From: Pseudomonas sp. SCA2728.1_7
GTDB taxonomy: Bacteria > Pseudomonadota > Gammaproteobacteria > Pseudomonadales > Pseudomonadaceae
DNA: 64,000 bases
Direction of reading: 5' to 3'
NCBI RefSeq assembly: GCF_018138145.1
Contig: NZ_CP073104.1
Location: forward strand, 1,550,001-1,614,000
Position numbers and translations under genes: made by a program. Positions 1 through 64,000 of the stretch are shown piece after piece; the first letter of the stretch is position 1; every line of letters begins with the position of its first letter. The notes below the pieces were generated by a model. It saw nothing but the letters and a program-made list of their open reading frames with translations, did no database searches and was not told the origin of the DNA.

Positions 1-314
1 GCATCGGCCCGGTGTCCGCCACCCGCCGCTGCCTGGACAAAGCTGGCTGGAACATTGGCCAACTCGACCTGATCGAGGCCAACGAAGCGTTCGCCGCGCA
101 ATCGCTGGCGGTGGCCAAAGATCTGCAATGGGATCTGGACAAGGTCAACGTCAACGGCGGCGCCATTGCGCTGGGCCATCCGATCGGTGCCTCGGGTTGC
201 CGCGTACTGGTGACCCTGCTGCATGAAATGATCAAGCGTGATGCGAAAAAGGGTCTGGCGACCCTGTGCATCGGCGGCGGCCAGGGCGTGGCGCTGGCGC
301 TGGAACGCGCATAA
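1..314 (+). CDS. acetyl-CoA acetyltransferase (thiolase), 3' end only
   Basis: C-terminal ~104 residues of a thiolase; the gene enters from the left edge, reading in the frame of position 3. Visible are NEAFAAQ, the catalytic His motif GHPIGASG and the catalytic Cys motif CIGGGQG near the end, all standard for the biosynthetic/degradative acetoacetyl-CoA thiolase family, which condenses or cleaves acetoacetyl-CoA in the cytoplasm. Whether it is the PHB, ketone-body or fatty-acid type cannot be decided from this part. It is followed by an intrinsic terminator. Confidence 0.93.
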
Positions 315-371
315 CCAGAGTTCAACAGTGAATGGCGGATCCACGACATCCGCCGCTTGCTGGCAACAAAA

Positions 372-408
372 ACCCGGTGCGACTTGCGTTGCACCGGGTG
401 TTTTTTTG
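372..408 (+). terminator. intrinsic terminator after thiolase
   Basis: A perfect 9-bp stem (ACCCGGTGC / GCACCGGGT) with a 10-nt loop is followed by a run of eight T after one G. It lies about 60 nt beyond the thiolase stop. Confidence 0.88.
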
Positions 409-436
409 CCTGTTCGAAATCGGCTTTGACTGTTCC

Positions 437-519
437 GGCCCTATCGCGAGCAGGCTCACTCCTACATTGGAATTGTGAACCCATTCAATTGTAGGAGTGA
501 GCCTGCTCGCGATAGGGCC
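437..519. repeat. REP pair (inverted), 'CTCACTCC' variant
   Basis: Two REP units in inverted orientation form a perfect 29-bp inverted repeat (437-465 and 491-519) around a 25-nt spacer. The core reads GCGAGCAGGCTCACTCC. It sits between two convergent genes (thiolase and cobF), as is typical of Pseudomonas REPIN elements. Confidence 0.9.
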
Positions 520-537
520 AGTCAAAGCACCAACAAT

Positions 538-1293
538 CTAAGGCTTGCGCAGCAAATAGGTATCCATGATCCACCCATGCTCCGCCCGCGCCGCCTTGCG
601 CACCCGCTCGATCTCATCCGCGACATCCGCCAGCCGGCCACTGATCAGAATCTCATCCGGCGTGCCCAGGTAGGCGCCCCAATAAATCTGAGTCTGCTGA
701 TCGGCGACCCGCTGATACGAATCTTCAGCATCGAGCATCACCACCAGACTGTCCGTATCACTCACCTGCCCCGCTGCCAAACGCCGCCCGGTGGTGATTT
801 CAATGGAGCGGCCGATCGTATTCAACGGCACCTTGTGCTGCGCCGCCAACGCCTGAACGCTGGTAATCCCGGGAATCACCTCAAACTCGAAGGCACACGT
901 ACCCGAGGCCAGAATCGCCTGAAGGATACGCACGGTGCTGTCGTACAACGCCGGGTCGCCCCACACCAGGAAACCGCCGCACTGGCCGTCAGACATTTCG
1001 TCATTGATCAGCCGCTCGAAGATCTGCTGCTTGGCACGGTTCAGCTCATCGACACTGGCGGTATAGTCGACATCACCGCGCTCGCGCTCCGGGCTGTGGG
1101 CTTCGACGAAGCGATAGTCGGGGTCGTCGATGTAGCGCTCACAGATCTCTCGGCGCAAGTCGATCAGCTTGCCCTTGCTCTGGCCTTTATCAATCAAAAA
1201 GAACACGTCGACCCGGTTCAGCGCCTTCACGGCCTGCATCGTGATGTAGTCGGGGTTACCGGCGCCGATACCGATCACCAGCAGTTGTTTCAT
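538..1293 (-). CDS. cobF: precorrin-6A synthase (deacetylating) CobF
   Basis: A 251-residue SAM-dependent tetrapyrrole methylase. The N-terminal LLVIGIGAGNPDYIT motif and the VWGDPALYDST segment mark the family; length and the HSPERERGDVDY region match CobF, which methylates precorrin-5 at C-1 and releases acetate in aerobic cobalamin synthesis. ATG at 1293 is chosen because AAGGAG lies 7 nt upstream; a GTG one codon earlier is possible but too close to it. The ATG overlaps the stop of the upstream phosphatase gene (TGATG), so the two are translationally coupled. No other cob gene is in the window. Confidence 0.93.
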   Translation of the reverse strand: MKQLLVIGIGAGNPDYITMQAVKALNRVDVFFLIDKGQSKGKLIDLRREICERYIDDPDYRFVEAHSPERERGDVDYTASVDELNRAKQQIFERLINDEMSDGQCGGFLVWGDPALYDSTVRILQAILASGTCAFEFEVIPGITSVQALAAQHKVPLNTIGRSIEITTGRRLAAGQVSDTDSLVVMLDAEDSYQRVADQQTQIYWGAYLGTPDEILISGRLADVADEIERVRKAARAEHGWIMDTYLLRKP

Positions 1294-1853
1294 CACAAAG
1301 CTCCTTTAAGGCACAGGCGCCAGCGCCCGGTGAAGCGTAGTTCGACCATCGACAGCGGTTCGACATCAATGTCATGAAATGCCGAACCGCGCATCACGTG
1401 GATCAGCGCGGCGCGGATGACAAACGGATGCGTCACCGCCACCACCTGTCCCGGCATGGCTTGCAGGCTGCTCAACCATATCGCCACACGCTCGCATAAC
1501 TGCGCCACCGACTCACCGTCGTGGGGGGTTGCGTGGGGATCTTCCAGCCACGCCTGCAGCGCGGCGTCTTCCGAGCGTTGCAGATCCTTGATCGACATCC
1601 CGTGCCAACGGCCCCAGTCACAATCGCGTAGCGCGTCATCCACTTGCGCATCCGCGCCAAACCACGCCGCTGTCTGCCGTGTGCGCAATTCCGGCGCGCA
1701 AATCAAGCGTCGCGCGGCGTCGAAACGCTGGGCCAATTCACCCGACGCCAACCCACTATTTTCAACAGGCTCATTCGTAGGAAAACACGCCAATTTTTGT
1801 GCGACGGTTCGCGCATGGCAAATCAATGTCAAACGAGTGGTCTGCACAGGCAT
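1293..1853 (-). CDS. histidine-phosphatase-family protein coupled to cobF
   Basis: A 186-residue member of the phosphoglycerate-mutase-like histidine phosphatase superfamily: nucleophile His in LICHART, ELRTRQTA, DWGRWHG, HDGESVAQLCERV and the second His in VAVTHPFVIRAAL. The usual RHG triad around the nucleophile reads CHA, so the first conserved Arg is replaced by Cys. Position directly before cobF suggests a cobalamin-related job such as an alpha-ribazole-phosphatase-like step, but that is inference from context. At ATG 1853 the GGAG is only 2 nt away; the GTG at 1847 has better spacing (8 nt) and may be the real start. Confidence 0.75.
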   Translation of the reverse strand: MPVQTTRLTLICHARTVAQKLACFPTNEPVENSGLASGELAQRFDAARRLICAPELRTRQTAAWFGADAQVDDALRDCDWGRWHGMSIKDLQRSEDAALQAWLEDPHATPHDGESVAQLCERVAIWLSSLQAMPGQVVAVTHPFVIRAALIHVMRGSAFHDIDVEPLSMVELRFTGRWRLCLKGAL

Positions 1854-2000
1854 CGCTCCGGTAGGCCTTGATGAAAATCAACGACGTAAAGCCGTTCTGT
1901 TGGCAATTGTGCCGTAAACCGAGGGTTGCGGGGCTGCCGGATAGCCACCGGAAAAACGGACGACGCCAGGAATACGGCAATATCTGACACCGTTGTAGGC
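1854..2000 (-). promoter_or_regulatory. structured leader of the cobF operon, cobalamin-riboswitch-like in part
   Basis: On the minus strand, 1949-1920 reads TCCGGTG-N2-TATCCGG followed by CAGCCCCGCAAC, resembling the conserved P-stem and CCCGCAAC part of cobalamin riboswitches. An outer stem GCCGTA/TACGGC (1911-1916 with 1972-1977) encloses it. The canonical GGGAA just before is replaced by GTTTT, and a B12-box candidate just before the first gene is weak. It may be a divergent or decayed riboswitch, or unrelated structure. Confidence 0.3.
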
Positions 2001-2012
2001 AATGGACTACAA
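1993..2012. promoter_or_regulatory. palindrome TTGTAG-N8-CTACAA, possible operator
   Basis: A 20-bp perfect inverted repeat in the region between the divergent cobF and RpiR-regulator genes. It shares TGTA...TACA arms with two further palindromes downstream (2026-2047 and 2101-2116). Confidence 0.4.
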
Positions 2013-2025
2013 GGACGGTCGAATT

Positions 2026-2047
2026 CCGTGTAGCCCTTGTTACACGG
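2026..2047. promoter_or_regulatory. palindrome CCGTGTA-N8-TACACGG, possible operator
   Basis: A 22-bp perfect inverted repeat, with inner half-sites TGTA-N8-TACA spaced exactly as in the palindrome at 2101-2116. It is a candidate second site for the adjacent RpiR-type regulator. Confidence 0.45.
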
Positions 2048-2094
2048 GCACCGCGCGCCATTTTGGCGCCTTTTCAACACGCTGAAAAATTCAC

Positions 2095-2122
2095 TAGACA
2101 TGTAACGCCAGTTACATAAATA
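2095..2122 (+). promoter_or_regulatory. candidate rpiR-gene promoter with operator in the spacer
   Basis: TAGACA (2095-2100) and TAAATA (2117-2122) are spaced by 16 nt, and those 16 nt are exactly the palindrome TGTAAC-GCCA-GTTACA (2101-2116). A regulator bound there would occlude the promoter, so autoregulation by the downstream RpiR protein is the natural reading. The -10 box is a weak match, so the promoter is inferred. Confidence 0.45.
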
Positions 2123-2176
2123 CTGTTTTAACGGATTATGAAGCGAATTCAACACCCTCATCCAGCAGGAGCCCGG

Positions 2177-3031
2177 ATGCCCCCTCTCAGAGACCTGATC
2201 ACCGATCCCGGCCTGGATCTTACGCCGTCGGAGCGCAAAGTCGTTCGCGCCTTGCTGGATCAGTACCCCCGCAACGGTCTGGGGCCGATGGCACGTCTGG
2301 CTGAACATGCCGGCGTCAGCGATCCGACCATTGTGCGGCTGGTGAAAAAACTCGGCTTTGGCGGTTACGCCGAATTCCAGGAAGCACTGCTCAGCGACAT
2401 GGATCACCGCCTGCGCTCGCCGCGCACGCTGTTGCAACCGCGCGCCCATCAGCACAAGGACGACGCCTGGAGCCACTATCTGGGCGACAGCCATCGCCTG
2501 TTGGTCGAAACCCAATCGCTGACCCAACCGGAAGACGTGCGCATTCTCACCGACTGGCTGCTCGATGCCCGGCATCAGGTGTACTGTTTCGGCGGGCGCT
2601 TCAGCAGCCTGATGGCCACTTATCTGCTCAATCACTTGCGCCTGCTGCGCTCCGGTTGCTTCGCTTTGGAAGACAACGCGCAACTGCCTGATCGCCTGTT
2701 CGATCTGCAACGTCAGGACGTGGTCCTGCTGTTCGACTATCGCCGCTATCAGACTCAGGCCCTGCGGGTCGCCAGTGCGGCGAAAAATAACAACGCGCGC
2801 GTGGTGCTGTTCACCGACATCTATGCCTCGCCGCTGCGCGAACTGGCCGACCTGATCATCAGCGCGCCGGTGGAATCGGCCTCGCCGTTCGACACCATGG
2901 TGCCGGCGCTGGCGCAGGTCGAAGCACTGATCGCCTGCCTGACCCTGCGCACCGAAAACCTCGCCGATCGCCTGGAAGGCATCGATGCCCTGCGCAATGA
3001 CTTCAACACCCACCTGCTGGAGGATAAATAA
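2177..3031 (+). CDS. MurR/RpiR-family transcriptional regulator
   Basis: 284 residues. The N-terminal HTH_6 domain (about residues 10-85; LTPSERKVVRALL, ARLAEHAGVSDPTIVRLVKKLGF) binds DNA; the second half (about 115-260) is a SIS sugar-phosphate-binding fold (QVYCFGGRFSSLMATYL, DVVLLFDYRRYQ, VVLFTDIYASP). The ATG at 2177 has AGGAG 5 nt upstream; an earlier in-frame ATG at 2138 lacks a good ribosome-binding site. Members of this family without sugar ligands also control amino-acid and nitrogen catabolism. It heads the plus-strand catabolic cluster, 2 nt before the isochorismatase gene, and palindromes in its leader suggest autoregulation. Confidence 0.9.
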   Translation: MPPLRDLITDPGLDLTPSERKVVRALLDQYPRNGLGPMARLAEHAGVSDPTIVRLVKKLGFGGYAEFQEALLSDMDHRLRSPRTLLQPRAHQHKDDAWSHYLGDSHRLLVETQSLTQPEDVRILTDWLLDARHQVYCFGGRFSSLMATYLLNHLRLLRSGCFALEDNAQLPDRLFDLQRQDVVLLFDYRRYQTQALRVASAAKNNNARVVLFTDIYASPLRELADLIISAPVESASPFDTMVPALAQVEALIACLTLRTENLADRLEGIDALRNDFNTHLLEDK

Positions 3032-3033
3032 GG

Positions 3034-3678
3034 ATGTTCAGCCTTCCCCACCGCTCGCCGCGGGACTTGCCGTTTGTCACCGATCACACCGCGCTGTTGC
3101 TGGTGGACATGCAGCGTGCCTGGCTCGAGCCGCAGTTCGATGCGCACCTCAACGGTCCTGAAGCCGAGTATTTCCTGACCCGCGCGCACATGCAGGTGGT
3201 GCCCAACCAACGTCGCCTGCTCAGCGCTTTTCGCGAAGCGCGGCAGAACGTGCTGCACACCATTATCGAAAGCCTTACGGCTGATGGCCGCGACCGCTCG
3301 CTCGACCACAAACTCTCGGACATGCACCTGCCCAAAGGCAGCGTGCAGGCGCGGATCATTGAAGACCTGAGCCCGGTGGAAAACGAAATCGTCCTGCCGA
3401 AGACCTCGTCCGGCGTCTTCAACTCGACCAACATCGACTACGTGCTGCGCAACCTGCAAACCCGTCATCTGATCATCGCCGGCATCGTCACCGACCAGTG
3501 CGTGGACATGGCCGTGCGCGACGCCGCCGATCGCGGCTATCTGGTCACGCTGGTCGAAGATGCCTGCGCCACCTACAGTACCGAACGCCATCACGCCTGC
3601 CTGAATGCGATCAAGGGTTACTGCTGGATCACCGACACCGACACCGTGCTCGCCCGCTTGCAGGAGATGCGGCCATGA
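3034..3678 (+). CDS. isochorismatase-like cysteine hydrolase
   Basis: 214 residues of the isochorismatase/nicotinamidase fold: catalytic Asp in ALLLVDMQRAW, Lys in VLPKTSSGVF, and the Cys in IVTDQCVDMAVRDAADRGY. These enzymes hydrolyse amides, ureides or carbamates (N-carbamoyl compounds, nicotinamide, ureidoacrylate). The start follows the RpiR stop by 2 nt with GGAGG in range, and its stop overlaps the next start (ATGAG). The substrate is not predictable; in this operon an amide or ureide cleavage step is plausible. Confidence 0.88.
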   Translation: MFSLPHRSPRDLPFVTDHTALLLVDMQRAWLEPQFDAHLNGPEAEYFLTRAHMQVVPNQRRLLSAFREARQNVLHTIIESLTADGRDRSLDHKLSDMHLPKGSVQARIIEDLSPVENEIVLPKTSSGVFNSTNIDYVLRNLQTRHLIIAGIVTDQCVDMAVRDAADRGYLVTLVEDACATYSTERHHACLNAIKGYCWITDTDTVLARLQEMRP

Positions 3679-5006
3679 GCGCGCGCCTGACGCCACTGCC
3701 GATGACCACGCTGGTTACCACCGACCTGATCGGCATCACCCGTGGCCGTTCGTTTCCCACTGATGAGCTTGAGCACTATCAAGCCGCCGGGTGCGGCTGG
3801 GTACCGGCGAACAGCGCGTTGACGCCGCAGGACATCATTGCTTCAACCAATCCGTGGGGCGCCTATGGCGATCTGCGGTTGATTCCCGATCTGGGCAGCC
3901 GCGTCACCGTCGGCAACGGCCCGGACGCCGACGCGCCGGCGCTGGATTTCATTCACGGCGATATCCGCGAAACCGATGGCCGCCCGTGGGGCGCCTGCCC
4001 GCGCACGCTGTTGCGTGACGAAATCGAACGTTATCGCGATGAACTGGGCTTGCAGGTCAACGCCGCGTTCGAACATGAATTCAACCTGCACGCCGGTTTT
4101 GCCGAGCATCTGGCGTTTTCCCTCGAAGCCCAGCGTCAGGGCGCCGAGTTCGGTGGCTGGCTGCTCAGTGCCCTGCGCGCCGGTGGGGTCGAGCCGGAAA
4201 TGTTTCTGCCCGAATACGGCAAGCACCAATACGAAATCACCTGCCGCCCGACGCTCGGCGTGGCTGCGGCAGATCGCGCCGTCAACGTGCGCGAGATCAC
4301 CCGCGAGATTGCCCGGCAAATGGGCCTCGACCTGAGCTTCGCGCCGAAGACCGCCGCCGACGCGGTGTGCAACGGCGTGCACCTGCACATCAGCCTGCTC
4401 GATCTGGCTGGTCAACCGATGCTTTACGACGCCGGCACCAGCAATGGTCTGTCGAGCCTCGGCCAGCATTGGGCAGCGGGAATCCTGCATTACTTGCCGG
4501 CCCTCTGTGCGTTCACTGCGCCGACGCCGGTGTCGTACGAGCGCTTGCAGCCGCATCACTGGAGCGCGTCTTACGCTTGTCTGGGTCAACAGAACCGCGA
4601 GGCGGCGCTGCGCATCTGCCCGACCGTAACCCTCGGCGGTAAATCCGTGGCCCAGCAGTTCAACCTCGAATTCCGCGCCATGGACGCCACTGCCTCGCCG
4701 CATCTGGCCATGGCGGCGCTGCTGATCGCCGGACGACTGGGCATCGAACAGCGTCTGGCACTGAACGCGATCACCGATGAAATTCCCGATTCACTCAACG
4801 ACGAGCAACGCCAGGCGCGGGGCATCATTGCCCTGCCCGCCTCGCTGGCCCAGGCGCTGGATTGCCTGCGCAACAGTGGCGCCTTCACTGCATGGCTGCC
4901 CAAGCCGTTGCTCGACACCTATTACGCCCTGAAAACCGAGGAACTGGCGCTGACGGAACAGCTCTCGCCCGCTGACTTGTGTGAGCACTATGCACGCCTG
5001 TACTGA
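3675..5006 (+). CDS. glutamine-synthetase-like ligase (gamma-glutamyl amide synthetase type)
   Basis: 443 residues with the glutamine synthetase catalytic fold: FEHEFNLH (metal-binding glutamates), NGVHLHISL (ATP/substrate loop), NREAALRI, and NLEFRAMDATASPHLAMA at the active site. The N-terminal beta-grasp domain is reduced (TTDLIGITRGRSF, WGAYGDLRLIPD). The protein groups with GlnA-like/PuuA-type ligases that join glutamate to an amine other than ammonia rather than with housekeeping GlnA, and lacks an obvious adenylylation loop. ATG 3675 overlaps the preceding stop by 4 nt. A role in activating an amine for degradation is inferred from the neighbouring hydrolases. Confidence 0.85.
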   Translation: MSARLTPLPMTTLVTTDLIGITRGRSFPTDELEHYQAAGCGWVPANSALTPQDIIASTNPWGAYGDLRLIPDLGSRVTVGNGPDADAPALDFIHGDIRETDGRPWGACPRTLLRDEIERYRDELGLQVNAAFEHEFNLHAGFAEHLAFSLEAQRQGAEFGGWLLSALRAGGVEPEMFLPEYGKHQYEITCRPTLGVAAADRAVNVREITREIARQMGLDLSFAPKTAADAVCNGVHLHISLLDLAGQPMLYDAGTSNGLSSLGQHWAAGILHYLPALCAFTAPTPVSYERLQPHHWSASYACLGQQNREAALRICPTVTLGGKSVAQQFNLEFRAMDATASPHLAMAALLIAGRLGIEQRLALNAITDEIPDSLNDEQRQARGIIALPASLAQALDCLRNSGAFTAWLPKPLLDTYYALKTEELALTEQLSPADLCEHYARLY

Positions 5007-5742
5007 ATCCGCCGAACTGGGGTTGTACACCCGCCCGGCCTACAACCTGAGCCGCGAAGATTCGACGCACCCGTTGATTCTGGTGTGCGAACACGCCAGC
5101 CGCTACATCCCCGAAGCCCTGAACAATCTGGGTCTGGACGCTGCCGCCGCTGCTGAACACATCGCTTGGGACATTGGCGCACTGCAACTGGCCGAGCAAC
5201 TATCAGAGATGCTCGGCGCCACCCTGTTGAGCGCCAATTATTCGCGCCTGCTGATCGATCTGAACCGGCCACGCCACGCCCCGGACAGCATTCCGGCGCA
5301 GAGCGAGATTTATCAGGTGCCGGGCAACCGCGAGCTGGACGAAGCCACCCGCGAATACCGGCGCCAGACCTTGTTCAAACCGTTTCACGCGCGCTTGCAG
5401 ACCTTGATCGACGAACGTGTTGCTCAGGGCCAGGCAGTGCGTGTGGTCGGGATTCACAGTTTCACCCCAGTGTATTACGGCCAGCCGCGACCGCTGGAAG
5501 TCGGCGTGCTGTTCGGTCAGGCCAAGGCTTACGCGCAACGTTTGCTCGATGGCCTCGGCGAACATCCGCTGAAAGTGGCCGGCAACCAGCCCTACAAGAT
5601 CGATCCGCTGGGCGACATGACCGTGCCGGTGCACGGCGACGCCCGTGGCCTCGACTCGGTGCTGATCGAGGTGCGCAATGACTTGCTGCGCAGCCCCGAA
5701 GCCGTATCACGCTGGGCCGGATACCTCGCGCCATTGCTGTAA
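4990..5742 (+). CDS. N-formylglutamate amidohydrolase family protein
   Basis: About 250 residues of the FGase (HutG-type) family: LILVCEHASRYIPEAL, AWDIGALQLAEQL, YSRLLIDLNRP, VGIHSFTPVYYG, GNQPYKIDP and the terminal VLIEVRNDLL carry the zinc-peptidase-like signature. HutG cleaves N-formylglutamate to formate and glutamate in histidine use; no other hut gene is here, so the substrate may be another N-acylated or gamma-glutamyl compound made by the preceding ligase. The start overlaps the end of the ligase gene (GTG 4981 or ATG 4990; ATG preferred). Confidence 0.87.
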   Translation: MHACTESAELGLYTRPAYNLSREDSTHPLILVCEHASRYIPEALNNLGLDAAAAAEHIAWDIGALQLAEQLSEMLGATLLSANYSRLLIDLNRPRHAPDSIPAQSEIYQVPGNRELDEATREYRRQTLFKPFHARLQTLIDERVAQGQAVRVVGIHSFTPVYYGQPRPLEVGVLFGQAKAYAQRLLDGLGEHPLKVAGNQPYKIDPLGDMTVPVHGDARGLDSVLIEVRNDLLRSPEAVSRWAGYLAPLL

Positions 5743-5823
5743 TGAATGAAAGATTGCTGACGCTGTAAACGATGGACCGATAACAACTAAAACGACCGAC
5801 TGGCTGACAAGGAGTTGCGCTTC

Positions 5824-7173
5824 ATGGAAATTGAAGAATTCGGCTACAAGCAAGAGTTGAAACGTAGCCTGACGCTGACCGACCTGGTGGTGTACGGGAT
5901 GATCTTCATGATCCCCATCGCCCCGTTCGGTGTGTATGGCTACGTCAACGCCGAGGCCCCGGGGATGGTGCCGCTGGCGTACATCATCGGCATGGTGGCG
6001 ATGCTGTTCACGGCGCTGAGCTACGGCAGCATGGCCAAGGCGTTTCCGATTGCCGGCTCGGTGTATTCCTACGCGCAACGCGGCCTCAATCAACATGTCG
6101 GCTTCATCGCCGGTTGGCTGATGCTGCTCGATTACCTGCTGATTCCGCCGCTGCTCTATGTCTACGCAGCGATGGCGCTCAACCATTTGTACCCGGACAT
6201 TCCGAAAGTCGGCTTTATTCTGGCGTTCCTGGTCAGCGCGACCTTCGTCAACCTGCGCGGCATCACGTTCACCGCGCGGATGAACATCATCTTCCTGCTG
6301 GCGCAACTGGTAGTACTCGGCATCTTCCTGTTCTACGCGTGGAATGCCTTGCACAACGGTGGCGGTAACGGCGAGCTGACCCTGGCGCCGCTGTATCACG
6401 CGGAAACCTTCAACTTCGCCCTGCTGATGCAAGCGGTGTCGATTGCGGTGCTGTCGTTCCTCGGCTTCGATGCGATCTCCACCCTCGCTGAAGAAATCAA
6501 GGGCGATCCGGGCAAAAGCGTCGGCAAAGCCGCGCTGATCACCCTGGTGGTCATGGGCGTGATTTTCGTTGCACAAACCTGGATCGCCACCGATCTGGCA
6601 GCGGGCATGGGTTTCAAGTCAGCCGACACCGCGTTCTATGAAATCGCCGAAATCGCAGCCGGCAGCTGGCTGGCAACCCTGACCGCTGTCGCGACGGCGC
6701 TGGCCTGGGGCGTGGCTGTAGCGATCACCTCGCAAGCCGCTGTCTCGCGTCTGCTGTTCGGCATGGCCCGCGACGGCAAACTGCCGAAAGTACTGGCCAA
6801 GGTGCACCCGAAACACAACACGCCGTACCTGAGCATTTATCTGGTCGCCGTGCTGTCGCTGGTGATCTGCTACCTGTTCATCAACTCGGTCGACACCCTG
6901 ACCTCGCTGGTCAACTTCGGCGCGCTCAGCGGTTTCATGCTGCTGCACCTGACAGTGATCAACTACTACTGGCGTCGGCAGAAGTCCGGTCAGGTCGTGC
7001 GTCACCTGATCTGCCCGGTGGTCGGCTTCATCATCGTCGCGGCCATCATGTACAACATGGGCGTCGATGCGCAGAAACTTGGGCTGATCTGGATTGCCCT
7101 GGGTCTGGTGTACCTGTTCTTCCTCAGCAAACTCGGCGCCAGCACCGCGCTGCCTGACCCGAGCAACGGCTGA
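5824..7173 (+). CDS. APC-family amino acid/amine permease
   Basis: 449 residues with about 12 membrane segments, starting with LTLTDLVVYGMIFMIPIAPFGVYGYV and ending in a cluster of hydrophobic helices (HLICPVVGFIIVAAIMYNMGV, LIWIALGLVYLFFLSKL). This is the APC superfamily of proton-coupled amino-acid and polyamine importers, acting in the inner membrane. ATG 5824 follows AAGGAG by 9 nt; a TTG three codons earlier is less likely. It is in line with the upstream hydrolases (81-nt gap) and most likely imports the cluster's substrate. Confidence 0.9.
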   Translation: MEIEEFGYKQELKRSLTLTDLVVYGMIFMIPIAPFGVYGYVNAEAPGMVPLAYIIGMVAMLFTALSYGSMAKAFPIAGSVYSYAQRGLNQHVGFIAGWLMLLDYLLIPPLLYVYAAMALNHLYPDIPKVGFILAFLVSATFVNLRGITFTARMNIIFLLAQLVVLGIFLFYAWNALHNGGGNGELTLAPLYHAETFNFALLMQAVSIAVLSFLGFDAISTLAEEIKGDPGKSVGKAALITLVVMGVIFVAQTWIATDLAAGMGFKSADTAFYEIAEIAAGSWLATLTAVATALAWGVAVAITSQAAVSRLLFGMARDGKLPKVLAKVHPKHNTPYLSIYLVAVLSLVICYLFINSVDTLTSLVNFGALSGFMLLHLTVINYYWRRQKSGQVVRHLICPVVGFIIVAAIMYNMGVDAQKLGLIWIALGLVYLFFLSKLGASTALPDPSNG

Positions 7174-7248
7174 CAAGAAAAAGAGCGGCGTCTGACAACA
7201 AATCAGGCGACCGCCGATTTATCGCGTGGAAACCGACAGTGATAGTCA

Positions 7249-7274
7249 GGTTCGGCGACTTTGCCGAACCTTTT
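7249..7274 (+). terminator. hairpin with short T-run before the AruF-like gene
   Basis: GGTTCGGC / GCCGAACC is a perfect 8-bp stem with a 6-nt loop followed by TTTT. It lies 18 nt before the AruF-like start. It could end the permease transcript or act as an attenuator for the two acyltransferase genes. Confidence 0.6.
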
Positions 7275-7291
7275 GATACAGGAGTACATCC

Positions 7292-8308
7292 ATGCTGGTC
7301 TTACGCCCAGTCGAACAGACTGACCTGCCCCAGCTCCAACAATTGGCCCGCGACAGTCTGGTGGGCGTGACCTCCCTGCCGGACGACAGCGAGCGCCTGC
7401 GCGAGAAAATCGCCGGTTCCTGCGCTTCGTTCGCCAGCGCGGCACAGGCTAACGGTCCGGAAAACTACTTTTTCGTGCTGGAAGACCTCGACGAACAGCG
7501 ACTGGTTGGCTGCTCGGAAATTCTCGCCACAGCTGGCTTCGACGAGCCGTTCTACAGCCTGCGCAACCGCCATTTCACCAGCGCGTCACGCGAGCTGAAC
7601 ATCGAACACGGCGTGCCGGCGCTGTCGCTGTGCCACGACCTCAACGACCACACGCTGCTGCGCGGTTTTCATATCGACGCCGCGCTGGTGCGCACGCCGT
7701 TCTCCGAATTGCTGTCACGGGCGCGCCTGTTGTTCATCGCCGCCCATGCGCCGCGCTTTGCCGAGGCGGTGATTACCGAAATCGTCGGCTACAGCGACGA
7801 GGCCGGCAATTCACCGTTCTGGGATGCGCTGGGCAAACATTTCTTCGACCTGCCCTACGCGGAGGCCGAACGCCTGTGCGGCCTGCAGAGCCGCTCGTTC
7901 CTGGCTGAACTGATGCCGCAATACCCGATCTACGTGCCGATGCTGCCGCAAGCGGCGCAGGACTGCATCGGTCGCATCCACCCGGACGGTCAGGAAGCGT
8001 TCGACATCCTTGAGCGTGAAGGCTTCGAAACCAACAGCTACATCGACCTGTTCGACGCTGGCCCGACCCTGTATGCGCGCACCTCGAATATCCGTTCGAT
8101 TGCCCGCAGCCAGACTGCAACGGTGCAGCAACGGCCACAGATCGATGCCCGTGGCCGTTTCTTGCTGAGCAATGACGCACTGTCGGGCTTCCGGGCGATG
8201 ATTGCCGAACTTGATTACCAACCCGATCAACCGTTGTCCCTCACCCCTGCAATGTGTGCGGCGCTGAACGTGACCGATGGCAGCCCGATCCGGCTGATTG
8301 CCCTGTGA
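7292..8308 (+). CDS. AstA/AruF-type arginine/ornithine N-succinyltransferase, alpha-like subunit
   Basis: 338 residues, full length for the AstA family (GNAT-related fold). It begins MLVLRPVEQTDLPQL, with SLVGVTSLPDDSERL, LFIAAHAPRFAEAVITEIVGY, SPFWDALGKHFFDL and SFLAELMPQYPIYVPML, which follow the AruF (alpha) subunit of Pseudomonas arginine N-succinyltransferase rather than AruG. The enzyme transfers succinate from succinyl-CoA to the alpha-amino group of arginine or ornithine. GGAG lies 9 nt before the ATG. None of the other aru/ast genes is nearby, so this looks like a paralogue recruited for another substrate. Confidence 0.85.
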   Translation: MLVLRPVEQTDLPQLQQLARDSLVGVTSLPDDSERLREKIAGSCASFASAAQANGPENYFFVLEDLDEQRLVGCSEILATAGFDEPFYSLRNRHFTSASRELNIEHGVPALSLCHDLNDHTLLRGFHIDAALVRTPFSELLSRARLLFIAAHAPRFAEAVITEIVGYSDEAGNSPFWDALGKHFFDLPYAEAERLCGLQSRSFLAELMPQYPIYVPMLPQAAQDCIGRIHPDGQEAFDILEREGFETNSYIDLFDAGPTLYARTSNIRSIARSQTATVQQRPQIDARGRFLLSNDALSGFRAMIAELDYQPDQPLSLTPAMCAALNVTDGSPIRLIAL

Positions 8309-8369
8309 AACCCGCGCGGTTGCGCAGTCAACGACAGTGCCCGAACAGGCGCGCAGAAGGAGTTACAGC

Positions 8370-9404
8370 ATGATTGTCCGCCCGGTCAAAGTCAGCGACC
8401 TGCCAGCCTTGATGGCGCTGGTGCAACAGGCCGGCCCGGGGTTCACCACCCTGCCGGCCAACGAAGATCGCCTGTCCCACCGGGTCCGTTGGGCACAACG
8501 GGCGTTCGCCGAACAGGTCGAACGGGCCGACGCGGACTATCTGTTTGTGCTCGAAGACGACGACATGCGCGTGGTCGGCGTCAGCGCATTGGCCGGGGCG
8601 GTCGGCCTGCGCGAGCCCTGGTACAACTATCGGGTCGGGTTGACCGTGAGTTCGGCGCCGGACCTGGGCATTCAACGGCAGATACCGACACTGTTCCTCA
8701 ACAACGAACTGACCGGCCAATCGGAGCTGTGCTCGCTGTTTCTCGGCCATGATCAGCGTCACGGCAGCAATGGCCGCTTGTTGTCACTGGGGCGTTTGCT
8801 GTTCGTTGCCGAGTTCCCGCACCTGTTCGGTGAGAAGATGATTGCCGAACTGCGCGGCAGTGCAGATGAACACGGTTGTTCGCCATTCTGGGACAGTCTG
8901 GGCCGGCATTTCTTTCAAATGGACTTCAGCCATGCCGATCACTTGTCCGGGCTGGGCAACAAATCGTTCATCGCCGAACTGATGCCGCGCCAGCCGCTGT
9001 ATACCTGCATGCTCACCGAACAAGCCCAAGCGGCGATCGGCCAGGCACACCCCAATACCGAACCGGCGCTGAAAATTCTCCAGGCCGAAGGGTTTACCCA
9101 CAAAGGCTACATCGACATCTTCGACGGCGGCCCGGTAATCGAAGCGCCGGTGCGCAATATCCGCACCGTACGCGAAAGCCTTGAGCTGACCCTGAGCCTC
9201 GGCAGCCCGGATGAACAGGCGCCGCTGTGGCTGATTCACAACCGGCGCCTGGAAAACTGCCGCATCACCGTCGCCCGCGCCCGCCGTGTCGGTAGCAGCC
9301 TGGTGATCGACCGCCTCACCGCCAAGCGCCTGCAACTGCAACCGGGCAATTCGGTGCGCGCGGCGATGCTGCCCAATCAACAGCAACAGGCGGTGGCGGC
9401 CTGA
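8370..9404 (+). CDS. AstA/AruG-type arginine/ornithine N-succinyltransferase, beta-like subunit
   Basis: 344 residues of the same family: MIVRPVKVSDLPALM, GFTTLPANEDRL, PWYNYRVGLTVSSAPDL, QIPTLFLNNELTGQSELCSLFL, SPFWDSLGRHFFQMDFSHADHL and YIDIFDGGPVIEA. The PWYNYRVG and STADHL-like segments match AruG/AstA (beta) rather than the alpha-like neighbour, so the pair reproduces the two-subunit AruFG arrangement. ATG 8370 with AAGGAG 9 nt upstream is chosen. The C-terminal tail ends QQQQAVAA. It starts 61 nt after the alpha-like gene. Confidence 0.86.
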   Translation: MIVRPVKVSDLPALMALVQQAGPGFTTLPANEDRLSHRVRWAQRAFAEQVERADADYLFVLEDDDMRVVGVSALAGAVGLREPWYNYRVGLTVSSAPDLGIQRQIPTLFLNNELTGQSELCSLFLGHDQRHGSNGRLLSLGRLLFVAEFPHLFGEKMIAELRGSADEHGCSPFWDSLGRHFFQMDFSHADHLSGLGNKSFIAELMPRQPLYTCMLTEQAQAAIGQAHPNTEPALKILQAEGFTHKGYIDIFDGGPVIEAPVRNIRTVRESLELTLSLGSPDEQAPLWLIHNRRLENCRITVARARRVGSSLVIDRLTAKRLQLQPGNSVRAAMLPNQQQQAVAA

Positions 9405-9571
9405 CAGTCATCACCGCAAAAAGGTAAATCCTTTCAGCAAAAGGGTCCGCGACAACCTGTCCCTTGCAAATTCGTCATGATCATTGACCCATTCGCGTGA
9501 TAGCCTTTTCATTCTTCGGCGTTGACACCTTTGTTCAAGCCTTTCCATTCCTTTGTATTGGTGGAACTCGT

Positions 9572-10441
9572 ATGACCAGGCTTTCCCATCAAGATTTGCG
9601 CCGTAACTTCCGTCAACTGCTGGCTTCCAACACCTGCTATCACACGGCGTCGGTGTTCGATCCGATGTCCGCGCGCATTGCCGCTGACCTGGGTTTTGAA
9701 GTGGGGATCCTCGGCGGTTCCGTGGCCTCGTTGCAGGTGCTCGGTGCCCCGGACTTTGCCCTGATCACCCTCAGCGAGTTCGCCGAACAGGCCACCCGCA
9801 TCGGCCGCGTCGCCCAATTGCCGGTGATCGCCGACGCCGACCACGGCTACGGCAACGCCCTCAACGTGATGCGCACCATCGTTGAACTGGAACGCGCCGG
9901 CGTCGCCGCCCTGACCATCGAAGACACCTTGCTGCCAGCACAATTCGGCCGCAAATCCACCGACCTGATCACCGTTGCCGAAGGCGTCGGCAAGATCCGC
10001 GCGGCGCTGGAAGCCCGGGTTGATACGGAAATGGCGATCATCGCCCGTACCAACGCCGGCATCCTGCCGAATCAGGAAATCATCAGCCGCACTCGCCAGT
10101 ATCAGGCGGCCGGGGCTGACGGTATCTGCATGGTCGGAATTCAGGATTTCGATCAGCTCGAACAAATCGCCGAACACCTGACCGTACCGCTGATGCTGGT
10201 GACCTACGGCAACCCTGCACTGCGCGACGACAAGCGTCTGGCCGAACTCGGTGTGCGCGTGACCATTGATGGCCATGGCGCTTACTTTGCCGCGATCAAA
10301 GCGACGTATGACAGCTTGCGTGAACAGCGGCAGATCTTTACCCAAGCGTCCGATCTGAGCGCGACCGAGTTGACGCACACCTATACACAACCGGAGGAAT
10401 ACATTCTCTGGGCCAAGGAATACATGAGCGTCAAGGAGTGA
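9572..10441 (+). CDS. oxaloacetate decarboxylase (isocitrate lyase/PEP mutase superfamily)
   Basis: 289 residues of the PEP-mutase/isocitrate-lyase barrel: [34 protein letters not shown] (metal-binding DADHGYG), [24 protein letters not shown]. It strongly recalls the characterised Pseudomonas aeruginosa PA4872-type enzyme, which decarboxylates oxaloacetate, and lacks the KKCGH loop of true isocitrate lyases. Start at ATG 9572; an upstream extension in the same frame has no coding character. A 167-nt gap separates it from the acyltransferase pair, so its membership in that cluster is uncertain. Confidence 0.87.
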
Positions 10442-10462
10442 TGGGTTGGCCGGGCTGACGCC

Positions 10463-10555
10463 ATCGCGAGCAGGCTCACTCCTACAATTGATCAGTGTTG
10501 AACACAAATGCTGTGTGCACTGAAGATCCAATGTAGGAGTGAGCCTGCTCGCGAT
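10463..10555. repeat. REP pair (inverted), 'CTCACTCC' variant
   Basis: A perfect 23-bp inverted repeat (10463-10485 and 10533-10555), same variant as at 437-519, in the gap between convergent genes. Confidence 0.88.
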
Positions 10556-10574
10556 AGCAACAGCCGCTACACCG

Positions 10575-10877
10575 CTAAACCGGCGTCTTGTAAGCCTCCT
10601 CCCGCTGCACCGCCCGCGCCTGAATCACATTCAGAATCGCACAGCCCTCGCGCATCAACAGATGCATCGCGCTGGTCACCCGCGTCAGATCACAATCTGA
10701 AATGCCCTTGAGGTTGAGACTGGCAAAGGTGTCAGCCAGATCGCGCACAACCACAAACCGGTGCATCGCACAGGCGGCCATGTCGCTGAGTTCTGAGTGG
10801 GTGTTGAGGAAGAGCACCGGGGATTCGGCGTCGTAGGTGTCGATGGGGAGGAAACGGGGCATTACTTGGTCGGTCAT
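10575..10877 (-). CDS. small cytoplasmic protein, DUF3077/DUF6124-like
   Basis: 100 residues. ATG 10877 is preferred (GGAG 9 nt upstream); the same frame stays open further upstream but that part is unlike coding sequence. The C-terminal half (ELSDMAACAMHRFVVVRDLADTF, VTSAMHLLMREGCAIL) resembles a family of small Pseudomonas proteins of unknown function with a helical C-terminal region. No signal peptide or membrane segment is seen. It stands alone between a REP pair and a tandem-repeat block, and I cannot suggest a function. Confidence 0.6.
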   Translation of the reverse strand: MTDQVMPRFLPIDTYDAESPVLFLNTHSELSDMAACAMHRFVVVRDLADTFASLNLKGISDCDLTRVTSAMHLLMREGCAILNVIQARAVQREEAYKTPV

Positions 10878-11046
10878 AGAGTTCACTCCAGAAAGGTCAG
10901 GTTCTGTATTCGACCGGCCAAGATCGTCGCAGAGTTTTCTGCGAGCCGAGACTATAAGAGCAGCGCTCAACGGCTGCAACGAGAGCTTCTGTCGGAATTT
11001 TCGGTATTTTTTGTACGGCGTCCGCGCCTTCCACTTTTCCCACAAA

Positions 11047-11501
11047 AGCCCCTCACCCTAGCCCTCTCCCAGAGGGAGAGGGAACTGATTGGGGGATGCT
11101 CGGGAGCTACGCCCACCTGTGGCACCGCGCTGAATCCGATTTTGAATTCAAAGTTAATCTTTCAGGTCGCCGTGTTAATCACAAACAACACGGTCAGTCC
11201 TCCCCCTCGGGATAGGAAACTGATTGGGGGATGCTCGGGAGCTACGCCGACCTGTGGCACCGCGCTGAATCCGATTTTGAATTCAAAGTTAATCTTTCAG
11301 GTCGCCGTGTTAATCACAAACAACACGGTCAGTCCTCCCCCTCGGGAGAGGAAACTGATTGGGGGATGCTCGGGATCTACGCCGACGTGAGAGATCGCGT
11401 TGAATGCAAATTTGAATTCAACTTGATCTGCCGGTTGCCACATGGACCACAAACAACGCGGTCAGTCCCCTCTCCCTCTGGGAGAGGGTTAGGGTGAGGG
11501 C
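11047..11501. repeat. three 135-bp tandem repeats bracketed by inverted 33-bp ends
   Basis: Units start at 11083, 11218 and 11353 (period 135 bp). The first two are almost identical, each beginning AACTGATTGGGGGATGCTCG; the third has diverged. The block is bracketed by CCCTCACCC-TAGCCCTCTCCC type sequence (11050-11082) and its inverted copy (11468-11501), and reduced versions of that palindrome (CCCCCTCGGG) sit at each unit junction. This is the common 'CTCTCCC-GAGAGGG' intergenic palindrome of Pseudomonas, here amplified. The frame stays open because 135 is a multiple of 3, but nothing suggests it is translated. It occupies most of the 670-bp gap between genes. Confidence 0.85.
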
Positions 11502-11547
11502 AAATGCACCTGACACCCCACCCGCATCAGTCACGCCACAAACCCAC

Positions 11548-12786
11548 TCACTTGCCTTTGGCCAACTCCATAATCATCCGCGACAACAGATAAATCCGCG
11601 GCGCCACGCTCGCCACTTCGGCGTATTCCTCTGGCGTGTGAATATTGCCGCCAACAATCCCGAAACCATCCAGCGTCGGCGTGCCAACCCCGGCGGACAA
11701 ACTCGCATCCGCCGCGCCGCCACTGCCCTCCTCGGTCAACTTGCGGCCAATCTCGCCGTAAATCCCCTGGGCCATGGCCATCAGACGGTCCGACTCCGGC
11801 GTCTGCGGCATCGGTGGCAAGCCGCGCTGCAACGAAGTCTTCACTTCAGTTTCAGCAATCAGCTTGTCCTGCGACACCCGCGCCAGATCCTTCTCGATCC
11901 GGTCGAACTCCTCCGGCACTGCCGCGCGCACGTCAGCCTTGGCCGTGGCTTGATCGGGAATCACGTTGGTGCGGTCGCCGGCCTTGAGCACGGTGAAGTT
12001 GATGGTGGTTTTCTTCGCCTCATCGCCGAGTTTGCCCAGTTGCAGAATCTGGTGCGCGGCCTCCATCGCGGCGTTGCGCCCCAGTTCCGGCGCGACACCG
12101 GCGTGCGCGGCTTTGCCCTTGACCTCGACCAGCGCCGTCGCGCTGCCCTTGCGCCACACCACCAAGCCATCAGCCGGGCGCCCCGGCTCAAGGTTGAGGG
12201 TCACGTCGTGCTGTTTGGCGGTTTTCTTGATCAGGTCGGTGGCGACGTCCGAGCCGGTTTCTTCACTGGCGTCGAGCAGGAAGGTGATTTGCGCGTAGTC
12301 CTTGAAGTCGAGGTTTTTCAGGACTTTCAGCGCATAGATCCCGGCGACGATGCCGCCCTTGTCATCCATCACCCCCGGCCCGTAAGCACGGCCGTCCTTG
12401 ATGTGGAACGGCCGCTCGGCCGCCGAACCTTCCTTGAACACCGTGTCCATGTGCGCCATCAGCAGGATTTTTGCCTTGCCAGTGCCTTTCAGCGTCGCCA
12501 GTACATGGTTGGATTTTTCCGGCGTGTTCGGTACCAGTTCGATGGTGGCGCCGAGTTTTTTCAGTTCATCGATAGCGATGTCGCTGACTTGCTTGAGGCC
12601 CGGTTCATAGCCGGAACCAGAGTCGATGTTGACCAGCCGCTCCAGCAATTTCAGCGCTTCTGGCTGGTACTGCTCGGCATCAGCGAGTACTTGTTTGTGC
12701 GGCTCGGCAAACGCGTGGGCAGCGGAGAAAGCGAGAGACAAGCCGAGGCTGACGGCCAGCAGGGAGCGAGAAAATGAGAACGTCAT
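11548..12786 (-). CDS. periplasmic M20 glutamate carboxypeptidase-type metallopeptidase
   Basis: 412 residues with a Sec signal peptide (LLAVSLGLSLAFSAAHAFA, about residues 9-27). M20 zinc ligands are present: LLMAHMDTV (His/Asp), GPGVMDDKGG (bridging Asp), LLDASEETGSD (general base Glu), LNLEPGR and GGNIHTPEEYA (His). The insert around AHAGVAPELGRNAAMEAA is the dimerisation domain. It matches carboxypeptidase G2-like enzymes that release glutamate from folates and peptides, a family first known from a Pseudomonas. Single gene on the minus strand. Confidence 0.92.
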   Translation of the reverse strand: MTFSFSRSLLAVSLGLSLAFSAAHAFAEPHKQVLADAEQYQPEALKLLERLVNIDSGSGYEPGLKQVSDIAIDELKKLGATIELVPNTPEKSNHVLATLKGTGKAKILLMAHMDTVFKEGSAAERPFHIKDGRAYGPGVMDDKGGIVAGIYALKVLKNLDFKDYAQITFLLDASEETGSDVATDLIKKTAKQHDVTLNLEPGRPADGLVVWRKGSATALVEVKGKAAHAGVAPELGRNAAMEAAHQILQLGKLGDEAKKTTINFTVLKAGDRTNVIPDQATAKADVRAAVPEEFDRIEKDLARVSQDKLIAETEVKTSLQRGLPPMPQTPESDRLMAMAQGIYGEIGRKLTEEGSGGAADASLSAGVGTPTLDGFGIVGGNIHTPEEYAEVASVAPRIYLLSRMIMELAKGK

Positions 12787-12890
12787 GAAGCGATCCTTGT
12801 TTCGCGTCGGGGGGATTTAACCGTACCCGACATCGGCGCGAGGCTCTACACCGAATGCGACACTGATCTAACCGACAACACACAAACCCT

Positions 12891-12978
12891 GTGGGAGCGA
12901 GCCTGCTCGCGAAGGCGTCGTGTCAGGCGATATCAATATTGACTGACCCAGCGCTTTCGCGAGCAGGCTCGCTCCCAC
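12891..12978. repeat. REP pair (inverted), 'CTCGCTCCCAC' variant
   Basis: GTGGGAGCGAGCCTGCTCGC at 12891 and its inverted copy at 12956-12978 form a 23-bp perfect inverted repeat between the peptidase and the GGDEF gene. Confidence 0.9.
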
Positions 12979-13000
12979 AAGGGATTTGTGGTGATGCGGA

Positions 13001-14074
13001 TCAAACCGAATCCAGCAATGTCCGGCGGGGCTTGCCATCGCAATTGCAGATGACCCGGTTACGCCCGCTCGCCTTGGCCTCGTACAGCGCCTGATCGGCA
13101 TCATTGAGCCAGCGCGTCGCGTCGGCATGCGCCGGATCGTAAGCCGCGAGGCCAATACTCAAACTGACCTTCAACGCCGGATTCTGCTCATAACCCAGAA
13201 TCGCAAAGCGCTCGCGCAACGCTTCCATGGCTTGCGCGGCGTTGAACAGCGGCAGATCCGGCAAAATCACGCAGAACTCATCACCGCCATAACGCCCGGC
13301 AACGTCTGTCGCCCGCAGGTTTTGCTTGAGCAACTTGCTCAACTGCCGCAATACGATGTCGCCGGCAACATGGCCGTAGGTGTCGTTGATCGCCTTGAAG
13401 TGATCGATGTCGATCAACGCAATCGCTGCGCCCTGCTTCTGCCGTTTACAGCGCTGAAAAGCAATCTCCAGTTGATCCTTCCAGGCGCCGTGATTGAGCA
13501 ACCCGGTCAGGCTGTCGGTGCGGCTCAGGGCAAGCAATTCGCGTTTATGTCGACCGAGGGTGTAGGCCTGGCGAAAGCAGATCCAGCCCAGCGCCAACGG
13601 GTACAGCAGCAGTAACGGGAAACAGGCGTACATTTGCGCAGGCGTGGTCTGCGGAACGAAGGCCGGAGCAAAGACCACCAGCCCGACGCCAACCCCGAGC
13701 AACTGCGCAGCAGAGCCTGCCAATAGAAAACGTGAACCGCCGATAGCGACGTTGTTCATCGCCATCATCGAAATGGTCGTGGCCGTGGGCAGCGGATTGA
13801 AATGCATGGCGGCAAGCCAAAAGCCCCCGAAAAAGGCGTCGATCAACAGATTGCGGTGTTCAGCGTGGTAAGGAACCCGGGCGCGGCGCGCCCATTGAAA
13901 CGCCAGATGCGGCCAGACCAAGCCGTTGAAGAACATCAGCGCCCAGACCCACAGCGGCGGATCGAGCGAGTACATCGCCACGCTCACGCACACGAGCCCC
14001 AGAATCAACCCGAGGATGCGCGATGTATAAAGCCTCCTGGCCAATGAAAGTCCCTTTCCTCCGGTATTTCCCAT
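13001..14074 (-). CDS. MASE2-GGDEF diguanylate cyclase
   Basis: 357 residues. The first ~180 are a MASE2-type membrane sensor with about five helices (ILGLILGLVCVSVAMYSL, LLGVGVGLVVFAPAFV, ACFPLLLLYPLALGWICF). The C-terminal GGDEF domain keeps RYGGDEF, DIDHFKAINDTYGH and, five residues before GGDEF, the RATD product-inhibition site, so an active, feedback-controlled cyclic-di-GMP synthase of the AdrA type is expected. ATG 14074 has GAGG 6 nt upstream. In Pseudomonas c-di-GMP drives exopolysaccharide production and attachment; any link with the operon at 46.8 kb is speculation. Confidence 0.92.
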   Translation of the reverse strand: MGNTGGKGLSLARRLYTSRILGLILGLVCVSVAMYSLDPPLWVWALMFFNGLVWPHLAFQWARRARVPYHAEHRNLLIDAFFGGFWLAAMHFNPLPTATTISMMAMNNVAIGGSRFLLAGSAAQLLGVGVGLVVFAPAFVPQTTPAQMYACFPLLLLYPLALGWICFRQAYTLGRHKRELLALSRTDSLTGLLNHGAWKDQLEIAFQRCKRQKQGAAIALIDIDHFKAINDTYGHVAGDIVLRQLSKLLKQNLRATDVAGRYGGDEFCVILPDLPLFNAAQAMEALRERFAILGYEQNPALKVSLSIGLAAYDPAHADATRWLNDADQALYEAKASGRNRVICNCDGKPRRTLLDSV

Positions 14075-14251
14075 AAGGACCTCGATCACGCACACCGCAG
14101 GACGGATGTGCTGGAAGTCTAACAGGGCGACGTTAAATAGCCATCACCGGCCAGCGGGCTGAATAGAGCGACATCAGGGCCGCACACAGTGCAAATATTT
14201 GGCTATACATGAAAGGAGCAAAATGGAAAAACAACTATAAGAAGGAGGCCC

Positions 14252-15706
14252 ATGCACACCTATCACGTGTTGATCATCGGCAGCGGTTTTGGCGGTCAAT
14301 GTGCTGCGGTCAACCTGCTCAAAGCCGGGATCGACGATTTTCGCCTGCTGGAGCGAAGGGACTTTTTTGGCGGCACCTGGTGCCAGAACACCTACCCTGG
14401 CGCAGCAGTGGACGTGCCGTCGCCGCTGTATTCGCTGTCGTTCGCACCGTACCGCTGGTCGCAGATGTTCGCCGGGCAGGCCGAACTGCAGCGCTACACC
14501 GAACATGTCATCGAGGAATTCGGTTTGCGCGAACGCGTTGAGCTGGAGGCCAATGTCGAGCGCGTCGAATGGGACGACACGGAAAAACGCTGGGCCGTGC
14601 ATACCGCCAGCAAAGGCACCTTTTATGCGCAGTTCCTGATCAATGCCACCGGACCATTGAGCCAACCGGTCATCCCACACTTCCCCGGCCAGGATCGCTT
14701 TCAAGGCAAGACTTTTCATACGAACAATTGGGATCACAGCTACGACTATCGCGGTAAACGTGTGGCCATCGTCGGCAGCGGCGCCAGTGCGGTGCAGGTG
14801 ATTCCAGCGATTGCGCCGCAAGTCGATCATCTACACGTGTTTCAGCGCACGCCACACTGGGTGCTGCCCCGCGCCGATCGCCAGTTCGGGCCGCTGCAAC
14901 GCTGGCTGCTCGGCCGCAAACCCGCCTACAAGCTGTTGCGCTGGCTGATTTACTGGCAATTCGAAACCCGGGTCATCGCGTTCAAATACTCGAAAGCGGC
15001 GATTCACATGGTCCAGCAGCACGCCCTGCGTTTTCTCAAACGCCAGGTACCGGACCCGGTCCTGCAAGAAAAACTCACCCCGGACTTCACCATCGGCTGC
15101 AAACGGGTACTGGTGTCCAGCACCTATTACCCGGCGCTGAGTCGCGCCAATGTCACCTTGCATACCCGCGAACAAGGCATCGCTTCCATCGACGAAACCG
15201 GCATCAACACCGAGGACGGTCAGCACATCGATGTTGATCTGATCGTCTGGTCGACCGGTTACGACGCCACCGACGGGGTGATTTCCTACCCGGTCAGCGG
15301 AAAAAACGCCGTGCAACTCAGAGAGGTCTGGGCGCAATACCCGCGCGCGTATCTCGGCACCAGCCTGCCGGACTTTCCCAACCTGTTTATCGTCACCGGG
15401 CCCAACACCGGCATTGGGCACACCTCGGCGCTGTTCATCATCGAATCGCAGATGAACTACATCCTCGACTGCATTCGCACCGTGCAGGCCAAAGGCCTGC
15501 GCAGCATCGAAGTGCGCCCCGAAGCGGAACGTACCTACACTGAGATGATTCATCGGGAGATGGAACGCACGGTCTGGAAGTCCGGCGGCTGCCACAGTTG
15601 GTATCAAAGCAAGAGCGGTCATGTGATCGCAATGTTTCCCGGCTTCAGTTTCAGCTATCACCGCTTGACCCGGGCGCTGAAACCGGCCGACCACATTCTG
15701 TCCTGA
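14252..15706 (+). CDS. FAD-dependent Baeyer-Villiger-type monooxygenase
   Basis: 484 residues with two Rossmann motifs, FAD-binding IIGSGFGGQ near the N-terminus and NADPH-binding IVGSGASAV at about 172. Both type I Baeyer-Villiger fingerprints are visible: GGTWCQNTYPGAAVD and FQGKTFHTNNWD. Such enzymes insert one oxygen into ketones to give esters or lactones. A strong AAGGAGG precedes the ATG. The next gene, a membrane-anchored alpha/beta hydrolase 21 nt away, could cleave the ester formed. It could also be an N-hydroxylating relative. Confidence 0.9.
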   Translation: MHTYHVLIIGSGFGGQCAAVNLLKAGIDDFRLLERRDFFGGTWCQNTYPGAAVDVPSPLYSLSFAPYRWSQMFAGQAELQRYTEHVIEEFGLRERVELEANVERVEWDDTEKRWAVHTASKGTFYAQFLINATGPLSQPVIPHFPGQDRFQGKTFHTNNWDHSYDYRGKRVAIVGSGASAVQVIPAIAPQVDHLHVFQRTPHWVLPRADRQFGPLQRWLLGRKPAYKLLRWLIYWQFETRVIAFKYSKAAIHMVQQHALRFLKRQVPDPVLQEKLTPDFTIGCKRVLVSSTYYPALSRANVTLHTREQGIASIDETGINTEDGQHIDVDLIVWSTGYDATDGVISYPVSGKNAVQLREVWAQYPRAYLGTSLPDFPNLFIVTGPNTGIGHTSALFIIESQMNYILDCIRTVQAKGLRSIEVRPEAERTYTEMIHREMERTVWKSGGCHSWYQSKSGHVIAMFPGFSFSYHRLTRALKPADHILS

Positions 15707-15727
15707 ACACGTAAAAGGAAGACGTCG

Positions 15728-16654
15728 ATGCTTTTGCTGTTTGTCGCCCTCGCGGTTTTCGTGGCCTGGAGCTGGTTGAGTTATCCGGCGGTCGGCCATT
15801 GGCTGTACGACTTGAACATGGCCATCGAGGCCAAGTTGTACAAATTGCACAAGATCGAAGTGCCGATCGCCGAGATGACCGTCTCGACCTGGCAAGGAGG
15901 GCCGTACGAAGCGGCCAGCGCGATTCTGATGCTGCATGGCTACAGCGCCGACAAGAACCTGTGGCTGCGCTTTTCCCGGCACTTTGTGCGCCAGTATCGG
16001 GTGATCATCCCGGACCTCGCCGGCCATGGTGAAACCGGCTTCAAGGCGGGCGGCGGCTACGACATTCCGTTGCAGGCCAAACGCATGATCCAGTTGCTCG
16101 ACGTCTGCGGCGTGGAGAAAGTCCATGTGATCGGCAACTCGATGGGCGGCTATATTGCCGCGTGGCTGGCGGCGACTTATCCCGACCGCATCGCTTCGGT
16201 GGCATTGATCGATCCGGCGGGCGTCACCGCGCCCGAGGCCAGCGACATGGAGCGGCATCTGGCGCGCGGGCATAACCCGTTTCTGATCAATTCCCGGGAG
16301 GAGTTTCGCCAGTTTTACGCGATGACCATGGAATCGCCGCCGTGGGTGCCGAACCTGGTGCTGGACGCCATCGCCCAGCGCTACGAACAACAACGCGATG
16401 AACTGGAAGAGATCTTCCGCGATTTCCGCGCCAGCCCGCCGATGGAGCCGAAACTCGCCGACATCAAATGCCCGGCGCTGTTGCTCTGGGGGCGCAAGGA
16501 TCGGCTGATCGATGTCAGCAGCGTGCCGGTGTGGAGCAAGGGCATCGCCAATCTGCGCGTGGATGTCTGGGATCACGTCGGGCATATGCCGATGGTCGAA
16601 CAGCCGGGGAATACTGCGCGGCTGTATCGCGAATTCCTCGGAAGCCAGAAATGA
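15728..16654 (+). CDS. membrane-anchored alpha/beta hydrolase, PlaF-like
   Basis: 308 residues. An N-terminal hydrophobic helix (LLLFVALAVFVAWSWLSYPAV) anchors the protein in the inner membrane. The catalytic triad is visible: HVIGNSMGGYIAAW (Ser), WGRKDRLID (Asp), WDHVGHMPM (His), with LHGYSADKNLW as oxyanion region. Overall layout matches P. aeruginosa PlaF (PA2949), a phospholipase A that remodels membrane glycerophospholipids. It forms a two-gene operon with the preceding monooxygenase. Confidence 0.87.
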   Translation: MLLLFVALAVFVAWSWLSYPAVGHWLYDLNMAIEAKLYKLHKIEVPIAEMTVSTWQGGPYEAASAILMLHGYSADKNLWLRFSRHFVRQYRVIIPDLAGHGETGFKAGGGYDIPLQAKRMIQLLDVCGVEKVHVIGNSMGGYIAAWLAATYPDRIASVALIDPAGVTAPEASDMERHLARGHNPFLINSREEFRQFYAMTMESPPWVPNLVLDAIAQRYEQQRDELEEIFRDFRASPPMEPKLADIKCPALLLWGRKDRLIDVSSVPVWSKGIANLRVDVWDHVGHMPMVEQPGNTARLYREFLGSQK

Positions 16655-16670
16655 CACTCAACACATCCTG

Positions 16671-16763
16671 TGTAGGAGCTGCCGAAGGCTGCGATCTTTT
16701 GATTCTGCTTGTAAAAAACAAGATCAAAAGATCGCAGCCTCGTTTCACTCGACAGCTCCTACA
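16671..16763. repeat. intergenic inverted repeat, 'GTAGGAGCTGCCGAAGG' class
   Basis: TGTAGGAGCTGCCGAAGGCT at 16671 continues into GCGATCTTTTGAT; the inverted arm at 16723-16763 is partly degenerate (a 13-nt replacement before AGCTCCTACA). This second Pseudomonas palindromic family also occurs at 22030-22113, with a fragment at 20590. Confidence 0.85.
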
Positions 16764-16786
16764 AAGTGACGAGGTCTGAGGTTTAG

Positions 16787-18286
16787 ATGAATATTCTTTA
16801 TGACGAACGCCTCGACGGCCCGCTGCCGCAGGTGAACAAAGCCGAATTTCTCAAGGCCCTGCAGCACGCGCTGCCTGACCTCGACATTTTGTGGCGTGAA
16901 GAAGAACTCAAACCCTACGAATGCGACGGCCTCTCCGCCTACCGCACCACGCCGATGCTGGTCGCCCTGCCCCGTCGACTCGAGCAAGTGCAAAGCCTGC
17001 TCAAACTCTGCCATCAGAAGAACGTCCCGGTGGTTGCCCGTGGCGCCGGCACCGGCTTGTCCGGCGGCGCCTTACCGCTGGAACAGGGCCTGCTGCTGGT
17101 AATGGCGCGCTTCAACAATATCCTGCACATCGACCCCGCCGCGCGCACCGCGCGGGTTCAACCGGGGGTGCGCAATCTGGCGATTTCCCAGGCAGCGGCG
17201 CCGTTCGGCCTGTATTACGCGCCGGATCCATCGTCGCAGATCGCTTGCTCGATCGGCGGCAACGTCGCCGAAAACGCTGGCGGCGTGCATTGCCTCAAGT
17301 ACGGCCTGACCGTGCACAACCTGCTGAAAATCGAAGTGCTGACCATCGAAGGCGAACGCCTGACCCTCGGTTCGGATGCCCTCGACTCAGCAGGTTTCGA
17401 TTTGCTCGCGTTGTTCACCGGTTCCGAAGGTTTGCTGGGGATCATCACCGAAGTCACGGTCAAACTGCTGCCCAAACCGCAGGTCGCGAAAGTCCTGCTG
17501 GCCAGTTTCGATTCCGTGGAAAAGGCTGGTCGCGCGGTCGCCGAAATCATCGCGGCGGGGATCATTCCCGGCGGTCTGGAGATGATGGACAACCTCGCCA
17601 TTCGCGCCGCTGAAGACTTCATTCACGCCGGTTACCCGGTCGATGCCGAAGCGATTCTGCTGTGCGAACTCGACGGTGTCGAAGCCGATGTCCACGACGA
17701 TTGCCAACGGGTGCGCGAGGTCATGACCGCGGCCGGCGCCACGGAAGTGCGTCAGGCCCGCGACGAAGCCGAACGCGTGCGGTTCTGGGCCGGACGCAAA
17801 AATGCCTTTCCGGCCATTGGCCGTTTATCACCTGACTATTACTGCATGGACGGCACCATCCCGCGCCGCGAATTGCCCGGCGTCCTGCAAGGCATCGCCC
17901 GCCTCGGCAAAGAATACGGTTTGCGCGTGGCCAACGTGTTCCATGCTGGCGACGGCAACATGCACCCGCTGATTCTGTTCGACGCCAACCAACCCGGCGA
18001 ACTGCATCGCGCCGAAGCCTTGGGCGGCAAGATCCTTGAACTGTGCGTGCAGGTCGGCGGCAGCATCACCGGCGAACACGGCGTCGGCCGCGAAAAAATC
18101 AACCAGATGTGCGCGCAGTTCAACAGTGACGAACTGAGCCTGTTTCATGCAGTAAAAGCCGCGTTCGACCCGCAAGGCCTGCTCAACCCCGGCAAGAACA
18201 TTCCGACCCTGCACCGTTGCGCCGAATTCGGCGCGATGCACATTCACGCCGGGCAACTGCCATTCCCCGAACTGGAGCGCTTCTGA
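16787..18286 (+). CDS. glcD: glycolate oxidase subunit GlcD (FAD-linked)
   Basis: 499 residues of the FAD_binding_4 / FAD-oxidase C family: VARGAGTGLSGGALPL and SIGGNVAENAGGVHCLKYG bind FAD, and NVFHAGDGNMHPLI plus GGSITGEHGVGREK form the C-terminal substrate site. GlcD is the catalytic subunit that oxidises glycolate (also D-lactate) to glyoxylate. It overlaps glcE by 1 nt (TGATG). No GlcC-type regulator is adjacent; a repeat lies immediately upstream. Confidence 0.93.
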   Translation: MNILYDERLDGPLPQVNKAEFLKALQHALPDLDILWREEELKPYECDGLSAYRTTPMLVALPRRLEQVQSLLKLCHQKNVPVVARGAGTGLSGGALPLEQGLLLVMARFNNILHIDPAARTARVQPGVRNLAISQAAAPFGLYYAPDPSSQIACSIGGNVAENAGGVHCLKYGLTVHNLLKIEVLTIEGERLTLGSDALDSAGFDLLALFTGSEGLLGIITEVTVKLLPKPQVAKVLLASFDSVEKAGRAVAEIIAAGIIPGGLEMMDNLAIRAAEDFIHAGYPVDAEAILLCELDGVEADVHDDCQRVREVMTAAGATEVRQARDEAERVRFWAGRKNAFPAIGRLSPDYYCMDGTIPRRELPGVLQGIARLGKEYGLRVANVFHAGDGNMHPLILFDANQPGELHRAEALGGKILELCVQVGGSITGEHGVGREKINQMCAQFNSDELSLFHAVKAAFDPQGLLNPGKNIPTLHRCAEFGAMHIHAGQLPFPELERF

Positions 18287-19335
18287 TGGCCGATGTCGAC
18301 GCCGCCAGCGCCCTGCTCGATCAGGTCAACGAGGCGCGGGCCAACGCCACGCCGCTGAAGATTCAGGGTGGCAATAGCAAAGCCTTCCTCGGCCGCGAGG
18401 TGGCCGGCGAAGTGCTCGATACCCGCGCCCACTGCGGCATCGTCCGCTACGAGCCGACTGAACTGGTGATCACGGCGCGCGCCGGCACGCCGTTGTCCGA
18501 GCTGCTGGCGGCGCTGGACGCTGCCGGGCAAATGCTGCCGTGCGAGCCGCCGGCATTCGGTGAAGGCGCCACTGTCGGCGGCATGATCGCCACGGGTTTA
18601 TCCGGGCCTCGGCGGCCGTGGTCGGGCTCGGTGCGCGACTTCGTCCTTGGCACGCGGGTGATCACTGGCCTCGGGCAGCACCTGCGTTTTGGCGGCGAAG
18701 TGATGAAAAACGTCGCCGGTTACGACCTGTCGCGGCTGATGGCCGGCAGTTACGGCTGCCTCGGCGTGCTCACCGAAGTGTCGCTGAAAGTCCTGCCCAA
18801 ACCGCGCCAGTGCCTGAGCATTCGCCTCGACATGGAATGCGCGCGGGCGCTGGCCAAGCTTGCCGAGTGGGGCCAGCAACCGCTGCCAATCAGTGCCGCC
18901 TGCCACGATGGCCAGAGCCTGTATTTGCGTCTTGAGGGCGGCGAAGGTTCGGTGACGGCGGCGCATCAACGACTCGGTGGTGAGCCGCTGGATTCAGGGT
19001 TCTGGCGGGATCTGAATGAGCAGCGTCTAGGGTTTTTCAACGAGGGTCTGCCGCTGTGGCGCTTGTCGTTGCCGAACAATCTCGGGCCACTGGATCTGCC
19101 CGGCGAGCAACTGATCGACTGGGCCGGGGCACAACGCTGGCTGAAATCCGACGCGGCGCACATTCATATTCTCGCTCAGGAACTCGGCGGCCATGCCACC
19201 TGCTTCAGCCACGGCGCCAGCTCTTCGCCGTTCCAGCCGCTGGCCTGGACACTGCTGCGCTATCACCGACAACTCAAGGCGCAACTCGACCCGCAAGGGC
19301 TGTTCAACCCCGGGCGCATGTACGCGGAGTTCTAG
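18286..19335 (+). CDS. glcE: glycolate oxidase subunit GlcE (FAD-binding)
   Basis: 349 residues, second FAD-binding subunit: LKIQGGNSKAFLG, ARAGTPLSELLAALD, FGEGATVGGMIATGLSGPRRP and GGEVMKNVAGYDLSRL are typical. The C-terminal oxidase domain of GlcD is replaced by a shorter, divergent region. The start is fixed by the TGATG overlap with glcD; glcF starts 2 nt after its stop. Confidence 0.93.
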   Translation: MADVDAASALLDQVNEARANATPLKIQGGNSKAFLGREVAGEVLDTRAHCGIVRYEPTELVITARAGTPLSELLAALDAAGQMLPCEPPAFGEGATVGGMIATGLSGPRRPWSGSVRDFVLGTRVITGLGQHLRFGGEVMKNVAGYDLSRLMAGSYGCLGVLTEVSLKVLPKPRQCLSIRLDMECARALAKLAEWGQQPLPISAACHDGQSLYLRLEGGEGSVTAAHQRLGGEPLDSGFWRDLNEQRLGFFNEGLPLWRLSLPNNLGPLDLPGEQLIDWAGAQRWLKSDAAHIHILAQELGGHATCFSHGASSSPFQPLAWTLLRYHRQLKAQLDPQGLFNPGRMYAEF

Positions 19336-19337
19336 CC

Positions 19338-20558
19338 ATGCAAACCACCCTCAGCGAACAATCGCGACAACTGCCCCGCGCCGCCGAGGCGGAAAAGATT
19401 CTGCGCACCTGCGTGCATTGCGGCTTTTGCAACGCGACCTGCCCGACCTATCAATTGCTCGGTGATGAACTCGATGGCCCGCGCGGGCGCATCTACCTGA
19501 TCAAGCAAGTGCTCGAAGGCGCGCCGGCAACGGCGCAGACACAACTGCATCTGGACCGCTGCCTGTCGTGCCGCAACTGCGAAACCACCTGCCCGTCGGG
19601 CGTCGACTATCACAACCTGCTCGACATCGGCCGCGCGGTGGTCGATCACGCGGTGCCACGCCCGGCGGCGCAGCGTCTGTTGCGTGAGGGCTTGCGCGCA
19701 TTGGCGCCGAATCCGGGATTGTTCAAAGGCTTGCTGCGGGTGGGCACGACGTTCCGGCCGCTGTTGCCGCGTTTGCTTGAAAGCAAACTGCCGCAGCACT
19801 TGCCGGTTAACGGCTCGCGCCCTGCCCCTCGCCACGCCCGTCGCGTGTTGTTGCTGGAAGGCTGCGTGCAACCGGGGTTGTCGCCAAACACCAATGACGC
19901 CACGGCGCGGGTGCTGGATCGCTTGGGCATCAGTGTCACCCCGGTGGCCGAGGCCGGGTGTTGCGGCGCATTGGACTATCATCTCGACGCCCAGGCCAAA
20001 GGCCTCGACCGCGCCCGGCAGAACATCGATGCCTGGTGGCCGCACCTGCAAAACGGTGCCGAAGCGATTGTGCAGACCGCCAGCGGTTGCGGTGCATTCA
20101 TCAAGGATTACGGGCATTTGCTGGAAAACGATCCGCTGTATGCGACCAAGGCACAGGAAATCAGCGAGCGGACGGTGGATCTGGTGCAGATACTCGCGCA
20201 GGAACCGCTCGAACAGATCTGCGCCGCCACTGAACGGCGGATTGCCGTGCATTGCCCCTGCACGTTGCAGCACGCGTTGAAACTGGGCGGCGCGGTGGAA
20301 GCCGTGCTGACGCGCCTCGGTTTCAATCTTACCGCCGTGCCCGACGGCCATTTGTGCTGCGGCTCGGCGGGCACCTATTCGCTGACGCAACCGCTGCTGG
20401 CCCGGCAACTGCGCGACCACCGCCTCAATGCGCTGGAGAGCGGTCGCCCAGAGCTGATCGTCACCTCCAACGTCGGCTGCCAGAGCCATCTGGCCAGTGC
20501 CGGGCGCACGCGGGTGATGCACTGGATCGAACTGGTGGATCAGTCGTTGGCAGAATGA
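19338..20558 (+). CDS. glcF: glycolate oxidase iron-sulfur subunit GlcF
   Basis: 406 residues. Two 4Fe-4S motifs lie near the N-terminus (CVHCGFCNATCP and CLSCRNCETTCPSG), followed by two CCG domains (EAGCCGALDYH and GHLCCGSAGTYSL) that bind heterodisulfide-reductase-type clusters. It passes electrons from the GlcDE flavins to the membrane quinone pool. GlcG, often next in Pseudomonas, is missing here; hglS follows 88 nt later. Confidence 0.94.
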   Translation: MQTTLSEQSRQLPRAAEAEKILRTCVHCGFCNATCPTYQLLGDELDGPRGRIYLIKQVLEGAPATAQTQLHLDRCLSCRNCETTCPSGVDYHNLLDIGRAVVDHAVPRPAAQRLLREGLRALAPNPGLFKGLLRVGTTFRPLLPRLLESKLPQHLPVNGSRPAPRHARRVLLLEGCVQPGLSPNTNDATARVLDRLGISVTPVAEAGCCGALDYHLDAQAKGLDRARQNIDAWWPHLQNGAEAIVQTASGCGAFIKDYGHLLENDPLYATKAQEISERTVDLVQILAQEPLEQICAATERRIAVHCPCTLQHALKLGGAVEAVLTRLGFNLTAVPDGHLCCGSAGTYSLTQPLLARQLRDHRLNALESGRPELIVTSNVGCQSHLASAGRTRVMHWIELVDQSLAE

Positions 20559-20646
20559 AGTTCGTAGGATTCTTCGTTTGCCCGCGTGCGAGAAGGCTGC
20601 GATCTTTTCCCTCATCCATTCCGTGACCGTGGCAGGAATTTTTTTC

Positions 20647-22026
20647 ATGACCGTGCAGCCGTTCGTCAGCCCCGACCTGATCCGCCAACGCTTCTCCAAA
20701 GCGATGTCCGACATGTACCGCGAAGAAGTGCCGCTGTACGGCGCGCTGATGCAATTGGTGGAGCAGACCAACCGCGAGGTGCTTGCACGTCAGCCGGACA
20801 TCGCCCGGCAGCTCGATAGCACCGGCGAAATCCAACGGCTGGACATGGAGCGTCATGGCGCCATTCGCGTCGGCACCGCGACGGAACTGGCCACCCTCGC
20901 CCGCCTGTTTGCGGTGATGGGCATGCAACCGGTGGGTTATTACGACCTGACCCCGGCGGGCGTGCCGGTGCATTCCACAGCGTTTCGCGCGGTGCATGAA
21001 CAAGCACTGCAAGTCAGCCCGTTTCGGGTGTTTACGTCGCTGTTGCGCCTGGAGTTGATTGAGGATGCGCAACTGCGCGCCTTTGCCGAATCGGTATTGG
21101 CCAAGCGTTCGATATTTACCTCGGAGGCGTTGCGCCTGATCGCGCAGGCTGAAAACGCGGGTGGATTGAATGAAAGCGAGGCCGAGGCATTCGTCCTACA
21201 GGCATTGGAAACCTTTCGCTGGCATCACAGCGCCACGGTTACTGCCGCGCAATACCAGACTTTAAGCGCCCAACACCGCTTGATCGCCGACGTCGTGGCG
21301 TTCAAAGGCCCGCACATCAATCACCTGACGCCGCGCACGCTGGACATCGACCGCGTCCAGGAGCAAATGCCAGCCCATGGCATCACCCCGAAAGCGGTCA
21401 TCGAAGGCCCGCCGCGCCGGCAATGCCCGATCCTCTTGCGCCAGACCAGTTTCAAGGCGCTGGACGAGCCGATCGCCTTCACCGATCAGAACCAGACCCG
21501 TGGCAGTCACAGCGCGCGTTTCGGCGAAATCGAACAGCGCGGCGCGGCACTCACGCCCAAAGGTCGGGCGCTGTATGACCGTTTGCTGAATGCCGCACGC
21601 GATGAACTCGGCGACTTTCCCAACGAAGCCAATGCCGCACGCTACAACGCGCTGATGGCTCAGCACTTTGGCGAATTTCCTGACAGTGTCGAGGGTATGC
21701 GGAAACAAGAGCTGGCGTACTTTCGCTATTTCGCTACGGAAAAAGGGCTGGCTGCTGGAGGGCTTGGGCAGTCGTCTCTGGAGGACTTGTTGCGCGATGG
21801 TTATGTGAAAGCGGAACCGTTGGTGTACGAAGACTTCCTGCCGGTGAGCGCAGCGGGGATTTTTCAGTCGAACCTTGGGGATGCGGCGCAGGCGCACTAT
21901 GGCGAGCACTCCAATCGGCAGGCCTTCGAGCAGGCGCTGGGGCGCGCGACCATTGATGAGTTGGGGTTGTATGCGGCGACGCAGCAGCGTTCGATCGATG
22001 AGTGCCTGACACAACTTGCGCGTTGA
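20647..22026 (+). CDS. hglS: 2-oxoadipate dioxygenase/decarboxylase (DUF1338, HglS/YdcJ)
   Basis: 459 residues of the DUF1338 family, described in Pseudomonas putida as HglS, an Fe(II) enzyme that converts 2-oxoadipate to D-2-hydroxyglutarate in D-lysine breakdown. Metal ligands are likely the His in GVPVHSTAFR, the His in GPHINHLTPR and the Glu in FGEIEQRG; VIEGPPRRQCPILLRQTSF lines the site. ATG 20647 is chosen. It directly follows glcDEF; its product D-2-hydroxyglutarate needs an FAD/FeS dehydrogenase, so the adjacency may be meaningful. Confidence 0.88.
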   Translation: MTVQPFVSPDLIRQRFSKAMSDMYREEVPLYGALMQLVEQTNREVLARQPDIARQLDSTGEIQRLDMERHGAIRVGTATELATLARLFAVMGMQPVGYYDLTPAGVPVHSTAFRAVHEQALQVSPFRVFTSLLRLELIEDAQLRAFAESVLAKRSIFTSEALRLIAQAENAGGLNESEAEAFVLQALETFRWHHSATVTAAQYQTLSAQHRLIADVVAFKGPHINHLTPRTLDIDRVQEQMPAHGITPKAVIEGPPRRQCPILLRQTSFKALDEPIAFTDQNQTRGSHSARFGEIEQRGAALTPKGRALYDRLLNAARDELGDFPNEANAARYNALMAQHFGEFPDSVEGMRKQELAYFRYFATEKGLAAGGLGQSSLEDLLRDGYVKAEPLVYEDFLPVSAAGIFQSNLGDAAQAHYGEHSNRQAFEQALGRATIDELGLYAATQQRSIDECLTQLAR

Positions 22027-22029
22027 AAA

Positions 22030-22113
22030 ATCAAAAGATCGCAGCCTTCGGCAGCTCCTACAGGAAAAATACATTCCAAATGTAGGAGCTGCCGAAGGCT
22101 GCGATCTTTTGAT
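22030..22113. repeat. perfect inverted repeat, 'GTAGGAGCTGCCGAAGG' class
   Basis: A 33-bp arm (22030-22062) and its exact inverse (22081-22113) flank an 18-nt spacer; each arm includes GATCGCAGCC and AGCTCCTACA. It starts 4 nt after the hglS stop and could form a strong hairpin that ends transcription before the hcp promoter. Confidence 0.9.
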
Positions 22114-22163
22114 CTGAAAAACTTGAAGCAGCCGCCTCGACCAAATGATGGCGCGTGGCCATT

Positions 22164-22183
22164 GTGCGCAAGAAGTTGCGCAC
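22164..22183. promoter_or_regulatory. upstream activator palindrome 1 for hcp
   Basis: GTGCGCAA-GAAG-TTGCGCAC is a perfect 8+4+8 inverted repeat. The same unit occurs twice more at 22246 and 22268. It is centred about 225 bp before the predicted sigma-54 start site, as expected for an enhancer-binding-protein site. Confidence 0.7.
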
Positions 22184-22245
22184 TTGTTTTGCAAAAAAAC
22201 CTGATAAAACCGCTGAAAGCCACGTCGTACAAGGCCTGCAGCCAA

Positions 22246-22287
22246 GTGCGCAAGAAGTTGCGCAGTACTGCGCAACTTCTTGCGCAC
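22246..22287. promoter_or_regulatory. double activator palindrome (units 2 and 3) for hcp
   Basis: Two more 20-bp units of the GTGCGCAA-N4-TTGCGCAC type (22246-22265 and 22268-22287, the latter inverted) are separated by TA. Together they form one perfect 42-bp palindrome centred on AGTACT, about 130 bp upstream of the predicted transcription start. Spacing between unit centres 2 and 3 is 22 bp, two helical turns. Confidence 0.72.
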
Positions 22288-22370
22288 TTTTGCCTTGAGC
22301 GAGCGCTTTATTTCGCACAAGCGCCTGAAAAATCAGTCAAACACCCCGGCCCGTATGGCCGCCACAATTG

Positions 22371-22387
22371 TTGGCACGCTCCTTGAT
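22371..22387 (+). promoter_or_regulatory. sigma-54 (RpoN) promoter of hcp
   Basis: TTGGCACG-CTCC-TTGAT matches the -24/-12 consensus: GG at 22373-22374 and GA (consensus GC) at 22385-22386, with the required 10 nt between. The start site should lie near 22398, leaving a leader of about 60 nt before hcp. Palindromic activator sites lie upstream, and no competing sigma-70 boxes stand out. Confidence 0.75.
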
Positions 22388-22457
22388 AACAGTCAGGCAC
22401 CCACCGGGCGATTTCGCCTCCCGGGCACCTTAAATTATTCCGCAAGGAGAGCACCCC

Positions 22458-22973
22458 ATGGCAACACCAGCGTACATGTCGGTTACCGGCGAAAAACAAG
22501 GCCTGATCACTGCAGGCGCTTTCACCGCTGACTCCGTAGGCAACACCTACCAGGAAGGCCACGAAGACCAGGTTATGGTTCAGGCTTTCAGCCACGACGT
22601 GATCATCCCGCGTGACCCACAATCCGGTCAGCCAACCGGTCAGCGCGTTCACAAGCCAGTTGTGATCACCAAGGTCTACGACAAGGCTTCGCCTCTGCTG
22701 CAAGCCGCTCTGACCTCCGGCGAGCGCATGAGCGAAATCGTTATCCAGTGGTTCCGTACTTCTGCTCAAGGCACCCAAGAGCACTACTACACCACCAAAC
22801 TGGAAGACGCGATCATCGTCGCCATCAACAACAAAATGCACAACTGCCAGGATCCAGGCAACTCGCACTTCACCCACCTGGAAGAAGTGCAGTTCACCTA
22901 CCGTAAAATCACTTGGACCCACGAAGTATCCGGTACTTCGGGTTCCGATGACTGGCGTGCTCCAGTCGTTTAA
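22458..22973 (+). CDS. hcp: type VI secretion tube protein Hcp
   Basis: 171 residues of the Hcp family: MATPAYMSVTGEKQGLITAG, the long VMVQAFSHDVIIPRD loop, HKPVVITKVYDKASPLL, and the C-terminal EVQFTYRKITWTHEVSG. Hcp hexamers stack into the inner tube of the type VI apparatus and carry effectors. AAGGAG precedes the ATG by 9 nt. Codon use is strongly biased, as for a highly expressed protein. There is no structural tss cluster in this window, so it is an orphan hcp relying on a machine encoded elsewhere. Confidence 0.96.
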   Translation: MATPAYMSVTGEKQGLITAGAFTADSVGNTYQEGHEDQVMVQAFSHDVIIPRDPQSGQPTGQRVHKPVVITKVYDKASPLLQAALTSGERMSEIVIQWFRTSAQGTQEHYYTTKLEDAIIVAINNKMHNCQDPGNSHFTHLEEVQFTYRKITWTHEVSGTSGSDDWRAPVV

Positions 22974-22993
22974 TTACGGCTGATCGTTACAAG

Positions 22994-23025
22994 CATCGGC
23001 CAGCTCTGCTGGTCGATGTTGTTTT
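22994..23025 (+). terminator. hairpin between hcp and vgrG (terminator or attenuator)
   Basis: CATCGGCCAGC / GCTGGTCGATG forms an 11-bp stem with one G-T pair and a TCT loop, followed by TTGTTTT. Partial termination here would leave much more hcp than vgrG message, fitting the stoichiometry of tube and spike. Confidence 0.65.
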
Positions 23026-23064
23026 CGCAACTCCAGATTTTTGTGACAGCACGAGGAACAAGGG

Positions 23065-25107
23065 ATGTTCGCGCCGGCCAATGAAACCCACTTTGCCCTG
23101 ACCATCGAAGGTCTTTCTGCTGACTTTCAGGTATTCACCCTGCAAGGTCGCGAAGCCATCAGCCAGCCTTTTGTGTTCGAGGTGGAGCTGGTCAGTGAGC
23201 AGCCGTCGCTGGACCTCGAAACCCTGCTGCACAAACCGGCCTTCCTGCAGCTGTCGCCCGACGGCAGCGGCATTCACGGCCAGATCTACCGCGCCGCGCA
23301 AGGCGATTCCGGCAAACGCCTGACCCGTTATTCGGTGACCCTGCGCCCGCAACTGTCCTACCTGGCGCATCGCGTCAACCAGCGCATCTTCCAGAACCTC
23401 AGCGTGCCGAAAATCATCGGCAAGGTCCTCGAAGAGCACGGTATTCAAAGCAACGCCTACGAATTCAAGACCGGTTCGATCTATCCCGAGCGCATCTACT
23501 GCGTGCAGTACGATGAATCGGACCTGCATTTCATCCAGCGCCTGTGCGAGGAAGAAGGTATTCACTACCACTTCGAGCACACGGCAACGGCGCACAAACT
23601 GATCTTCGGCGATGACCAGACGGTGTTCCCGAAACTCAAGCCTGTGGCCTATCAGCAAGACTCCGGCATGGTCGCCAGCGACCCGGTGATCAAGCGCTTC
23701 GACCTGCGCCTGGAAACCCGTACCAGCCGCACCACCCGTCGCGATTACGACTTCGAAAAACCACGCCTCACCCTCGAAAGCGAAAACCGTGGCGACGCCC
23801 TGCCCGACCTCGAAGACTACGACTACCCGGGTCGTTTCATCGACCGCGAGCGCGGCAAACACCTGGCCAAGCGCGCCCTCGAACGTCATCGCAGCGACTT
23901 CCAGTTGGCCGAAGGCAAAAGCGATCAGCCATTGCTGGTCAGCGGCCACTTCCTTGCGCTCACCGCGCACCCGAAAGCCAAGTGGAATGACCTCTGGTTA
24001 CTGACCGAAGTCCACCACGAAGGCAAGCAGCCGCAAGTCCTCGAAGAGTCGGTAACCAGCGACACCACTGCACTCAAAGACGATTTCCATCAGGGCTATC
24101 GCAACCGCTTCCAGGCCACGCCGTGGGACGTGCCCAACCGCCCGCCCCTGCGCCACCCGAAACCGCGCATCCTCGGTAGCCAGAGCGCCGTGGTCACCGG
24201 CCCGAAAGGCGAAGAGATCCATTGCGACGAATACGGCCGCGTCAAAGTGCAGTTCCACTGGGACCGCGAAGGCCAGGCCGACGACAAAACCAGCTGCTGG
24301 CTGCGCGTCTCCAGCGCCTGGGCCGGCGCCCAGTATGGCGGCATCGCCATCCCACGCATCGGCATGGAAGTGCTGGTCACCTTCCTTGAAGGCGACCCCG
24401 ATCAACCGTTGATCAGCGGCTGCCTGTACCACAAGGAAAACACCGTCCCCTATCCACTGCCGGCGAACAAGACCCGCAGCACCTTCAAGACCCTCAGCTC
24501 CATGGGCGGTGGCGGCTACAACGAACTGCGCATCGAAGACAAAAAAGGTCAGGAGCAGATCTACCTGCACGCCCAGCGCGACTGGGACGAAAACGTCGAG
24601 CACGACCAGAAAATCCGCGTTGGCAACGAACGCCACGACACCGTCGAAAAGAACAGCTACAGCGAATTCAAGGCCGAAGAACACCACACCGTCTACGCCG
24701 ACCGCAAAGTCGAAACCCGCGCCAACGACCACCTGACCGTCGGCGTCAATCAGCACATCAAGATCGGCACCGGCCAGTTCATCGACGCCGGCCAGGAAAT
24801 CCACCTCAGCAGCGGCATGAAAGTGGTGATGGAAGCCGGCGCAGAGCTGACCCTGATCGGCGGCGGCAGCTTCATCAAGATCGACGCCGGCGGCGTGACC
24901 CTGAGCGGCCCGGTGATCAACATGAACTCCGGCGGCAGCCCCGGCAGCGGCACGGGCGCCGCCCCGCTGATGCCGGGCATCCTGAAACAAGCCGACGCCG
25001 ACAAGGCCGGCCAGGTCCTGACCCCGGCCCAGATCAACACCCTCAAACGCAACGCGCCGTTCTGCGAAGAATGCGAAAAATGCAAGGCAGGTGCCTGTGC
25101 CATCTGA
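23065..25107 (+). CDS. vgrG: type VI secretion spike protein VgrG (TssI)
   Basis: 680 residues. The gp27-like N-terminal part (about 1-370; FALTIEGLSADFQVFTLQGRE, YDESDLHFIQRLCEEEGIHYHF) is followed by the gp5 OB-fold (ILGSQSAVVTGPKGEEIHCDEYGRVKVQFHWDR) and a beta-helix needle built of short repeats. It trimerises as the puncturing tip. After the needle comes a ~40-residue tail with four cysteines (CEECEKCKAGAC), a possible metal site and adaptor-docking region. Its 3' end overlaps the DUF4123 gene by about 17 nt. Confidence 0.95.
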   Translation: MFAPANETHFALTIEGLSADFQVFTLQGREAISQPFVFEVELVSEQPSLDLETLLHKPAFLQLSPDGSGIHGQIYRAAQGDSGKRLTRYSVTLRPQLSYLAHRVNQRIFQNLSVPKIIGKVLEEHGIQSNAYEFKTGSIYPERIYCVQYDESDLHFIQRLCEEEGIHYHFEHTATAHKLIFGDDQTVFPKLKPVAYQQDSGMVASDPVIKRFDLRLETRTSRTTRRDYDFEKPRLTLESENRGDALPDLEDYDYPGRFIDRERGKHLAKRALERHRSDFQLAEGKSDQPLLVSGHFLALTAHPKAKWNDLWLLTEVHHEGKQPQVLEESVTSDTTALKDDFHQGYRNRFQATPWDVPNRPPLRHPKPRILGSQSAVVTGPKGEEIHCDEYGRVKVQFHWDREGQADDKTSCWLRVSSAWAGAQYGGIAIPRIGMEVLVTFLEGDPDQPLISGCLYHKENTVPYPLPANKTRSTFKTLSSMGGGGYNELRIEDKKGQEQIYLHAQRDWDENVEHDQKIRVGNERHDTVEKNSYSEFKAEEHHTVYADRKVETRANDHLTVGVNQHIKIGTGQFIDAGQEIHLSSGMKVVMEAGAELTLIGGGSFIKIDAGGVTLSGPVINMNSGGSPGSGTGAAPLMPGILKQADADKAGQVLTPAQINTLKRNAPFCEECEKCKAGACAI

Positions 25108-25834
25108 TCGAATTACGCCCAAGGATTGGCTGGCGCAACAGCCGTTGCAGACTGGCGAGCGTTTGTATCTGGTTATTAGTGCGGCGAGTGATTCCGACGC
25201 ACTGAAAAACCTCTATCTCACCGAACCCACCGCCCAGCTCATCCCGATCTGGGGCGGCACGCCCTACTCCACCTGGCAACCGGTGATGCCCTACGTCACC
25301 GAGCTCAAAGCCAATTCGGCATTCTTGCCGTGGATCGCTGAAACCGATGCTCTCGATTGGGGATGGTTGGCGGTGTCGCGTTCCGAGCCGAATGAAGTGT
25401 TCGAGCATCTGCGCAGTCTGACGCAGGTGAAGATGCCGGACGGGACCGAGGTGTTTTTCCGGTTTTGGGATGGGCGGCATATCTATCCGATTCTGCATGG
25501 GCTGGGGGAGAAGGCTGGGGAAGTGATGTCGATGTTTGAGCGGTATCTGATTAATGGGCAAGCGCTGGAGGTTGGGACGCGGGTTGTGCCGAAGGTGAAA
25601 GATTGGCCGTGGTGGGAGGTGCCGAAGCCGTTACTGGATGGCTTAGCCAAGGAAAATCCGACGACGCTGATCAGCAACTTGATGCAGTGGCTGGAAGAAG
25701 ACCGTCCGGACATTTACACCGCTTGGCCCGAAAACAACCTGAAGCTGAAAATCAGCCGTTTCGTGCGCCGTCCGGACGCACCGAAAAACCTTAAAGAAGC
25801 ACTGTTAAACCACCTGATTCTGGAGCAAGGCTGA
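25091..25834 (+). CDS. DUF4123 adaptor/chaperone for the RHS effector
   Basis: About 247 residues of the DUF4123 (Tap/Tec) family: GERLYLVISAASDSDALKNLY, AQLIPIWGGTPYSTWQPVMPYV, LDWGWLAVSRSEPNEVFEHLRSL, EVFFRFWDGRHIYPIL. These cytoplasmic adaptors load a specific effector onto its cognate VgrG and are not secreted. It starts at GTG 25091 (or GTG 25097) inside the vgrG 3' end and its stop overlaps the RHS start (TGATG). Base composition shifts towards AT from about 25,400, at the passage to the effector. Confidence 0.9.
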   Translation: MPVPSDRITPKDWLAQQPLQTGERLYLVISAASDSDALKNLYLTEPTAQLIPIWGGTPYSTWQPVMPYVTELKANSAFLPWIAETDALDWGWLAVSRSEPNEVFEHLRSLTQVKMPDGTEVFFRFWDGRHIYPILHGLGEKAGEVMSMFERYLINGQALEVGTRVVPKVKDWPWWEVPKPLLDGLAKENPTTLISNLMQWLEEDRPDIYTAWPENNLKLKISRFVRRPDAPKNLKEALLNHLILEQG

Positions 25835-28800
25835 TGGTCGCAAAGGAACGCATTGCCTTCGTTGACAACCAACTGAAGAATTTCAAGAACAGCCTGACGA
25901 TTTACCAGAAGCAAACCCATTCCTGGTACGCAAGTCTGGCTGATGAAGTCAGCCACAAGACCGATAAACCTTCCCTGCTGGGTATGGAACGGATCCTCAA
26001 AGCCGGCAGATCCTCGACCGCGGTAAGCATGACAGATGACAATTTCAGCGTCGTGGCTCAATGCCCGCTGAAAGGCCCTATGCTGATCGAGAGCAAATTC
26101 GAATCTCTTTATGATATTCCCGTGGGGAATATTGAAGTCGAGATCGTTCCAGAGGGTGGCGGCGCCATCAACAAGGTCAAGCTTGATGCTCAGGGTAAAG
26201 CCAGTTGGTCAGGTGGGGTCCCGGGTAAAAAATACGTAATCCGTGTTCATAACGAAGTAACGCCAGCGCAGATTGACACACTGTTTGACTCGTACAAGGG
26301 ACTCAACAGTGAACTCGAAGGTTTTCTGCGCAACAAATGGACCGGGCCTGGCGGATATCGCCAGCAGTGGTCAAGCCTATCTCTTTCCGGCACGGTCATG
26401 GCTATTGGTAGCGGCATCCTTGACGGTGGTTGGGAGGCAATTAAAGGCGTTTGGGATGGGATCAAACTTGTCCTGGATATCCTTCAGGACCCCGGCAAGT
26501 TTGGTAAAAAACTCGGCGAAGGTGCACAAGAGCTTATCGAAGTAGCAAAAACCGCCCCTGAAGTCATGAAAAAGGCCATGCTTTTGGCCAGTGACGAAGC
26601 AGCGCTTTTCCTGATGATGCATACAGCGGTTATTTGGCTGGCTAGCTTGCCCCCAATGAAAACAGCAGGTGATGCCGCGAAAATGACTACGGCGGCAGTC
26701 GTCGGCATTGCCATCGATATCGTCATCTCGATCGTTTTGACGGTGGCCGCTGAAGGAACTGGCCTGATTTATCTGGTCGCACGCATAAAGAAATATGGAG
26801 AAATCGTCCTCAACGCCGTAGTTAATTTTGTTAAGTCGATCTTCGAAATTATTAAGGGCTTCATGGCATACGTTACCAAGTATGTTCCAGTTGCGGCGCG
26901 CGGAATAGGAAGGCAGATTAAGCAAGGAACAGTGCAAGTTCGCTTCGATGGAAAATCGAATGCTCGGATAGGAACTGCGGCGCACGCTGACGATGCATCT
27001 AGACAAGCCACGACCCCCGCTAATAAAAGCGCGGAGCCTGTGTCCTGTACGCGCGTCGACAAGTGCCCGGTTTCGATGGTTACCGGCGAAGAGTTATTGA
27101 CGCTGACCGACGGTCAACTCGACGGGCTACTGCCATTTGAGTGGACGCGTCTCTACAGAACCAGCGCGGTGGAAATCGACTGCGGCTTGGGTTATGGCTG
27201 GAGCCATGCCTTGGCTCATCGCATCGAAATCAATGGCGATGAAGTCACCTGGACCGACCACGAAAACCGCTCAACCCCCTTCCCACTTCCAACCGAACAA
27301 CGCCCGGCCATCACCAACAGCCTCTCGCGCGCGGCAATTTTCCTCGGTGACGATCCATCGGAACTGATTCTGGCCCAAGCCGGCAAGCGACCATCGTTCT
27401 ACCACTTCCGCTTTAACAGCAAAGGCGCCACCCTGATCGCCATTAGCGACAGCTATGGCAATAGACTGCACGTCACACGCGATATCCATGGTCGTATCAA
27501 ACGCCTCGACAACGGCGCCGGTCGCGCCTTGCTTCTGCGCTACGACCGAAAACACATCGTCGCGATCGACTATCAGCAGTTCCTGCCCGCGGATAATCTG
27601 GAAGACGCCTGGAATACGGTGCAAACGCTGGTCACCTACAGCTATGACACTCAGCATCGTCTGATCGAGGCGAAGAACGCGGCCGGTGAAGCCGAACATT
27701 ATCGCTACAACGAACAGCACGTCATTCTCGAGCGGCAACTGGCGGGCGGCGCTGCGTTCTACTGGGAGTGGGAGAACGAAGGCAAACTGTCTCGTTGCAC
27801 ACATCACTGGGCCAACTTCTCGCAGATGGAGGCGCACTACGCCTGGGATGACAAAGGCAGCGTGACTGTCACCAACGCCGACGGCAGCGAAGAGGTGTAC
27901 ACCCACGATGATCAGGCACGACTGATCAGCAAGATCGACCCGGACGGTGCCGAGCATCTCAAGGCCTACAACGACAAAGGCCAATTGATCGCGGAAAAGG
28001 ATCCGTTGGGTGCCGTCACCGAGTACCGCTACAACGACAACGGCTTGATGACTGCCGTCATCCCGCCGGAAGACGAAGCCACCACGTATGAATACGTCAA
28101 CGGTTTCGTCAGTGATGTTCATCGCGGCAAAGCCAGTTGGAAGTACCAACGCAACCGTCAAGGCGATATCACCCAGCAAATCGATCCGGACGGCAATGCC
28201 ACGCTATACAGCTACGACGGCCAGGGGCGTCTGCTGGAGATTCGCCACCCGGACGGCAGCCGTCATCAACTCGGCTGGAACAACCTCGGCCAGTTGCTGG
28301 AAGAACGCCTACCCGATGGCGGCCAGCGCAAGTATCGCTACGACGCGCTGGGTCGGCAGATTACCCGCCAGGAAGAGTCCGGCGCCATTACCCAATACCA
28401 GTGGGACGCCGCTAATCGCCTCGCCCAAGTTACACTGCCGGGCGGTGCAACCCGTGCGTTTACCTATAACGCCTACGGTAATGTCACCGCTGAACGCGAT
28501 GAACTCGGCCGCATCACTCGGTACGAATACGCCGACAACCTGCATCTGGTCTGCAGCCGCATCAATCCGGACGGCAGCCAACTTCGCTATCGCTATGACA
28601 ACTCTCGTCTGCTGCTGACTGAAATCGAAAACGAGCGCGGCGAGCAATACCACCTCGACTACTACGCGAACGGCCTGATCCAGCAGGAAACAGGCTTCGA
28701 CGGTCGTCGCACGGCTTACGAGTATGACCTCAACGGCCAACTGCTGAAGAAAACCGAGTTCGGCGACGATGGCAGCGAACTGGTCACTGAGTATCAGCGC

Positions 28801-30519
28801 GATGCGGCTGGCCGGCTGCTGGTGAAAACCCTGGCCGATGGCGAAGAAATCCACTACAGCTACGACGCCCTCGGTCGCCTCGTAAACGTCGATGACGGCA
28901 ACTGGCCGCTCGCCTACAAATACGACCTGCAAGACCGCCTCATCGAAGAACACCAAGGTTGGGGCACCCTGCGCTACGAGTACGATAGCGTTGGTCAGCT
29001 CAAACACTGCCGCCTCCCTGACGGCAGCAAACTCGATTACCGTCACCAACCGGGCGGACAACTGAGCAGCATCGACCTCAATGGCTCGCGCCTGACCTCT
29101 CACCAGTTCAGTGCTGGGCGCGAACAAAAACGTCAGCAAGGTTTGCTGCTCAGCCAATACCAGTACGACGAACAAGGCCGCCTGCAAGCCCACACTGTTG
29201 GCCAGCGAGACAAGAACCTGTTCCAGCGTCGTTATAATTACGATGCCAACGGCAACCTCGCTGGCATTGATGACAGCCGCAAAGGCAATCGCAGCTACCA
29301 CTACGACCCGCTCGATCGACTCATCAGCGTGCGCGGTGCTACTCCGGAAAGCTTCGCCCATGACCCGGCGGGCAACCTGCTGGGCCAAAACAATGAAGGC
29401 ACAGCAAACCTCGCCAACGTCAAAGGCAACCGCCTGCTGATGCAGGGTGATCGTCACTACGAGTACGACGCGTACGGCAACCTGAGTCGCGAACGCCGTG
29501 GCACAGGACAGAAACTCGTCACCGAGTATCGTTACGACTGCCAGCACCGCTTGATCGGCGTTAGCCTACCGGGTGGCAGCACTGCAACCTACAAGTACGA
29601 TGCCTTCGGTCGACGTATAGAAAAAACCGTCGACGGCCACATCACCGAATTCCTGTGGCAAGGCGAACGCCTGATTGCCGAAAGCGCCGAAAACCGTTAC
29701 CGCAGTTACATCTACGAACCGGGCAGCTTCCGCCCATTGGCGATGCTCGATGGCGAAGGCCCACGTAAAGCAACGCCGTTCTATTACCAACTCGACCACC
29801 TCGGCACACCGCAGGAGCTCACCGACTACAGCGGCGAGATCATGTGGTCGGCGAAGTACCGAGCCTACGGTAATCTCGCCGCGCTGGACGTCAGCGAGAT
29901 CGATAACCCGTTGCGGTTCCAGGGTCAGTATTTCGATGCCGAGACAGGGTTACATTACAACCGGCACCGCTACTACAATCCGGGAACTGGACGGTTTTTG
30001 ACTCCGGATCCGATCAAACTTGCAGGTGGTTTGAATAGCTACCAGTACGTGCCGAACCCTACGGGGTGGGTGGATCCGTTGGGGCTAGCAAGTAAAGAGT
30101 GTGATGAGCCTGAACCCTATAACAACTCCGCTCATAACGCCGCCAAATACGAAGCCATGAAGCGTGATCTTAGAACGACTGAGGCTGCGAATCCCTTAGT
30201 CGAAAGTTTGCGGGCCACTGGTGATCTTCCCCCAAATTACGTTACAAAAGCTCAGGCAACACAAAGCGGATGGAAAAAAGGTAAAGCAGTCAACAATAGC
30301 GTTCCTGGCGGGCAGCTAGGCGGTGATGTTTTTTACAATGATACAAACGTACTTCCTTCAGCCCCCGGCCGAACCTGGTATGAAGCTGACGTCGGTCTCA
30401 ATAACACGATGTCGCGGAGCAATCAGCCGGGGACCAGGCTACTCTACTCAGATGACGGACTCCTCTACATAACTAGTGATCATTACGAAACTGTTACCCC
30501 TATTGGAAAGTGGAAGTGA
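25834..30519 (+). CDS. RHS-repeat type VI effector with C-terminal barnase-type RNase
   Basis: 1561 residues. The N-terminal ~390 contain a beta-rich stretch and hydrophobic helices (about 245-315, including IAIDIVISIVLTVAAEG), without a recognisable PAAR motif. YD/RHS repeats run from about 400 to 1400 and form the encapsulating shell, closing with the core motif GLHYNRHRYYNPGTGRFLT and DPLGL near 1413-1417. The last ~145 residues match barnase: LPPNYVTKAQ, GGDVFYND, GRTWYEAD, TRLLYSDDG, TSDHYETVTP. The catalytic set of barnase is kept (Glu about 1517, Arg about 1528 and 1535, His about 1550), so an RNA-cleaving toxin is expected. The start overlaps the DUF4123 gene; barstar follows by 6 nt. 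Confidence 0.95.
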   Translation: MVAKERIAFVDNQLKNFKNSLTIYQKQTHSWYASLADEVSHKTDKPSLLGMERILKAGRSSTAVSMTDDNFSVVAQCPLKGPMLIESKFESLYDIPVGNIEVEIVPEGGGAINKVKLDAQGKASWSGGVPGKKYVIRVHNEVTPAQIDTLFDSYKGLNSELEGFLRNKWTGPGGYRQQWSSLSLSGTVMAIGSGILDGGWEAIKGVWDGIKLVLDILQDPGKFGKKLGEGAQELIEVAKTAPEVMKKAMLLASDEAALFLMMHTAVIWLASLPPMKTAGDAAKMTTAAVVGIAIDIVISIVLTVAAEGTGLIYLVARIKKYGEIVLNAVVNFVKSIFEIIKGFMAYVTKYVPVAARGIGRQIKQGTVQVRFDGKSNARIGTAAHADDASRQATTPANKSAEPVSCTRVDKCPVSMVTGEELLTLTDGQLDGLLPFEWTRLYRTSAVEIDCGLGYGWSHALAHRIEINGDEVTWTDHENRSTPFPLPTEQRPAITNSLSRAAIFLGDDPSELILAQAGKRPSFYHFRFNSKGATLIAISDSYGNRLHVTRDIHGRIKRLDNGAGRALLLRYDRKHIVAIDYQQFLPADNLEDAWNTVQTLVTYSYDTQHRLIEAKNAAGEAEHYRYNEQHVILERQLAGGAAFYWEWENEGKLSRCTHHWANFSQMEAHYAWDDKGSVTVTNADGSEEVYTHDDQARLISKIDPDGAEHLKAYNDKGQLIAEKDPLGAVTEYRYNDNGLMTAVIPPEDEATTYEYVNGFVSDVHRGKASWKYQRNRQGDITQQIDPDGNATLYSYDGQGRLLEIRHPDGSRHQLGWNNLGQLLEERLPDGGQRKYRYDALGRQITRQEESGAITQYQWDAANRLAQVTLPGGATRAFTYNAYGNVTAERDELGRITRYEYADNLHLVCSRINPDGSQLRYRYDNSRLLLTEIENERGEQYHLDYYANGLIQQETGFDGRRTAYEYDLNGQLLKKTEFGDDGSELVTEYQRDAAGRLLVKTLADGEEIHYSYDALGRLVNVDDGNWPLAYKYDLQDRLIEEHQGWGTLRYEYDSVGQLKHCRLPDGSKLDYRHQPGGQLSSIDLNGSRLTSHQFSAGREQKRQQGLLLSQYQYDEQGRLQAHTVGQRDKNLFQRRYNYDANGNLAGIDDSRKGNRSYHYDPLDRLISVRGATPESFAHDPAGNLLGQNNEGTANLANVKGNRLLMQGDRHYEYDAYGNLSRERRGTGQKLVTEYRYDCQHRLIGVSLPGGSTATYKYDAFGRRIEKTVDGHITEFLWQGERLIAESAENRYRSYIYEPGSFRPLAMLDGEGPRKATPFYYQLDHLGTPQELTDYSGEIMWSAKYRAYGNLAALDVSEIDNPLRFQGQYFDAETGLHYNRHRYYNPGTGRFLTPDPIKLAGGLNSYQYVPNPTGWVDPLGLASKECDEPEPYNNSAHNAAKYEAMKRDLRTTEAANPLVESLRATGDLPPNYVTKAQATQSGWKKGKAVNNSVPGGQLGGDVFYNDTNVLPSAPGRTWYEADVGLNNTMSRSNQPGTRLLYSDDGLLYITSDHYETVTPIGKWK

Positions 30520-30525
30520 ATCAAA

Positions 30526-30813
30526 ATGATAGTTGAGCTTGATGGATTGTCCATCTCATCTGAGCAAGAATTCCATAAGCGGATAGCGTCTGCTTTTTCT
30601 GTTACTCAATACTATGGAAATAATCTTAATGCGCTTTGGGATCTACTCAGCACCGATGTAGAGCGCCCAATTGAATTAATTTGGACAAACTCAAAACATT
30701 CAGAAGAACTAATGGGCGACTCATATAGAAAAATATTAATTATTCTTGATCGAGTCAAAACTCAAGATGAAAACTTTGGACTGGATGAGAAATTTAGTTA
30801 CCAACTGAAATAG
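30526..30813 (+). CDS. barstar-family immunity protein
   Basis: 95 residues resembling barstar: an opening strand (MIVELDGLSISSEQEFHKRI), then YYGNNLNALWDLLSTDVERPIELIW, which is the barstar signature helix-loop that plugs the barnase active site, then DRVKTQDENFGL. Cytoplasmic. It starts 6 nt after the RHS stop, so it is co-expressed, and protects the producer from the RNase tip. AT-rich compared with the RHS core, as usual for swapped tip/immunity modules. Confidence 0.93.
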   Translation: MIVELDGLSISSEQEFHKRIASAFSVTQYYGNNLNALWDLLSTDVERPIELIWTNSKHSEELMGDSYRKILIILDRVKTQDENFGLDEKFSYQLK

Positions 30814-30823
30814 TAAAGCTGTA

Positions 30824-30871
30824 AACGGGGAGCAGACCACGTTTTATTTTGTCTGAAGGTGGTCTGTCCCT
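30824..30871. repeat. inter-module palindrome GGGGAgCAGACCAC ... GTGGTCTGTCCC
   Basis: CAGACCAC (30833-30840) pairs with GTGGTCTG (30859-30866), extended by GGGGA/TCCC. It sits between the barstar gene and the displaced RHS tip. Relatives appear at 32293, 32836 and 32907. Confidence 0.75.
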
Positions 30872-30880
30872 GAATAACAC

Positions 30881-31807
30881 CGCAGCTACATCTACGAACC
30901 TGGCAGTTTCCGCCCATTGGCGATGCTCGATGGCCCACGTAAAGCCACGCCGTTCTATTACCAACTCGACCAACTCGGCACACCGCAGGAGCTCACCGAC
31001 TACAGTGGTGAAATCATGTGGTCGGCGAAGTACCGAGCCTACGGTAACCTCGCAGCGCTGGACGTCAGCGAGATCGATAACCCATTGCGCTTCCAGGGTC
31101 AGTATTTCGATACCGAATCAGGGTTACATTACAACCGCCACCGCTACTACAATCCGGGGACTGGACGGTTTTTGACGCCGGATCCGATAAAGTTAGTCGG
31201 TGGATTGAACGGTTACCAATACGTGCCGAATCCAACGGGCTGGGTAGATCCGCTAGGTTTAAATTGTACGCCAGGACAATGTCCTGATGCCGAGCCTCCC
31301 AAATGGACTGAAAATTCAGTATTTAATAAATACCCAAAGAAAACGGTCATAAAAACCTCTGGGCCAGAGGAACAAGCCGCTTTCCTACAAGAACATTTGC
31401 CTGGACTGCCTAAGGAGCAGGCTCAAATGATCCTTGAACAATCGTATAAAAAAGGAACGTCCGTTGTCATCGGCGGAAGTCGAGTAAGGGGGGACAGTCA
31501 CCCCGGTAGCGACTTGGATGTTGGATTCGGAGATGTCAATGCAAATAAAGCCGGCAAAATACTTAAAGACCTTAAAAAATCATTTGAGGGAAAGGAAGGC
31601 TTTTTGTCGCTCGAAGAAACTAAAATCGCGCCCGGCAACAAAACTGCATCCATTGAAGAAATAAAATCTCCAGAAGAATTTTTCCAACGCTCAGGTAAAC
31701 GTTCTAAGCAGGATCAGAAAGCAGGTGAAGCTTATAGACCATCGGGTTCAATAACGCTTAAAGAGGATGGTACGATCACGCTTATACCACCTGGAGAATT
31801 TCCATGA
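30881..31807 (+). pseudogene. displaced RHS tip with nucleotidyltransferase-like toxin domain
   Basis: From 30881 to 31261 the DNA repeats the 3' end of the main RHS core (29701-30087) in frame with few changes and one 6-bp deletion, up to the same DPLGL. A TAA at 30875 closes the frame just upstream and no start codon fits, so it is a silent 308-codon cassette. The unique part (about 182 residues) contains VVIGGSRVRGDSHPGSDLDVGF, the G-S-x-x-G-D...D-x-D signature of polymerase-beta-type nucleotidyltransferases such as MNT-like toxins. Homologous recombination in the shared core would give a complete RHS protein with this tip. It ends with ATGA overlapping the next gene. Confidence 0.88.
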
Positions 31808-32235
31808 TTTTTAAATCAGCCGGCACAGAAGTCAATCTAAACACGGTCACTTACAGGAGCCTTGGCTTCGGTGAGAAATCAATTCTCGAAACAAAAAAAT
31901 ACGAAATGACGATAAACAACGATGAGTTCCCGGAAAACTTCATCAACCATGCAAACTCTTTTATTGCCGAATGCAAAATTGATGACTCTGAGCAAGGCTA
32001 CGCTGACATTCCCGAACTAAAAAAAATAGGCTACCCAGCCTTTAATGAAATTTTAAACGACCATCACAACTTGGCTGCCAGCCTTATAAAAGATTATCTT
32101 TACTTCGAGCTTTTTTACTTCCTATTCCCCAACTCAAGAGAACTTAAGTTGGTTATTAACAGTATCGAAGACATAAAATCAGATGGAAGATCAATTACAA
32201 TCACGGGCGACACGTATCCAGTTCAGAAAATTTAG
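31804..32235 (+). CDS. probable immunity protein for the displaced nucleotidyltransferase tip
   Basis: 143 residues, family not recognised. Acidic and soluble, with a helical centre (AFNEILNDHHNLAASLIKDYLYFELFYFLF) and a terminal strand-rich part. GGAG lies 6 nt before the ATG, which overlaps the toxin stop (ATGA). Position immediately after a toxin tip, AT-rich composition and size are what make immunity likely; there is no sequence-based proof. Confidence 0.7.
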   Translation: MIFKSAGTEVNLNTVTYRSLGFGEKSILETKKYEMTINNDEFPENFINHANSFIAECKIDDSEQGYADIPELKKIGYPAFNEILNDHHNLAASLIKDYLYFELFYFLFPNSRELKLVINSIEDIKSDGRSITITGDTYPVQKI

Positions 32236-32292
32236 AAAATCAAACCTACAACTCAAATGAGAAAAACTACAATTGTAATGACAAAAAAACCA

Positions 32293-32341
32293 GAAAAGGG
32301 GATAGATTTATTTTCTACAAACTGAAAATAAATCCGCCACT
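32293..32341. repeat. inter-module palindrome GGGGATAGATTTATTTTC ... GAAAATAAATCCGCC
   Basis: Arms around TACAAACT form a long, slightly decayed hairpin. The same sequence recurs almost exactly at 32907-32951. It lies between the 143-residue gene and the next orphan gene. Confidence 0.75.
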
Positions 32342-32398
32342 TTTTTCTGTATTATTGGAATCTTTGCCTGTCTAACGCGCGAGAACTGAAGATCCTCA

Positions 32399-32800
32399 AT
32401 GAACTACCTAGAAAAAGAAATCGATTCGGCATTATCAGAGCAGAACTTAGCGCATGAGAAATTACGCGAGAATGAACTATCTAAATTGATCATGAAGCTA
32501 ACGGCATCATTTTTTTCTTCTGAAACAAAGGGCCTCGACCCTTTTTACTTGAGGAAGCCACAAAAAAAACACGATCCAGACTTCTGGAAAAAAGTAAACA
32601 CTCTCGAAAATTTTGAGAACCCCTTCCTAATAGTTCAAGACAGTAAGATTCACGCTTGGAAACTAGTGACCTCTGCAGATCTTAAAACGCTATTTTTCGA
32701 ATCGACTGGATTCCCATTCTGGATAGTCGACGACAACTTCGAAGTGCTAATCTATATGGACGATCATGATTGCGTTCATACCAGTTATAGCACTCAATAA
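32399..32800 (+). CDS. orphan protein, possible immunity gene
   Basis: 133 residues, not recognised. It starts with a charged helix (NYLEKEIDSALSEQNLAHEKLRENELSKLI), then KGLDPFYLRKPQKKHDPDFWKKV, and ends in a mixed strand region (FPFWIVDDNFEVLIYMDDHDC). No signal peptide. The AT-rich composition matches the neighbouring immunity genes. It lies between two copies of the inter-module palindrome with no toxin fragment of its own, so it may be a leftover immunity gene of a lost tip. The ribosome-binding site is weak (GAAGA). Confidence 0.6.
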   Translation: MNYLEKEIDSALSEQNLAHEKLRENELSKLIMKLTASFFSSETKGLDPFYLRKPQKKHDPDFWKKVNTLENFENPFLIVQDSKIHAWKLVTSADLKTLFFESTGFPFWIVDDNFEVLIYMDDHDCVHTSYSTQ

Positions 32801-32835
32801 ACACAAATCGACTCTAGGTAACCGAAAGAAATAAA

Positions 32836-32882
32836 ACGGGGACAGACCACGATTCCTTATTTTAAACGGGGCAGATCAGACA
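32836..32882. repeat. partial inter-module repeat GGGGACAGACCACG
   Basis: AAACGGGGACAGACCACG and, 30 nt on, AAACGGGGCAGATCAGAC are half-copies of the palindrome at 30824, without a full inverted arm. They lie in the gap between the orphan gene and the IS element. Confidence 0.6.
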
Positions 32883-32906
32883 AAAATGGAACCGACTAAA
32901 AGCAAA

Positions 32907-32951
32907 AAGGGGACAGATTTATTTTCTACAAACTGAAAATAAATCTGTCCC
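32907..32951. repeat. inter-module palindrome interrupted at its end by the IS
   Basis: GGGGACAGATTTATTTTC and GAAAATAAATCTGTCCC are perfect inverted arms around TACAAACT. The right arm supplies the AAATCTGTCCC that is duplicated on both sides of the IS4 element, so the IS entered this hairpin. Confidence 0.8.
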
Positions 32952-34465
32952 GAATGGCACTTACTTAACAGCTAACCACCTGATCTGAAAGCAAAAAATG
33001 AAGAAGGGCTGGTCTTGGTCTACGGTGATAGTTGCGAACACACCCCGACAAACCAAGGACACAGCCCCAAATGGATCGTAGACGTGAAATTCTTCAGCAT
33101 CAACAGCAACGTTTTCATCGACACGCTTCGGACTGCGATGCCTATGCGTTTTTCAATCTCCTCACGTCTCCCGATCTCTTACAACGCGTCGAGTCTGAAC
33201 TGCCAGAACATCGGGAACGCCTGTTTCCGCCAATTGAAACGTTGTCTATGTTTCTGGCTCAAGCAATGAGCGCCGACCGCTCCTGCCAGAATGCTGTGAA
33301 CGACCTGTCGATTAAACGGTCATGTGGCGGCATGAAACCCAATAGCACTCGCACGGGCGCCTACTGCAAAGCCAGAAAACGCCTGCCTGTGGAAATGGTT
33401 TCCACGCTGGTCAGGCACACCGGTGCTTCGATAAGTGATAACGCACCCTCGTCGTGGCGCTGGAGGGGACGGCCGGTGCGGCTGGTGGATGGCACGACGG
33501 TCAGCATGCCCGACACAGCGGCTAATCAGGACGCCTATCCGCAATCTCGCGGCCAGAAAGTCGGTCTTGGTTTTCCGTTGTGTCGAGTGGTGGGCATCGT
33601 CTGCCTCTCCAGCGGCGCCGTTTTAGATGCTGCCCTTGGGCGTTTCCGAGGCAAGGGCGGCGATGAACAGACACTGCTCAGATCAATGCTAGACACGTTG
33701 AAAACAGGTGACATTTTGTTGGGCGATGCTTACTACGCTACCTATTTCCTGCTGTGCGAGTTGCAACGAAGAGGTGTCGATGGCGTGTTCGAACAATATG
33801 GCGCTCGACGGCGCAGCACGGACTTTCGCTTGGGTCAAAGTCTCGGTTCGGAAGATCATCTGATCGAATTGAAAAAGCCTGCAAGAAGACCACTGTGGAT
33901 GAGTCAGGCGCATTACGAAAAGGCGCCTGAAAGACTGACCGTGCGGGAGTTGAAGGCGGGTGGGAAAACTTTGGTCACCACGTTGCATTGCCCAAAGCAG
34001 ACACCTAAAACAGCCCTGAAATCGCTGTACAAGGGGCGATGGCATGTTGAACTGGATCTGCGCAATCTCAAAGCTACGCTGGGGCTTGGAAAGTTAAGCT
34101 GCAAAACCCCAGGCATGGCAGTAAAGGAGTTATGGGTCTATCTGTTAGCTCACAATCTGATCCGAATGCTGATGGCACAATCGGCTCTGTTAGCTGACTG
34201 TTTACCTCGCGAACTGAGCTTCAAACACAGCCTTCAGCTATGGCTGGCGCTGCGACAATATGGCAGCCCCGAAGACGAGGATGGCCTGTCAAACTTATTG
34301 ACGCTGATCGCTCAAAGGCGCGTTGGAAACCGACCTGGTCGTATCGAGCCGCGAGCCATAAAACGAAGACCTCAAGCCTACCCCTTACTGACCAAATCAC
34401 GTCGGTCAGCAAGGGCAGAGGTCAGAAAAAACGGGCACCCAAAACATGTTAAGTAAGTGCCATTC
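32952..34465 (+). mobile_element. IS4-family insertion sequence, complete
   Basis: A 1514-bp element with perfect 19-bp terminal inverted repeats (GAATGGCACTTACTTAACA at 32952-32970, inverse at 34447-34465). It is flanked by an 11-bp direct repeat AAATCTGTCCC (32941-32951 and 34466-34476), the target duplication; 10-12 bp is usual for this family. It carries one transposase gene and looks intact and recent. Confidence 0.93.
33071..34456 (+). CDS. IS4-family transposase
   Basis: 461 residues of the DDE transposase family. VRLVDGTTVSMPD and GDILLGDAYYATY carry the first two acidic residues, and YKGRWHVELDLRNLK fits the IS4 Y-(2)-R-(3)-E-(6)-K signature exactly, supplying the last catalytic Glu. 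A RNase H-like core with a beta-strand insert is expected. ATG 33071 gives a typical N-terminus (MDRRREILQHQQQRF); the frame is open further upstream. The gene reads through to the right inverted repeat. Composition is close to the host average, richer in GC than the surrounding cassette region. Confidence 0.94.
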   Translation: MDRRREILQHQQQRFHRHASDCDAYAFFNLLTSPDLLQRVESELPEHRERLFPPIETLSMFLAQAMSADRSCQNAVNDLSIKRSCGGMKPNSTRTGAYCKARKRLPVEMVSTLVRHTGASISDNAPSSWRWRGRPVRLVDGTTVSMPDTAANQDAYPQSRGQKVGLGFPLCRVVGIVCLSSGAVLDAALGRFRGKGGDEQTLLRSMLDTLKTGDILLGDAYYATYFLLCELQRRGVDGVFEQYGARRRSTDFRLGQSLGSEDHLIELKKPARRPLWMSQAHYEKAPERLTVRELKAGGKTLVTTLHCPKQTPKTALKSLYKGRWHVELDLRNLKATLGLGKLSCKTPGMAVKELWVYLLAHNLIRMLMAQSALLADCLPRELSFKHSLQLWLALRQYGSPEDEDGLSNLLTLIAQRRVGNRPGRIEPRAIKRRPQAYPLLTKSRRSARAEVRKNGHPKHVK

Positions 34466-34479
34466 AAATCTGTCCCCTT

Positions 34480-34651
34480 TTCTTATTATATCGCGTGTTT
34501 TGATGGAGAGGATCTTTCTGGGCAGCCCCATGTGTTGATAATTCATGCTTATGCGTCAGAGGGCTGGGAACTTCACGCCACCTACGCTAGCTTCGATAAG
34601 TGGCTAGAAGAAGCCATGGTGCAAAATGCCGAGTGGCTCAACGAGGACTAA
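34480..34651 (+). pseudogene. 3' remnant of a small gene cut off by repeats and the IS
   Basis: From about 34480 the frame reads SYYIACFDGEDLSGQPHVL and on through IIHAYASEGWELHATYASF to KWLEEAMVQNAEWLNED and a stop. It has coding character and a plausible C-terminus, but no start of its own. It resembles the end of small immunity-type proteins (SUKH/SMI1-like possible), and is probably the residue of an older toxin-immunity module. Confidence 0.5.
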
Positions 34652-34775
34652 AAACTTTAATCCCGACAAGCCTGGTATTTGCTTTAGAAAAAACGAGAGA
34701 ACCGCAGGCAGCCCCTGAGAAATCTCGTTGTTTAACCTCTACTCCCCCGGACTGAACAATCAAAGGACTGTACCC

Positions 34776-35801
34776 TTGAAACGCCTGAATCGCCCATTTT
34801 CCATCCTCCTCGCCCTCACCTTCTCCCTTAATGCGACTGCACTGTCCCTTCGCTCCGAACAACGCCCCGACGGCACCACAGCCCTGTTACTTTCAAACGA
34901 ACCCGCCGCAGAACGAGCGCCAAAGCTCAACCAGGATCCAGCGGTGCGCTCTGCACTGGTTGATTTTTTTGGCTATCAGACCGGTAGCTACACCAACGAC
35001 AACACAATGATTGTGCAGCAGGTTCTGGAAGCGCTTGATTCGGAAATGTCGACGTTTGCGGACGGTGTGCCTGCCGGCAGCAAAATGATTACTGCCATGG
35101 ATGATGGCAACAATGGGTTTGAGCGCGGCGCATTGTTGCTTAACGACAAGGGCCAGTTGGTCGCTGTCGGGCTGGTCAATGGCCACTGTACGGTCAAGTC
35201 GCGTGAGGAGGCTTTGACCTGTAATGATGCCCCGCAAACCGTGCTGACCATTTTCCAACCGCAAGGCGCTAAACAAGCTGATGCCGAATCTTTGATTGGC
35301 TGGAGTAAACAACTGCCTCCGATGATGGCGATATGGGCGGAAAGTGATGATCCGGAGCGCCGAGCCAACGCGCAGAAAATTGCCAGCGTTGAATACGCTG
35401 CAACCAAACCGGAACAGGGAGCGTGGACAGCGGCACAGTTACCTTCCGACTTTCCCAAAGCCATGCTGGCGGTGCTTCCGCAGCGGGCTCACCTGATAGG
35501 TGCTGGCGCACACGGTGTTTTCACGACACCGGGGATGGAGGGCACGCCGATTGAAGGTGACTGGGACAAAATAGCCGGCCGTCCACAACATGAGTTCGAA
35601 GTCATTCTCCGGACTTTTACAGAGTACGCGGACGTCATCGACTTCTATCAGCAGCATGCGAAGGATGCCGAAATCAGCGGCAACCAGAGAAAGGCACTCG
35701 TTGAAGGCTATATTGGTGGCGGCACCTACAAGATTGAAATCAGTAATAGAAAAGATGAAGGCACGGTGATCACACTCTCTGCTTGGCGACAAGAAGTCTG
35801 A
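34776..35801 (+). CDS. secreted protein of unknown function
   Basis: 341 residues from TTG 34776, chosen because AAAGGA lies 8 nt upstream and the product then begins with a signal peptide (RPFSILLALTFSLNATA). The mature part has alternating strands and helices (FFGYQTGSYTNDNTMIVQQVL, GFERGALLLNDKGQLVAVGLVNGHC, FEVILRTFTEYADVIDFYQQH) and two cysteines that could pair. No family was recognised. It lies between the type VI island and a Sel1 protein that points towards it, and shares a bidirectional terminator with that gene. Confidence 0.75.
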   Translation: MKRLNRPFSILLALTFSLNATALSLRSEQRPDGTTALLLSNEPAAERAPKLNQDPAVRSALVDFFGYQTGSYTNDNTMIVQQVLEALDSEMSTFADGVPAGSKMITAMDDGNNGFERGALLLNDKGQLVAVGLVNGHCTVKSREEALTCNDAPQTVLTIFQPQGAKQADAESLIGWSKQLPPMMAIWAESDDPERRANAQKIASVEYAATKPEQGAWTAAQLPSDFPKAMLAVLPQRAHLIGAGAHGVFTTPGMEGTPIEGDWDKIAGRPQHEFEVILRTFTEYADVIDFYQQHAKDAEISGNQRKALVEGYIGGGTYKIEISNRKDEGTVITLSAWRQEV

Positions 35802-35810
35802 TTTATCCAA

Positions 35811-35845
35811 ATAAAAAAAGGGCGATCCCATGATCGCCCTCTTTC
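35811..35845. terminator. bidirectional intrinsic terminator
   Basis: GGGCGATC / GATCGCCC stem with CCAT loop, preceded by a run of A and followed by TCTTT, so it can serve both the plus-strand secreted protein and the converging Sel1 gene. Confidence 0.88.
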
Positions 35846-35871
35846 AAATCAAGATACCCTTCCTTTGCACA

Positions 35872-36846
35872 TTAAAGCTTTTGCAGCTCTTCTTTAGCTC
35901 CCGGAGCACCGCGATCAATTGCTTTGAGCATCCAGTACTCGGCCTTGGATTTGCTTTTTGGCAAGCCGCCACGTCCTTGTGCGTACATTTTCCCAAGCGC
36001 CAACTGCGCGTTGCCAAAATCGGCATCAGCAGACTTGCGGTAAAGCTTGGCTGCTTCACGTTGGTTTTTTACGGTGCCTCGCCCCTGTTCAAGCATTTGC
36101 GCCATTTCATACTGCGCGTACTTATTGCCGAGCGCAGCCGACTTGCCGAACCAGGTAAAAGCCAGCGCTTCATCCTTGTCCACACCACGTCCAGCGGCGA
36201 TCATTTCCGCGAGGTGAAGCTGTCCGTAGTCGTCACCGGTTTCAGCCAGTTTGCGATACCACTGAGCGGCAACAACATCGTCCTGTGTAACTCCGTCCCC
36301 TTTCTCATAAAGGCTTGCCAGCAGCATGTAGGCTGAGGGATATCCGCCTTCGGCGGATTGGTGGTAGTACGCTAATGCTTTGTCCATGTCCTTGAGATTT
36401 TTGATCGATCGGCCACCGCGATGGTAGATCTGCGCCAAACTGAACTGGGCCTTGGCGTTCCCCTGCTCCGCAGCTTTCAAATCCCAGTAAACACTTGCGT
36501 CTTCACCCTCTACGCTTCGATCCCAACGAAGTTCCTCAGCCAATCCGACTTGCGCTTCAGCATTACCTTGCTCTGCAGCTTTGCGAAACCACGCTTCCGG
36601 CATGCCCGGTGACCACTGCTCAACCACCCCGCAGAGGTTCTCCTGAATGGCTTTGCCAAACTGCGTCTGCGCGTCGAGATCACCTGCGACCGCTTGTTCA
36701 TGCAGCCGCTCAGAATTTGGCGCGCACTTCCCTGCCTTCATACCGTCGTAGTAATCACGCGGCGCTTGTGCCCACGTATTACAGGCGATGAATATTGAAA
36801 AAAGTGCAGTGCTCGCCGCACCGACAGTTTTGAAACGCTTGATCAT
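35872..36846 (-). CDS. periplasmic Sel1-repeat protein
   Basis: 324 residues with a signal peptide (AASTALFSIFIACNTWAQA). At least six Sel1/TPR-like repeats follow (for example AEAWFRKAAEQGNAEAQVGL, AKAQFSLAQIYHRGG, AYMLLASLYEKGDGV, AAQWYRKLAETGDDYGQLHL, YAQYEMAQMLEQGRG, NAQLALGKMYAQGRG). Such solenoids mediate protein contacts in the envelope. It stands alone on the minus strand; a specific role is not evident. Confidence 0.9.
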   Translation of the reverse strand: MIKRFKTVGAASTALFSIFIACNTWAQAPRDYYDGMKAGKCAPNSERLHEQAVAGDLDAQTQFGKAIQENLCGVVEQWSPGMPEAWFRKAAEQGNAEAQVGLAEELRWDRSVEGEDASVYWDLKAAEQGNAKAQFSLAQIYHRGGRSIKNLKDMDKALAYYHQSAEGGYPSAYMLLASLYEKGDGVTQDDVVAAQWYRKLAETGDDYGQLHLAEMIAAGRGVDKDEALAFTWFGKSAALGNKYAQYEMAQMLEQGRGTVKNQREAAKLYRKSADADFGNAQLALGKMYAQGRGGLPKSKSKAEYWMLKAIDRGAPGAKEELQKL

Positions 36847-36896
36847 TTGTTACTTCCTTGTGGCTTAAAAATCCAACGAAAACCTTGCGCAAAATA

Positions 36897-37715
36897 CTAG
36901 CTCGCTTCGAACATCCGCTCGTCCACCTCGTACTTAACCACCACCCGATTCCGATACAACCTCACCCGCTCCACCAATTCCCCAACCTGCCCCTTCTCCC
37001 TCACCTCCCGCCAAATCTCATTCTCCCGATACACCCTTGCCCCCTCCCGCACAAACCGATGCGCCTCTTGAAACACGTGATAGCGATATTCCCTCACCCG
37101 ATCACACAACAACTCCCCTTCGAGTTGCGTCTCGCCGACGTTCAACTTCAGCTGAAAGTGCCGATCCGTCGGGTTGTGCAGCACCAGATCAACGTAGTTG
37201 TAGAAAATCGCCGCCCCGGACCCGAACGGCAGCACCCGCCCTTCATCCGGAAACGGGTCGAAGCTGTGGTTGGAGCGCTCGACCACCACCAGCGGTGAAT
37301 GAATGGCCATCCAGTGAATCAGGTTGCTCAGTTGGCAAATGCCACCGCCTACCCCGCGTCGTGCCTCGCCGAAAGACAGTTCCATGCCTTCAACGTAGCC
37401 GCGCTTCAACGTCGGGCGGCCGACGAGGCGGCAGAAGGAGAAGTGTTCGCCGGGGGCGATGATGACGCTGTCGATGGCGGCGACGGCGAGTTTGAGGTTG
37501 ATGACTTTGTTGTGTTGCAGGGCGAGGTCGGAGTCGCCGAGTTTGCGGATGAGTTTCGAGGTGTGTTTGAGGTAGCGATAAGGCAGCCGCTCGGCCGTGG
37601 TGACGGGGCGTGCGTAGCGTTTGCTGGAACAGCGCCAGGCAATCTGGCGGAACAGTCTTTTTTGCCACACGCGCAGCCAGTAGAGGGCTGGGTGGTAGAG
37701 GGAGAGTGGTTTCAT
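36897..37715 (-). CDS. VanW family protein
   Basis: 272 residues from ATG 37715 (a GTG at 37766 would add 17 residues). The VanW domain is clear: VIIAPGEHFSFCRLVGRPTLKRGYVEGM, GVGGGICQLSNLIHWMAIH, ERSNHSFDPFPDEGRVLPFGSGAAIFYNYVDL. The GGGICQ(L/V)S motif with a conserved Cys is the hallmark. The function is unknown; vancomycin-cluster relatives gave it its name, but resistance is not implied. It is divergent from the glycosyltransferase gene that follows. Confidence 0.88.
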   Translation of the reverse strand: MKPLSLYHPALYWLRVWQKRLFRQIAWRCSSKRYARPVTTAERLPYRYLKHTSKLIRKLGDSDLALQHNKVINLKLAVAAIDSVIIAPGEHFSFCRLVGRPTLKRGYVEGMELSFGEARRGVGGGICQLSNLIHWMAIHSPLVVVERSNHSFDPFPDEGRVLPFGSGAAIFYNYVDLVLHNPTDRHFQLKLNVGETQLEGELLCDRVREYRYHVFQEAHRFVREGARVYRENEIWREVREKGQVGELVERVRLYRNRVVVKYEVDERMFEAS

Positions 37716-37924
37716 CCGTGACACAACGGCGTGCGCCGTTTCTTCCTTGAGCCGTGAGGGGGGCACGCATTTTATCCGGTAATGACCGGCAGCACCCCAT
37801 GCATTTCATTAGACCAGCAGCCTCTCTTCGGCATACATCTACCGTCACATCCACAAATTAAGGTTCGACTAAGGTTGCCTCGCTACGATCGCAACCACGA
37901 AACCCTGTTGTCCTTGAATCGCAG

Positions 37925-38743
37925 ATGAGTCCTTCCGACATGAAAGCGTTTGATTTACCAGCCCAGCCAGCGTCGAATTTCAGCCTTGTCTTGGTAAATT
38001 ACAAAACCCCGGACATCACCCGAATGTGCCTCGAGCTTTTGCGTGAGCACGTCCAGGAGCAGCGCATTCCGGTGTGGGTGGTGGATAACGATTCGGCGGA
38101 TGCGAGTCTCGATTACTTGCGCACGCTCGACTGGATCAACTTGATCGAACGGCCTTCGCCGGGCAAGGAAGCCGGGCATATTGCGCACGGTAAAGCACTG
38201 GATCTGGCACTGGAAAAAGTCGAGACCGACTATCTATTTCTGTTGCACACCGACACCTTTGTCTACGACAAAGAAGTGTTTGCCATGATGATGCGTGAAT
38301 GCACGAAAACCCCGGATATGGCTGCAGTCGGTTGTGTCGAACAACTCAATCGCGGGATTGTGCGTGACACCTGGCGTTTAACTTCGCGTTTCTGCAAGCA
38401 CTATGTTCGTAAAGCGAAAGTGCGTCTGGGCCTGCGCTCGAAAATGCCAAGACCCTACAAGGAAACTCATCTGAAAAGTTTCTGCACATTGTGGAATGCG
38501 CGTTTGATGAAGTCCCAGGGCTTGCACTTCTGCATGGATGAGCAGGTGCCCGGTTATGCGCTGCAAGACCGCATGAGCAGTCTGGGCTATGGCATCAAGT
38601 TTCTGTCGCCGCGCAAGATTTTCAGCTATCTGGATCACATTCAGTCAGGAACCGTCGCGGCTGCAGGCACCTACGGGGAAAATCACCGCAGGACAAAAAT
38701 GTATCAGGCCACGCTGAAGCGCTTTCAAGGGCAGCAAGGCTAG
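37925..38743 (+). CDS. family 2 glycosyltransferase
   Basis: 272 residues with a GT-A fold: FSLVLVNYKTPDITRMCLELL, VWVVDNDSADASLDYL, YLFLLHTDTFVYDKEVF (DTD in place of DxD) and a C-terminal acceptor part. No membrane helix, so cytoplasmic. The start could also be ATG 37940. Its sugar and acceptor are unknown. It is a single gene ended by a strong terminator. Confidence 0.85.
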   Translation: MSPSDMKAFDLPAQPASNFSLVLVNYKTPDITRMCLELLREHVQEQRIPVWVVDNDSADASLDYLRTLDWINLIERPSPGKEAGHIAHGKALDLALEKVETDYLFLLHTDTFVYDKEVFAMMMRECTKTPDMAAVGCVEQLNRGIVRDTWRLTSRFCKHYVRKAKVRLGLRSKMPRPYKETHLKSFCTLWNARLMKSQGLHFCMDEQVPGYALQDRMSSLGYGIKFLSPRKIFSYLDHIQSGTVAAAGTYGENHRRTKMYQATLKRFQGQQG

Positions 38744-38780
38744 CCTGCAGCGAACACCTCGGTTTAATTTCCGACAAACA

Positions 38781-38809
38781 AAAAGGGCGACTATAAAGTC
38801 GCCCTTTTT
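38781..38809 (+). terminator. intrinsic terminator after the glycosyltransferase
   Basis: AAAAGGGCGACT / AGTCGCCCTTTTT with an ATAA loop: 9-bp GC-rich stem plus A/T tails on both sides. Confidence 0.92.
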
Positions 38810-38845
38810 GTTTGCAGAAATTGTATACATCTACTCCGAAGAGGT

Positions 38846-38908
38846 GTTCGCCCAGTGTAATGGCCTGGCAATCCATGCACCGGTAAAGAGCCCTGACACT
38901 GGGCGAAC
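38846..38908. repeat. 13-bp inverted repeat in a 350-bp gene-free stretch
   Basis: GTTCGCCCAGTGT (38846-38858) and ACACTGGGCGAAC (38896-38908) are perfect inverses 37 nt apart. The following 38925-39090 is markedly AT-rich, with only short unconvincing reading frames on either strand (one 60-residue hydrophobic frame on the minus strand). I see no gene there. Confidence 0.7.
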
Positions 38909-39097
38909 GGGTAGGATTTTAATAGAAGTTGGCGCTTATGTCCTCATTCTTGAATGTAAAAATTATGTACGAAAAAGTTAATAGATATTTATCGACGAAT
39001 TCTTGCGCGAAACTTTCAATAACACCAAAGATAACTAATAGTATGACTACTCTCATACAAAAACTGTACAAGAGCAGCCACTCTGTAGAGCTAATAC

Positions 39098-39682
39098 TCA
39101 ACTTTCGTGTTGACTAGTCACTTTCAAGATATCGGTGTAAGTGACAATAACGCTCTGCCCTTCTTTCAGATCTTTCAGCTTGGCTTGAATTTCAGGCTTT
39201 TTCACATCGAGAACTTTCGATACGCCCGCCGGGTTTTGCAGGGTCACCTGATTTGTCTTCAAATCAATTTTGGTGATTTTCAGTTGCACCTGAACCTGAC
39301 GGTACGCCTCGCCACCGGGGTTATCGCTGCCCGGAGCCTTACGCAACTCACCGGTACGTTCGGTGGTGCCAGGCAGACCTTTATCCACATCGGTGTCCAG
39401 GTAAGCAGCGACGGATCGCTGTACCTGGATTTTGACCTGATCGCCGGCCTTGAGATTGGCGAGGTTTTTCGCCTTATCAGTGAGCTGAACATGAACCGGC
39501 TTGCCTTCGGCGCCTTCGAGCACAACCTGATGGTTGGCGGCGTCGACGGAGATCACTTTGGTGGTGACCTGATCGGCTTCAACAGTGGCAGACAGCGGAA
39601 TATCGGCAGCCAGAGCGCCGAAGCTGGTGGCGGACAGTACGGTTGCGAGAGTGATGGCCTTGGCCAGTGCGTCGAGCTTCAT
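39098..39682 (-). CDS. periplasmic protein of unknown function
   Basis: 194 residues beginning MKLDALAKAITLATVLSATS and ending its signal peptide at GALAA. The mature part is beta-rich: TVEADQVTTKVISVDAANHQVVLEG, VKIQVQRSVAAYLDTD, VQVQLKITKIDLKTNQVTLQNP. The duplicated 'I-x-x-V-D-x-x-x-x-x-V-x-L' pattern points to two OB-like strand sets as in DUF5666-type proteins. It would act in the periplasm; the function is unknown. The adjacent genes on the same strand are small soluble proteins. Confidence 0.8.
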   Translation of the reverse strand: MKLDALAKAITLATVLSATSFGALAADIPLSATVEADQVTTKVISVDAANHQVVLEGAEGKPVHVQLTDKAKNLANLKAGDQVKIQVQRSVAAYLDTDVDKGLPGTTERTGELRKAPGSDNPGGEAYRQVQVQLKITKIDLKTNQVTLQNPAGVSKVLDVKKPEIQAKLKDLKEGQSVIVTYTDILKVTSQHES

Positions 39683-39767
39683 AATCAATACTTTCCCTGT
39701 GATGAATGGCAGCGCCCGGCGTTGAAGCGACTTCGACGCCGGGCGTGCCACTGAGCATAGACGCTGT

Positions 39768-39950
39768 TCAGGGCTTGGCGGGTGTTTGTTGTTTTGCGGT
39801 GTCCTGCGCGGTGGATTCGCCGCTGGGCGTGCTTTTTCCGGCGTTTTCACGTTGTTTCGGGTCGGTGGGGCGCAGGGCGTCGTTGTCGCGTTCGGTTTCG
39901 CCCGGTGGCCGGGGTTCGTCGGGGTGTTCGCCTTGGGTGATCGGTTTCAT
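39768..39950 (-). CDS. small hydrophilic disordered protein
   Basis: 60 residues, start MKPITQGEHPDEPRPPGETE, rich in Pro, Glu, Lys and Thr with almost no hydrophobic residues, so probably unfolded. GAGG lies 8 nt before the ATG. It follows the 80-residue gene by 10 nt and is likely co-transcribed with it. Such short proteins are common in Pseudomonas; the function is unknown. Confidence 0.6.
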   Translation of the reverse strand: MKPITQGEHPDEPRPPGETERDNDALRPTDPKQRENAGKSTPSGESTAQDTAKQQTPAKP

Positions 39951-39960
39951 GGAGTGGTCC

Positions 39961-40203
39961 TCAAGCTTCGGGGTCGTCGAGTTCACGGGTGACGTTGATC
40001 GCGGGTGAATCCTTGTGCAGGTCGTCGGCCTTGGCGCGCAGGATCTGCCATTGCTCAAGGTCGATGGCGCCCTGGCCGAGCAGGTCGTCGGCGATGCGTT
40101 GCAGGTCGAAATAGTGCGCGTCGGGGGATTGCTGCCAGTAGGTCTGGTCGTCGAACAGGCGCTGCCAGGTGGTCATGTCTGGGGGTTGCAGGTCGTCGCT
40201 CAT
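39961..40203 (-). CDS. small acidic protein, unknown function
   Basis: 80 residues, start MSDDLQPPDMTTWQRLFDDQ, with a helical centre (YFDLQRIADDLLGQGAIDLEQWQILRAKADDLHK). GAGG lies 8 nt upstream of the ATG. No signal peptide or metal motif is seen. It is the first gene of a two-gene unit with the disordered 60-residue protein. Confidence 0.65.
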   Translation of the reverse strand: MSDDLQPPDMTTWQRLFDDQTYWQQSPDAHYFDLQRIADDLLGQGAIDLEQWQILRAKADDLHKDSPAINVTRELDDPEA

Positions 40204-40310
40204 GGGGAAATCCTCGACGGCGTTTCGCAAAGGTGTGAGAGATATTTGGTAGAGGGGTTGAGAAGTAGCGGAGTTCCGGCCAATTTCTCTGTGGTGTGTG
40301 GGCGGGCGCT

Positions 40311-40333
40311 TTCGCGAGCAGGCTCGCTCCCAC
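40311..40333. repeat. single REP unit
   Basis: TTCGCGAGCAGGCTCGCTCC followed by CAC, one REP unit without an inverted partner, between the small-protein unit and the lipocalin-like gene. Confidence 0.85.
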
Positions 40334-40397
40334 ATTTTGATCTCGGTCAGATCCGGATTCTGCGCCCGTTACAACTCGCAGTTTTTACGAGGTGCTG

Positions 40398-41465
40398 TCA
40401 GTACCCGGTCATTTCCAGATAGCCCCGGCCGGGATGGCTGCCGCTGATGCGTACCGGACCTTCCCAGTAAGGGATGCGCAGGTTCATCCAGGCATTGGGG
40501 TTGAGCGCGTCGAGGGTGATGTCGAGGTGTTTGTCGGGGATGCTGATCGACCATTTCACCGGCATCGCCCGGCCGGCGACTTTTGCGGTGTCTTGCGGGG
40601 TGAGCTGGATCTGCGAACTACGCAGGGTTTGCGTCTGACCGTCAGCAGCGATCCACGTGCTGGTGAGATACGGCGCGCCGTCCTTCTGGCGCATGCGGTA
40701 CAGCATCACGTGTTCACCACTGTCCAGATGCAGGGAAAACCAGTCCCAACCGGTTTGATTGGCGGTCAGCGGCTGGCTGCTCCATTCGCGATCAAGCCAC
40801 GCCGGGCCGCTGACGGTGTAGGTCTGGCCGTCAATCTGCAACGTGCCGCTGGCCTGAAAAAACGGCTGGCTGTAGTAATACGACGCCTGACCTTCTTCGG
40901 ATTTCTGACTGAAACCCTTGTCGCCCTGCAGCACCAACGGACGACTCGAGGTGAGGTGCAGTTGATAGGCGAAATCCTTGTCGCGAGCGCTGAGTTGCAG
41001 GTCGCTCAACGGATCCTGCGCCTGACTGGCAAACCGCCAATCATCGATCCACGCCTCGAACGGCGCCAGCCGCACACCGGCTTGCCCTACTCCGCCTCGA
41101 GCGTAACGTTCGGCGGCGTGATGCACCGTGCTCGAAGTTACCGCCGCATGCCCCAGCCAGATCGTCTGATCAGCCCAACCGGCCTGCTCCGCCAGCGGTT
41201 TCAGCGCACTGCGAAACAGCGTCCACTGCACGCCGAATTCATTGCCCTGCTGATCCTTGAGATTGGCGGTGACGTACCACCACTCGATGCGAAAACCGTC
41301 ATGCGCCCCGTGATCTGCGGGAAAACTGAACACCCGCCCCGGCACTACCGGCGTAAACGCCAACGCCTGATCGCCCATCCCGGCGAAGCCTTTTTGCTCC
41401 GGAGCCGATTGATCGCAACCACCGAGCAGCAACAAAACCATGAGCACAACGAAGTTAATCCTCAT
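40398..41465 (-). CDS. lipocalin-like lipoprotein (AttH / carotenoid 1,2-hydratase family)
   Basis: 355 residues with a lipoprotein signal (LMVLLLLGGC, lipidated Cys 17). The CrtC/AttH double lipocalin-like fold is marked by FPADHGAHDGFRIEWWYVTANL, FGVQWTLFRSALKP and SGPAWLDREWSSQPL, plus GWDWFSLHLDSGEHVMLYRMR. It is the last gene of an ABC operon whose gene order (ATPase, large permease, lipoprotein) resembles the AttEFGH systems. It overlaps the permease gene by 11 nt. The ligand is unknown; a lipid-like molecule is plausible. Confidence 0.88.
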   Translation of the reverse strand: MRINFVVLMVLLLLGGCDQSAPEQKGFAGMGDQALAFTPVVPGRVFSFPADHGAHDGFRIEWWYVTANLKDQQGNEFGVQWTLFRSALKPLAEQAGWADQTIWLGHAAVTSSTVHHAAERYARGGVGQAGVRLAPFEAWIDDWRFASQAQDPLSDLQLSARDKDFAYQLHLTSSRPLVLQGDKGFSQKSEEGQASYYYSQPFFQASGTLQIDGQTYTVSGPAWLDREWSSQPLTANQTGWDWFSLHLDSGEHVMLYRMRQKDGAPYLTSTWIAADGQTQTLRSSQIQLTPQDTAKVAGRAMPVKWSISIPDKHLDITLDALNPNAWMNLRIPYWEGPVRISGSHPGRGYLEMTGY

Positions 41466-43926
41466 GGGCGAACGTCCTCAGCAGGTCCGCCGGTTGCGTG
41501 CGGTACAGCGAGTACAGCGGCCATGCCGAAGCCAGTAACGTCGCCAACAATGCCAACCCCATCAACTGCAGCAATTGCCACGGAAACACCCGCAACGGCA
41601 GCCGCCAGCCAAACGCCTGCACATTGATCACCGCGTCCAGACACCACGCCAGCGCAATCCCCAGTGGCAACGCCAACACCAGCGTCAGCACCGCCAGCAG
41701 CCAGGTCTGACCGAGATTGAGCAACATCAATTGCCGCCGCGTTACGCCCAGCGCCCACAGCGGTGCGAGTTGGCCGAGGCGACTTTGACTTTGCGTCAGC
41801 AGGCTGATGAACAGCGCCACGCCCGCCACCGCCAGGGTCAAGCTGTTCAACGCCGCCGTCGCCGCAAAGGTCCGTTCGAAAACCTGCACTGACCAGCCCT
41901 TGAGCCGCGCCTGATCGACGATGCGGCTGTCATCCAGTTGAAAGCGCGCCTGCAGGCTATTCAACAACGGCGGAATGTTCTGCGGTTCGATGCGCAGATT
42001 GAAACGGTTCGGCGTCAGTTGCGGCCAGCCGCGCAGCAGGTGGTGGATGTTGACCAGCAAGTGCCCCTTGGGATTGCCGTAGTCGGCGTAGATGCCAACG
42101 ATGCGTGGCGACCATGTGCCGTTTGGCGTCGGAATCGCCAGGTGTTCGCCCGCGTGCAGTTTCAGGCGCCGGGCGAGTTGTTCACTGAGCATCACCGCAT
42201 CATCGGACGCCAGATGCGCCCACGGATCGCCGCCCATCGAATCGAGCAACGGCCAGTGCTGGCGATAGTGCGCGTGATCGATGATGCCGAACACTTCCGC
42301 CGGCCAGCCCTGCAATGTGACCGCGACCTGCCAGTTGGGCAGAATCGCCGAGACGTTCGGCTGCTGCTTGAGCCAGCTGTACATTTCCCGCGACTGGGCC
42401 GGATTGCTCGGGTTGATATACAACTCGGCACTCAGGCGTTGTTCTAGCCAGTCGTTGAAGGTCTGGCGAAAACCGGCGGTCATGCTACCCGCACCAATAT
42501 TGGCGGCGAGCGCCAAAAGCAAAGCCATCAACGCCAGACTCAGTGCCGGCAGTTGCTGACGGCAATCGGCGAGAAACCACTGCCCCAGCACCGAGCGACT
42601 GCGCCCGAGCAACTGATTCAACAGCGCGCTGAGCAACACCGGCAGCGCCAATGCGGCGCCGATCAGCAATCCGGCCATCAAGACAAAACCGCTGGCCAGA
42701 CTGTCGCCGCCGATCAATGCCGCCAAGGCAATCAAGCCCAACACCGCTGCCAGCCAAGCTTGGCGACGCAACCACCGAGCATATTGCTGATGCCACGCTT
42801 GCGGATCCGCCACAGCCAACAACGGCAAACGGGCGGCGCGCAACAGACTGTTGGACCCGGCGAGCAAGGCGCCGAGCAGGCTCAAACCGATGCCGCTGAA
42901 CCACCACCAAGGACTGAGGCGCAACTGTCCCGCCACTTCCGCGCCATACAAACCGCGCAGACTGGCGGCGACATCCGGCAGCAAGACACTCGCCAGCCAA
43001 TAACCGCTGATCACGCCGAATAGCCCGCCGATCAGCGCCAGCACACCCAGCTCAACGATCAGGCAAAAGATCAACATCCGCGCGCTGACCCCGCACGCGC
43101 GCAGCGTACGCAGCAGACCGCGCCGTTGCTCAAGAGCCAGGCCAATCGCGGCGTGGACGATGAACAAGCCAACCACGAATGACAAAAAACCCAAGGCATC
43201 GAGATTGAGGTGGAAACTCTCGGTCAACCGCGCCAGATTGTTTTCCTCGCCGCTGCTTTTGAGCTGCAATTGACCCTTGAACACGGCAGGCAACTCGGCG
43301 TGGAAATCCTTGGGCAGCAATAGCCGCGACAATTGTCCGGGTTGTTCCAGCAGGGTTTGCGCGACGCCGATGTCCACCAGCAATACGCCGGGCGCCATGT
43401 CCTTTTGCGCGAGCAGCGGTGGCAATCGCAGTCCATTAACTGTTTGCGGTGTGTCGCCTTCACGCAGATCCAGCGCCTGCAAGGTTTCCGGTGAAATCCA
43501 AGTGCTGCCCGGCGGCGTGAAAAACTCGACCACACGCTCAATCGGCAACGCCTGCCCGGCCACCGCCGAATCGGCCGGCAGCGACACCGGTTCGATGCCC
43601 ATCAATTGCAGCCGCTGATTGTCGAAGCCCTTGAGCAGTAACCGACCCTGCAACAGCGGCGACACCGGCCAGCCCTGTCGGCGCAGATCAACGAACCATT
43701 GCTGCGCAAAAGTCGCCCCGTTCGGCGTACTGAGACTGGCCTGCGGTTCGCCACCGATCAACTGGCTCGCCCGCGCGTAACTGTCGCGCGCCTGACTGTT
43801 CAGCGCTTCGACGCCGGTGAGCAAACTGGTCGCCAGCCACAGCCCGGTCAGCACACTGAAAAACTGCACCGGATGGCGCCGCCAATGGCTGAGCAGCGCA
43901 CGTAGGGTCTGACGGAAAACGTTCAC
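41455..43926 (-). CDS. FtsX-family ABC transporter permease
   Basis: 823 residues with two FtsX core halves: an N-terminal helix, a ~200-residue periplasmic domain, three helices near 250-370 (FLSFVVGLFIVHAAIGLAL, LGVLALIGGLFGVISGYWLAS), further helices near 395-480, a second periplasmic domain and three terminal helices (ALNSLTLAVAGVALFISLLT, LMLLNLGQTWLLAVLTLVLA). Both halves being in one chain is typical of the large AttF/G-type MacB-like permeases. It starts 4 nt inside the ATPase gene and probably uses ATP hydrolysis mechanically to extract a lipid or lipoprotein. Confidence 0.9.
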   Translation of the reverse strand: MNVFRQTLRALLSHWRRHPVQFFSVLTGLWLATSLLTGVEALNSQARDSYARASQLIGGEPQASLSTPNGATFAQQWFVDLRRQGWPVSPLLQGRLLLKGFDNQRLQLMGIEPVSLPADSAVAGQALPIERVVEFFTPPGSTWISPETLQALDLREGDTPQTVNGLRLPPLLAQKDMAPGVLLVDIGVAQTLLEQPGQLSRLLLPKDFHAELPAVFKGQLQLKSSGEENNLARLTESFHLNLDALGFLSFVVGLFIVHAAIGLALEQRRGLLRTLRACGVSARMLIFCLIVELGVLALIGGLFGVISGYWLASVLLPDVAASLRGLYGAEVAGQLRLSPWWWFSGIGLSLLGALLAGSNSLLRAARLPLLAVADPQAWHQQYARWLRRQAWLAAVLGLIALAALIGGDSLASGFVLMAGLLIGAALALPVLLSALLNQLLGRSRSVLGQWFLADCRQQLPALSLALMALLLALAANIGAGSMTAGFRQTFNDWLEQRLSAELYINPSNPAQSREMYSWLKQQPNVSAILPNWQVAVTLQGWPAEVFGIIDHAHYRQHWPLLDSMGGDPWAHLASDDAVMLSEQLARRLKLHAGEHLAIPTPNGTWSPRIVGIYADYGNPKGHLLVNIHHLLRGWPQLTPNRFNLRIEPQNIPPLLNSLQARFQLDDSRIVDQARLKGWSVQVFERTFAATAALNSLTLAVAGVALFISLLTQSQSRLGQLAPLWALGVTRRQLMLLNLGQTWLLAVLTLVLALPLGIALAWCLDAVINVQAFGWRLPLRVFPWQLLQLMGLALLATLLASAWPLYSLYRTQPADLLRTFAHED

Positions 43927-44576
43927 GTCAGCCGCCCGTTGGACAACATCACTCGCTGAGCTAAACGGGCCGCAACCCGTTGGCTGTGGGTGACCATCAA
44001 CAAAGTGGTCGGTGTGTCGTCGAGCAATTCGAGCAACAGCCGCAACACTTCATCACTGGTCGCCTCATCGAGGCTACCCGTGGGCTCATCGGCCAACAGC
44101 AATTTCGGCTGCGACGCCAACGCCCGGCCCAACGCAACGCGCTGCTGCTGGCCACCAGAAAGCTGCTCGGGATAACGCTTGAGCAAATCGCCCAGCCCCA
44201 GACGCTGCACCAGATGCGCCTGCCAACACGGCTCATGACGTCCGGCCAGACGCGCCTGAAAGGCCAGATTGTCCTCGACACGCAAACTGCCGATCAGGTT
44301 GAACTGCTGGAACACCAGACCAATTTCTGTGCGCCGCCAATTCGCCAGTTGCGCCTCGTTCATCGCTTCCAATCGATGCTCGCCACTGCGGATGCTGCCG
44401 CTGTCGACTTTGTCGAGACCGGCCACCAAGTGCAGCAAGGTGCTTTTGCCACTGCCGGATTCGCCCATCAACGCCAGGCTGCTGCCCGCTTCGAGCGTCA
44501 GGTCAACGCCTTGCAGGACCGGCAATGGGCCTTGCGGGGTGAGATAGCTTTTGAAGACGTTTTCAACACAAAGCAT
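43923..44576 (-). CDS. ABC transporter ATP-binding protein (LolD/MacB type)
   Basis: 217 residues from ATG 44576 (AGGTGG just upstream); the frame is open a further 10 codons. Walker A GESGSGKST, Q-loop VFQQFNL, signature LSGGQQQRVALGRAL, Walker B LLLADEPTGSLD and H-loop VTHSQRVA are all present. Subfamily traits (AGLDKVDSGSI) match ATPases partnering FtsX-like permeases. First gene of the three-gene operon. Confidence 0.93.
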   Translation of the reverse strand: MLCVENVFKSYLTPQGPLPVLQGVDLTLEAGSSLALMGESGSGKSTLLHLVAGLDKVDSGSIRSGEHRLEAMNEAQLANWRRTEIGLVFQQFNLIGSLRVEDNLAFQARLAGRHEPCWQAHLVQRLGLGDLLKRYPEQLSGGQQQRVALGRALASQPKLLLADEPTGSLDEATSDEVLRLLLELLDDTPTTLLMVTHSQRVAARLAQRVMLSNGRLT

Positions 44577-44659
44577 GCCGCCACCTGATCGGTCAGTGTG
44601 GGGCAAGGATAGCGGATGCCGATGACAGACTTGAACTCAGCGTTGAATTGACCGGCCCC

Positions 44660-44725
44660 TTCGCGAGCAGGCTCGCTCCCACAGGTTGATCGCATTACAA
44701 AGGTGGGAGCGAGCCTGCTCGCGAA
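44660..44725. repeat. REP pair (inverted)
   Basis: TTCGCGAGCAGGCTCGCTCC at 44660 and its inverse ending at 44725 form 23-bp arms with a 20-nt spacer, between the ABC operon start and the 3' end of the next minus-strand gene. Confidence 0.9.
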
Positions 44726-44750
44726 AGCGTCGACCCGGCCAACCCAAAGC

Positions 44751-46448
44751 TCACTGCCCGGCCGCCACACTGGTGGGCGCCTGCGACGGCGTGACAATAC
44801 TGCCCAGATCAATGTGCTTCCACTCAGGCTTGGCCCCCAACCGCGCATTGAACCGGTAGTTGAAGGTGAATTCATCCGCCGTGGCGACACTCAGTGGCTT
44901 GCCATAAACAGCCTCGATCCCCGCCAGGTCATAACCCATCAACTGCAACAGCGTCGGGAAGATGTTGTAGTGGCTGGAGCGATCCTTGTTCGCGGCCAAT
45001 TGCGCTGACCAGTCCAGGGTTTTCAGATCGCTGCCCTGAATTACCACCAGCGGCACCAGGCCCTCCTCCTCCACCGGGTCGCCGCCGCAATGCGTGTTCA
45101 ACCCCGGATTACCGCGTTCATGCAAATCCTGGCCATGATCAGACGTATAGATCAGCAGCGCATTGCTCAGATTGGCCTCGGCGAACACTCGCGCAAAGAA
45201 TTCGCCGACATTCCACAACACGGTGTTCTTGTAGGCATTGCGGTACAGCACCCAGTCATCTGGTTGGCCATTGAAACCGGTGCGCTCGCCAGTATCGGCC
45301 ACTTCGGTGAACTGCCCGCGCGGCAAGGTCGGGCGGTAGGCCATGAACGCATCGGGATATTTGTCGTGCACCGGGAAGTGCGCGCCGACCTTGTTGATCA
45401 CCACCAGCTCCGGCGTGTCATCGTTGAGCAATTCGATCAGCTTCGCCGCTGCCGCCATGTCGCGATCGCGCACGCTGGTCTGGTCGAACTGCACGAACTG
45501 GTCGATGTCCTTCTTCTCGGTGTCGGTCATCAGGTTCTGCAGATTGCCGGCGGTGCGCTGGGCGTCGATGTATACGGTGCGCAGTCCGGCCTTCCTGGCG
45601 TACTGCCAGATCGACGGCAGCGTGCTGTTGATGCGCATGTAATCGGCGCGGGTGCCGCCGTAGCGCAAAGTCACGTTGGTGTCGGCGCTGCAATTGGCGA
45701 TGGAGGCGGCGTAGCCGTAATTGAAGATGTCGACGCCGGGATGCGTCTGCTTGAGATTGCTGTGCACACCGAACGGCGCGTTGATATCGAGGTAATTGCC
45801 AGAAATGCTTTCGTCGATGATCAGCACGATGTCATGGCCGACGGCTTGCGACGTGCGCGCCAGTGTCACCGGTTCGCGCGGGCCGACCGTGTTGTGCAGG
45901 GCTTCGTAGCTAAACAGGTTCAGGTAGGCCAGCGGCGTGTACATGATCGGCAAACCGCGCGCGCCCTCACCCGCACGCAAGAACAGCACGGCGCTGAGCA
46001 GCAGCACGCCACACAACGGCGCGGCCACACGCAACGCGTTGGGAACCGCCAGCCCATGACGGGGTTTCAGGCCGATGCCGAACAGCAACAGCAAACCGCT
46101 GAGGGCGCCGTGCAGGATCGCATCGCGATACTGATACGCGGCTTCCTGAATGAAACCGCCGGAGTAGACCAATGAGACGAAACTGCTGTAGCTCAGGTAA
46201 TCCGCCGTGACGCGGGTATAGACATCGAAAAACACCGCCGAAGCAAACATCGCCAACGCGAAAACGTGGCGAATGAGAGTCTGCCTTATATACGCCGTTA
46301 GATATAATGCTAAAGTCAGCGCCAAAAACATCGCGCCAAAAAGAAGTACAGGAAAACCGAGACCGATAGCATTTAACCGGTCAATGTAATACTCGGCATA
46401 AAGCAACAAATAAATAATTAAAAGCAATTCTTTCGCATATCTGAACAT
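44751..46448 (-). CDS. membrane sulfatase / phosphoethanolamine-transferase-like protein
   Basis: 565 residues. Four to five N-terminal helices (LLLIIYLLLYAEYYI, FLALTLALYLTAYI, ALSGLLLLFGIGL, LCGVLLLSAVLFL) precede a periplasmic alkaline-phosphatase-fold domain: metal site DIVLIIDESISGNYLDI, CSADTNVTLRYGG (nucleophile Thr likely), NKVGAHFPVHDKYP, TSDHGQDLHERGNP and THCGGDP. It may move phosphoethanolamine or a similar group onto lipid A or a surface glycan. The first ~60 codons are much more AT-rich than the rest. It is divergent from the exopolysaccharide operon. Confidence 0.85.
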   Translation of the reverse strand: MFRYAKELLLIIYLLLYAEYYIDRLNAIGLGFPVLLFGAMFLALTLALYLTAYIRQTLIRHVFALAMFASAVFFDVYTRVTADYLSYSSFVSLVYSGGFIQEAAYQYRDAILHGALSGLLLLFGIGLKPRHGLAVPNALRVAAPLCGVLLLSAVLFLRAGEGARGLPIMYTPLAYLNLFSYEALHNTVGPREPVTLARTSQAVGHDIVLIIDESISGNYLDINAPFGVHSNLKQTHPGVDIFNYGYAASIANCSADTNVTLRYGGTRADYMRINSTLPSIWQYARKAGLRTVYIDAQRTAGNLQNLMTDTEKKDIDQFVQFDQTSVRDRDMAAAAKLIELLNDDTPELVVINKVGAHFPVHDKYPDAFMAYRPTLPRGQFTEVADTGERTGFNGQPDDWVLYRNAYKNTVLWNVGEFFARVFAEANLSNALLIYTSDHGQDLHERGNPGLNTHCGGDPVEEEGLVPLVVIQGSDLKTLDWSAQLAANKDRSSHYNIFPTLLQLMGYDLAGIEAVYGKPLSVATADEFTFNYRFNARLGAKPEWKHIDLGSIVTPSQAPTSVAAGQ

Positions 46449-46837
46449 GGCGATACCGGTCTTGCCAAACGGCCAGGAGTCAAAGGTTTGTCATTCAGAA
46501 CCTGACACTAGCACCCGGCCCTCAAAGCGCAAGAATTGACTGCCTTTTGTGAAAAGCGTCAAAAAACCGATGACTCAAATCTGACACACAACGAACGCCA
46601 GAAGCCTTTAAATTAAAGGCTTACGACCGTTTATCGCTTAATTTGAATCTGAACAAATCTGCAAGCAAGCAACAAATTCAATCGCAGCAATGACTTGATG
46701 GCCAATCGCCAAAAAATGCTTAAGTGTTATACAGATGCAACATGTCATTTTGCTGACACGCTTTTCAAACCCTGCGCTATACCCCTTTTACAGTCTTCTT
46801 CCGAACTTCTTCTTTTCGCTCTATCGAGGGTGCGCAG
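46449..46837. promoter_or_regulatory. divergent regulatory gap before the exopolysaccharide operon
   Basis: 389 bp without a gene and clearly AT-richer than its flanks. On the plus strand CTGACA (46753-46758) and CTATAC (46777-46782), 18 nt apart, form a plausible sigma-70 promoter about 55 nt before the first operon gene. No clear operator palindrome was found. Long AT-rich leaders of this kind often bind global regulators. Confidence 0.45.
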
Positions 46838-48190
46838 ATGGACGTGAGCGTATTTGGCACGGGTTATGTTGGATTAATACAAGCCGCCGCACTAGCAGAT
46901 GTCGGTCATCGCGTTTTATGCGTGGATATTGATCCAAACAAGATTAAACAACTGCAACAAGCGGTGCCGCCCATCAGCGAGCCAGGTTTGTCCAGCACGC
47001 TTGAGGAAAACATCAAGGCCGGCCGTCTGCTGTTCAGCACCCAGGCCAGTGATGCCGTCGAACACGCCGAGTTGATCTTCATCGCCGTCGGCACCCCGGC
47101 CGATGAGGATGGCTCCGCCGACCTCAGCCACGTACTCAGCGTTGCCCGCCAAATCGCCTCGCACATGGAAGCCAATCGCACACTGATCATCAAATCCACG
47201 GTGCCAGTCGGCACGGCCGATCAAGTGCTCGCCACCGCCAACAGCGAACTGCAACGCCGCGACAAAACCGGTCTGACCGTGCGCGTGGTCTCCAACCCTG
47301 AATTCCTCAAGGAAGGCAGCGCCCTCGCCGACTGCATGCGCCCCGACCGGATCATTGTCGGCACCCGCGACGACGAAGCCCGCGAGCAGATGAGCGAGCT
47401 GTACGCACCCTTCTGCCGCAACCACGAAAAACTGATGTTCATGGACAACCGCAGCGCCGAGCTGACCAAGTACGCGGCCAACGCGATGCTCGCCACCCGC
47501 ATCAGCTTCATGAACGAATTGGCCAACCTCACCGAACTGCTCGGTGCCGACATCGAAGCGGTGCGGAAAGGCATCGGTTCTGATCCGCGCATCGGCTACC
47601 ACTTCATCTATCCGGGCTGCGGCTTCGGTGGCTCGTGCTTTCCCAAAGACCTGCGCGCCCTGCTGCACACCGCCGAACACAACGGCATGCCGCTGAAACT
47701 GCTGCGCAGCGTCACCGACGTCAACGACCTGCAGCGGCACATCCTGTTCAGCAAACTCAAAGCACAGTTCCCGCAAGGGCTCGCCGGCAAATCCATTGCG
47801 GTCTGGGGCCTGGCGTTCAAACCGAACACCGACGACATGCGCGAAGCCCCCAGCCGTTATTTGATGGATGCCCTGTGGGCTGAAGGCGCCAGCGTGCAAG
47901 CCTACGACCCGGAAGCGATGTCCGAGTGCCGACGCATTTACGGTTACCGTAACGACTTGCACCTGTGCGCCACCCGTGACGACACCCTGGAAGATGCCGA
48001 CGCCTTGGTGATCTGCACCGAGTGGAAAAACTTCCGCGTGGTCGATTTCGAACTGCTTGCCGAAAAACTGCGCTCAAAGGTGATCATCGACGGCCGCAAC
48101 CTCTACAACCCGGAACAAGTGGCGGCCGCCGGCCTGCATTACAGCGGCATCGGTCTGCGTCACATTGCCCCTGAAGGACTGCGGCCGTGA
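46838..48190 (+). CDS. UDP-glucose 6-dehydrogenase family protein
   Basis: 450 residues: NAD site VFGTGYVGLIQAA, IFIAVGTPADEDGSADL, STVPVGTADQV, catalytic Cys in GCGFGGSCFPKDLRAL and the C-terminal AVWGLAFKPNTDDMREAPS. It oxidises UDP-glucose to UDP-glucuronate (a GDP-mannose dehydrogenase role is possible but less so given the next gene). First gene of the exopolysaccharide operon; coupled by GTGA to the epimerase gene. Confidence 0.9.
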   Translation: MDVSVFGTGYVGLIQAAALADVGHRVLCVDIDPNKIKQLQQAVPPISEPGLSSTLEENIKAGRLLFSTQASDAVEHAELIFIAVGTPADEDGSADLSHVLSVARQIASHMEANRTLIIKSTVPVGTADQVLATANSELQRRDKTGLTVRVVSNPEFLKEGSALADCMRPDRIIVGTRDDEAREQMSELYAPFCRNHEKLMFMDNRSAELTKYAANAMLATRISFMNELANLTELLGADIEAVRKGIGSDPRIGYHFIYPGCGFGGSCFPKDLRALLHTAEHNGMPLKLLRSVTDVNDLQRHILFSKLKAQFPQGLAGKSIAVWGLAFKPNTDDMREAPSRYLMDALWAEGASVQAYDPEAMSECRRIYGYRNDLHLCATRDDTLEDADALVICTEWKNFRVVDFELLAEKLRSKVIIDGRNLYNPEQVAAAGLHYSGIGLRHIAPEGLRP

Positions 48191-49224
48191 AGGTGCTGGT
48201 CACCGGTGCGGCCGGTTTCATTGGTGCGCATTGCGTGTTGCGATTGATGCGCGACGGACACTCAGTGGTAGGTCTGGACAATTTCAACGCCTACTACGAC
48301 CCGCAACTCAAGCACGACCGTGTGCAGTGGGTGCGCGAGCAGGTCGGCGATTTCCAGCTCGCGATGGTTGACCTGGCCGATGCCCCGGCCATCGAAGCGC
48401 TGTTCGTCCGCGAACGTCCGCAAGTGGTGATCCATCTCGCCGCGCAGGCCGGGGTGCGTTACTCGCTGGAAAATCCACGGGCGTATCTGGACAGCAACCT
48501 CAGCGGCTTCCTCAACATTCTGGAAAATTGCCGGCATCACCCGGTCGAACACCTGATTTACGCCTCGTCGAGCTCGGTGTACGGCGCCAATCAGCACACG
48601 CCTTACTCAGTGAAGGACGGCGTCAATCACCCGCTGTCGTTGTACGCCGCGACGAAAAAGGCCAATGAACTGATGGCGCACAGTTACAGCCACCTGTTCG
48701 GCATTCCCAGCACCGGTTTGCGTTTTTTCACCGTGTACGGCCCGTGGGGTCGGCCGGACATGTCGCCGATTCAGTTCGCCCGGGCGATCAGCGACGGCAC
48801 ACCGCTGAAACTGTTCAATTACGGCGAGCATCAACGCGATTTCACCTACATCGACGACATCGTCGAAAGCATCGCCCGCCTTGCCGGTCAACCGCCGCAT
48901 GCGCAACCGGAGTGGGACCGCGAACACCCCGACGCCAGCACCAGCATGGCGCCGTGGCGCCTGTTCAACATTGGCGGCCAGCACCCGGTGGAACTGAAAA
49001 CCTATCTGGCCCTGATGGAAAAACACCTCGGCCAGAAAGCCCTTGTCGAGTTGTTGCCACTGCAACCGGGCGACGTGCTCAACACCTGCGCCGAGGCCAG
49101 CGATCTGGCCCAGGCCACCGGATTTCAGCCCCGGATAGAGCTGGATGAGGGACTCGGACGTTTTATCGCCTGGTTCCGCGACTACTACCCCACTGCCTAT
49201 CGCCCACGCGCCGCTCGCGGCTGA
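48187..49224 (+). CDS. NAD-dependent UDP-glucuronate 4-epimerase-like protein
   Basis: 345 residues of the extended SDR family: VTGAAGFIGAHCVLRL (NAD), VVGLDNFNAYYDPQLKHDR as in CapI/GAE enzymes, SSSSVYGAN, and the YAATKKANEL YxxxK catalytic pair. Together with the preceding dehydrogenase it would turn UDP-glucose into UDP-galacturonate, giving acidic sugars to the polymer. GTG start in the GTGA overlap. Confidence 0.88.
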   Translation: MKVLVTGAAGFIGAHCVLRLMRDGHSVVGLDNFNAYYDPQLKHDRVQWVREQVGDFQLAMVDLADAPAIEALFVRERPQVVIHLAAQAGVRYSLENPRAYLDSNLSGFLNILENCRHHPVEHLIYASSSSVYGANQHTPYSVKDGVNHPLSLYAATKKANELMAHSYSHLFGIPSTGLRFFTVYGPWGRPDMSPIQFARAISDGTPLKLFNYGEHQRDFTYIDDIVESIARLAGQPPHAQPEWDREHPDASTSMAPWRLFNIGGQHPVELKTYLALMEKHLGQKALVELLPLQPGDVLNTCAEASDLAQATGFQPRIELDEGLGRFIAWFRDYYPTAYRPRAARG

Positions 49225-49242
49225 ATTTATGTGGAGGACTCC

Positions 49243-49989
49243 ATGACTGGACATGAAAAAGGTGTACCGATCCAACAACTGCAGCGTGACAAGCGCATGG
49301 ATCCTGAACAGCGCATGCGCCTCGATGCAGCGATTCATCGTCAAGGTCGCGGCTGGTTCACCGGTCGCGATGGCGGTCGCCCATGGCAACTGTCGCGCAC
49401 CAATCGCGTGGTCGCCTGCCTCGGTGCGCTGATGATTCTGGTACTGATTTCACCCCTGTTGCTGGGCCTGGCACTGGCCATCAAATACTCCAGCAAGGGC
49501 CCGGTGATGTTCGTGCAAAAACGCACCGGCTACCGTGGCCGCAAGTTCGGCATGTATAAGTTTCGCACCATGGTCGCCAACGCCGAAGAATTGAAAGAGT
49601 CGCTGCGTCACCTCAACAAGCACGGTGCCGACGCCATCGACTTCAAGATTGACCAGGACCCACGCATCACCCGCATCGGCGGTTTTCTGCGGCGCACCAG
49701 CCTCGATGAATTGCCCAACCTGATCAATGTAGTGACCGGCGACATGCGCCTGGTCGGCCCGCGTCCGACCTCGTTCAACGCCTACCGCTACAAGGATAAC
49801 CACCTTGCCCGTCTGGCGATCTACCCCGGCATGACCGGCCTGTGGCAGATCTCCGGACGCAGCAATATCGACTTCGACCAGCGCGTTGAGTTGGACCTCA
49901 GCTATATCGCCGAGCAGAGCCTTTTGCTTGATCTGAAGATTCTGTTGAAAACCCCCTTCAAAGTATTCAGCGGCCACGGAGCAAGCTAA
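49243..49989 (+). CDS. undecaprenyl-phosphate sugar transferase (initiating glycosyltransferase)
   Basis: 248 residues of the bacterial sugar transferase family: one membrane helix (ACLGALMILVLISPLLLGLAL), then VQKRTGYRGRKFGMYKFRTM, GGFLRRTSLDELPNLINVV and GDMRLVGPRPTS. This short form (no N-terminal PglD/WbaP extension) transfers a sugar phosphate to undecaprenyl phosphate and starts repeat-unit assembly. GGAGG lies 6 nt before ATG 49243. It overlaps the next gene by 1 nt. Confidence 0.92.
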   Translation: MTGHEKGVPIQQLQRDKRMDPEQRMRLDAAIHRQGRGWFTGRDGGRPWQLSRTNRVVACLGALMILVLISPLLLGLALAIKYSSKGPVMFVQKRTGYRGRKFGMYKFRTMVANAEELKESLRHLNKHGADAIDFKIDQDPRITRIGGFLRRTSLDELPNLINVVTGDMRLVGPRPTSFNAYRYKDNHLARLAIYPGMTGLWQISGRSNIDFDQRVELDLSYIAEQSLLLDLKILLKTPFKVFSGHGAS

Positions 49990-50636
49990 TGGACGGTTCA
50001 ACCAACAAAAGCCTGAGCATCGCCAATCCCAGCGAATCGAACCTGACCTCGACCGTGCTGGATCTCGATCTGCGGATCCTGTTCCTGACCGCCGCCAACC
50101 CTGGCGCGGGGACGACCACCAGTGCCCTGGCGCTGGCCAGCCAACTGGCACAAATGAGCAGCGGCCAGGTGCTGCTGGTCGACGCCAGCCAGTCGGCGAA
50201 CAACCTTACGCAGCAGCTGAACCTGAGCAAGGAGCGCGGCCTGCGCGACTTGCTGTTCAACCCGGACAGCCCGCCGCTGTTGCAGGACTGCGTGGTGCAG
50301 GTCTCGAGCCTGCCGTTCCACGTGCTGCCCAACGGCCGGCCGATCCGCACCATGGAACACCTGACCGCCGAGCGTCTGAGCCCGTTGCTCGATCAATTGG
50401 GCAGTCAGTACCGCTTCGTGGTGATCGACGGCGACGCGGTGTATTCCGCCGCCGACACGCTGGTGATCAGCACTCAGGTCGATGGCGTGGTGTTTGTCGT
50501 GCGCGCCGAGGACACCCGCTGGGAAGTCGCCCAGGCCGCCGTGCAACGCCTGACCCAGGCCGGGGCAAAAGTGGTCGGCAGCGTGTTCAACCGGCGCAAG
50601 TACTACATGCCCAAATGGCTTTACAAAAACCTCTAA
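49989..50636 (+). CDS. CpsD-like BY-kinase-related protein with degenerate P-loop
   Basis: 215 residues of the MinD/ParA-like BY-kinase fold: LRILFLTAANPGAGTTTSALALA in the Walker A place, VLLVDASQSAN for Walker A', RFVVIDGDAVYSAADTL for Walker B. The invariant P-loop Lys is replaced (GAGTTT) and Walker B lacks the usual DxPP, so kinase activity is doubtful. The tail RRKYYMPKWLYKNL holds three Tyr, recalling the phosphorylated Tyr cluster. It pairs with the Wzz-like protein two genes on and may regulate polymer length without catalysis. Confidence 0.8.
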   Translation: MDGSTNKSLSIANPSESNLTSTVLDLDLRILFLTAANPGAGTTTSALALASQLAQMSSGQVLLVDASQSANNLTQQLNLSKERGLRDLLFNPDSPPLLQDCVVQVSSLPFHVLPNGRPIRTMEHLTAERLSPLLDQLGSQYRFVVIDGDAVYSAADTLVISTQVDGVVFVVRAEDTRWEVAQAAVQRLTQAGAKVVGSVFNRRKYYMPKWLYKNL

Positions 50637-50657
50637 GCGAACGCGAAGGATGACGCC

Positions 50658-51683
50658 ATGAACGCCAAGATTCTTGTGCTGCTGATGCTGCCGCTTGCAG
50701 GCTGCTCAAGCACCTCCGAAACCCAGAACATGCCGGTGAATATTCTCACCGCCACCCCGGCCAATGCCCAGGCCACCGATATGCCGAAGATCGAGCAGAC
50801 CCTGCGTCCGCAGGATGTGCTCGACGTGATCTTCCATATCAGCACCAGCGGCTCGGACGCCTACCGCGTGCAGTCGGGTGACCAGATCGGCCTGAACTTC
50901 ACCGCCGCCAGCCAGCTCAATGGCAATCAGCTGGTGCTGCCGGATGGCACCATCGAACTGCCGGGCGCCAACACCTCGGTGAAAATCGCCGGGCTGACCA
51001 GTGATCAGGCGCGCGAAGAAATCCAGCGCGCCTATCAGCGCAAGCAACTGTTCCAGCCCAACCGCAATCAGTTGACCGTGCAGATCATCAGCCCGCTGAC
51101 CAATGAGCAGAACCTGAAAAGCGCGCTGAATCACCCGGCCACCGGCATGAGCCGCGAGATCACCGTCGGCACTGACGGCTACGCGAGTTTCCCGGAAATC
51201 GGCGCCGTGCCGCTGCAAGGCATGACCGTCAATCAACTGGAAACCTTCCTCAACCAGAAATACGCGCAACTGCCGGGCCGGATGACCGTAGACGTGCTGC
51301 TGAAATCCACCGCCGGCAACGAAATCTATGTGCTCGGCGAAGTCGGCCAGCCGGGTTCCTACCCGATCCGCCGGCCGGTTTCGGTACTTGAAGCGCTGAC
51401 CCTGGCCCGTGGCACCAACGTCAAGGCGCGTCTGGATTCGGTGGTGATCATGCGTCGCAACGGCAATCAGGTGCAGGCCGTGCATTACGACGTCGAAAAA
51501 GCGCTGTCCGGCGATGCCTCGCAAATCGCTTACCTGCAACCGGACGACATGCTGTTCGTGCCAAAAACCAAATTGGCCAGCGCCGGCGAACTCGCCCGGC
51601 AACTGGCTGACGTGGTGCTGTTCCAGGGCGTCGGGTTCAGCTTCGGCTACCGCGTCGACAACAAAGACAGCAACAACAACTGA
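50658..51683 (+). CDS. polysaccharide export outer-membrane lipoprotein (Wza-like)
   Basis: 341 residues with a lipoprotein signal (VLLMLPLAGC, lipidated Cys 15). The Poly_export domain (RVQSGDQIGLNF, LVLPDGTIELPG, ITVGTDGYASFPEIGAVPLQGMTV) is followed by an SLBB segment (EIYVLGEVGQPGSYPI, VSVLEALTLARG). It forms the export channel across periplasm and outer membrane. The terminal region (LFQGVGFSFGYRVDNKDSNNN) may lie in the outer membrane. Confidence 0.92.
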   Translation: MNAKILVLLMLPLAGCSSTSETQNMPVNILTATPANAQATDMPKIEQTLRPQDVLDVIFHISTSGSDAYRVQSGDQIGLNFTAASQLNGNQLVLPDGTIELPGANTSVKIAGLTSDQAREEIQRAYQRKQLFQPNRNQLTVQIISPLTNEQNLKSALNHPATGMSREITVGTDGYASFPEIGAVPLQGMTVNQLETFLNQKYAQLPGRMTVDVLLKSTAGNEIYVLGEVGQPGSYPIRRPVSVLEALTLARGTNVKARLDSVVIMRRNGNQVQAVHYDVEKALSGDASQIAYLQPDDMLFVPKTKLASAGELARQLADVVLFQGVGFSFGYRVDNKDSNNN

Positions 51684-51699
51684 CTCTCAGGTGACCGAC

Positions 51700-53292
51700 A
51701 TGAATCCAAAGGAAAACTACCTGCATGAGTTCTTCAGGATCTTCTTCGCCAACAAGCAACTGGTGAAACGGGTCTTCCTGATCTTTGCAGTCATCGCCCT
51801 GCTCCTGCCGCTGGTGCTCAAACAGAGCTTCGATATCACCGCGCAGGTCATCGTGCAGTCGAAAAAACTCTCTCAGGGTGACGCCACCACGTCGCTCACG
51901 GTGGACAACGCCACCTTCATTCCGCCGTCGCTCGCGGACATGGAAACCGAGAGCAATATCCTCCGTTCGCCAGCACTGATCCGGCAGACCATCAGCGAAC
52001 TGCGCGACAAAGGTGAATACACACCTTCGCCGGGCATCTTCAGCAAACTGGTGGCCGAGCCGTTCAAGCGCTACGTCAGTTCGCCGCTGCGCCAGTACGT
52101 GATCAACCCCGTGCGCAACGTGCTTGGACTTGAGACTGATCCGGTGCGCGACACCGCGCTCGACGCGCTGACCCAGCAAGCCATCGACAGCCTGAAAATC
52201 GAGACCCTGCCCGGCTCCAACGTGATCTCGATCGTCTACAGCTTCCCCGATCCGCATCAGGGCACGACGTTTGTTTCAGCCTTGCTGCAGAACTATCTGT
52301 TCAGCCGTCAGGCCTTGCAGTCGATCGATTTGCCGCAGTCCTTCTATGAGTCGAAAAAGCACCTCTATCAAGTGCGCCTCGATGGCCTGGAAGGCAATCG
52401 CCAAGCCTTGCTGGAAAGTGTCGGCTCGTCGGATCCGAAGGAAGAAATCACTTTCCGTCTCAACGCGATCAACACCGAAGAACAAGCCCTGAACCTGTAT
52501 CAGGATCGCCTGTTGCAGAGCCAGCGCTGGCTCGAATACCTGAAAACCGCGCTGGCCGCTGCCAGCAATAACAAGCTCAACGATTACACCTTCCCCTACA
52601 CCTTCACCACCACCGTCGACAACGTGGCGTTCGAGGATCGGGAAATCAAACAGATGGGCGAGCAACTGACCACCCAGGTCAGCCGCTACATGAATGACCT
52701 GGCGGTGTTCCAGCCTGGCAGCGAACCGATGCTGTTGACCCGCGAGCAGATTGCCCGCACCCGTGGCCAGTTCCTCAAAGTGGTGAGCAACCGCATTCAG
52801 GAACGCACTAATGATCTGGCGGTGGTCAAGCAGGTAATCGATCAGAAAACCGCGCGCATCGCCGAGTTCAAGAACCGCATCCACGAGTTGCAGCAGACGC
52901 AAAGCAAGCTGCGGCAGATGGACACCGAAATCGATGCGCTGCACGCCGCGTTCTCGACTTACGCTCAGCGGTTTGCCGAAAGCAGCACCACCGGCGCGCT
53001 CAACGACGATCTGTCCAACGCCCGGGTGCTCAGCCCGCCGTTCGAACCGACCGAAGCGGCGTTCCCGAAACCGGGCCTGATCATTCCGTTTGGTTTGTTC
53101 ACCGGGTTGTTGCTGGCGATTGCCTTGGTCTACGTGCGTGAGTTCTTCGATCACCGCTTCAAACACCCGGCGCAAATCAGCCACGAACTGGGTCTGCCGG
53201 TGCTGTTGGTGATCAACGACCAGAACGCGCTGCCGAGCAATCCGCACAAGAACTGGACAGTGCCAAGCTTCCTGCACTGGGTGCGCAATTGA
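51700..53292 (+). CDS. Wzz-family chain-length / co-polymerase protein
   Basis: 530 residues. Two membrane helices, VFLIFAVIALLLPLVL near residue 30 and LIIPFGLFTGLLLAIALVYV near 470, flank a long periplasmic part with coiled coil (EFKNRIHELQQTQSKLRQMDTEIDAL). The short cytoplasmic tail lacks a kinase domain, so it should work with the CpsD-like protein as split partners, setting chain length and linking Wzy to the Wza channel. The next gene starts within its stop (TTGA). Confidence 0.88.
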   Translation: MNPKENYLHEFFRIFFANKQLVKRVFLIFAVIALLLPLVLKQSFDITAQVIVQSKKLSQGDATTSLTVDNATFIPPSLADMETESNILRSPALIRQTISELRDKGEYTPSPGIFSKLVAEPFKRYVSSPLRQYVINPVRNVLGLETDPVRDTALDALTQQAIDSLKIETLPGSNVISIVYSFPDPHQGTTFVSALLQNYLFSRQALQSIDLPQSFYESKKHLYQVRLDGLEGNRQALLESVGSSDPKEEITFRLNAINTEEQALNLYQDRLLQSQRWLEYLKTALAAASNNKLNDYTFPYTFTTTVDNVAFEDREIKQMGEQLTTQVSRYMNDLAVFQPGSEPMLLTREQIARTRGQFLKVVSNRIQERTNDLAVVKQVIDQKTARIAEFKNRIHELQQTQSKLRQMDTEIDALHAAFSTYAQRFAESSTTGALNDDLSNARVLSPPFEPTEAAFPKPGLIIPFGLFTGLLLAIALVYVREFFDHRFKHPAQISHELGLPVLLVINDQNALPSNPHKNWTVPSFLHWVRN

Positions 53293-54380
53293 GCACCGCA
53301 TCCTCCCCGACTGCCGCGCTGCCGATCATTCATTTGCTCAGCAGCGGCGGCTTCTATGGGGCCGAGCGCATGTTGCTGGATCATTGTCTGGCGACGCCGG
53401 GGCAGCATCAGGTGCTGTTCCTCGACGCGCCGCCTGAATTGATCCAACGCTTTCGCGAGGCCGGGGTGGACTGTCGCGGCTGTGCCGGGCTGGGGGAATT
53501 GCTCCGGCATCTACGCCAGCGTCGCAGTGAAAAACCGCTGATCAATACGCACAATTTCAAAGGTCTGTTGTTCGGTTGGGTTGGCGCGACACTCTTGCGC
53601 CTGCCGCTGGTGATTACCCAGCACGGCTTCACACCGCGCAGTCGCAAGCAGAAGTTCTACACCTGGCTGAGCCTGCAACTGTGCCGCACCGCGTCTGTGG
53701 ATCGAGTGGTCTGCGTGGCGGAAAGCATCGCGGTGCTGCACCGTCAGGCCAGCGTCCGCGCGGAGAAGTTGCAGGTGATCCCCAATGGTTTGCCAGCCGC
53801 TGCGGCGCTGGTGCCGGATGCGGATCGGCAACGCTGGCTGGCCGGTTACGTCGGCCGCTTGAGCAGCGAGAAAGGCCCGGACCTGTTTCTTGATGCCTTG
53901 ATCCCGCTGTGTCATCAGCATCCGCAACTGGACGCGGTGATGCTCGGCGATGGCCCAGAACGCGAGGCGTTGCAGGCGCGGATCGACAACGCCGGTTTGC
54001 AACAACGGATTCGTTTGCCCGGTTACCAGATCGCCATGCAACCGTGGTGGCGGCAACTCGATGCGCTGGTGATCAGCTCGCGCACCGAAGGCACACCAAT
54101 GATTTTGCTTGAAGCCATGCAGGCCGGGGTGCCGGTGGTGGCGTTCGGCGTCGGCGGCATTCCCGATGTGCTCGAACACCGGCACAACGGCCTACTCGCC
54201 ACACCGGCCGACTGCGCCGCCCTCGCCCGCCAGCTCGACACCCTGCTGAGCGAGCCGAAGCTGGCCCGGCAACTGCGCGACAACGCAAAACGCACGCAAC
54301 AGGATCGCTACGACCTCAAGGCTCTGGCCGAACGCTGGTCGCAGCTGTACATCCGCACGGCACGGGAGGCACGCGCATGA
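53289..54380 (+). CDS. family 4 glycosyltransferase
   Basis: 363 residues, GT-B fold: IIHLLSSGGFYGAERMLL at the N-terminus, VIPNGLPAAAALV, GYVGRLSSEKGPDLFLDALI, VMLGDGPEREALQ and the C-terminal nucleotide-sugar motif EGTPMILLEAMQAGVPVVAF. A retaining transferase adding a sugar to the lipid-linked unit in the cytoplasm. Start TTG 53289 is supported by the 4-nt TTGA overlap. Confidence 0.9.
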   Translation: MSTASSPTAALPIIHLLSSGGFYGAERMLLDHCLATPGQHQVLFLDAPPELIQRFREAGVDCRGCAGLGELLRHLRQRRSEKPLINTHNFKGLLFGWVGATLLRLPLVITQHGFTPRSRKQKFYTWLSLQLCRTASVDRVVCVAESIAVLHRQASVRAEKLQVIPNGLPAAAALVPDADRQRWLAGYVGRLSSEKGPDLFLDALIPLCHQHPQLDAVMLGDGPEREALQARIDNAGLQQRIRLPGYQIAMQPWWRQLDALVISSRTEGTPMILLEAMQAGVPVVAFGVGGIPDVLEHRHNGLLATPADCAALARQLDTLLSEPKLARQLRDNAKRTQQDRYDLKALAERWSQLYIRTAREARA

Positions 54381-55750
54381 TTTTCCCGCTCTCGATCGTC
54401 AGTCTGCTCGGTCTGGTCTGCATCGGTTTGCTGGCCAGCCCTTATCCATTTCTGGCGCCGGGGGCGGTGCTGGGCCTGGTGGGTTTTGCGGTGTTGTACC
54501 GCAAGCCGACCTGGGGTTTGCTCGGCATTGCCGCACTGGTGCCGTTCGAGGGCTTTTTCAAGGACACGTCGTTCTCCGGCAGCAAGCTCATCGGCGCTTC
54601 GCTGGCGGTGATCCTGATGCTGCAACTGGCGCTGCACCAGATTCCGTCGGAGCGCCTGCGCAGCAATATCTGGCGCTACCTCGTGTGGTTCATGGTTCTG
54701 TACTTCCTGAGCCTGCTCAACACCGATGACATGGGCATGTCGCTCGGGCACCTTCGCGAGTTGAGTGTCGGGCTGATTCTGTTTGTCATCACGTTGTTGA
54801 TAGGCCGCGAGCTGAACCTTGATCTGTTTGCCCGTCTGGTCACCCTCGCCGTCAGCACTACCTGCGCGATGGCAATGTTCTCGACCAAATTTCAGGATCA
54901 GGGTCGCGCCGCCGGCCTGCTCGAAGACCCCAACGCGTTCGCCCTGCTGATCGCCTTTGCGATTCCGCTGGGGCTGCTACTGGTGATCCGCAGCCCGAAC
55001 CTGCTGCACCGCTTGTTCTGGGGTGGTTGCTGCCTGTTGCTGTTGGGCGGCATGACCAAAACCGAATCGCGCTCGGGTCTGGTGGTATTGGCCTTGAGCC
55101 TGCTGATCGGCTGCTGGCACTACCGCACGCAACTGACCCGTATTCGGCCACGGCATCTGGGTTTCGCCATGCTCGGCGCGGCCATCGTGATTCCGCTGGC
55201 GATCTACGCAATGCCCGCCGGGTATCTCGCGCGCATCCAGTCGCTGAGCGTGTTGAGCGCCGGCGCCAAGGGTCACAACGACGAATCCCTCGGTCGCCGC
55301 GCCTCGTACATCGTCGTCGGCAGTCAGATGATCCGCGAGAACCCGCTGCTCGGTTCCGGCCCCGGCACCTTCCCGCTGCACTACGCGACCACCGGTTACG
55401 CCAAGGCGTTTTCAGCCAACCGCAAGATCGGCGACCTCTATCGTCGCGCGCACAATACCTATCTGGAAATCTTCAGTGAGCTGGGAGTACCCGCCGGGCT
55501 ATTGTTCGTCGGCATGCTCGGTCTCGGCCTGTACAACCTGATTCGCGCACGGGCGGCGTGGATGCTGCGCGGCAATTCGTATCAGACAGATCTGATGACC
55601 CACCTGGGTGTGAGCTTCCTGTCGCTGACCTTGTTCCTGATGTTCCTCAGCGCACCGAACCAGAAATACGTGTGGATCATGCTCGCCATGACCAGCGTCC
55701 TGCGCCTGAAAGCCGAGCAGGCGCCCCTGAGCACGGAGGCAAAGGCATGA
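54377..55750 (+). CDS. O-antigen ligase/polymerase family protein (Wzy-like)
   Basis: 457 residues with about 11-12 helices and a large periplasmic loop containing HNDESLGRRASYIVVGSQMI and RAHNTYLEIFSELGVPAG, the Wzy_C signature. As no lipid A core genes are near, it is read as the polymerase that joins repeat units on the periplasmic side. ATGA overlaps on both sides. Confidence 0.88.
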   Translation: MIFPLSIVSLLGLVCIGLLASPYPFLAPGAVLGLVGFAVLYRKPTWGLLGIAALVPFEGFFKDTSFSGSKLIGASLAVILMLQLALHQIPSERLRSNIWRYLVWFMVLYFLSLLNTDDMGMSLGHLRELSVGLILFVITLLIGRELNLDLFARLVTLAVSTTCAMAMFSTKFQDQGRAAGLLEDPNAFALLIAFAIPLGLLLVIRSPNLLHRLFWGGCCLLLLGGMTKTESRSGLVVLALSLLIGCWHYRTQLTRIRPRHLGFAMLGAAIVIPLAIYAMPAGYLARIQSLSVLSAGAKGHNDESLGRRASYIVVGSQMIRENPLLGSGPGTFPLHYATTGYAKAFSANRKIGDLYRRAHNTYLEIFSELGVPAGLLFVGMLGLGLYNLIRARAAWMLRGNSYQTDLMTHLGVSFLSLTLFLMFLSAPNQKYVWIMLAMTSVLRLKAEQAPLSTEAKA

Positions 55751-56715
55751 GCCGCATCAGCATCGTCATCCCGATGTTCAACGAGGCGCGGCACATTGGC
55801 CGCACCTTGCTCGCTGCGCAAAAAGCCGCGTTCGCCGCCAATGTCGAGTGCGAGTTGATCGTGGTCGACAACGGCTCCTCCGATCAGGGACCACACATCG
55901 CCCGCCAGTTCGGCGCGCAGGTGCTGGTGCAGCCGGGTTTGTTGATCGGCGCCCTGCGCAATCGCGGCACGGCCATCGCCACGGGTGAATGGCTGGCCTT
56001 CATCGACGCCGACATTGAAATGCCGGAGAGTTGGCTCAAGCCGTTGTTCGACATTGAGGCCAGCGGCCAGGCCGATGTCTTCGGCCTTGATCTGCACACC
56101 CCCGCCGAAGCGCCGTGGTACGCCACAGCCTGGCAACGCCGCACCGCGCGCGCGTCGTCGCAGGCGTCCCACGTCGTTGACTGGCTACCCAGCTCAAACC
56201 TGCTGATGCGCCGAGGCTGGTTCGACAAGGTCGGCGGTTTCAACGAAAGCCTGCGCACCGGCGAAGACAAGGAATTCACCCTGCGCCTGCACGAACAGGG
56301 TGCGCGGCTGCTGTCGATCAATGACAACGTCGCCCTGCATTGGGGTTACGAAATGAACTGGCGCGAATGGATGGGCAAGGAGTTGTGGCGTCAGGGCAGT
56401 CACCTGCAACTGCTGCGCACCCATGGCTTCAGCCTGCGCCTGCTGCGTTTCCCGATGCTGTCGCTACTGGTGTGGTTGCTGGATTTTCTGGCGATCTCGG
56501 CGCTGCTCGACGGCTTTCCGCATCACGCGATCGTCATGGTCAGCCTGACACTCCTACCGGGACTGGTGCTCAGCCTGCGGCAAAGCTCCAAACATCGGGA
56601 CATCAGCCTGACCCTGCAACTGTGGGGCCTGCACTGGGTGCGTCTGCACCTGGCCGGTGCCGCGTTCATTTTGAGTCTGTGTCATTGGAACGCCAGGAGG
56701 CCTGCCCGTGGCTGA
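55747..56715 (+). CDS. family 2 glycosyltransferase with C-terminal membrane region
   Basis: 322 residues. GT-A motifs ISIVIPMFNEARHIGRTL, LIVVDNGSSDQGPHIA, EWLAFIDADIEMPESWL, and RTGEDKEFTLRLHEQGARLL; after about 245 a hydrophobic region (MLSLLVWLLDFLAISALL, AIVMVSLTLLPGLVLSL) attaches it to the membrane. It overlaps the next transferase by 8 nt. Confidence 0.9.
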   Translation: MSRISIVIPMFNEARHIGRTLLAAQKAAFAANVECELIVVDNGSSDQGPHIARQFGAQVLVQPGLLIGALRNRGTAIATGEWLAFIDADIEMPESWLKPLFDIEASGQADVFGLDLHTPAEAPWYATAWQRRTARASSQASHVVDWLPSSNLLMRRGWFDKVGGFNESLRTGEDKEFTLRLHEQGARLLSINDNVALHWGYEMNWREWMGKELWRQGSHLQLLRTHGFSLRLLRFPMLSLLVWLLDFLAISALLDGFPHHAIVMVSLTLLPGLVLSLRQSSKHRDISLTLQLWGLHWVRLHLAGAAFILSLCHWNARRPARG

Positions 56716-57844
56716 ATTCATTTTCTGGATGTGCCTGTTGCTGCCGGTCTATGCCTACGTGGGCTATCCGCTGCTGCTGACAATTCTGGCGCCACTGTTT
56801 CCGGCGTGGCGCCACACACCGGCGCCGCCATTGAACGTCAGTATCGTGATCGCCGCGCACAACGAAGCCCGGCACATCGAGCACAAGTTGCGCACGTTGC
56901 TGGCGCAGGATTATCAGCCAGCAACCCTGCAGATTATTCTGGCCAGCGACGGCTCGACCGATGACACCGTGGCCTGTGCGCACAAGGTTGTCGATCCCCG
57001 CATCACCGTGCTCGACCTGCCGCGCCAAGGCAAAGCGGCGACACTGAATGCCGGCGTGGCCCTCAGCACCGGCGACATTCTGGTGTTCACCGATGCCGAC
57101 AACCAATGGTCACGCGAGACCCTCGGTTACCTGCTGGCGCCGCTGAGTGATCCGAATGTCGGCGGTTGTGCCGGGCACATGGTGATTCCGGTCACCGGCG
57201 GCGGCTTGAGCGTCGGCGACAGCCTCTATCGACATTACGAAGGCTGGCTGCGCCGGGTCGAGAACCGCACTGGCTGCATGGTCTCCGCCGACGGCGCCCT
57301 GCTCGCCTTGCGCCGCGAGTTGTTCCAGAACGTACCGGCCGAGGTCAACGACGATTTCTTTATCAGCACCTGCGCGCCGGTCGCGCACAAACGCATCGTC
57401 TATGTGCCGGAAGCGCAAGTGATCGATCACGGTGTCGATGAGGCCGACAAGCAATTCCGCCGCCGTCAGCGCGTCACCGTCGGCGGCCTGCAAAGCCTCG
57501 CCCAGCGCCGCGAACTGCTCAATCCGCTGAAATATGGCCTGTATTCGATCGCGTTGATCAGCCACAAACTGATCCGCCGTCTCGCGCCGGTCCTGTTGCT
57601 GCCGCTGCTGCTGAGCAACTTCTGGCTGTGGGAAGACCACGGTTTCTATCGCCTGGCCCTGATCGCGCAACTGTTCGGCTATGCCGTGGCGATTGCCGGT
57701 TTGCTGGATTCGCAACACCGCTTGCCGAAACCCTTCCGCCTCGCCGCGTTTCTGCTGGTCACCCTCGCCGGGATGAGTCTTGGCCTGTGGCAGTTCCTGC
57801 GCGGTCAGCGGTATGCCCAGTGGAATCCGGAACAGAACCGTTAA
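56708..57844 (+). CDS. family 2 glycosyltransferase, BcsA/IcaA-like processive type
   Basis: 378 residues. One N-terminal helix (FIFWMCLLLPVYAYVGYPLLL), the GT2 domain (NVSIVIAAHNEARHIEHKL, IILASDGSTDDTV, ILVFTDADNQWSRETL, QFRRRQRVTVGGLQSL with QxxRRxR in place of QxxRW) and two to three C-terminal helices. The layout is that of membrane GT2 synthases, though here it probably adds one sugar. GTG start. Confidence 0.88.
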   Translation: MAEFIFWMCLLLPVYAYVGYPLLLTILAPLFPAWRHTPAPPLNVSIVIAAHNEARHIEHKLRTLLAQDYQPATLQIILASDGSTDDTVACAHKVVDPRITVLDLPRQGKAATLNAGVALSTGDILVFTDADNQWSRETLGYLLAPLSDPNVGGCAGHMVIPVTGGGLSVGDSLYRHYEGWLRRVENRTGCMVSADGALLALRRELFQNVPAEVNDDFFISTCAPVAHKRIVYVPEAQVIDHGVDEADKQFRRRQRVTVGGLQSLAQRRELLNPLKYGLYSIALISHKLIRRLAPVLLLPLLLSNFWLWEDHGFYRLALIAQLFGYAVAIAGLLDSQHRLPKPFRLAAFLLVTLAGMSLGLWQFLRGQRYAQWNPEQNR

Positions 57845-57857
57845 GAGGAGCGAAGCC

Positions 57858-58859
57858 ATGGCGATCAAACAATTACTAAAACGCACCAGTGGCTGGCTCT
57901 ATCTCAACTCGTCCATGGGCCGCAACCAATTGCAGGGCGCCGGGGTGATTCTGATGCTGCATCGGGTGCTGTCGAACGACCGCGCCGCCGACCTGCCGCA
58001 CCGCAACGAACTGTGCGTCGGGCCGAAAGCCTTCGAGCATTTGCTGGTGTGGCTGCGCAAACATTTCGATTGCGTACCGCTGATGGAAATCCTTCAGCCC
58101 AATTCGCTGCGCACCGAGCGCCCACGAGTGGCTCTGACCTTCGACGATGGCTGGCGCGACAACGCGGTCAACGCTTTTCCGCTGCTGCAGAAGCATCAAG
58201 TGCCGGCGAGCATTTTTCTTTCCACCGATTTCATCGGCAGCCGTCAGCGCTTCTGGTGGGAAAGCCTCGGTGAAACCCTGTGGGGCAGCCATGGCGACAA
58301 GGCGCGGATGCACCTGATCGAATGTCTCCATGCCCTGCATCACCCGTTGCCGGTGCTGCTTGATGACATCGACGTCGACCGTCGCAGCCTGGCGCTGCTG
58401 CATTACCTGCAAAGTCTGAAGTCGATTGACCCGCAGGAGCTGGAACGGCTGACCGATGAATGCCCGCAAGAGTCGCAACCGCAGGCGCTGGATTGGCATC
58501 AGGTGCGCGCGCTGGAAGCCTCCGGCCTCGTGCGTTTCGGCCCGCACGGCGCCAGTCACGCGATCCTCACCGGCCTTGACGATGTGCGCCTGGGCGAAGA
58601 AATCAGTCGCAGCCGCGATGCCCTGCACAACGGCTGCAACCGGCCATTGCCGGTGTATTGCTACCCCAATGGCGACAATGATGACCGCGTGCGCCAACAG
58701 ATCGCCAGCCATGACTACCCGTTTGCGCTGGGCACCGGCACCGGCATTTATCGTGGCGAAGGCGACCCGCTGAACCTGCCGCGCTTCGGTGTCAGTCAGC
58801 GCACCGCGCGTAATCCGGAGTTGCTGTCGTGGCGGATTTTTCGCGGGGCGCGGCTATGA
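57858..58859 (+). CDS. polysaccharide deacetylase family protein
   Basis: 333 residues with the NodB-type motif ALTFDDGWRDNAVNAFPLL (catalytic/metal Asp pair), VILMLHRVL before it, and PASIFLSTDFIGS, RFGPHGASHAILT (metal His) and PVYCYPNGDND after it. No signal peptide, so it would act on a cytoplasmic or membrane-bound sugar intermediate, removing acetyl groups. GAGGAG lies 9 nt before the ATG. It overlaps the flippase gene (ATGA). Confidence 0.9.
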   Translation: MAIKQLLKRTSGWLYLNSSMGRNQLQGAGVILMLHRVLSNDRAADLPHRNELCVGPKAFEHLLVWLRKHFDCVPLMEILQPNSLRTERPRVALTFDDGWRDNAVNAFPLLQKHQVPASIFLSTDFIGSRQRFWWESLGETLWGSHGDKARMHLIECLHALHHPLPVLLDDIDVDRRSLALLHYLQSLKSIDPQELERLTDECPQESQPQALDWHQVRALEASGLVRFGPHGASHAILTGLDDVRLGEEISRSRDALHNGCNRPLPVYCYPNGDNDDRVRQQIASHDYPFALGTGTGIYRGEGDPLNLPRFGVSQRTARNPELLSWRIFRGARL

Positions 58860-60163
58860 GCCGAAGTAACTATCTCAAGCATCTGGCGCTGAGCATGGGC
58901 ACCAAACTGGCGATGATCGCCCTGCGTTTGCTGCGCAATGTGCTGCTGGCGCGGATTCTCGGGCCGAGCGAGCGAGGGCTGTTTGCGCTGCTCAGCACGT
59001 TGCCGGACTTGATCAGCGCCGCCACCAGCGGCGGGCTGAATTCAGCGGTCGGTTATCAAGCGGCCAAGCAACGGCCGATGGGCTTGTTGCTCAGTCAGGT
59101 GTTGGTGTTCGGTTGTTTGCTGGCGGCGTTGCTGACCTTGCTGGTGGTGGCGTTGGTGCGCGAATTCGGCACTGAGCTGGATGTGACGATGCAGCTCGGC
59201 TTGCTCGCCTGGTTGTTGCTGCTGGCGGTCCCGCTGACCGTACTGAAAAGCGGCTTGCTGACGCTGCACAACGCCTCCGGTGGTGTGGTTGCGTTCAACG
59301 CCTTGCGTCTGGTCGAATCGCTGGCGCCGTTGTTGCTGTTTCTCGCGCTGTTCTGGATGTGGAAAAGCGCCGCCCTCGAAGCCGCATTGATCAGTTGGCT
59401 GGCCGGCATCAGTCTGGTGGTGCTGGTCGGTTGGGTCTGGCTCAAACGCGCGCAGCCGTTGCAACTGCAATGGGACCGCGCCAGCCAGAAAGAACTGCTG
59501 CGCTACAGCGCGCGCAGCCATCCCGATCTGCTGTTCCAGCAAGTGATCCTGCGCTCGGATTATCTGTTTATCGGCGCCCTGCTCGGCAGCACCGCCCTTG
59601 GTCATTACGCCATGGCCAGCGCGGCCGCCGAGCTGCTGCTGATCGTCCCGGAAGCGGTGACCACACCGCTGATGAAACGCCTGCTGCAACAGGACGAAGG
59701 CATGGACAAGGTCACGCCGCTGGCCCTGCGCCTGACGGCCACGGTGATGCTCGGCGCCTGCCTGACCATGGCGGTGATTGGCGAGTGGCTGATCGTCACC
59801 TTGTTCGGTGCAGCGTACCAACCGGCGTATCCGGCGCTGCTGGCATTGCTGCCGGGGCTGTTGGGCCTGTGCTACGCGAGCATTTTGCGTCTCGACCTGC
59901 TCGGCAAGAATCGCCCAGGCACGGTGTCGTTGCTGATGGGCTTGGGTGCCCTGCTCAATCTGGCATTAAACCTGGTGATGATTCCCGCTTACGGCATCGT
60001 CGGCGCAGCGGCGGCTTCGTCGATTGCCTATCTGGCGGTGACCGTGGCGATGCTGGTGCTTTACTGCCGTCTGAGCGGCGTGCCGTTCTGGCAAACGCTG
60101 ATCATCCTGCCCCGCGATGTCACGCCGATGTGGCTGATGTTGCAACGCCGGAAAACCGCATGA
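58856..60163 (+). CDS. oligosaccharide-lipid flippase (Wzx / MATE-like)
   Basis: 435 residues, about 12 helices, with the polysaccharide-synthesis-protein layout: ARILGPSERGLFALLSTLPDLISAAT, HPDLLFQQVILRSDYLFIGALLGSTALGHYAMA, IPAYGIVGAAAASSIAYLAVTVAML. It turns the lipid-linked repeat unit to the periplasm for the Wzy-like polymerase. Confidence 0.92.
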   Translation: MSRSNYLKHLALSMGTKLAMIALRLLRNVLLARILGPSERGLFALLSTLPDLISAATSGGLNSAVGYQAAKQRPMGLLLSQVLVFGCLLAALLTLLVVALVREFGTELDVTMQLGLLAWLLLLAVPLTVLKSGLLTLHNASGGVVAFNALRLVESLAPLLLFLALFWMWKSAALEAALISWLAGISLVVLVGWVWLKRAQPLQLQWDRASQKELLRYSARSHPDLLFQQVILRSDYLFIGALLGSTALGHYAMASAAAELLLIVPEAVTTPLMKRLLQQDEGMDKVTPLALRLTATVMLGACLTMAVIGEWLIVTLFGAAYQPAYPALLALLPGLLGLCYASILRLDLLGKNRPGTVSLLMGLGALLNLALNLVMIPAYGIVGAAAASSIAYLAVTVAMLVLYCRLSGVPFWQTLIILPRDVTPMWLMLQRRKTA

Positions 60164-62079
60164 AAGGCCTGGCCCTGCTGCTCGGTCTCGGCCTGTCGCT
60201 GGACGCCTTCGCCGCGTCGATGCGTTGGGGCGAGATCCGTGACGGCAGTCTGTACCTGCAAGCCGATCGCCCCGATACGGTGACCGTGCGCTGGACACCA
60301 GCGTGGCAGGCAGACGCCAACGAAGAGCATCTGTATCTGCTCGACGGCCAAGGCAAACTGGCAGGCGATCGGTTCATCAAGGCCAGTGAAGTGCGTGGCA
60401 GCCAGAGCTGGCCACTGTTGCCCGGTGCGGCCAGTTATCGACTGGAGATTCCCGGCTACAGCTTTCGCAATTATCGCGTCGAACACGACGAGCGCACGGT
60501 CGCGTTGTTCGCCCCGGCGAGAGTGCATTTCAGCGCCGATACGCACAATGGCGACGCGTTGTATTTCAAGATTGCGCCGGGTGAACACGCGGTGCTGGCG
60601 GGCAAGTTTCATGGTGGTGTCAGTGGTTTGCAGGCGCAGCGGGTCGGCGATGAGCAGCAACTGACGCTGGCATTGAAACCGTATCGCGCCTATTGGCAGT
60701 TCGATCAAGTTGCCCTGCCCGTCAGCGAACGCGAACAGGTCTGGCGCCTGCGTCTGCAAGGCAGCGGCAAAGCGGCGTTCTGGCTCGATGGCACAGCCAA
60801 CCTGTTCGCCCAGACACCACAACAACTGAAACCGCTGCGTGAAGACGCCGGCCAGACACGTCTGGTGTTGCACGAAAAAATCCTCGGGCGCACGCCGGAT
60901 CTGGGCATTGCCCTGCCCTACGTGATGCCGCCGCCCGCCAGTCATGCTGCGCTGGATGCGCTGAAACCGAGCGCCGCGAGTTACTACAGCTTTGTTGATG
61001 TGACGGCGAAGAATGCGCATTTCGAAGACGCGTTCCGTCAGGTGTATCAGGAGCGTTTCGGCATCAAGCAGGACATCACCCTGCTGGCCGGCAGTCAGCG
61101 TCAGGCCGATCTGCGCGCCGATGTGCAGAGCAACAGCGGCCTCGATGCGTGGCTGGCCGGCACCCGCGCGCTCGGCGGCAAAGGCACGCACTACATCGGT
61201 TTTGCCGACGAGCCGAACCTCAACTATTCCAGCTACGCGCAGTATCAAGCGATTTTCGCCAGCATGGCCCGGCAGGTGCGCAGTGATCCGGCGAATGCCA
61301 AGGCTGGCGTGCGCATTGCCATGCCGGCCAGTTCGCGACTGGTCAACGGGCCATTTGCCAATAACGCGGCAGACAAACGTGGCATCGACTGGGCGCGGCG
61401 CTTGCTCAGCGAATCCGGCGATCAGGTCGATGCACTGGCGTGGCACGAATGGATGATCCGCGATTTGCTCGCCACCCGCGTGTATCGCGACAGCGTGCGC
61501 CGCGCCGCCGAACTGGTCGGCCTCGACGGCAAAGGCCAGCCGCGCAAAGCCTTGCTGCTCGACCAGACCAACCTGTCCAGCGGCTCCAGCCTCAGCCCCT
61601 ACGATCAGGAAACCCACTACGCTTCGCTGTGGTGGGCGTCGGTGGTGATCAACGCTTCGCAGGACGGCTTGCTGAGCATGCTCAACTGGTTCCAGGCCGC
61701 CGATGAGCCGCAGTATCCCAAGGGCATGTTGCGGATCTTGGGCGGCGATCGTTTCGAGCTGAAACCGGTCGGTCTGGCCCAGCAGTTCATTGCCCAGCAC
61801 TGGCTGCATCGGGTGCTGTGGCTGGAAAACGATGCCTTCGAAGTCGATGTGCTGGCGATGGCCGGCGACGATCAGCGCGGCCTGCTCGGGGTGAACAAAG
61901 GCACGCGTTTGCAACGGGTGGACCTGAGCGGCGCCAAATGCCCGCTGAACAACGGCGCCCTGCGCTACTTCGGTGCTGACAATCGCAGTCGCGACGCGCC
62001 ATTTACCTGCCAGGACGGGCGTGTGCGTTTCGAGCTGCCGGGGCAAACCCTTTTCGCCCTCGGCTGGAACGCTTCATGA
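60160..62079 (+). CDS. secreted glycoside-hydrolase-like protein
   Basis: 639 residues with a signal peptide (GLALLLGLGLSLDAFAAS). A beta-rich N-terminal half (about 25-270) precedes a TIM-barrel-like half: HYIGFADEPNLNYSSYAQYQ (probable acid Glu), VDALAWHEWMIRDLL (possible second Glu), KALLLDQTNLSS, LSMLNWFQAADEPQYPKGM, then a small terminal beta domain. This recalls GH39/GH5-like clan A enzymes, and it may trim or release the polymer in the periplasm. The exact family is not certain. ATGA overlap with the flippase gene. Confidence 0.75.
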   Translation: MKGLALLLGLGLSLDAFAASMRWGEIRDGSLYLQADRPDTVTVRWTPAWQADANEEHLYLLDGQGKLAGDRFIKASEVRGSQSWPLLPGAASYRLEIPGYSFRNYRVEHDERTVALFAPARVHFSADTHNGDALYFKIAPGEHAVLAGKFHGGVSGLQAQRVGDEQQLTLALKPYRAYWQFDQVALPVSEREQVWRLRLQGSGKAAFWLDGTANLFAQTPQQLKPLREDAGQTRLVLHEKILGRTPDLGIALPYVMPPPASHAALDALKPSAASYYSFVDVTAKNAHFEDAFRQVYQERFGIKQDITLLAGSQRQADLRADVQSNSGLDAWLAGTRALGGKGTHYIGFADEPNLNYSSYAQYQAIFASMARQVRSDPANAKAGVRIAMPASSRLVNGPFANNAADKRGIDWARRLLSESGDQVDALAWHEWMIRDLLATRVYRDSVRRAAELVGLDGKGQPRKALLLDQTNLSSGSSLSPYDQETHYASLWWASVVINASQDGLLSMLNWFQAADEPQYPKGMLRILGGDRFELKPVGLAQQFIAQHWLHRVLWLENDAFEVDVLAMAGDDQRGLLGVNKGTRLQRVDLSGAKCPLNNGALRYFGADNRSRDAPFTCQDGRVRFELPGQTLFALGWNAS

Positions 62080-62147
62080 ACCGTCCGTTGATGTTCAGCC
62101 GCGCAGCCCTGTGCCCGCGCGATGCCTCGTCATCAGGAGCCAAGACC

Positions 62148-62837
62148 ATGAACATGCTGAGCAAACTGACTGAAAATCTGCGGCAGAAAGGACTCACTGC
62201 CACCGTCAAGAAAGCCTGGAAACACTACATTTTTTCCCATCAGGAACTGCTGTGGATGGAACGCGACCTGGTCAGCCCGGTGCCTCCGCACAGTCTCAAA
62301 CCCTACCCGCCGTTGCGGGTGGTGAAGATCACGGCGGACAACGCCAGCGCCTTCGCCCGCTACTTCGGCGACCGTGTCGGCACCATGGCCGAGCTGGCCA
62401 GCGAAGGTCACACCGGGCACATGCACCTGGACGATCAGGGCGACGCCGTGGCGTTTATCTGGGGCAGCTCGCGGGACTATTTCGACCGGCATTACTACGG
62501 CTGCATGTTCCCGGTGAAACCCGGCGAGTTCTTCGAATTCGGCGGTGAGCTGACCCGCGCCTATTGGGGCACCGAGCTGTCGGTGGATCTGCAACTGGAG
62601 CTGTGGAAAGCCATGGCCGCGCAAGGTTGCGACAAGGTTGTCGACGTCTGCGAATTCCACAACATCCCGGCGCTCAAGCTGCACTTGCGCATGGGCTACA
62701 CCGAGCAGAACCGCATCATGAATGTGTACACCTTGTTCGGTCGCTGGCGTTTCTACCGCGAAAGCCGCTACAGCGGTTCGCGTCTGGATGCGCTGCGCAA
62801 ACCTTCCCGTCCACCCGTAACAGCCACGGCGGCCTGA
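62148..62837 (+). CDS. GNAT-like acyltransferase
   Basis: 229 residues from ATG 62148, preceded by AGGAG at 9 nt; an ATG at 62076 that overlaps the previous stop would add 24 residues of unlikely composition. The core (LRVVKITADNASAFARYF through VVDVCEFHNIPALKLHLRMGYTEQNR) matches the GNAT fold, whose last part N-x-x-A-L-x-L-H-x-x-x-G-Y binds acetyl-CoA. Probably adds an acyl group to a sugar amine or precursor of the polymer. Confidence 0.78.
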   Translation: MNMLSKLTENLRQKGLTATVKKAWKHYIFSHQELLWMERDLVSPVPPHSLKPYPPLRVVKITADNASAFARYFGDRVGTMAELASEGHTGHMHLDDQGDAVAFIWGSSRDYFDRHYYGCMFPVKPGEFFEFGGELTRAYWGTELSVDLQLELWKAMAAQGCDKVVDVCEFHNIPALKLHLRMGYTEQNRIMNVYTLFGRWRFYRESRYSGSRLDALRKPSRPPVTATAA

Positions 62838-62841
62838 GCTT

Positions 62842-64000
62842 ATGGTGACGCGATTCGAATGGCGCACATCAATGTGCGCTGCCGATTTCCCGGAAGCAGC
62901 CTATGAAGCGCTGCGCCTGCGGGTGACGGACCACACGCCGTTCAACCACCTCGGTTGGTTGTGCGCGGCCGAGCAGGCTCTTGGCGAGGGTGAGCGTTTA
63001 CACATCCTGCTGGGTTGGGAAGCAGACGAATTGCGTCTGTGTCTGCCGCTGGTGGCGAGTCGCGAGCGCTTTGCCGGCGTGCCGTTTCGGGTTCTGCATC
63101 ACTTGGGATATCCGCTGGCCGATCGCTTGGCGTTGCTGTCGTTGCTTGGCGGCGAGGACATGCGTCAGGCGCTGAACGTGATTCGCCAACGCCTGCCCCA
63201 CGCGCTGTTGCAGCTGAACGAATTATCCGAGCCTGCCGGTGAAGAAAGCGCGCTCACCGAGTGGATGGCGCGCAGCTCCACCGGTGAGCGACGGCTGAGT
63301 TGTCGGGTGCCGGTGCATCTGATCAGCGAGGCCGATCATCAGGAGGTCTCCGGCGACCCGCGTTACAAGCTGCGGCGCGCGCGCAAGCGGATTGCCGCGT
63401 GCGGTGCCGAAGTGCGGCGAATCACTCCCGATGCGCTGAGCATGGGGCCGCTGTTGCAGGTCATCAGCGAAGTCGAAGCGGTGAGCTGGAAAGGCGATGA
63501 AGGTGTGGGGATTTTCGCCAGCGAACGCAGCCGCCAACTGATCGAACGCGCCTTCACCGCCCTCGCCGGCCAAGGCCTGGTACGGGTGGTGACGCTGGAG
63601 TTGAACGGGCGCTGCATCAGCTATCGTCTCGGCCTGCTCGAACAGGGGCGACTCTACGATTACAACCTCGCCTTCCTGCCGCAATACGCCGACTTGGGCA
63701 GCGGCCGGGTGTTGCTGGAGGAATGGATTCGTTGGGGACTCGACGACAATTGGCGCTGGATCGATGCCTCGCGGGTCAGCCTGGAAAACTCCAGCCATCA
63801 ACTGCATGAACGCATGACCGGGCAACTCGAGCACTGGCGCTGGAGTTTTTATTCCTGGCGCCCGAGTGGCCTCCTCCTCGGTCTGGGTTTGCGCCTGTGG
63901 CATCGACTCAAACCACACGTGCAGGCCTGGCGGGCACATCGTGCCGAACCAGCGAAACCTGTACTGAAACCTGTCGCGATCACTACGGAGGGCGAACATG
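62842..64000 (+). CDS. FemAB/BioF2-like acyltransferase, 3' end beyond the window
   Basis: At least 386 residues from ATG 62842, 4 nt after the preceding stop, with no stop before the edge. The BioF2-like/CelD-type acetyltransferase domain is seen in LHILLGWEADELRLCLPLV, PRYKLRRARKRIAACGAEVRRI, EAVSWKGDEGVGIF, VVTLELNGRCISYRLGLLEQG, LYDYNLAFLPQYADLGSGRVLL and WIDASRVSLENSSHQLHERM. Such proteins acylate polysaccharide precursors. GGAGGGCGAAC followed by ATG at 63998 suggests that another gene begins at the very edge in a different frame. Confidence 0.82.
   Translation, partial: MVTRFEWRTSMCAADFPEAAYEALRLRVTDHTPFNHLGWLCAAEQALGEGERLHILLGWEADELRLCLPLVASRERFAGVPFRVLHHLGYPLADRLALLSLLGGEDMRQALNVIRQRLPHALLQLNELSEPAGEESALTEWMARSSTGERRLSCRVPVHLISEADHQEVSGDPRYKLRRARKRIAACGAEVRRITPDALSMGPLLQVISEVEAVSWKGDEGVGIFASERSRQLIERAFTALAGQGLVRVVTLELNGRCISYRLGLLEQGRLYDYNLAFLPQYADLGSGRVLLEEWIRWGLDDNWRWIDASRVSLENSSHQLHERMTGQLEHWRWSFYSWRPSGLLLGLGLRLWHRLKPHVQAWRAHRAEPAKPVLKPVAITTEGEH

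What the first reader, a model, noticed from the sequence alone, without database searches (positions are those of the whole stretch)
25834..31807. RHS effector with a second, silent toxin tip: a toxin-switching locus
Seen: the main RHS protein ends in a barnase-type RNase with all catalytic residues, and about 360 nt after it the same last ~385 bp of RHS core (29701-30087) are repeated in frame at 30881-31261 with a different C-terminal domain. A stop at 30875 and absence of a start make the second copy silent. Known: displaced tips with their own immunity gene occur in RHS and CDI loci. Inference: recombination in the shared core would delete the RNase tip and barstar gene and give an RHS-nucleotidyltransferase protein.
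Basis: partly seen in the sequence, partly recalled or inferred. Interest (0 to 1): 0.8.

Follow-up and report, generated by a model that had tools for sequence, protein, structure and literature searches.

The report
Stacked spare toxin tips behind Rhs
A Pseudomonas weapon gene carries an older, apparently unused toxin end parked just behind its present one; relatives carry the same ends in other orders, and a small mobile hairpin often sits right at the seam.

Summary
A T6SS-linked RHS gene (25834-30519) ends in a barnase-type RNase, followed by a barstar gene. From 30879 its core end is repeated (29699-30087 vs 30879-31252, 90%), in frame, with an intact nucleotidyltransferase tip and a putative immunity gene; an in-frame stop precedes the copy. 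The alternative junction exists: Pseudomonas fluorescens 28B5 carries this tip (99%) on the full RHS gene at the same locus. But the history runs the other way. The second core is closer to 28B5's (96%) than to the present main core (90%), so it is the older end, displaced when the barnase tip was loaded. P. crudilactis has the same pair displaced behind a third tip; genome G213 has the two tips in opposite order. This is a stack of orphan Rhs tips, a kind known from Salmonella and Vibrio; switching in this strain is unproven. Not seen in the papers searched: a hairpin belonging to Y1 (RAYT-like) transposase families abuts the left edge of orphan Rhs fragments in 8 of 14 independent resolved seams, and of orphan haemagglutinin/CDI-type fragments in 2 of 3 such loci found through the hairpin alone. 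Element-made seams are testable, not shown.

The parts
23065..25107 (+). VgrG (T6SS tip protein)
   Evidence: TIGR03361 685 bits
25091..25834 (+). DUF4123 protein, presumably the adaptor that loads the RHS protein on VgrG (role recalled)
   Evidence: PF13503 88.9 bits
25834..30519 (+). main RHS gene, 1561 aa
   Evidence: RHS repeats, PF03527, TIGR03696
29699..30087 (+). core end of the main gene, first copy of the repeat
30085..30519 (+). barnase-type RNase tip now on the main gene
   Evidence: PF00545; solved barnase/binase sequences, best E 5.7e-20
30526..30813 (+). barstar-type immunity gene
   Evidence: PF01337 72.4 bits
30826..30872 (.). hairpin E2 at the seam, ending a few nt before the repeated core
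   Evidence: DNA fold -12.7 kcal/mol, z -4.6; seam; E2 repeats surround two Y1_Tnp genes
30879..31261 (+). core end of the displaced (orphan) RHS fragment
   Evidence: 96% to 28B5 main core
31262..31807 (+). displaced nucleotidyltransferase tip
   Evidence: PF01909; GGSRxRG..SDxD invariant in 32 of 32 sequences; model pLDDT 90
31804..32235 (+). putative immunity gene of the displaced tip, overlaps the tip's stop codon
   Evidence: always-downstream partner in the loci; 13 of 298 genus genomes; no Pfam family
32294..32348 (.). hairpin E1 (decayed copy)
32399..32800 (+). 133-aa gene between two E1 hairpins, perhaps an orphan immunity gene (inference from position)
   Evidence: no Pfam family
32905..32952 (.). 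hairpin E1
   Evidence: DNA fold z -8.7

Best explanation
The locus is a stack of Rhs toxin ends. An ancestor carried the nucleotidyltransferase tip on the full RHS gene, as 28B5 does now. A new end (core, barnase tip, barstar gene) was then joined to the RHS gene upstream of the old end. The old end was kept with its immunity gene and a stub of core but lost its link to the start of the gene. Shown by sequence: the structure, the fused form and both orders in relatives, and that the second core resembles the old fused form more than the present main core. Inferred: the displaced tip is not made; its immunity gene is kept because relatives still deliver that toxin; recombination between the two cores could bring the old tip back, at the cost of the barstar gene. 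Least certain: how the right-hand, non-homologous seam forms. Hairpins of Y1-transposase (RAYT-like) families often lie exactly there, so breaks, joints or adjacent deletions at these hairpins are my preferred guess.
For: Fused tip at the same VgrG-DUF4123-RHS locus in 28B5 (99%), and with 77-80% identical tips in GM79, PCL1601 and G213. Orphan core 96% to 28B5 main core, 99% to the P. crudilactis orphan core, 90% to own main core; own main core 98% to the displaced barnase core of P. crudilactis. Window and 28B5 stay 92-99% alike from 30960 through the immunity gene, E1 and the 133-aa gene. P. crudilactis: third tip on main, barnase (100%) and nucleotidyltransferase (99%) modules stacked behind. 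G213: order reversed. G036: orphan core and most of the tip replaced by a DDE transposase, 29 tip residues and the immunity gene left. Hairpin within 4-10 nt of the orphan edge in 8 of 14 independent seams and 5 and 11 nt in two FHA/CDI-type loci.
Against: 6 of 14 seams have no E1/E2 hairpin, and in the third FHA locus (L122) no orphan fragment was found. The window's genome has no E1-type transposase at E 1e-20. 63 of 79 E1 clusters are near neither RHS cores nor listed FHA repeats. Which species lines exchanged DNA is not resolved, so 'ancestor' rests on identities and shared layers, not on a dated tree. Expression, toxicity and immunity are untested.
Confidence: 0.75

Rival explanations
1. 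Toxin-switching cassette: the silent tip is held so that recombination between the two cores can put it on the main gene in part of the population.
For: About 300 nt at 91% in direct repeat; the fused form exists in relatives; such recombination between main and orphan (522 bp, 95%) was selected in Salmonella (PMC3967940, passages); in G213 the three cores are 91-95% alike within the genome and 78-88% to the others compared, as intragenomic recombination would leave.
Against: The only change read here goes the other way. No recombinant of this strain was available. The switch would delete the barstar gene and expose the cell to its sisters. Compatible with the best explanation as a side effect.
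Confidence: 0.3
2. Homology-facilitated illegitimate recombination alone: incoming DNA is anchored by the RHS core on the left and joined at random on the right; hairpins lie at seams only because they end modules as terminators or fill loose spacers.
For: Proposed for Vibrio immunity arrays, where breakpoints were not at specific sites (PMC5361080, sections 12-13 read). Hairpins with T-runs look terminator-like; 6 of 14 seams lack them. E1 clusters are found at many other places.
Against: The homology starts 4-11 nt after a hairpin arm in 10 cases at different positions of the gene; random joining in spacers of 63-364 nt would seldom do so.
Confidence: 0.35
3. The short copy is expressed by itself from an internal start and works as an intracellular toxin-antitoxin pair.
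For: In-frame TTG/ATG and an open frame of 296 aa; orphan rhs in Salmonella has been reported as toxin-antitoxin (PMC7043789, listing and start of abstract only).
Against: No + strand promoter-like site in 30087-32600; the possible starts lie within the core's own coding sequence.
Confidence: 0.08

Closest known systems
rhs main / rhs-CT orphan locus of Salmonella Typhimurium LT2 (PMC3967940, passages read)
   Same: Full rhs gene plus immunity gene, then a start-less orphan tip with immunity gene behind shared core sequence; orphan tip fused to full genes in other strains
   Different: There recombination was observed in evolved lines; here only the outcome in relatives. Here a RAYT-like hairpin sits at the seam; I saw none mentioned in the passages read
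Effector-immunity arrays of Vibrio cholerae T6SS clusters, sequential displacement (PMC5361080, abstract and sections 12-13)
   Same: New effector end added in front, older immunity genes kept behind, intermediate forms found in other strains
   Different: Here the toxin tips themselves are often still whole; there no specific integration site was found, here a hairpin recurs at seams
Orphan cdiA-CT/cdiI modules (PMC3150448, passages)
   Same: Displaced toxin/immunity pairs with varying lengths of upstream gene
   Different: A different delivery protein; the IS elements told of there interrupt orphans rather than mark their left edge, in the passages read
REP/REPIN with TnpA-REP (RAYT) transposases (PMC6006769 and PMC2817692, passages; PMC3116915 listing only)
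   Same: Short hairpins around a Y1 transposase gene and scattered in the genome
   Different: E1 begins AAAAGGGGAC and lacks the GTAG/GTGG foot of canonical REPs; low copy (0-29 half-sites per genome). It may fit the atypical subclass 2.6 or class 3 of PMC6006769; not tested

Membership tests
Orphan rhs-CT/rhsI module | Tip behind a main rhs gene, with a piece of the shared core, in frame | tested here: met
Orphan rhs-CT/rhsI module | No initiation signals of its own | tested here: inconclusive
   Stop at 30875, no + strand promoter-like site, but in-frame TTG/ATG inside the copy
Orphan rhs-CT/rhsI module | Same tip found on a full-length Rhs protein elsewhere | tested here: met
   L031, L033, L034, G213 and more distantly G028
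Orphan rhs-CT/rhsI module | Linked gene gives specific immunity | not testable with these tools
   Only linkage shown: present behind the tip in the loci that hold the tip, and kept alone in G036 and G198
Pol-beta type nucleotidyltransferase | GS motif and DxD in a nucleotidyltransferase fold | tested here: met
Barnase/barstar pair | Ribonuclease fold family with catalytic residues, barstar partner | tested here: met
   the position recalled as R83 is Gln
REPIN of a RAYT | Hairpin repeats flank a Y1 transposase gene | tested here: met
   E1 in 30 of 30 fetched loci of the 232-aa family, the best matches; E2 around 2 of 17 Y1_Tnp genes
REPIN of a RAYT | Canonical GT[AG]G foot | tested here: not met
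   Element begins AAAAGGGGAC; hence 'RAYT-like', not filed as a canonical REP
REPIN of a RAYT | Transposase cuts and moves the element | not testable with these tools
   none

The most novel reading that the evidence does not exclude
In Pseudomonas, hairpins of Y1 (RAYT-like) transposase families make or fix the seams at which old toxin ends are cut off and stacked behind the current one, in both Rhs and CDI-type loci: an element-assisted build-up of toxin and immunity arrays.
Probability: 0.35. Interest if true: 0.75.

Novelty: new variant of a known kind. Interest (0 to 1): 0.5.

Why it matters
How polymorphic toxin loci gain new ends while keeping old ones is open: the Vibrio study proposed rare illegitimate joining and reported no evidence of an integrase (PMC5361080). 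A hairpin that recurs exactly at the seam, with a definable transposase family, would make that question directly testable.

Tried and rejected
Plasmid collection: 62 records, none covering 80% of the query, the listed rows being short matches of 66-70% identity. Rfam: 0 matches in 20000-37000. The immunity model (pLDDT 91) found no fold match (best E 0.38). The window genome's single Y1_Tnp gene (163-aa frame) has no E1 or E2 nearby. Edges taken from protein alignments were imprecise and were replaced by DNA edges. Origin of the second core as a copy of the present main end was rejected.

Counting. 19 orphan-type cores were listed for edges. Left out: L110 and L102 (homology runs through long frames), the first of L107 (contig start), one of L104 (run of N upstream). 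L032's second edge is the window's own seam and is counted with it. That leaves 14: 8 with a hairpin (window/L032, L096, L106 with a degenerate E2-like one, L024 twice, L025 with half an E1, L032 first, L035 second) and 6 without (L105, the second of L107, L035 first, L098, L104 first, L111). These loci come from genomes that have E1 or from the tip search, so they are no random sample. The binomial figure mixes E1 and E2 cases on an E1-only background and 13 cases; I do not rely on it. and one search list only part of the places, so (79 clusters from 31 genomes with listed sites) is a partial count. The family survey used 91 of 117 ORFs near E1 (26 dropped, nearly all short): 3 FHA, 2 DUF637 and 3 Y1_Tnp matches, the rest mostly single matches to unrelated families.

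Paper searches for a link of palindromes or RAYT with orphan toxins returned long lists of which I saw only the top rows; only (RAYT with Rhs; the element string) are clean zeros, in an open-licence library.

Full report
What is there. The window lies in a complete genome of 6.78 Mb; its closest named matches are Pseudomonas. VgrG (23065-25107), a DUF4123 protein (25091-25834) and an RHS gene (25834-30519) stand in a row. The RHS tip matches Ribonuclease PF00545 and solved barnase/binase sequences (best E 5.7e-20); a barstar gene follows. At 30879 the last part of the core begins again, 90% identical, in frame after an in-frame stop, and runs into a second tip with a nucleotidyltransferase domain and a 143-aa gene that overlaps its stop codon. 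Four further RHS-core matches lie elsewhere in the genome.

The alternative junction exists. In a sample of 298 genus genomes, own included, the tip was found in 4 and the immunity gene in 13. One scan of named genomes gave 5 loci. 28B5 (L031), GM79 (L033), PCL1601 (L034) and G213 (L024) have the tip on the main RHS gene behind VgrG and DUF4123; G028 (L027) has a more distant one (57-59%) on a full gene. For 28B5 the genes downstream of the array are shared with the window too.

Which end is older. The window's second core is 96% identical to 28B5's main core and 99% to the P. crudilactis orphan core, but 90% to its own main core; the main core is 98% identical to the displaced barnase core of P. 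crudilactis. Behind the second tip, window and 28B5 stay 92-99% alike through the immunity gene, E1 and the 133-aa gene, up to about 32880. The simplest history: nucleotidyltransferase on main; then barnase plus barstar loaded upstream; then, in P. crudilactis (L032), a third tip loaded, which displaced a longer fragment (from about residue 734) with the barnase module. The barnase and barstar genes are identical base for base between window and L032, so this segment moved or split very recently. In G036 (L026) the same barnase/barstar/E2 order is followed by a DDE transposase in place of the orphan core and most of the tip, with 29 tip residues and the immunity gene left. In G198 (L025) the main tip differs and only the last bit of the nucleotidyltransferase tip and its immunity gene remain. 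In PfAR1 (L035) the displaced tip is frameshifted. In G213 the order is reversed: nucleotidyltransferase on main, another module, then barnase/barstar displaced; its three cores are 91-95% alike, against 78-88% to the others compared.

The seams. Where does each orphan Rhs fragment begin? In 8 of 14 independent resolved cases the homology to full RHS genes begins 4-10 nt after the arm of a hairpin: E1 (AAAAGGGGACAGATTTATTTTC and its reverse complement) in L096, L024 twice, L025 (half), L032 and L035; E2 in the window (shared with L032); a degenerate E2-like one in L106. Six have none. E1 is rare: found in 38 of 144 genomes at up to one mismatch, at most 29 half-sites in a genome, with 0 hits for the reversed control pattern.

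What the hairpin is. Twenty loci were fetched because of E1 alone. Three hold large filamentous-haemagglutinin proteins, one with a pretoxin HINT domain. In L116 a 295-nt fragment, 96% identical to the main gene, begins 5 nt after an E1 arm; in L120 a fragment begins 11 nt after an E1 half-site; in L122 none was found. L116 also holds a 232-aa Y1 (IS200-like) transposase. Relatives of it occur in 68 of 298 genus genomes, not in the window's. The 30 best of these loci were fetched and 30 of 30 carry E1, in most of them close to both ends of the gene. Of 17 Y1_Tnp genes found in eight genomes, one has E1 and two have E2 around them, 14 neither. E1 and E2 are thus ends or miniature forms of RAYT-like families, without the canonical REP foot. 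Of 79 E1 clusters, 9 lie within 5 kb of an RHS core (0.43 expected) and 7 within 10 kb of an FHA repeat (0.34 expected); without G000 and G036, 7 and 7 of 76; 63 of 79 are near neither. These come from partial lists.

How it works. Shown: the stack, the fused forms, the order of ages, hairpins at many seams. Inferred: a new end is joined to the RHS gene by homology on its left; the right side is joined without homology, at or next to a hairpin that ends the incoming or preceding module, or is trimmed by deletions that start at the hairpin; the old tip falls silent; its immunity gene is kept against relatives; the tip may return by recombination in the core, or decay. I could not tell insertion from adjacent deletion; tandem full-length RHS genes exist in G011, G016 and G017, so both stay open.

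Against the literature. Orphan Rhs tips, their fusion in other strains and recombination between main and orphan are known from Salmonella (PMC3967940, passages). Stacking with kept immunity genes is known from Vibrio, with homology-facilitated illegitimate recombination proposed and no specific site or integrase found (PMC5361080, abstract and sections 12-13). Orphan CDI modules are in PMC3150448 (passages). Y1 transposases with atypical hairpins are described in PMC6006769 (passages). No held paper contains both whole words RAYT and Rhs, and none the string GGGGACAGATTTATTT; wider searches were seen only in their top rows. The library is limited to open licences.

Verdict. Observation confirmed; interpretation partly supported and turned round in time. 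The locus is a clear case of a known kind; the hairpins at the seams are the part worth following.

Noticed in passing
33032-34456: IS4-family transposase directly behind the array (NF033592, 234 bits); in G036 another DDE transposase sits inside the array.
   Followed up: partly
25834-27000: The N-terminal part of the RHS gene exists in two divergent forms at the same locus: 61-76% identity to 28B5, G198, G213 and GM79 but 81-91% to G036, while VgrG next to it is much more alike.
   Followed up: no
L024 (G213) 1963-8157: Three RHS cores in one array are more alike within the genome (91-95%) than to other genomes (78-88%), as if homogenised by recombination.
   Followed up: partly
L105 about 5880-5939: This orphan edge lacks E1/E2 but abuts another repeat-like sequence (GGGTCAATTTTC type), which looks to me like an insertion sequence end (recalled, untested).
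   Followed up: no
L116 5600-12400 (G009): FHA/CDI-type locus followed by a row of small genes with 17 E1 half-sites and an E1-type Y1 transposase inside the row.
   Followed up: partly
32399-32800: 133-aa gene of no known family, framed by two E1 hairpins; its relative in L031 aligns in two overlapping pieces as if frameshifted, in L032 it is whole.
   Followed up: no
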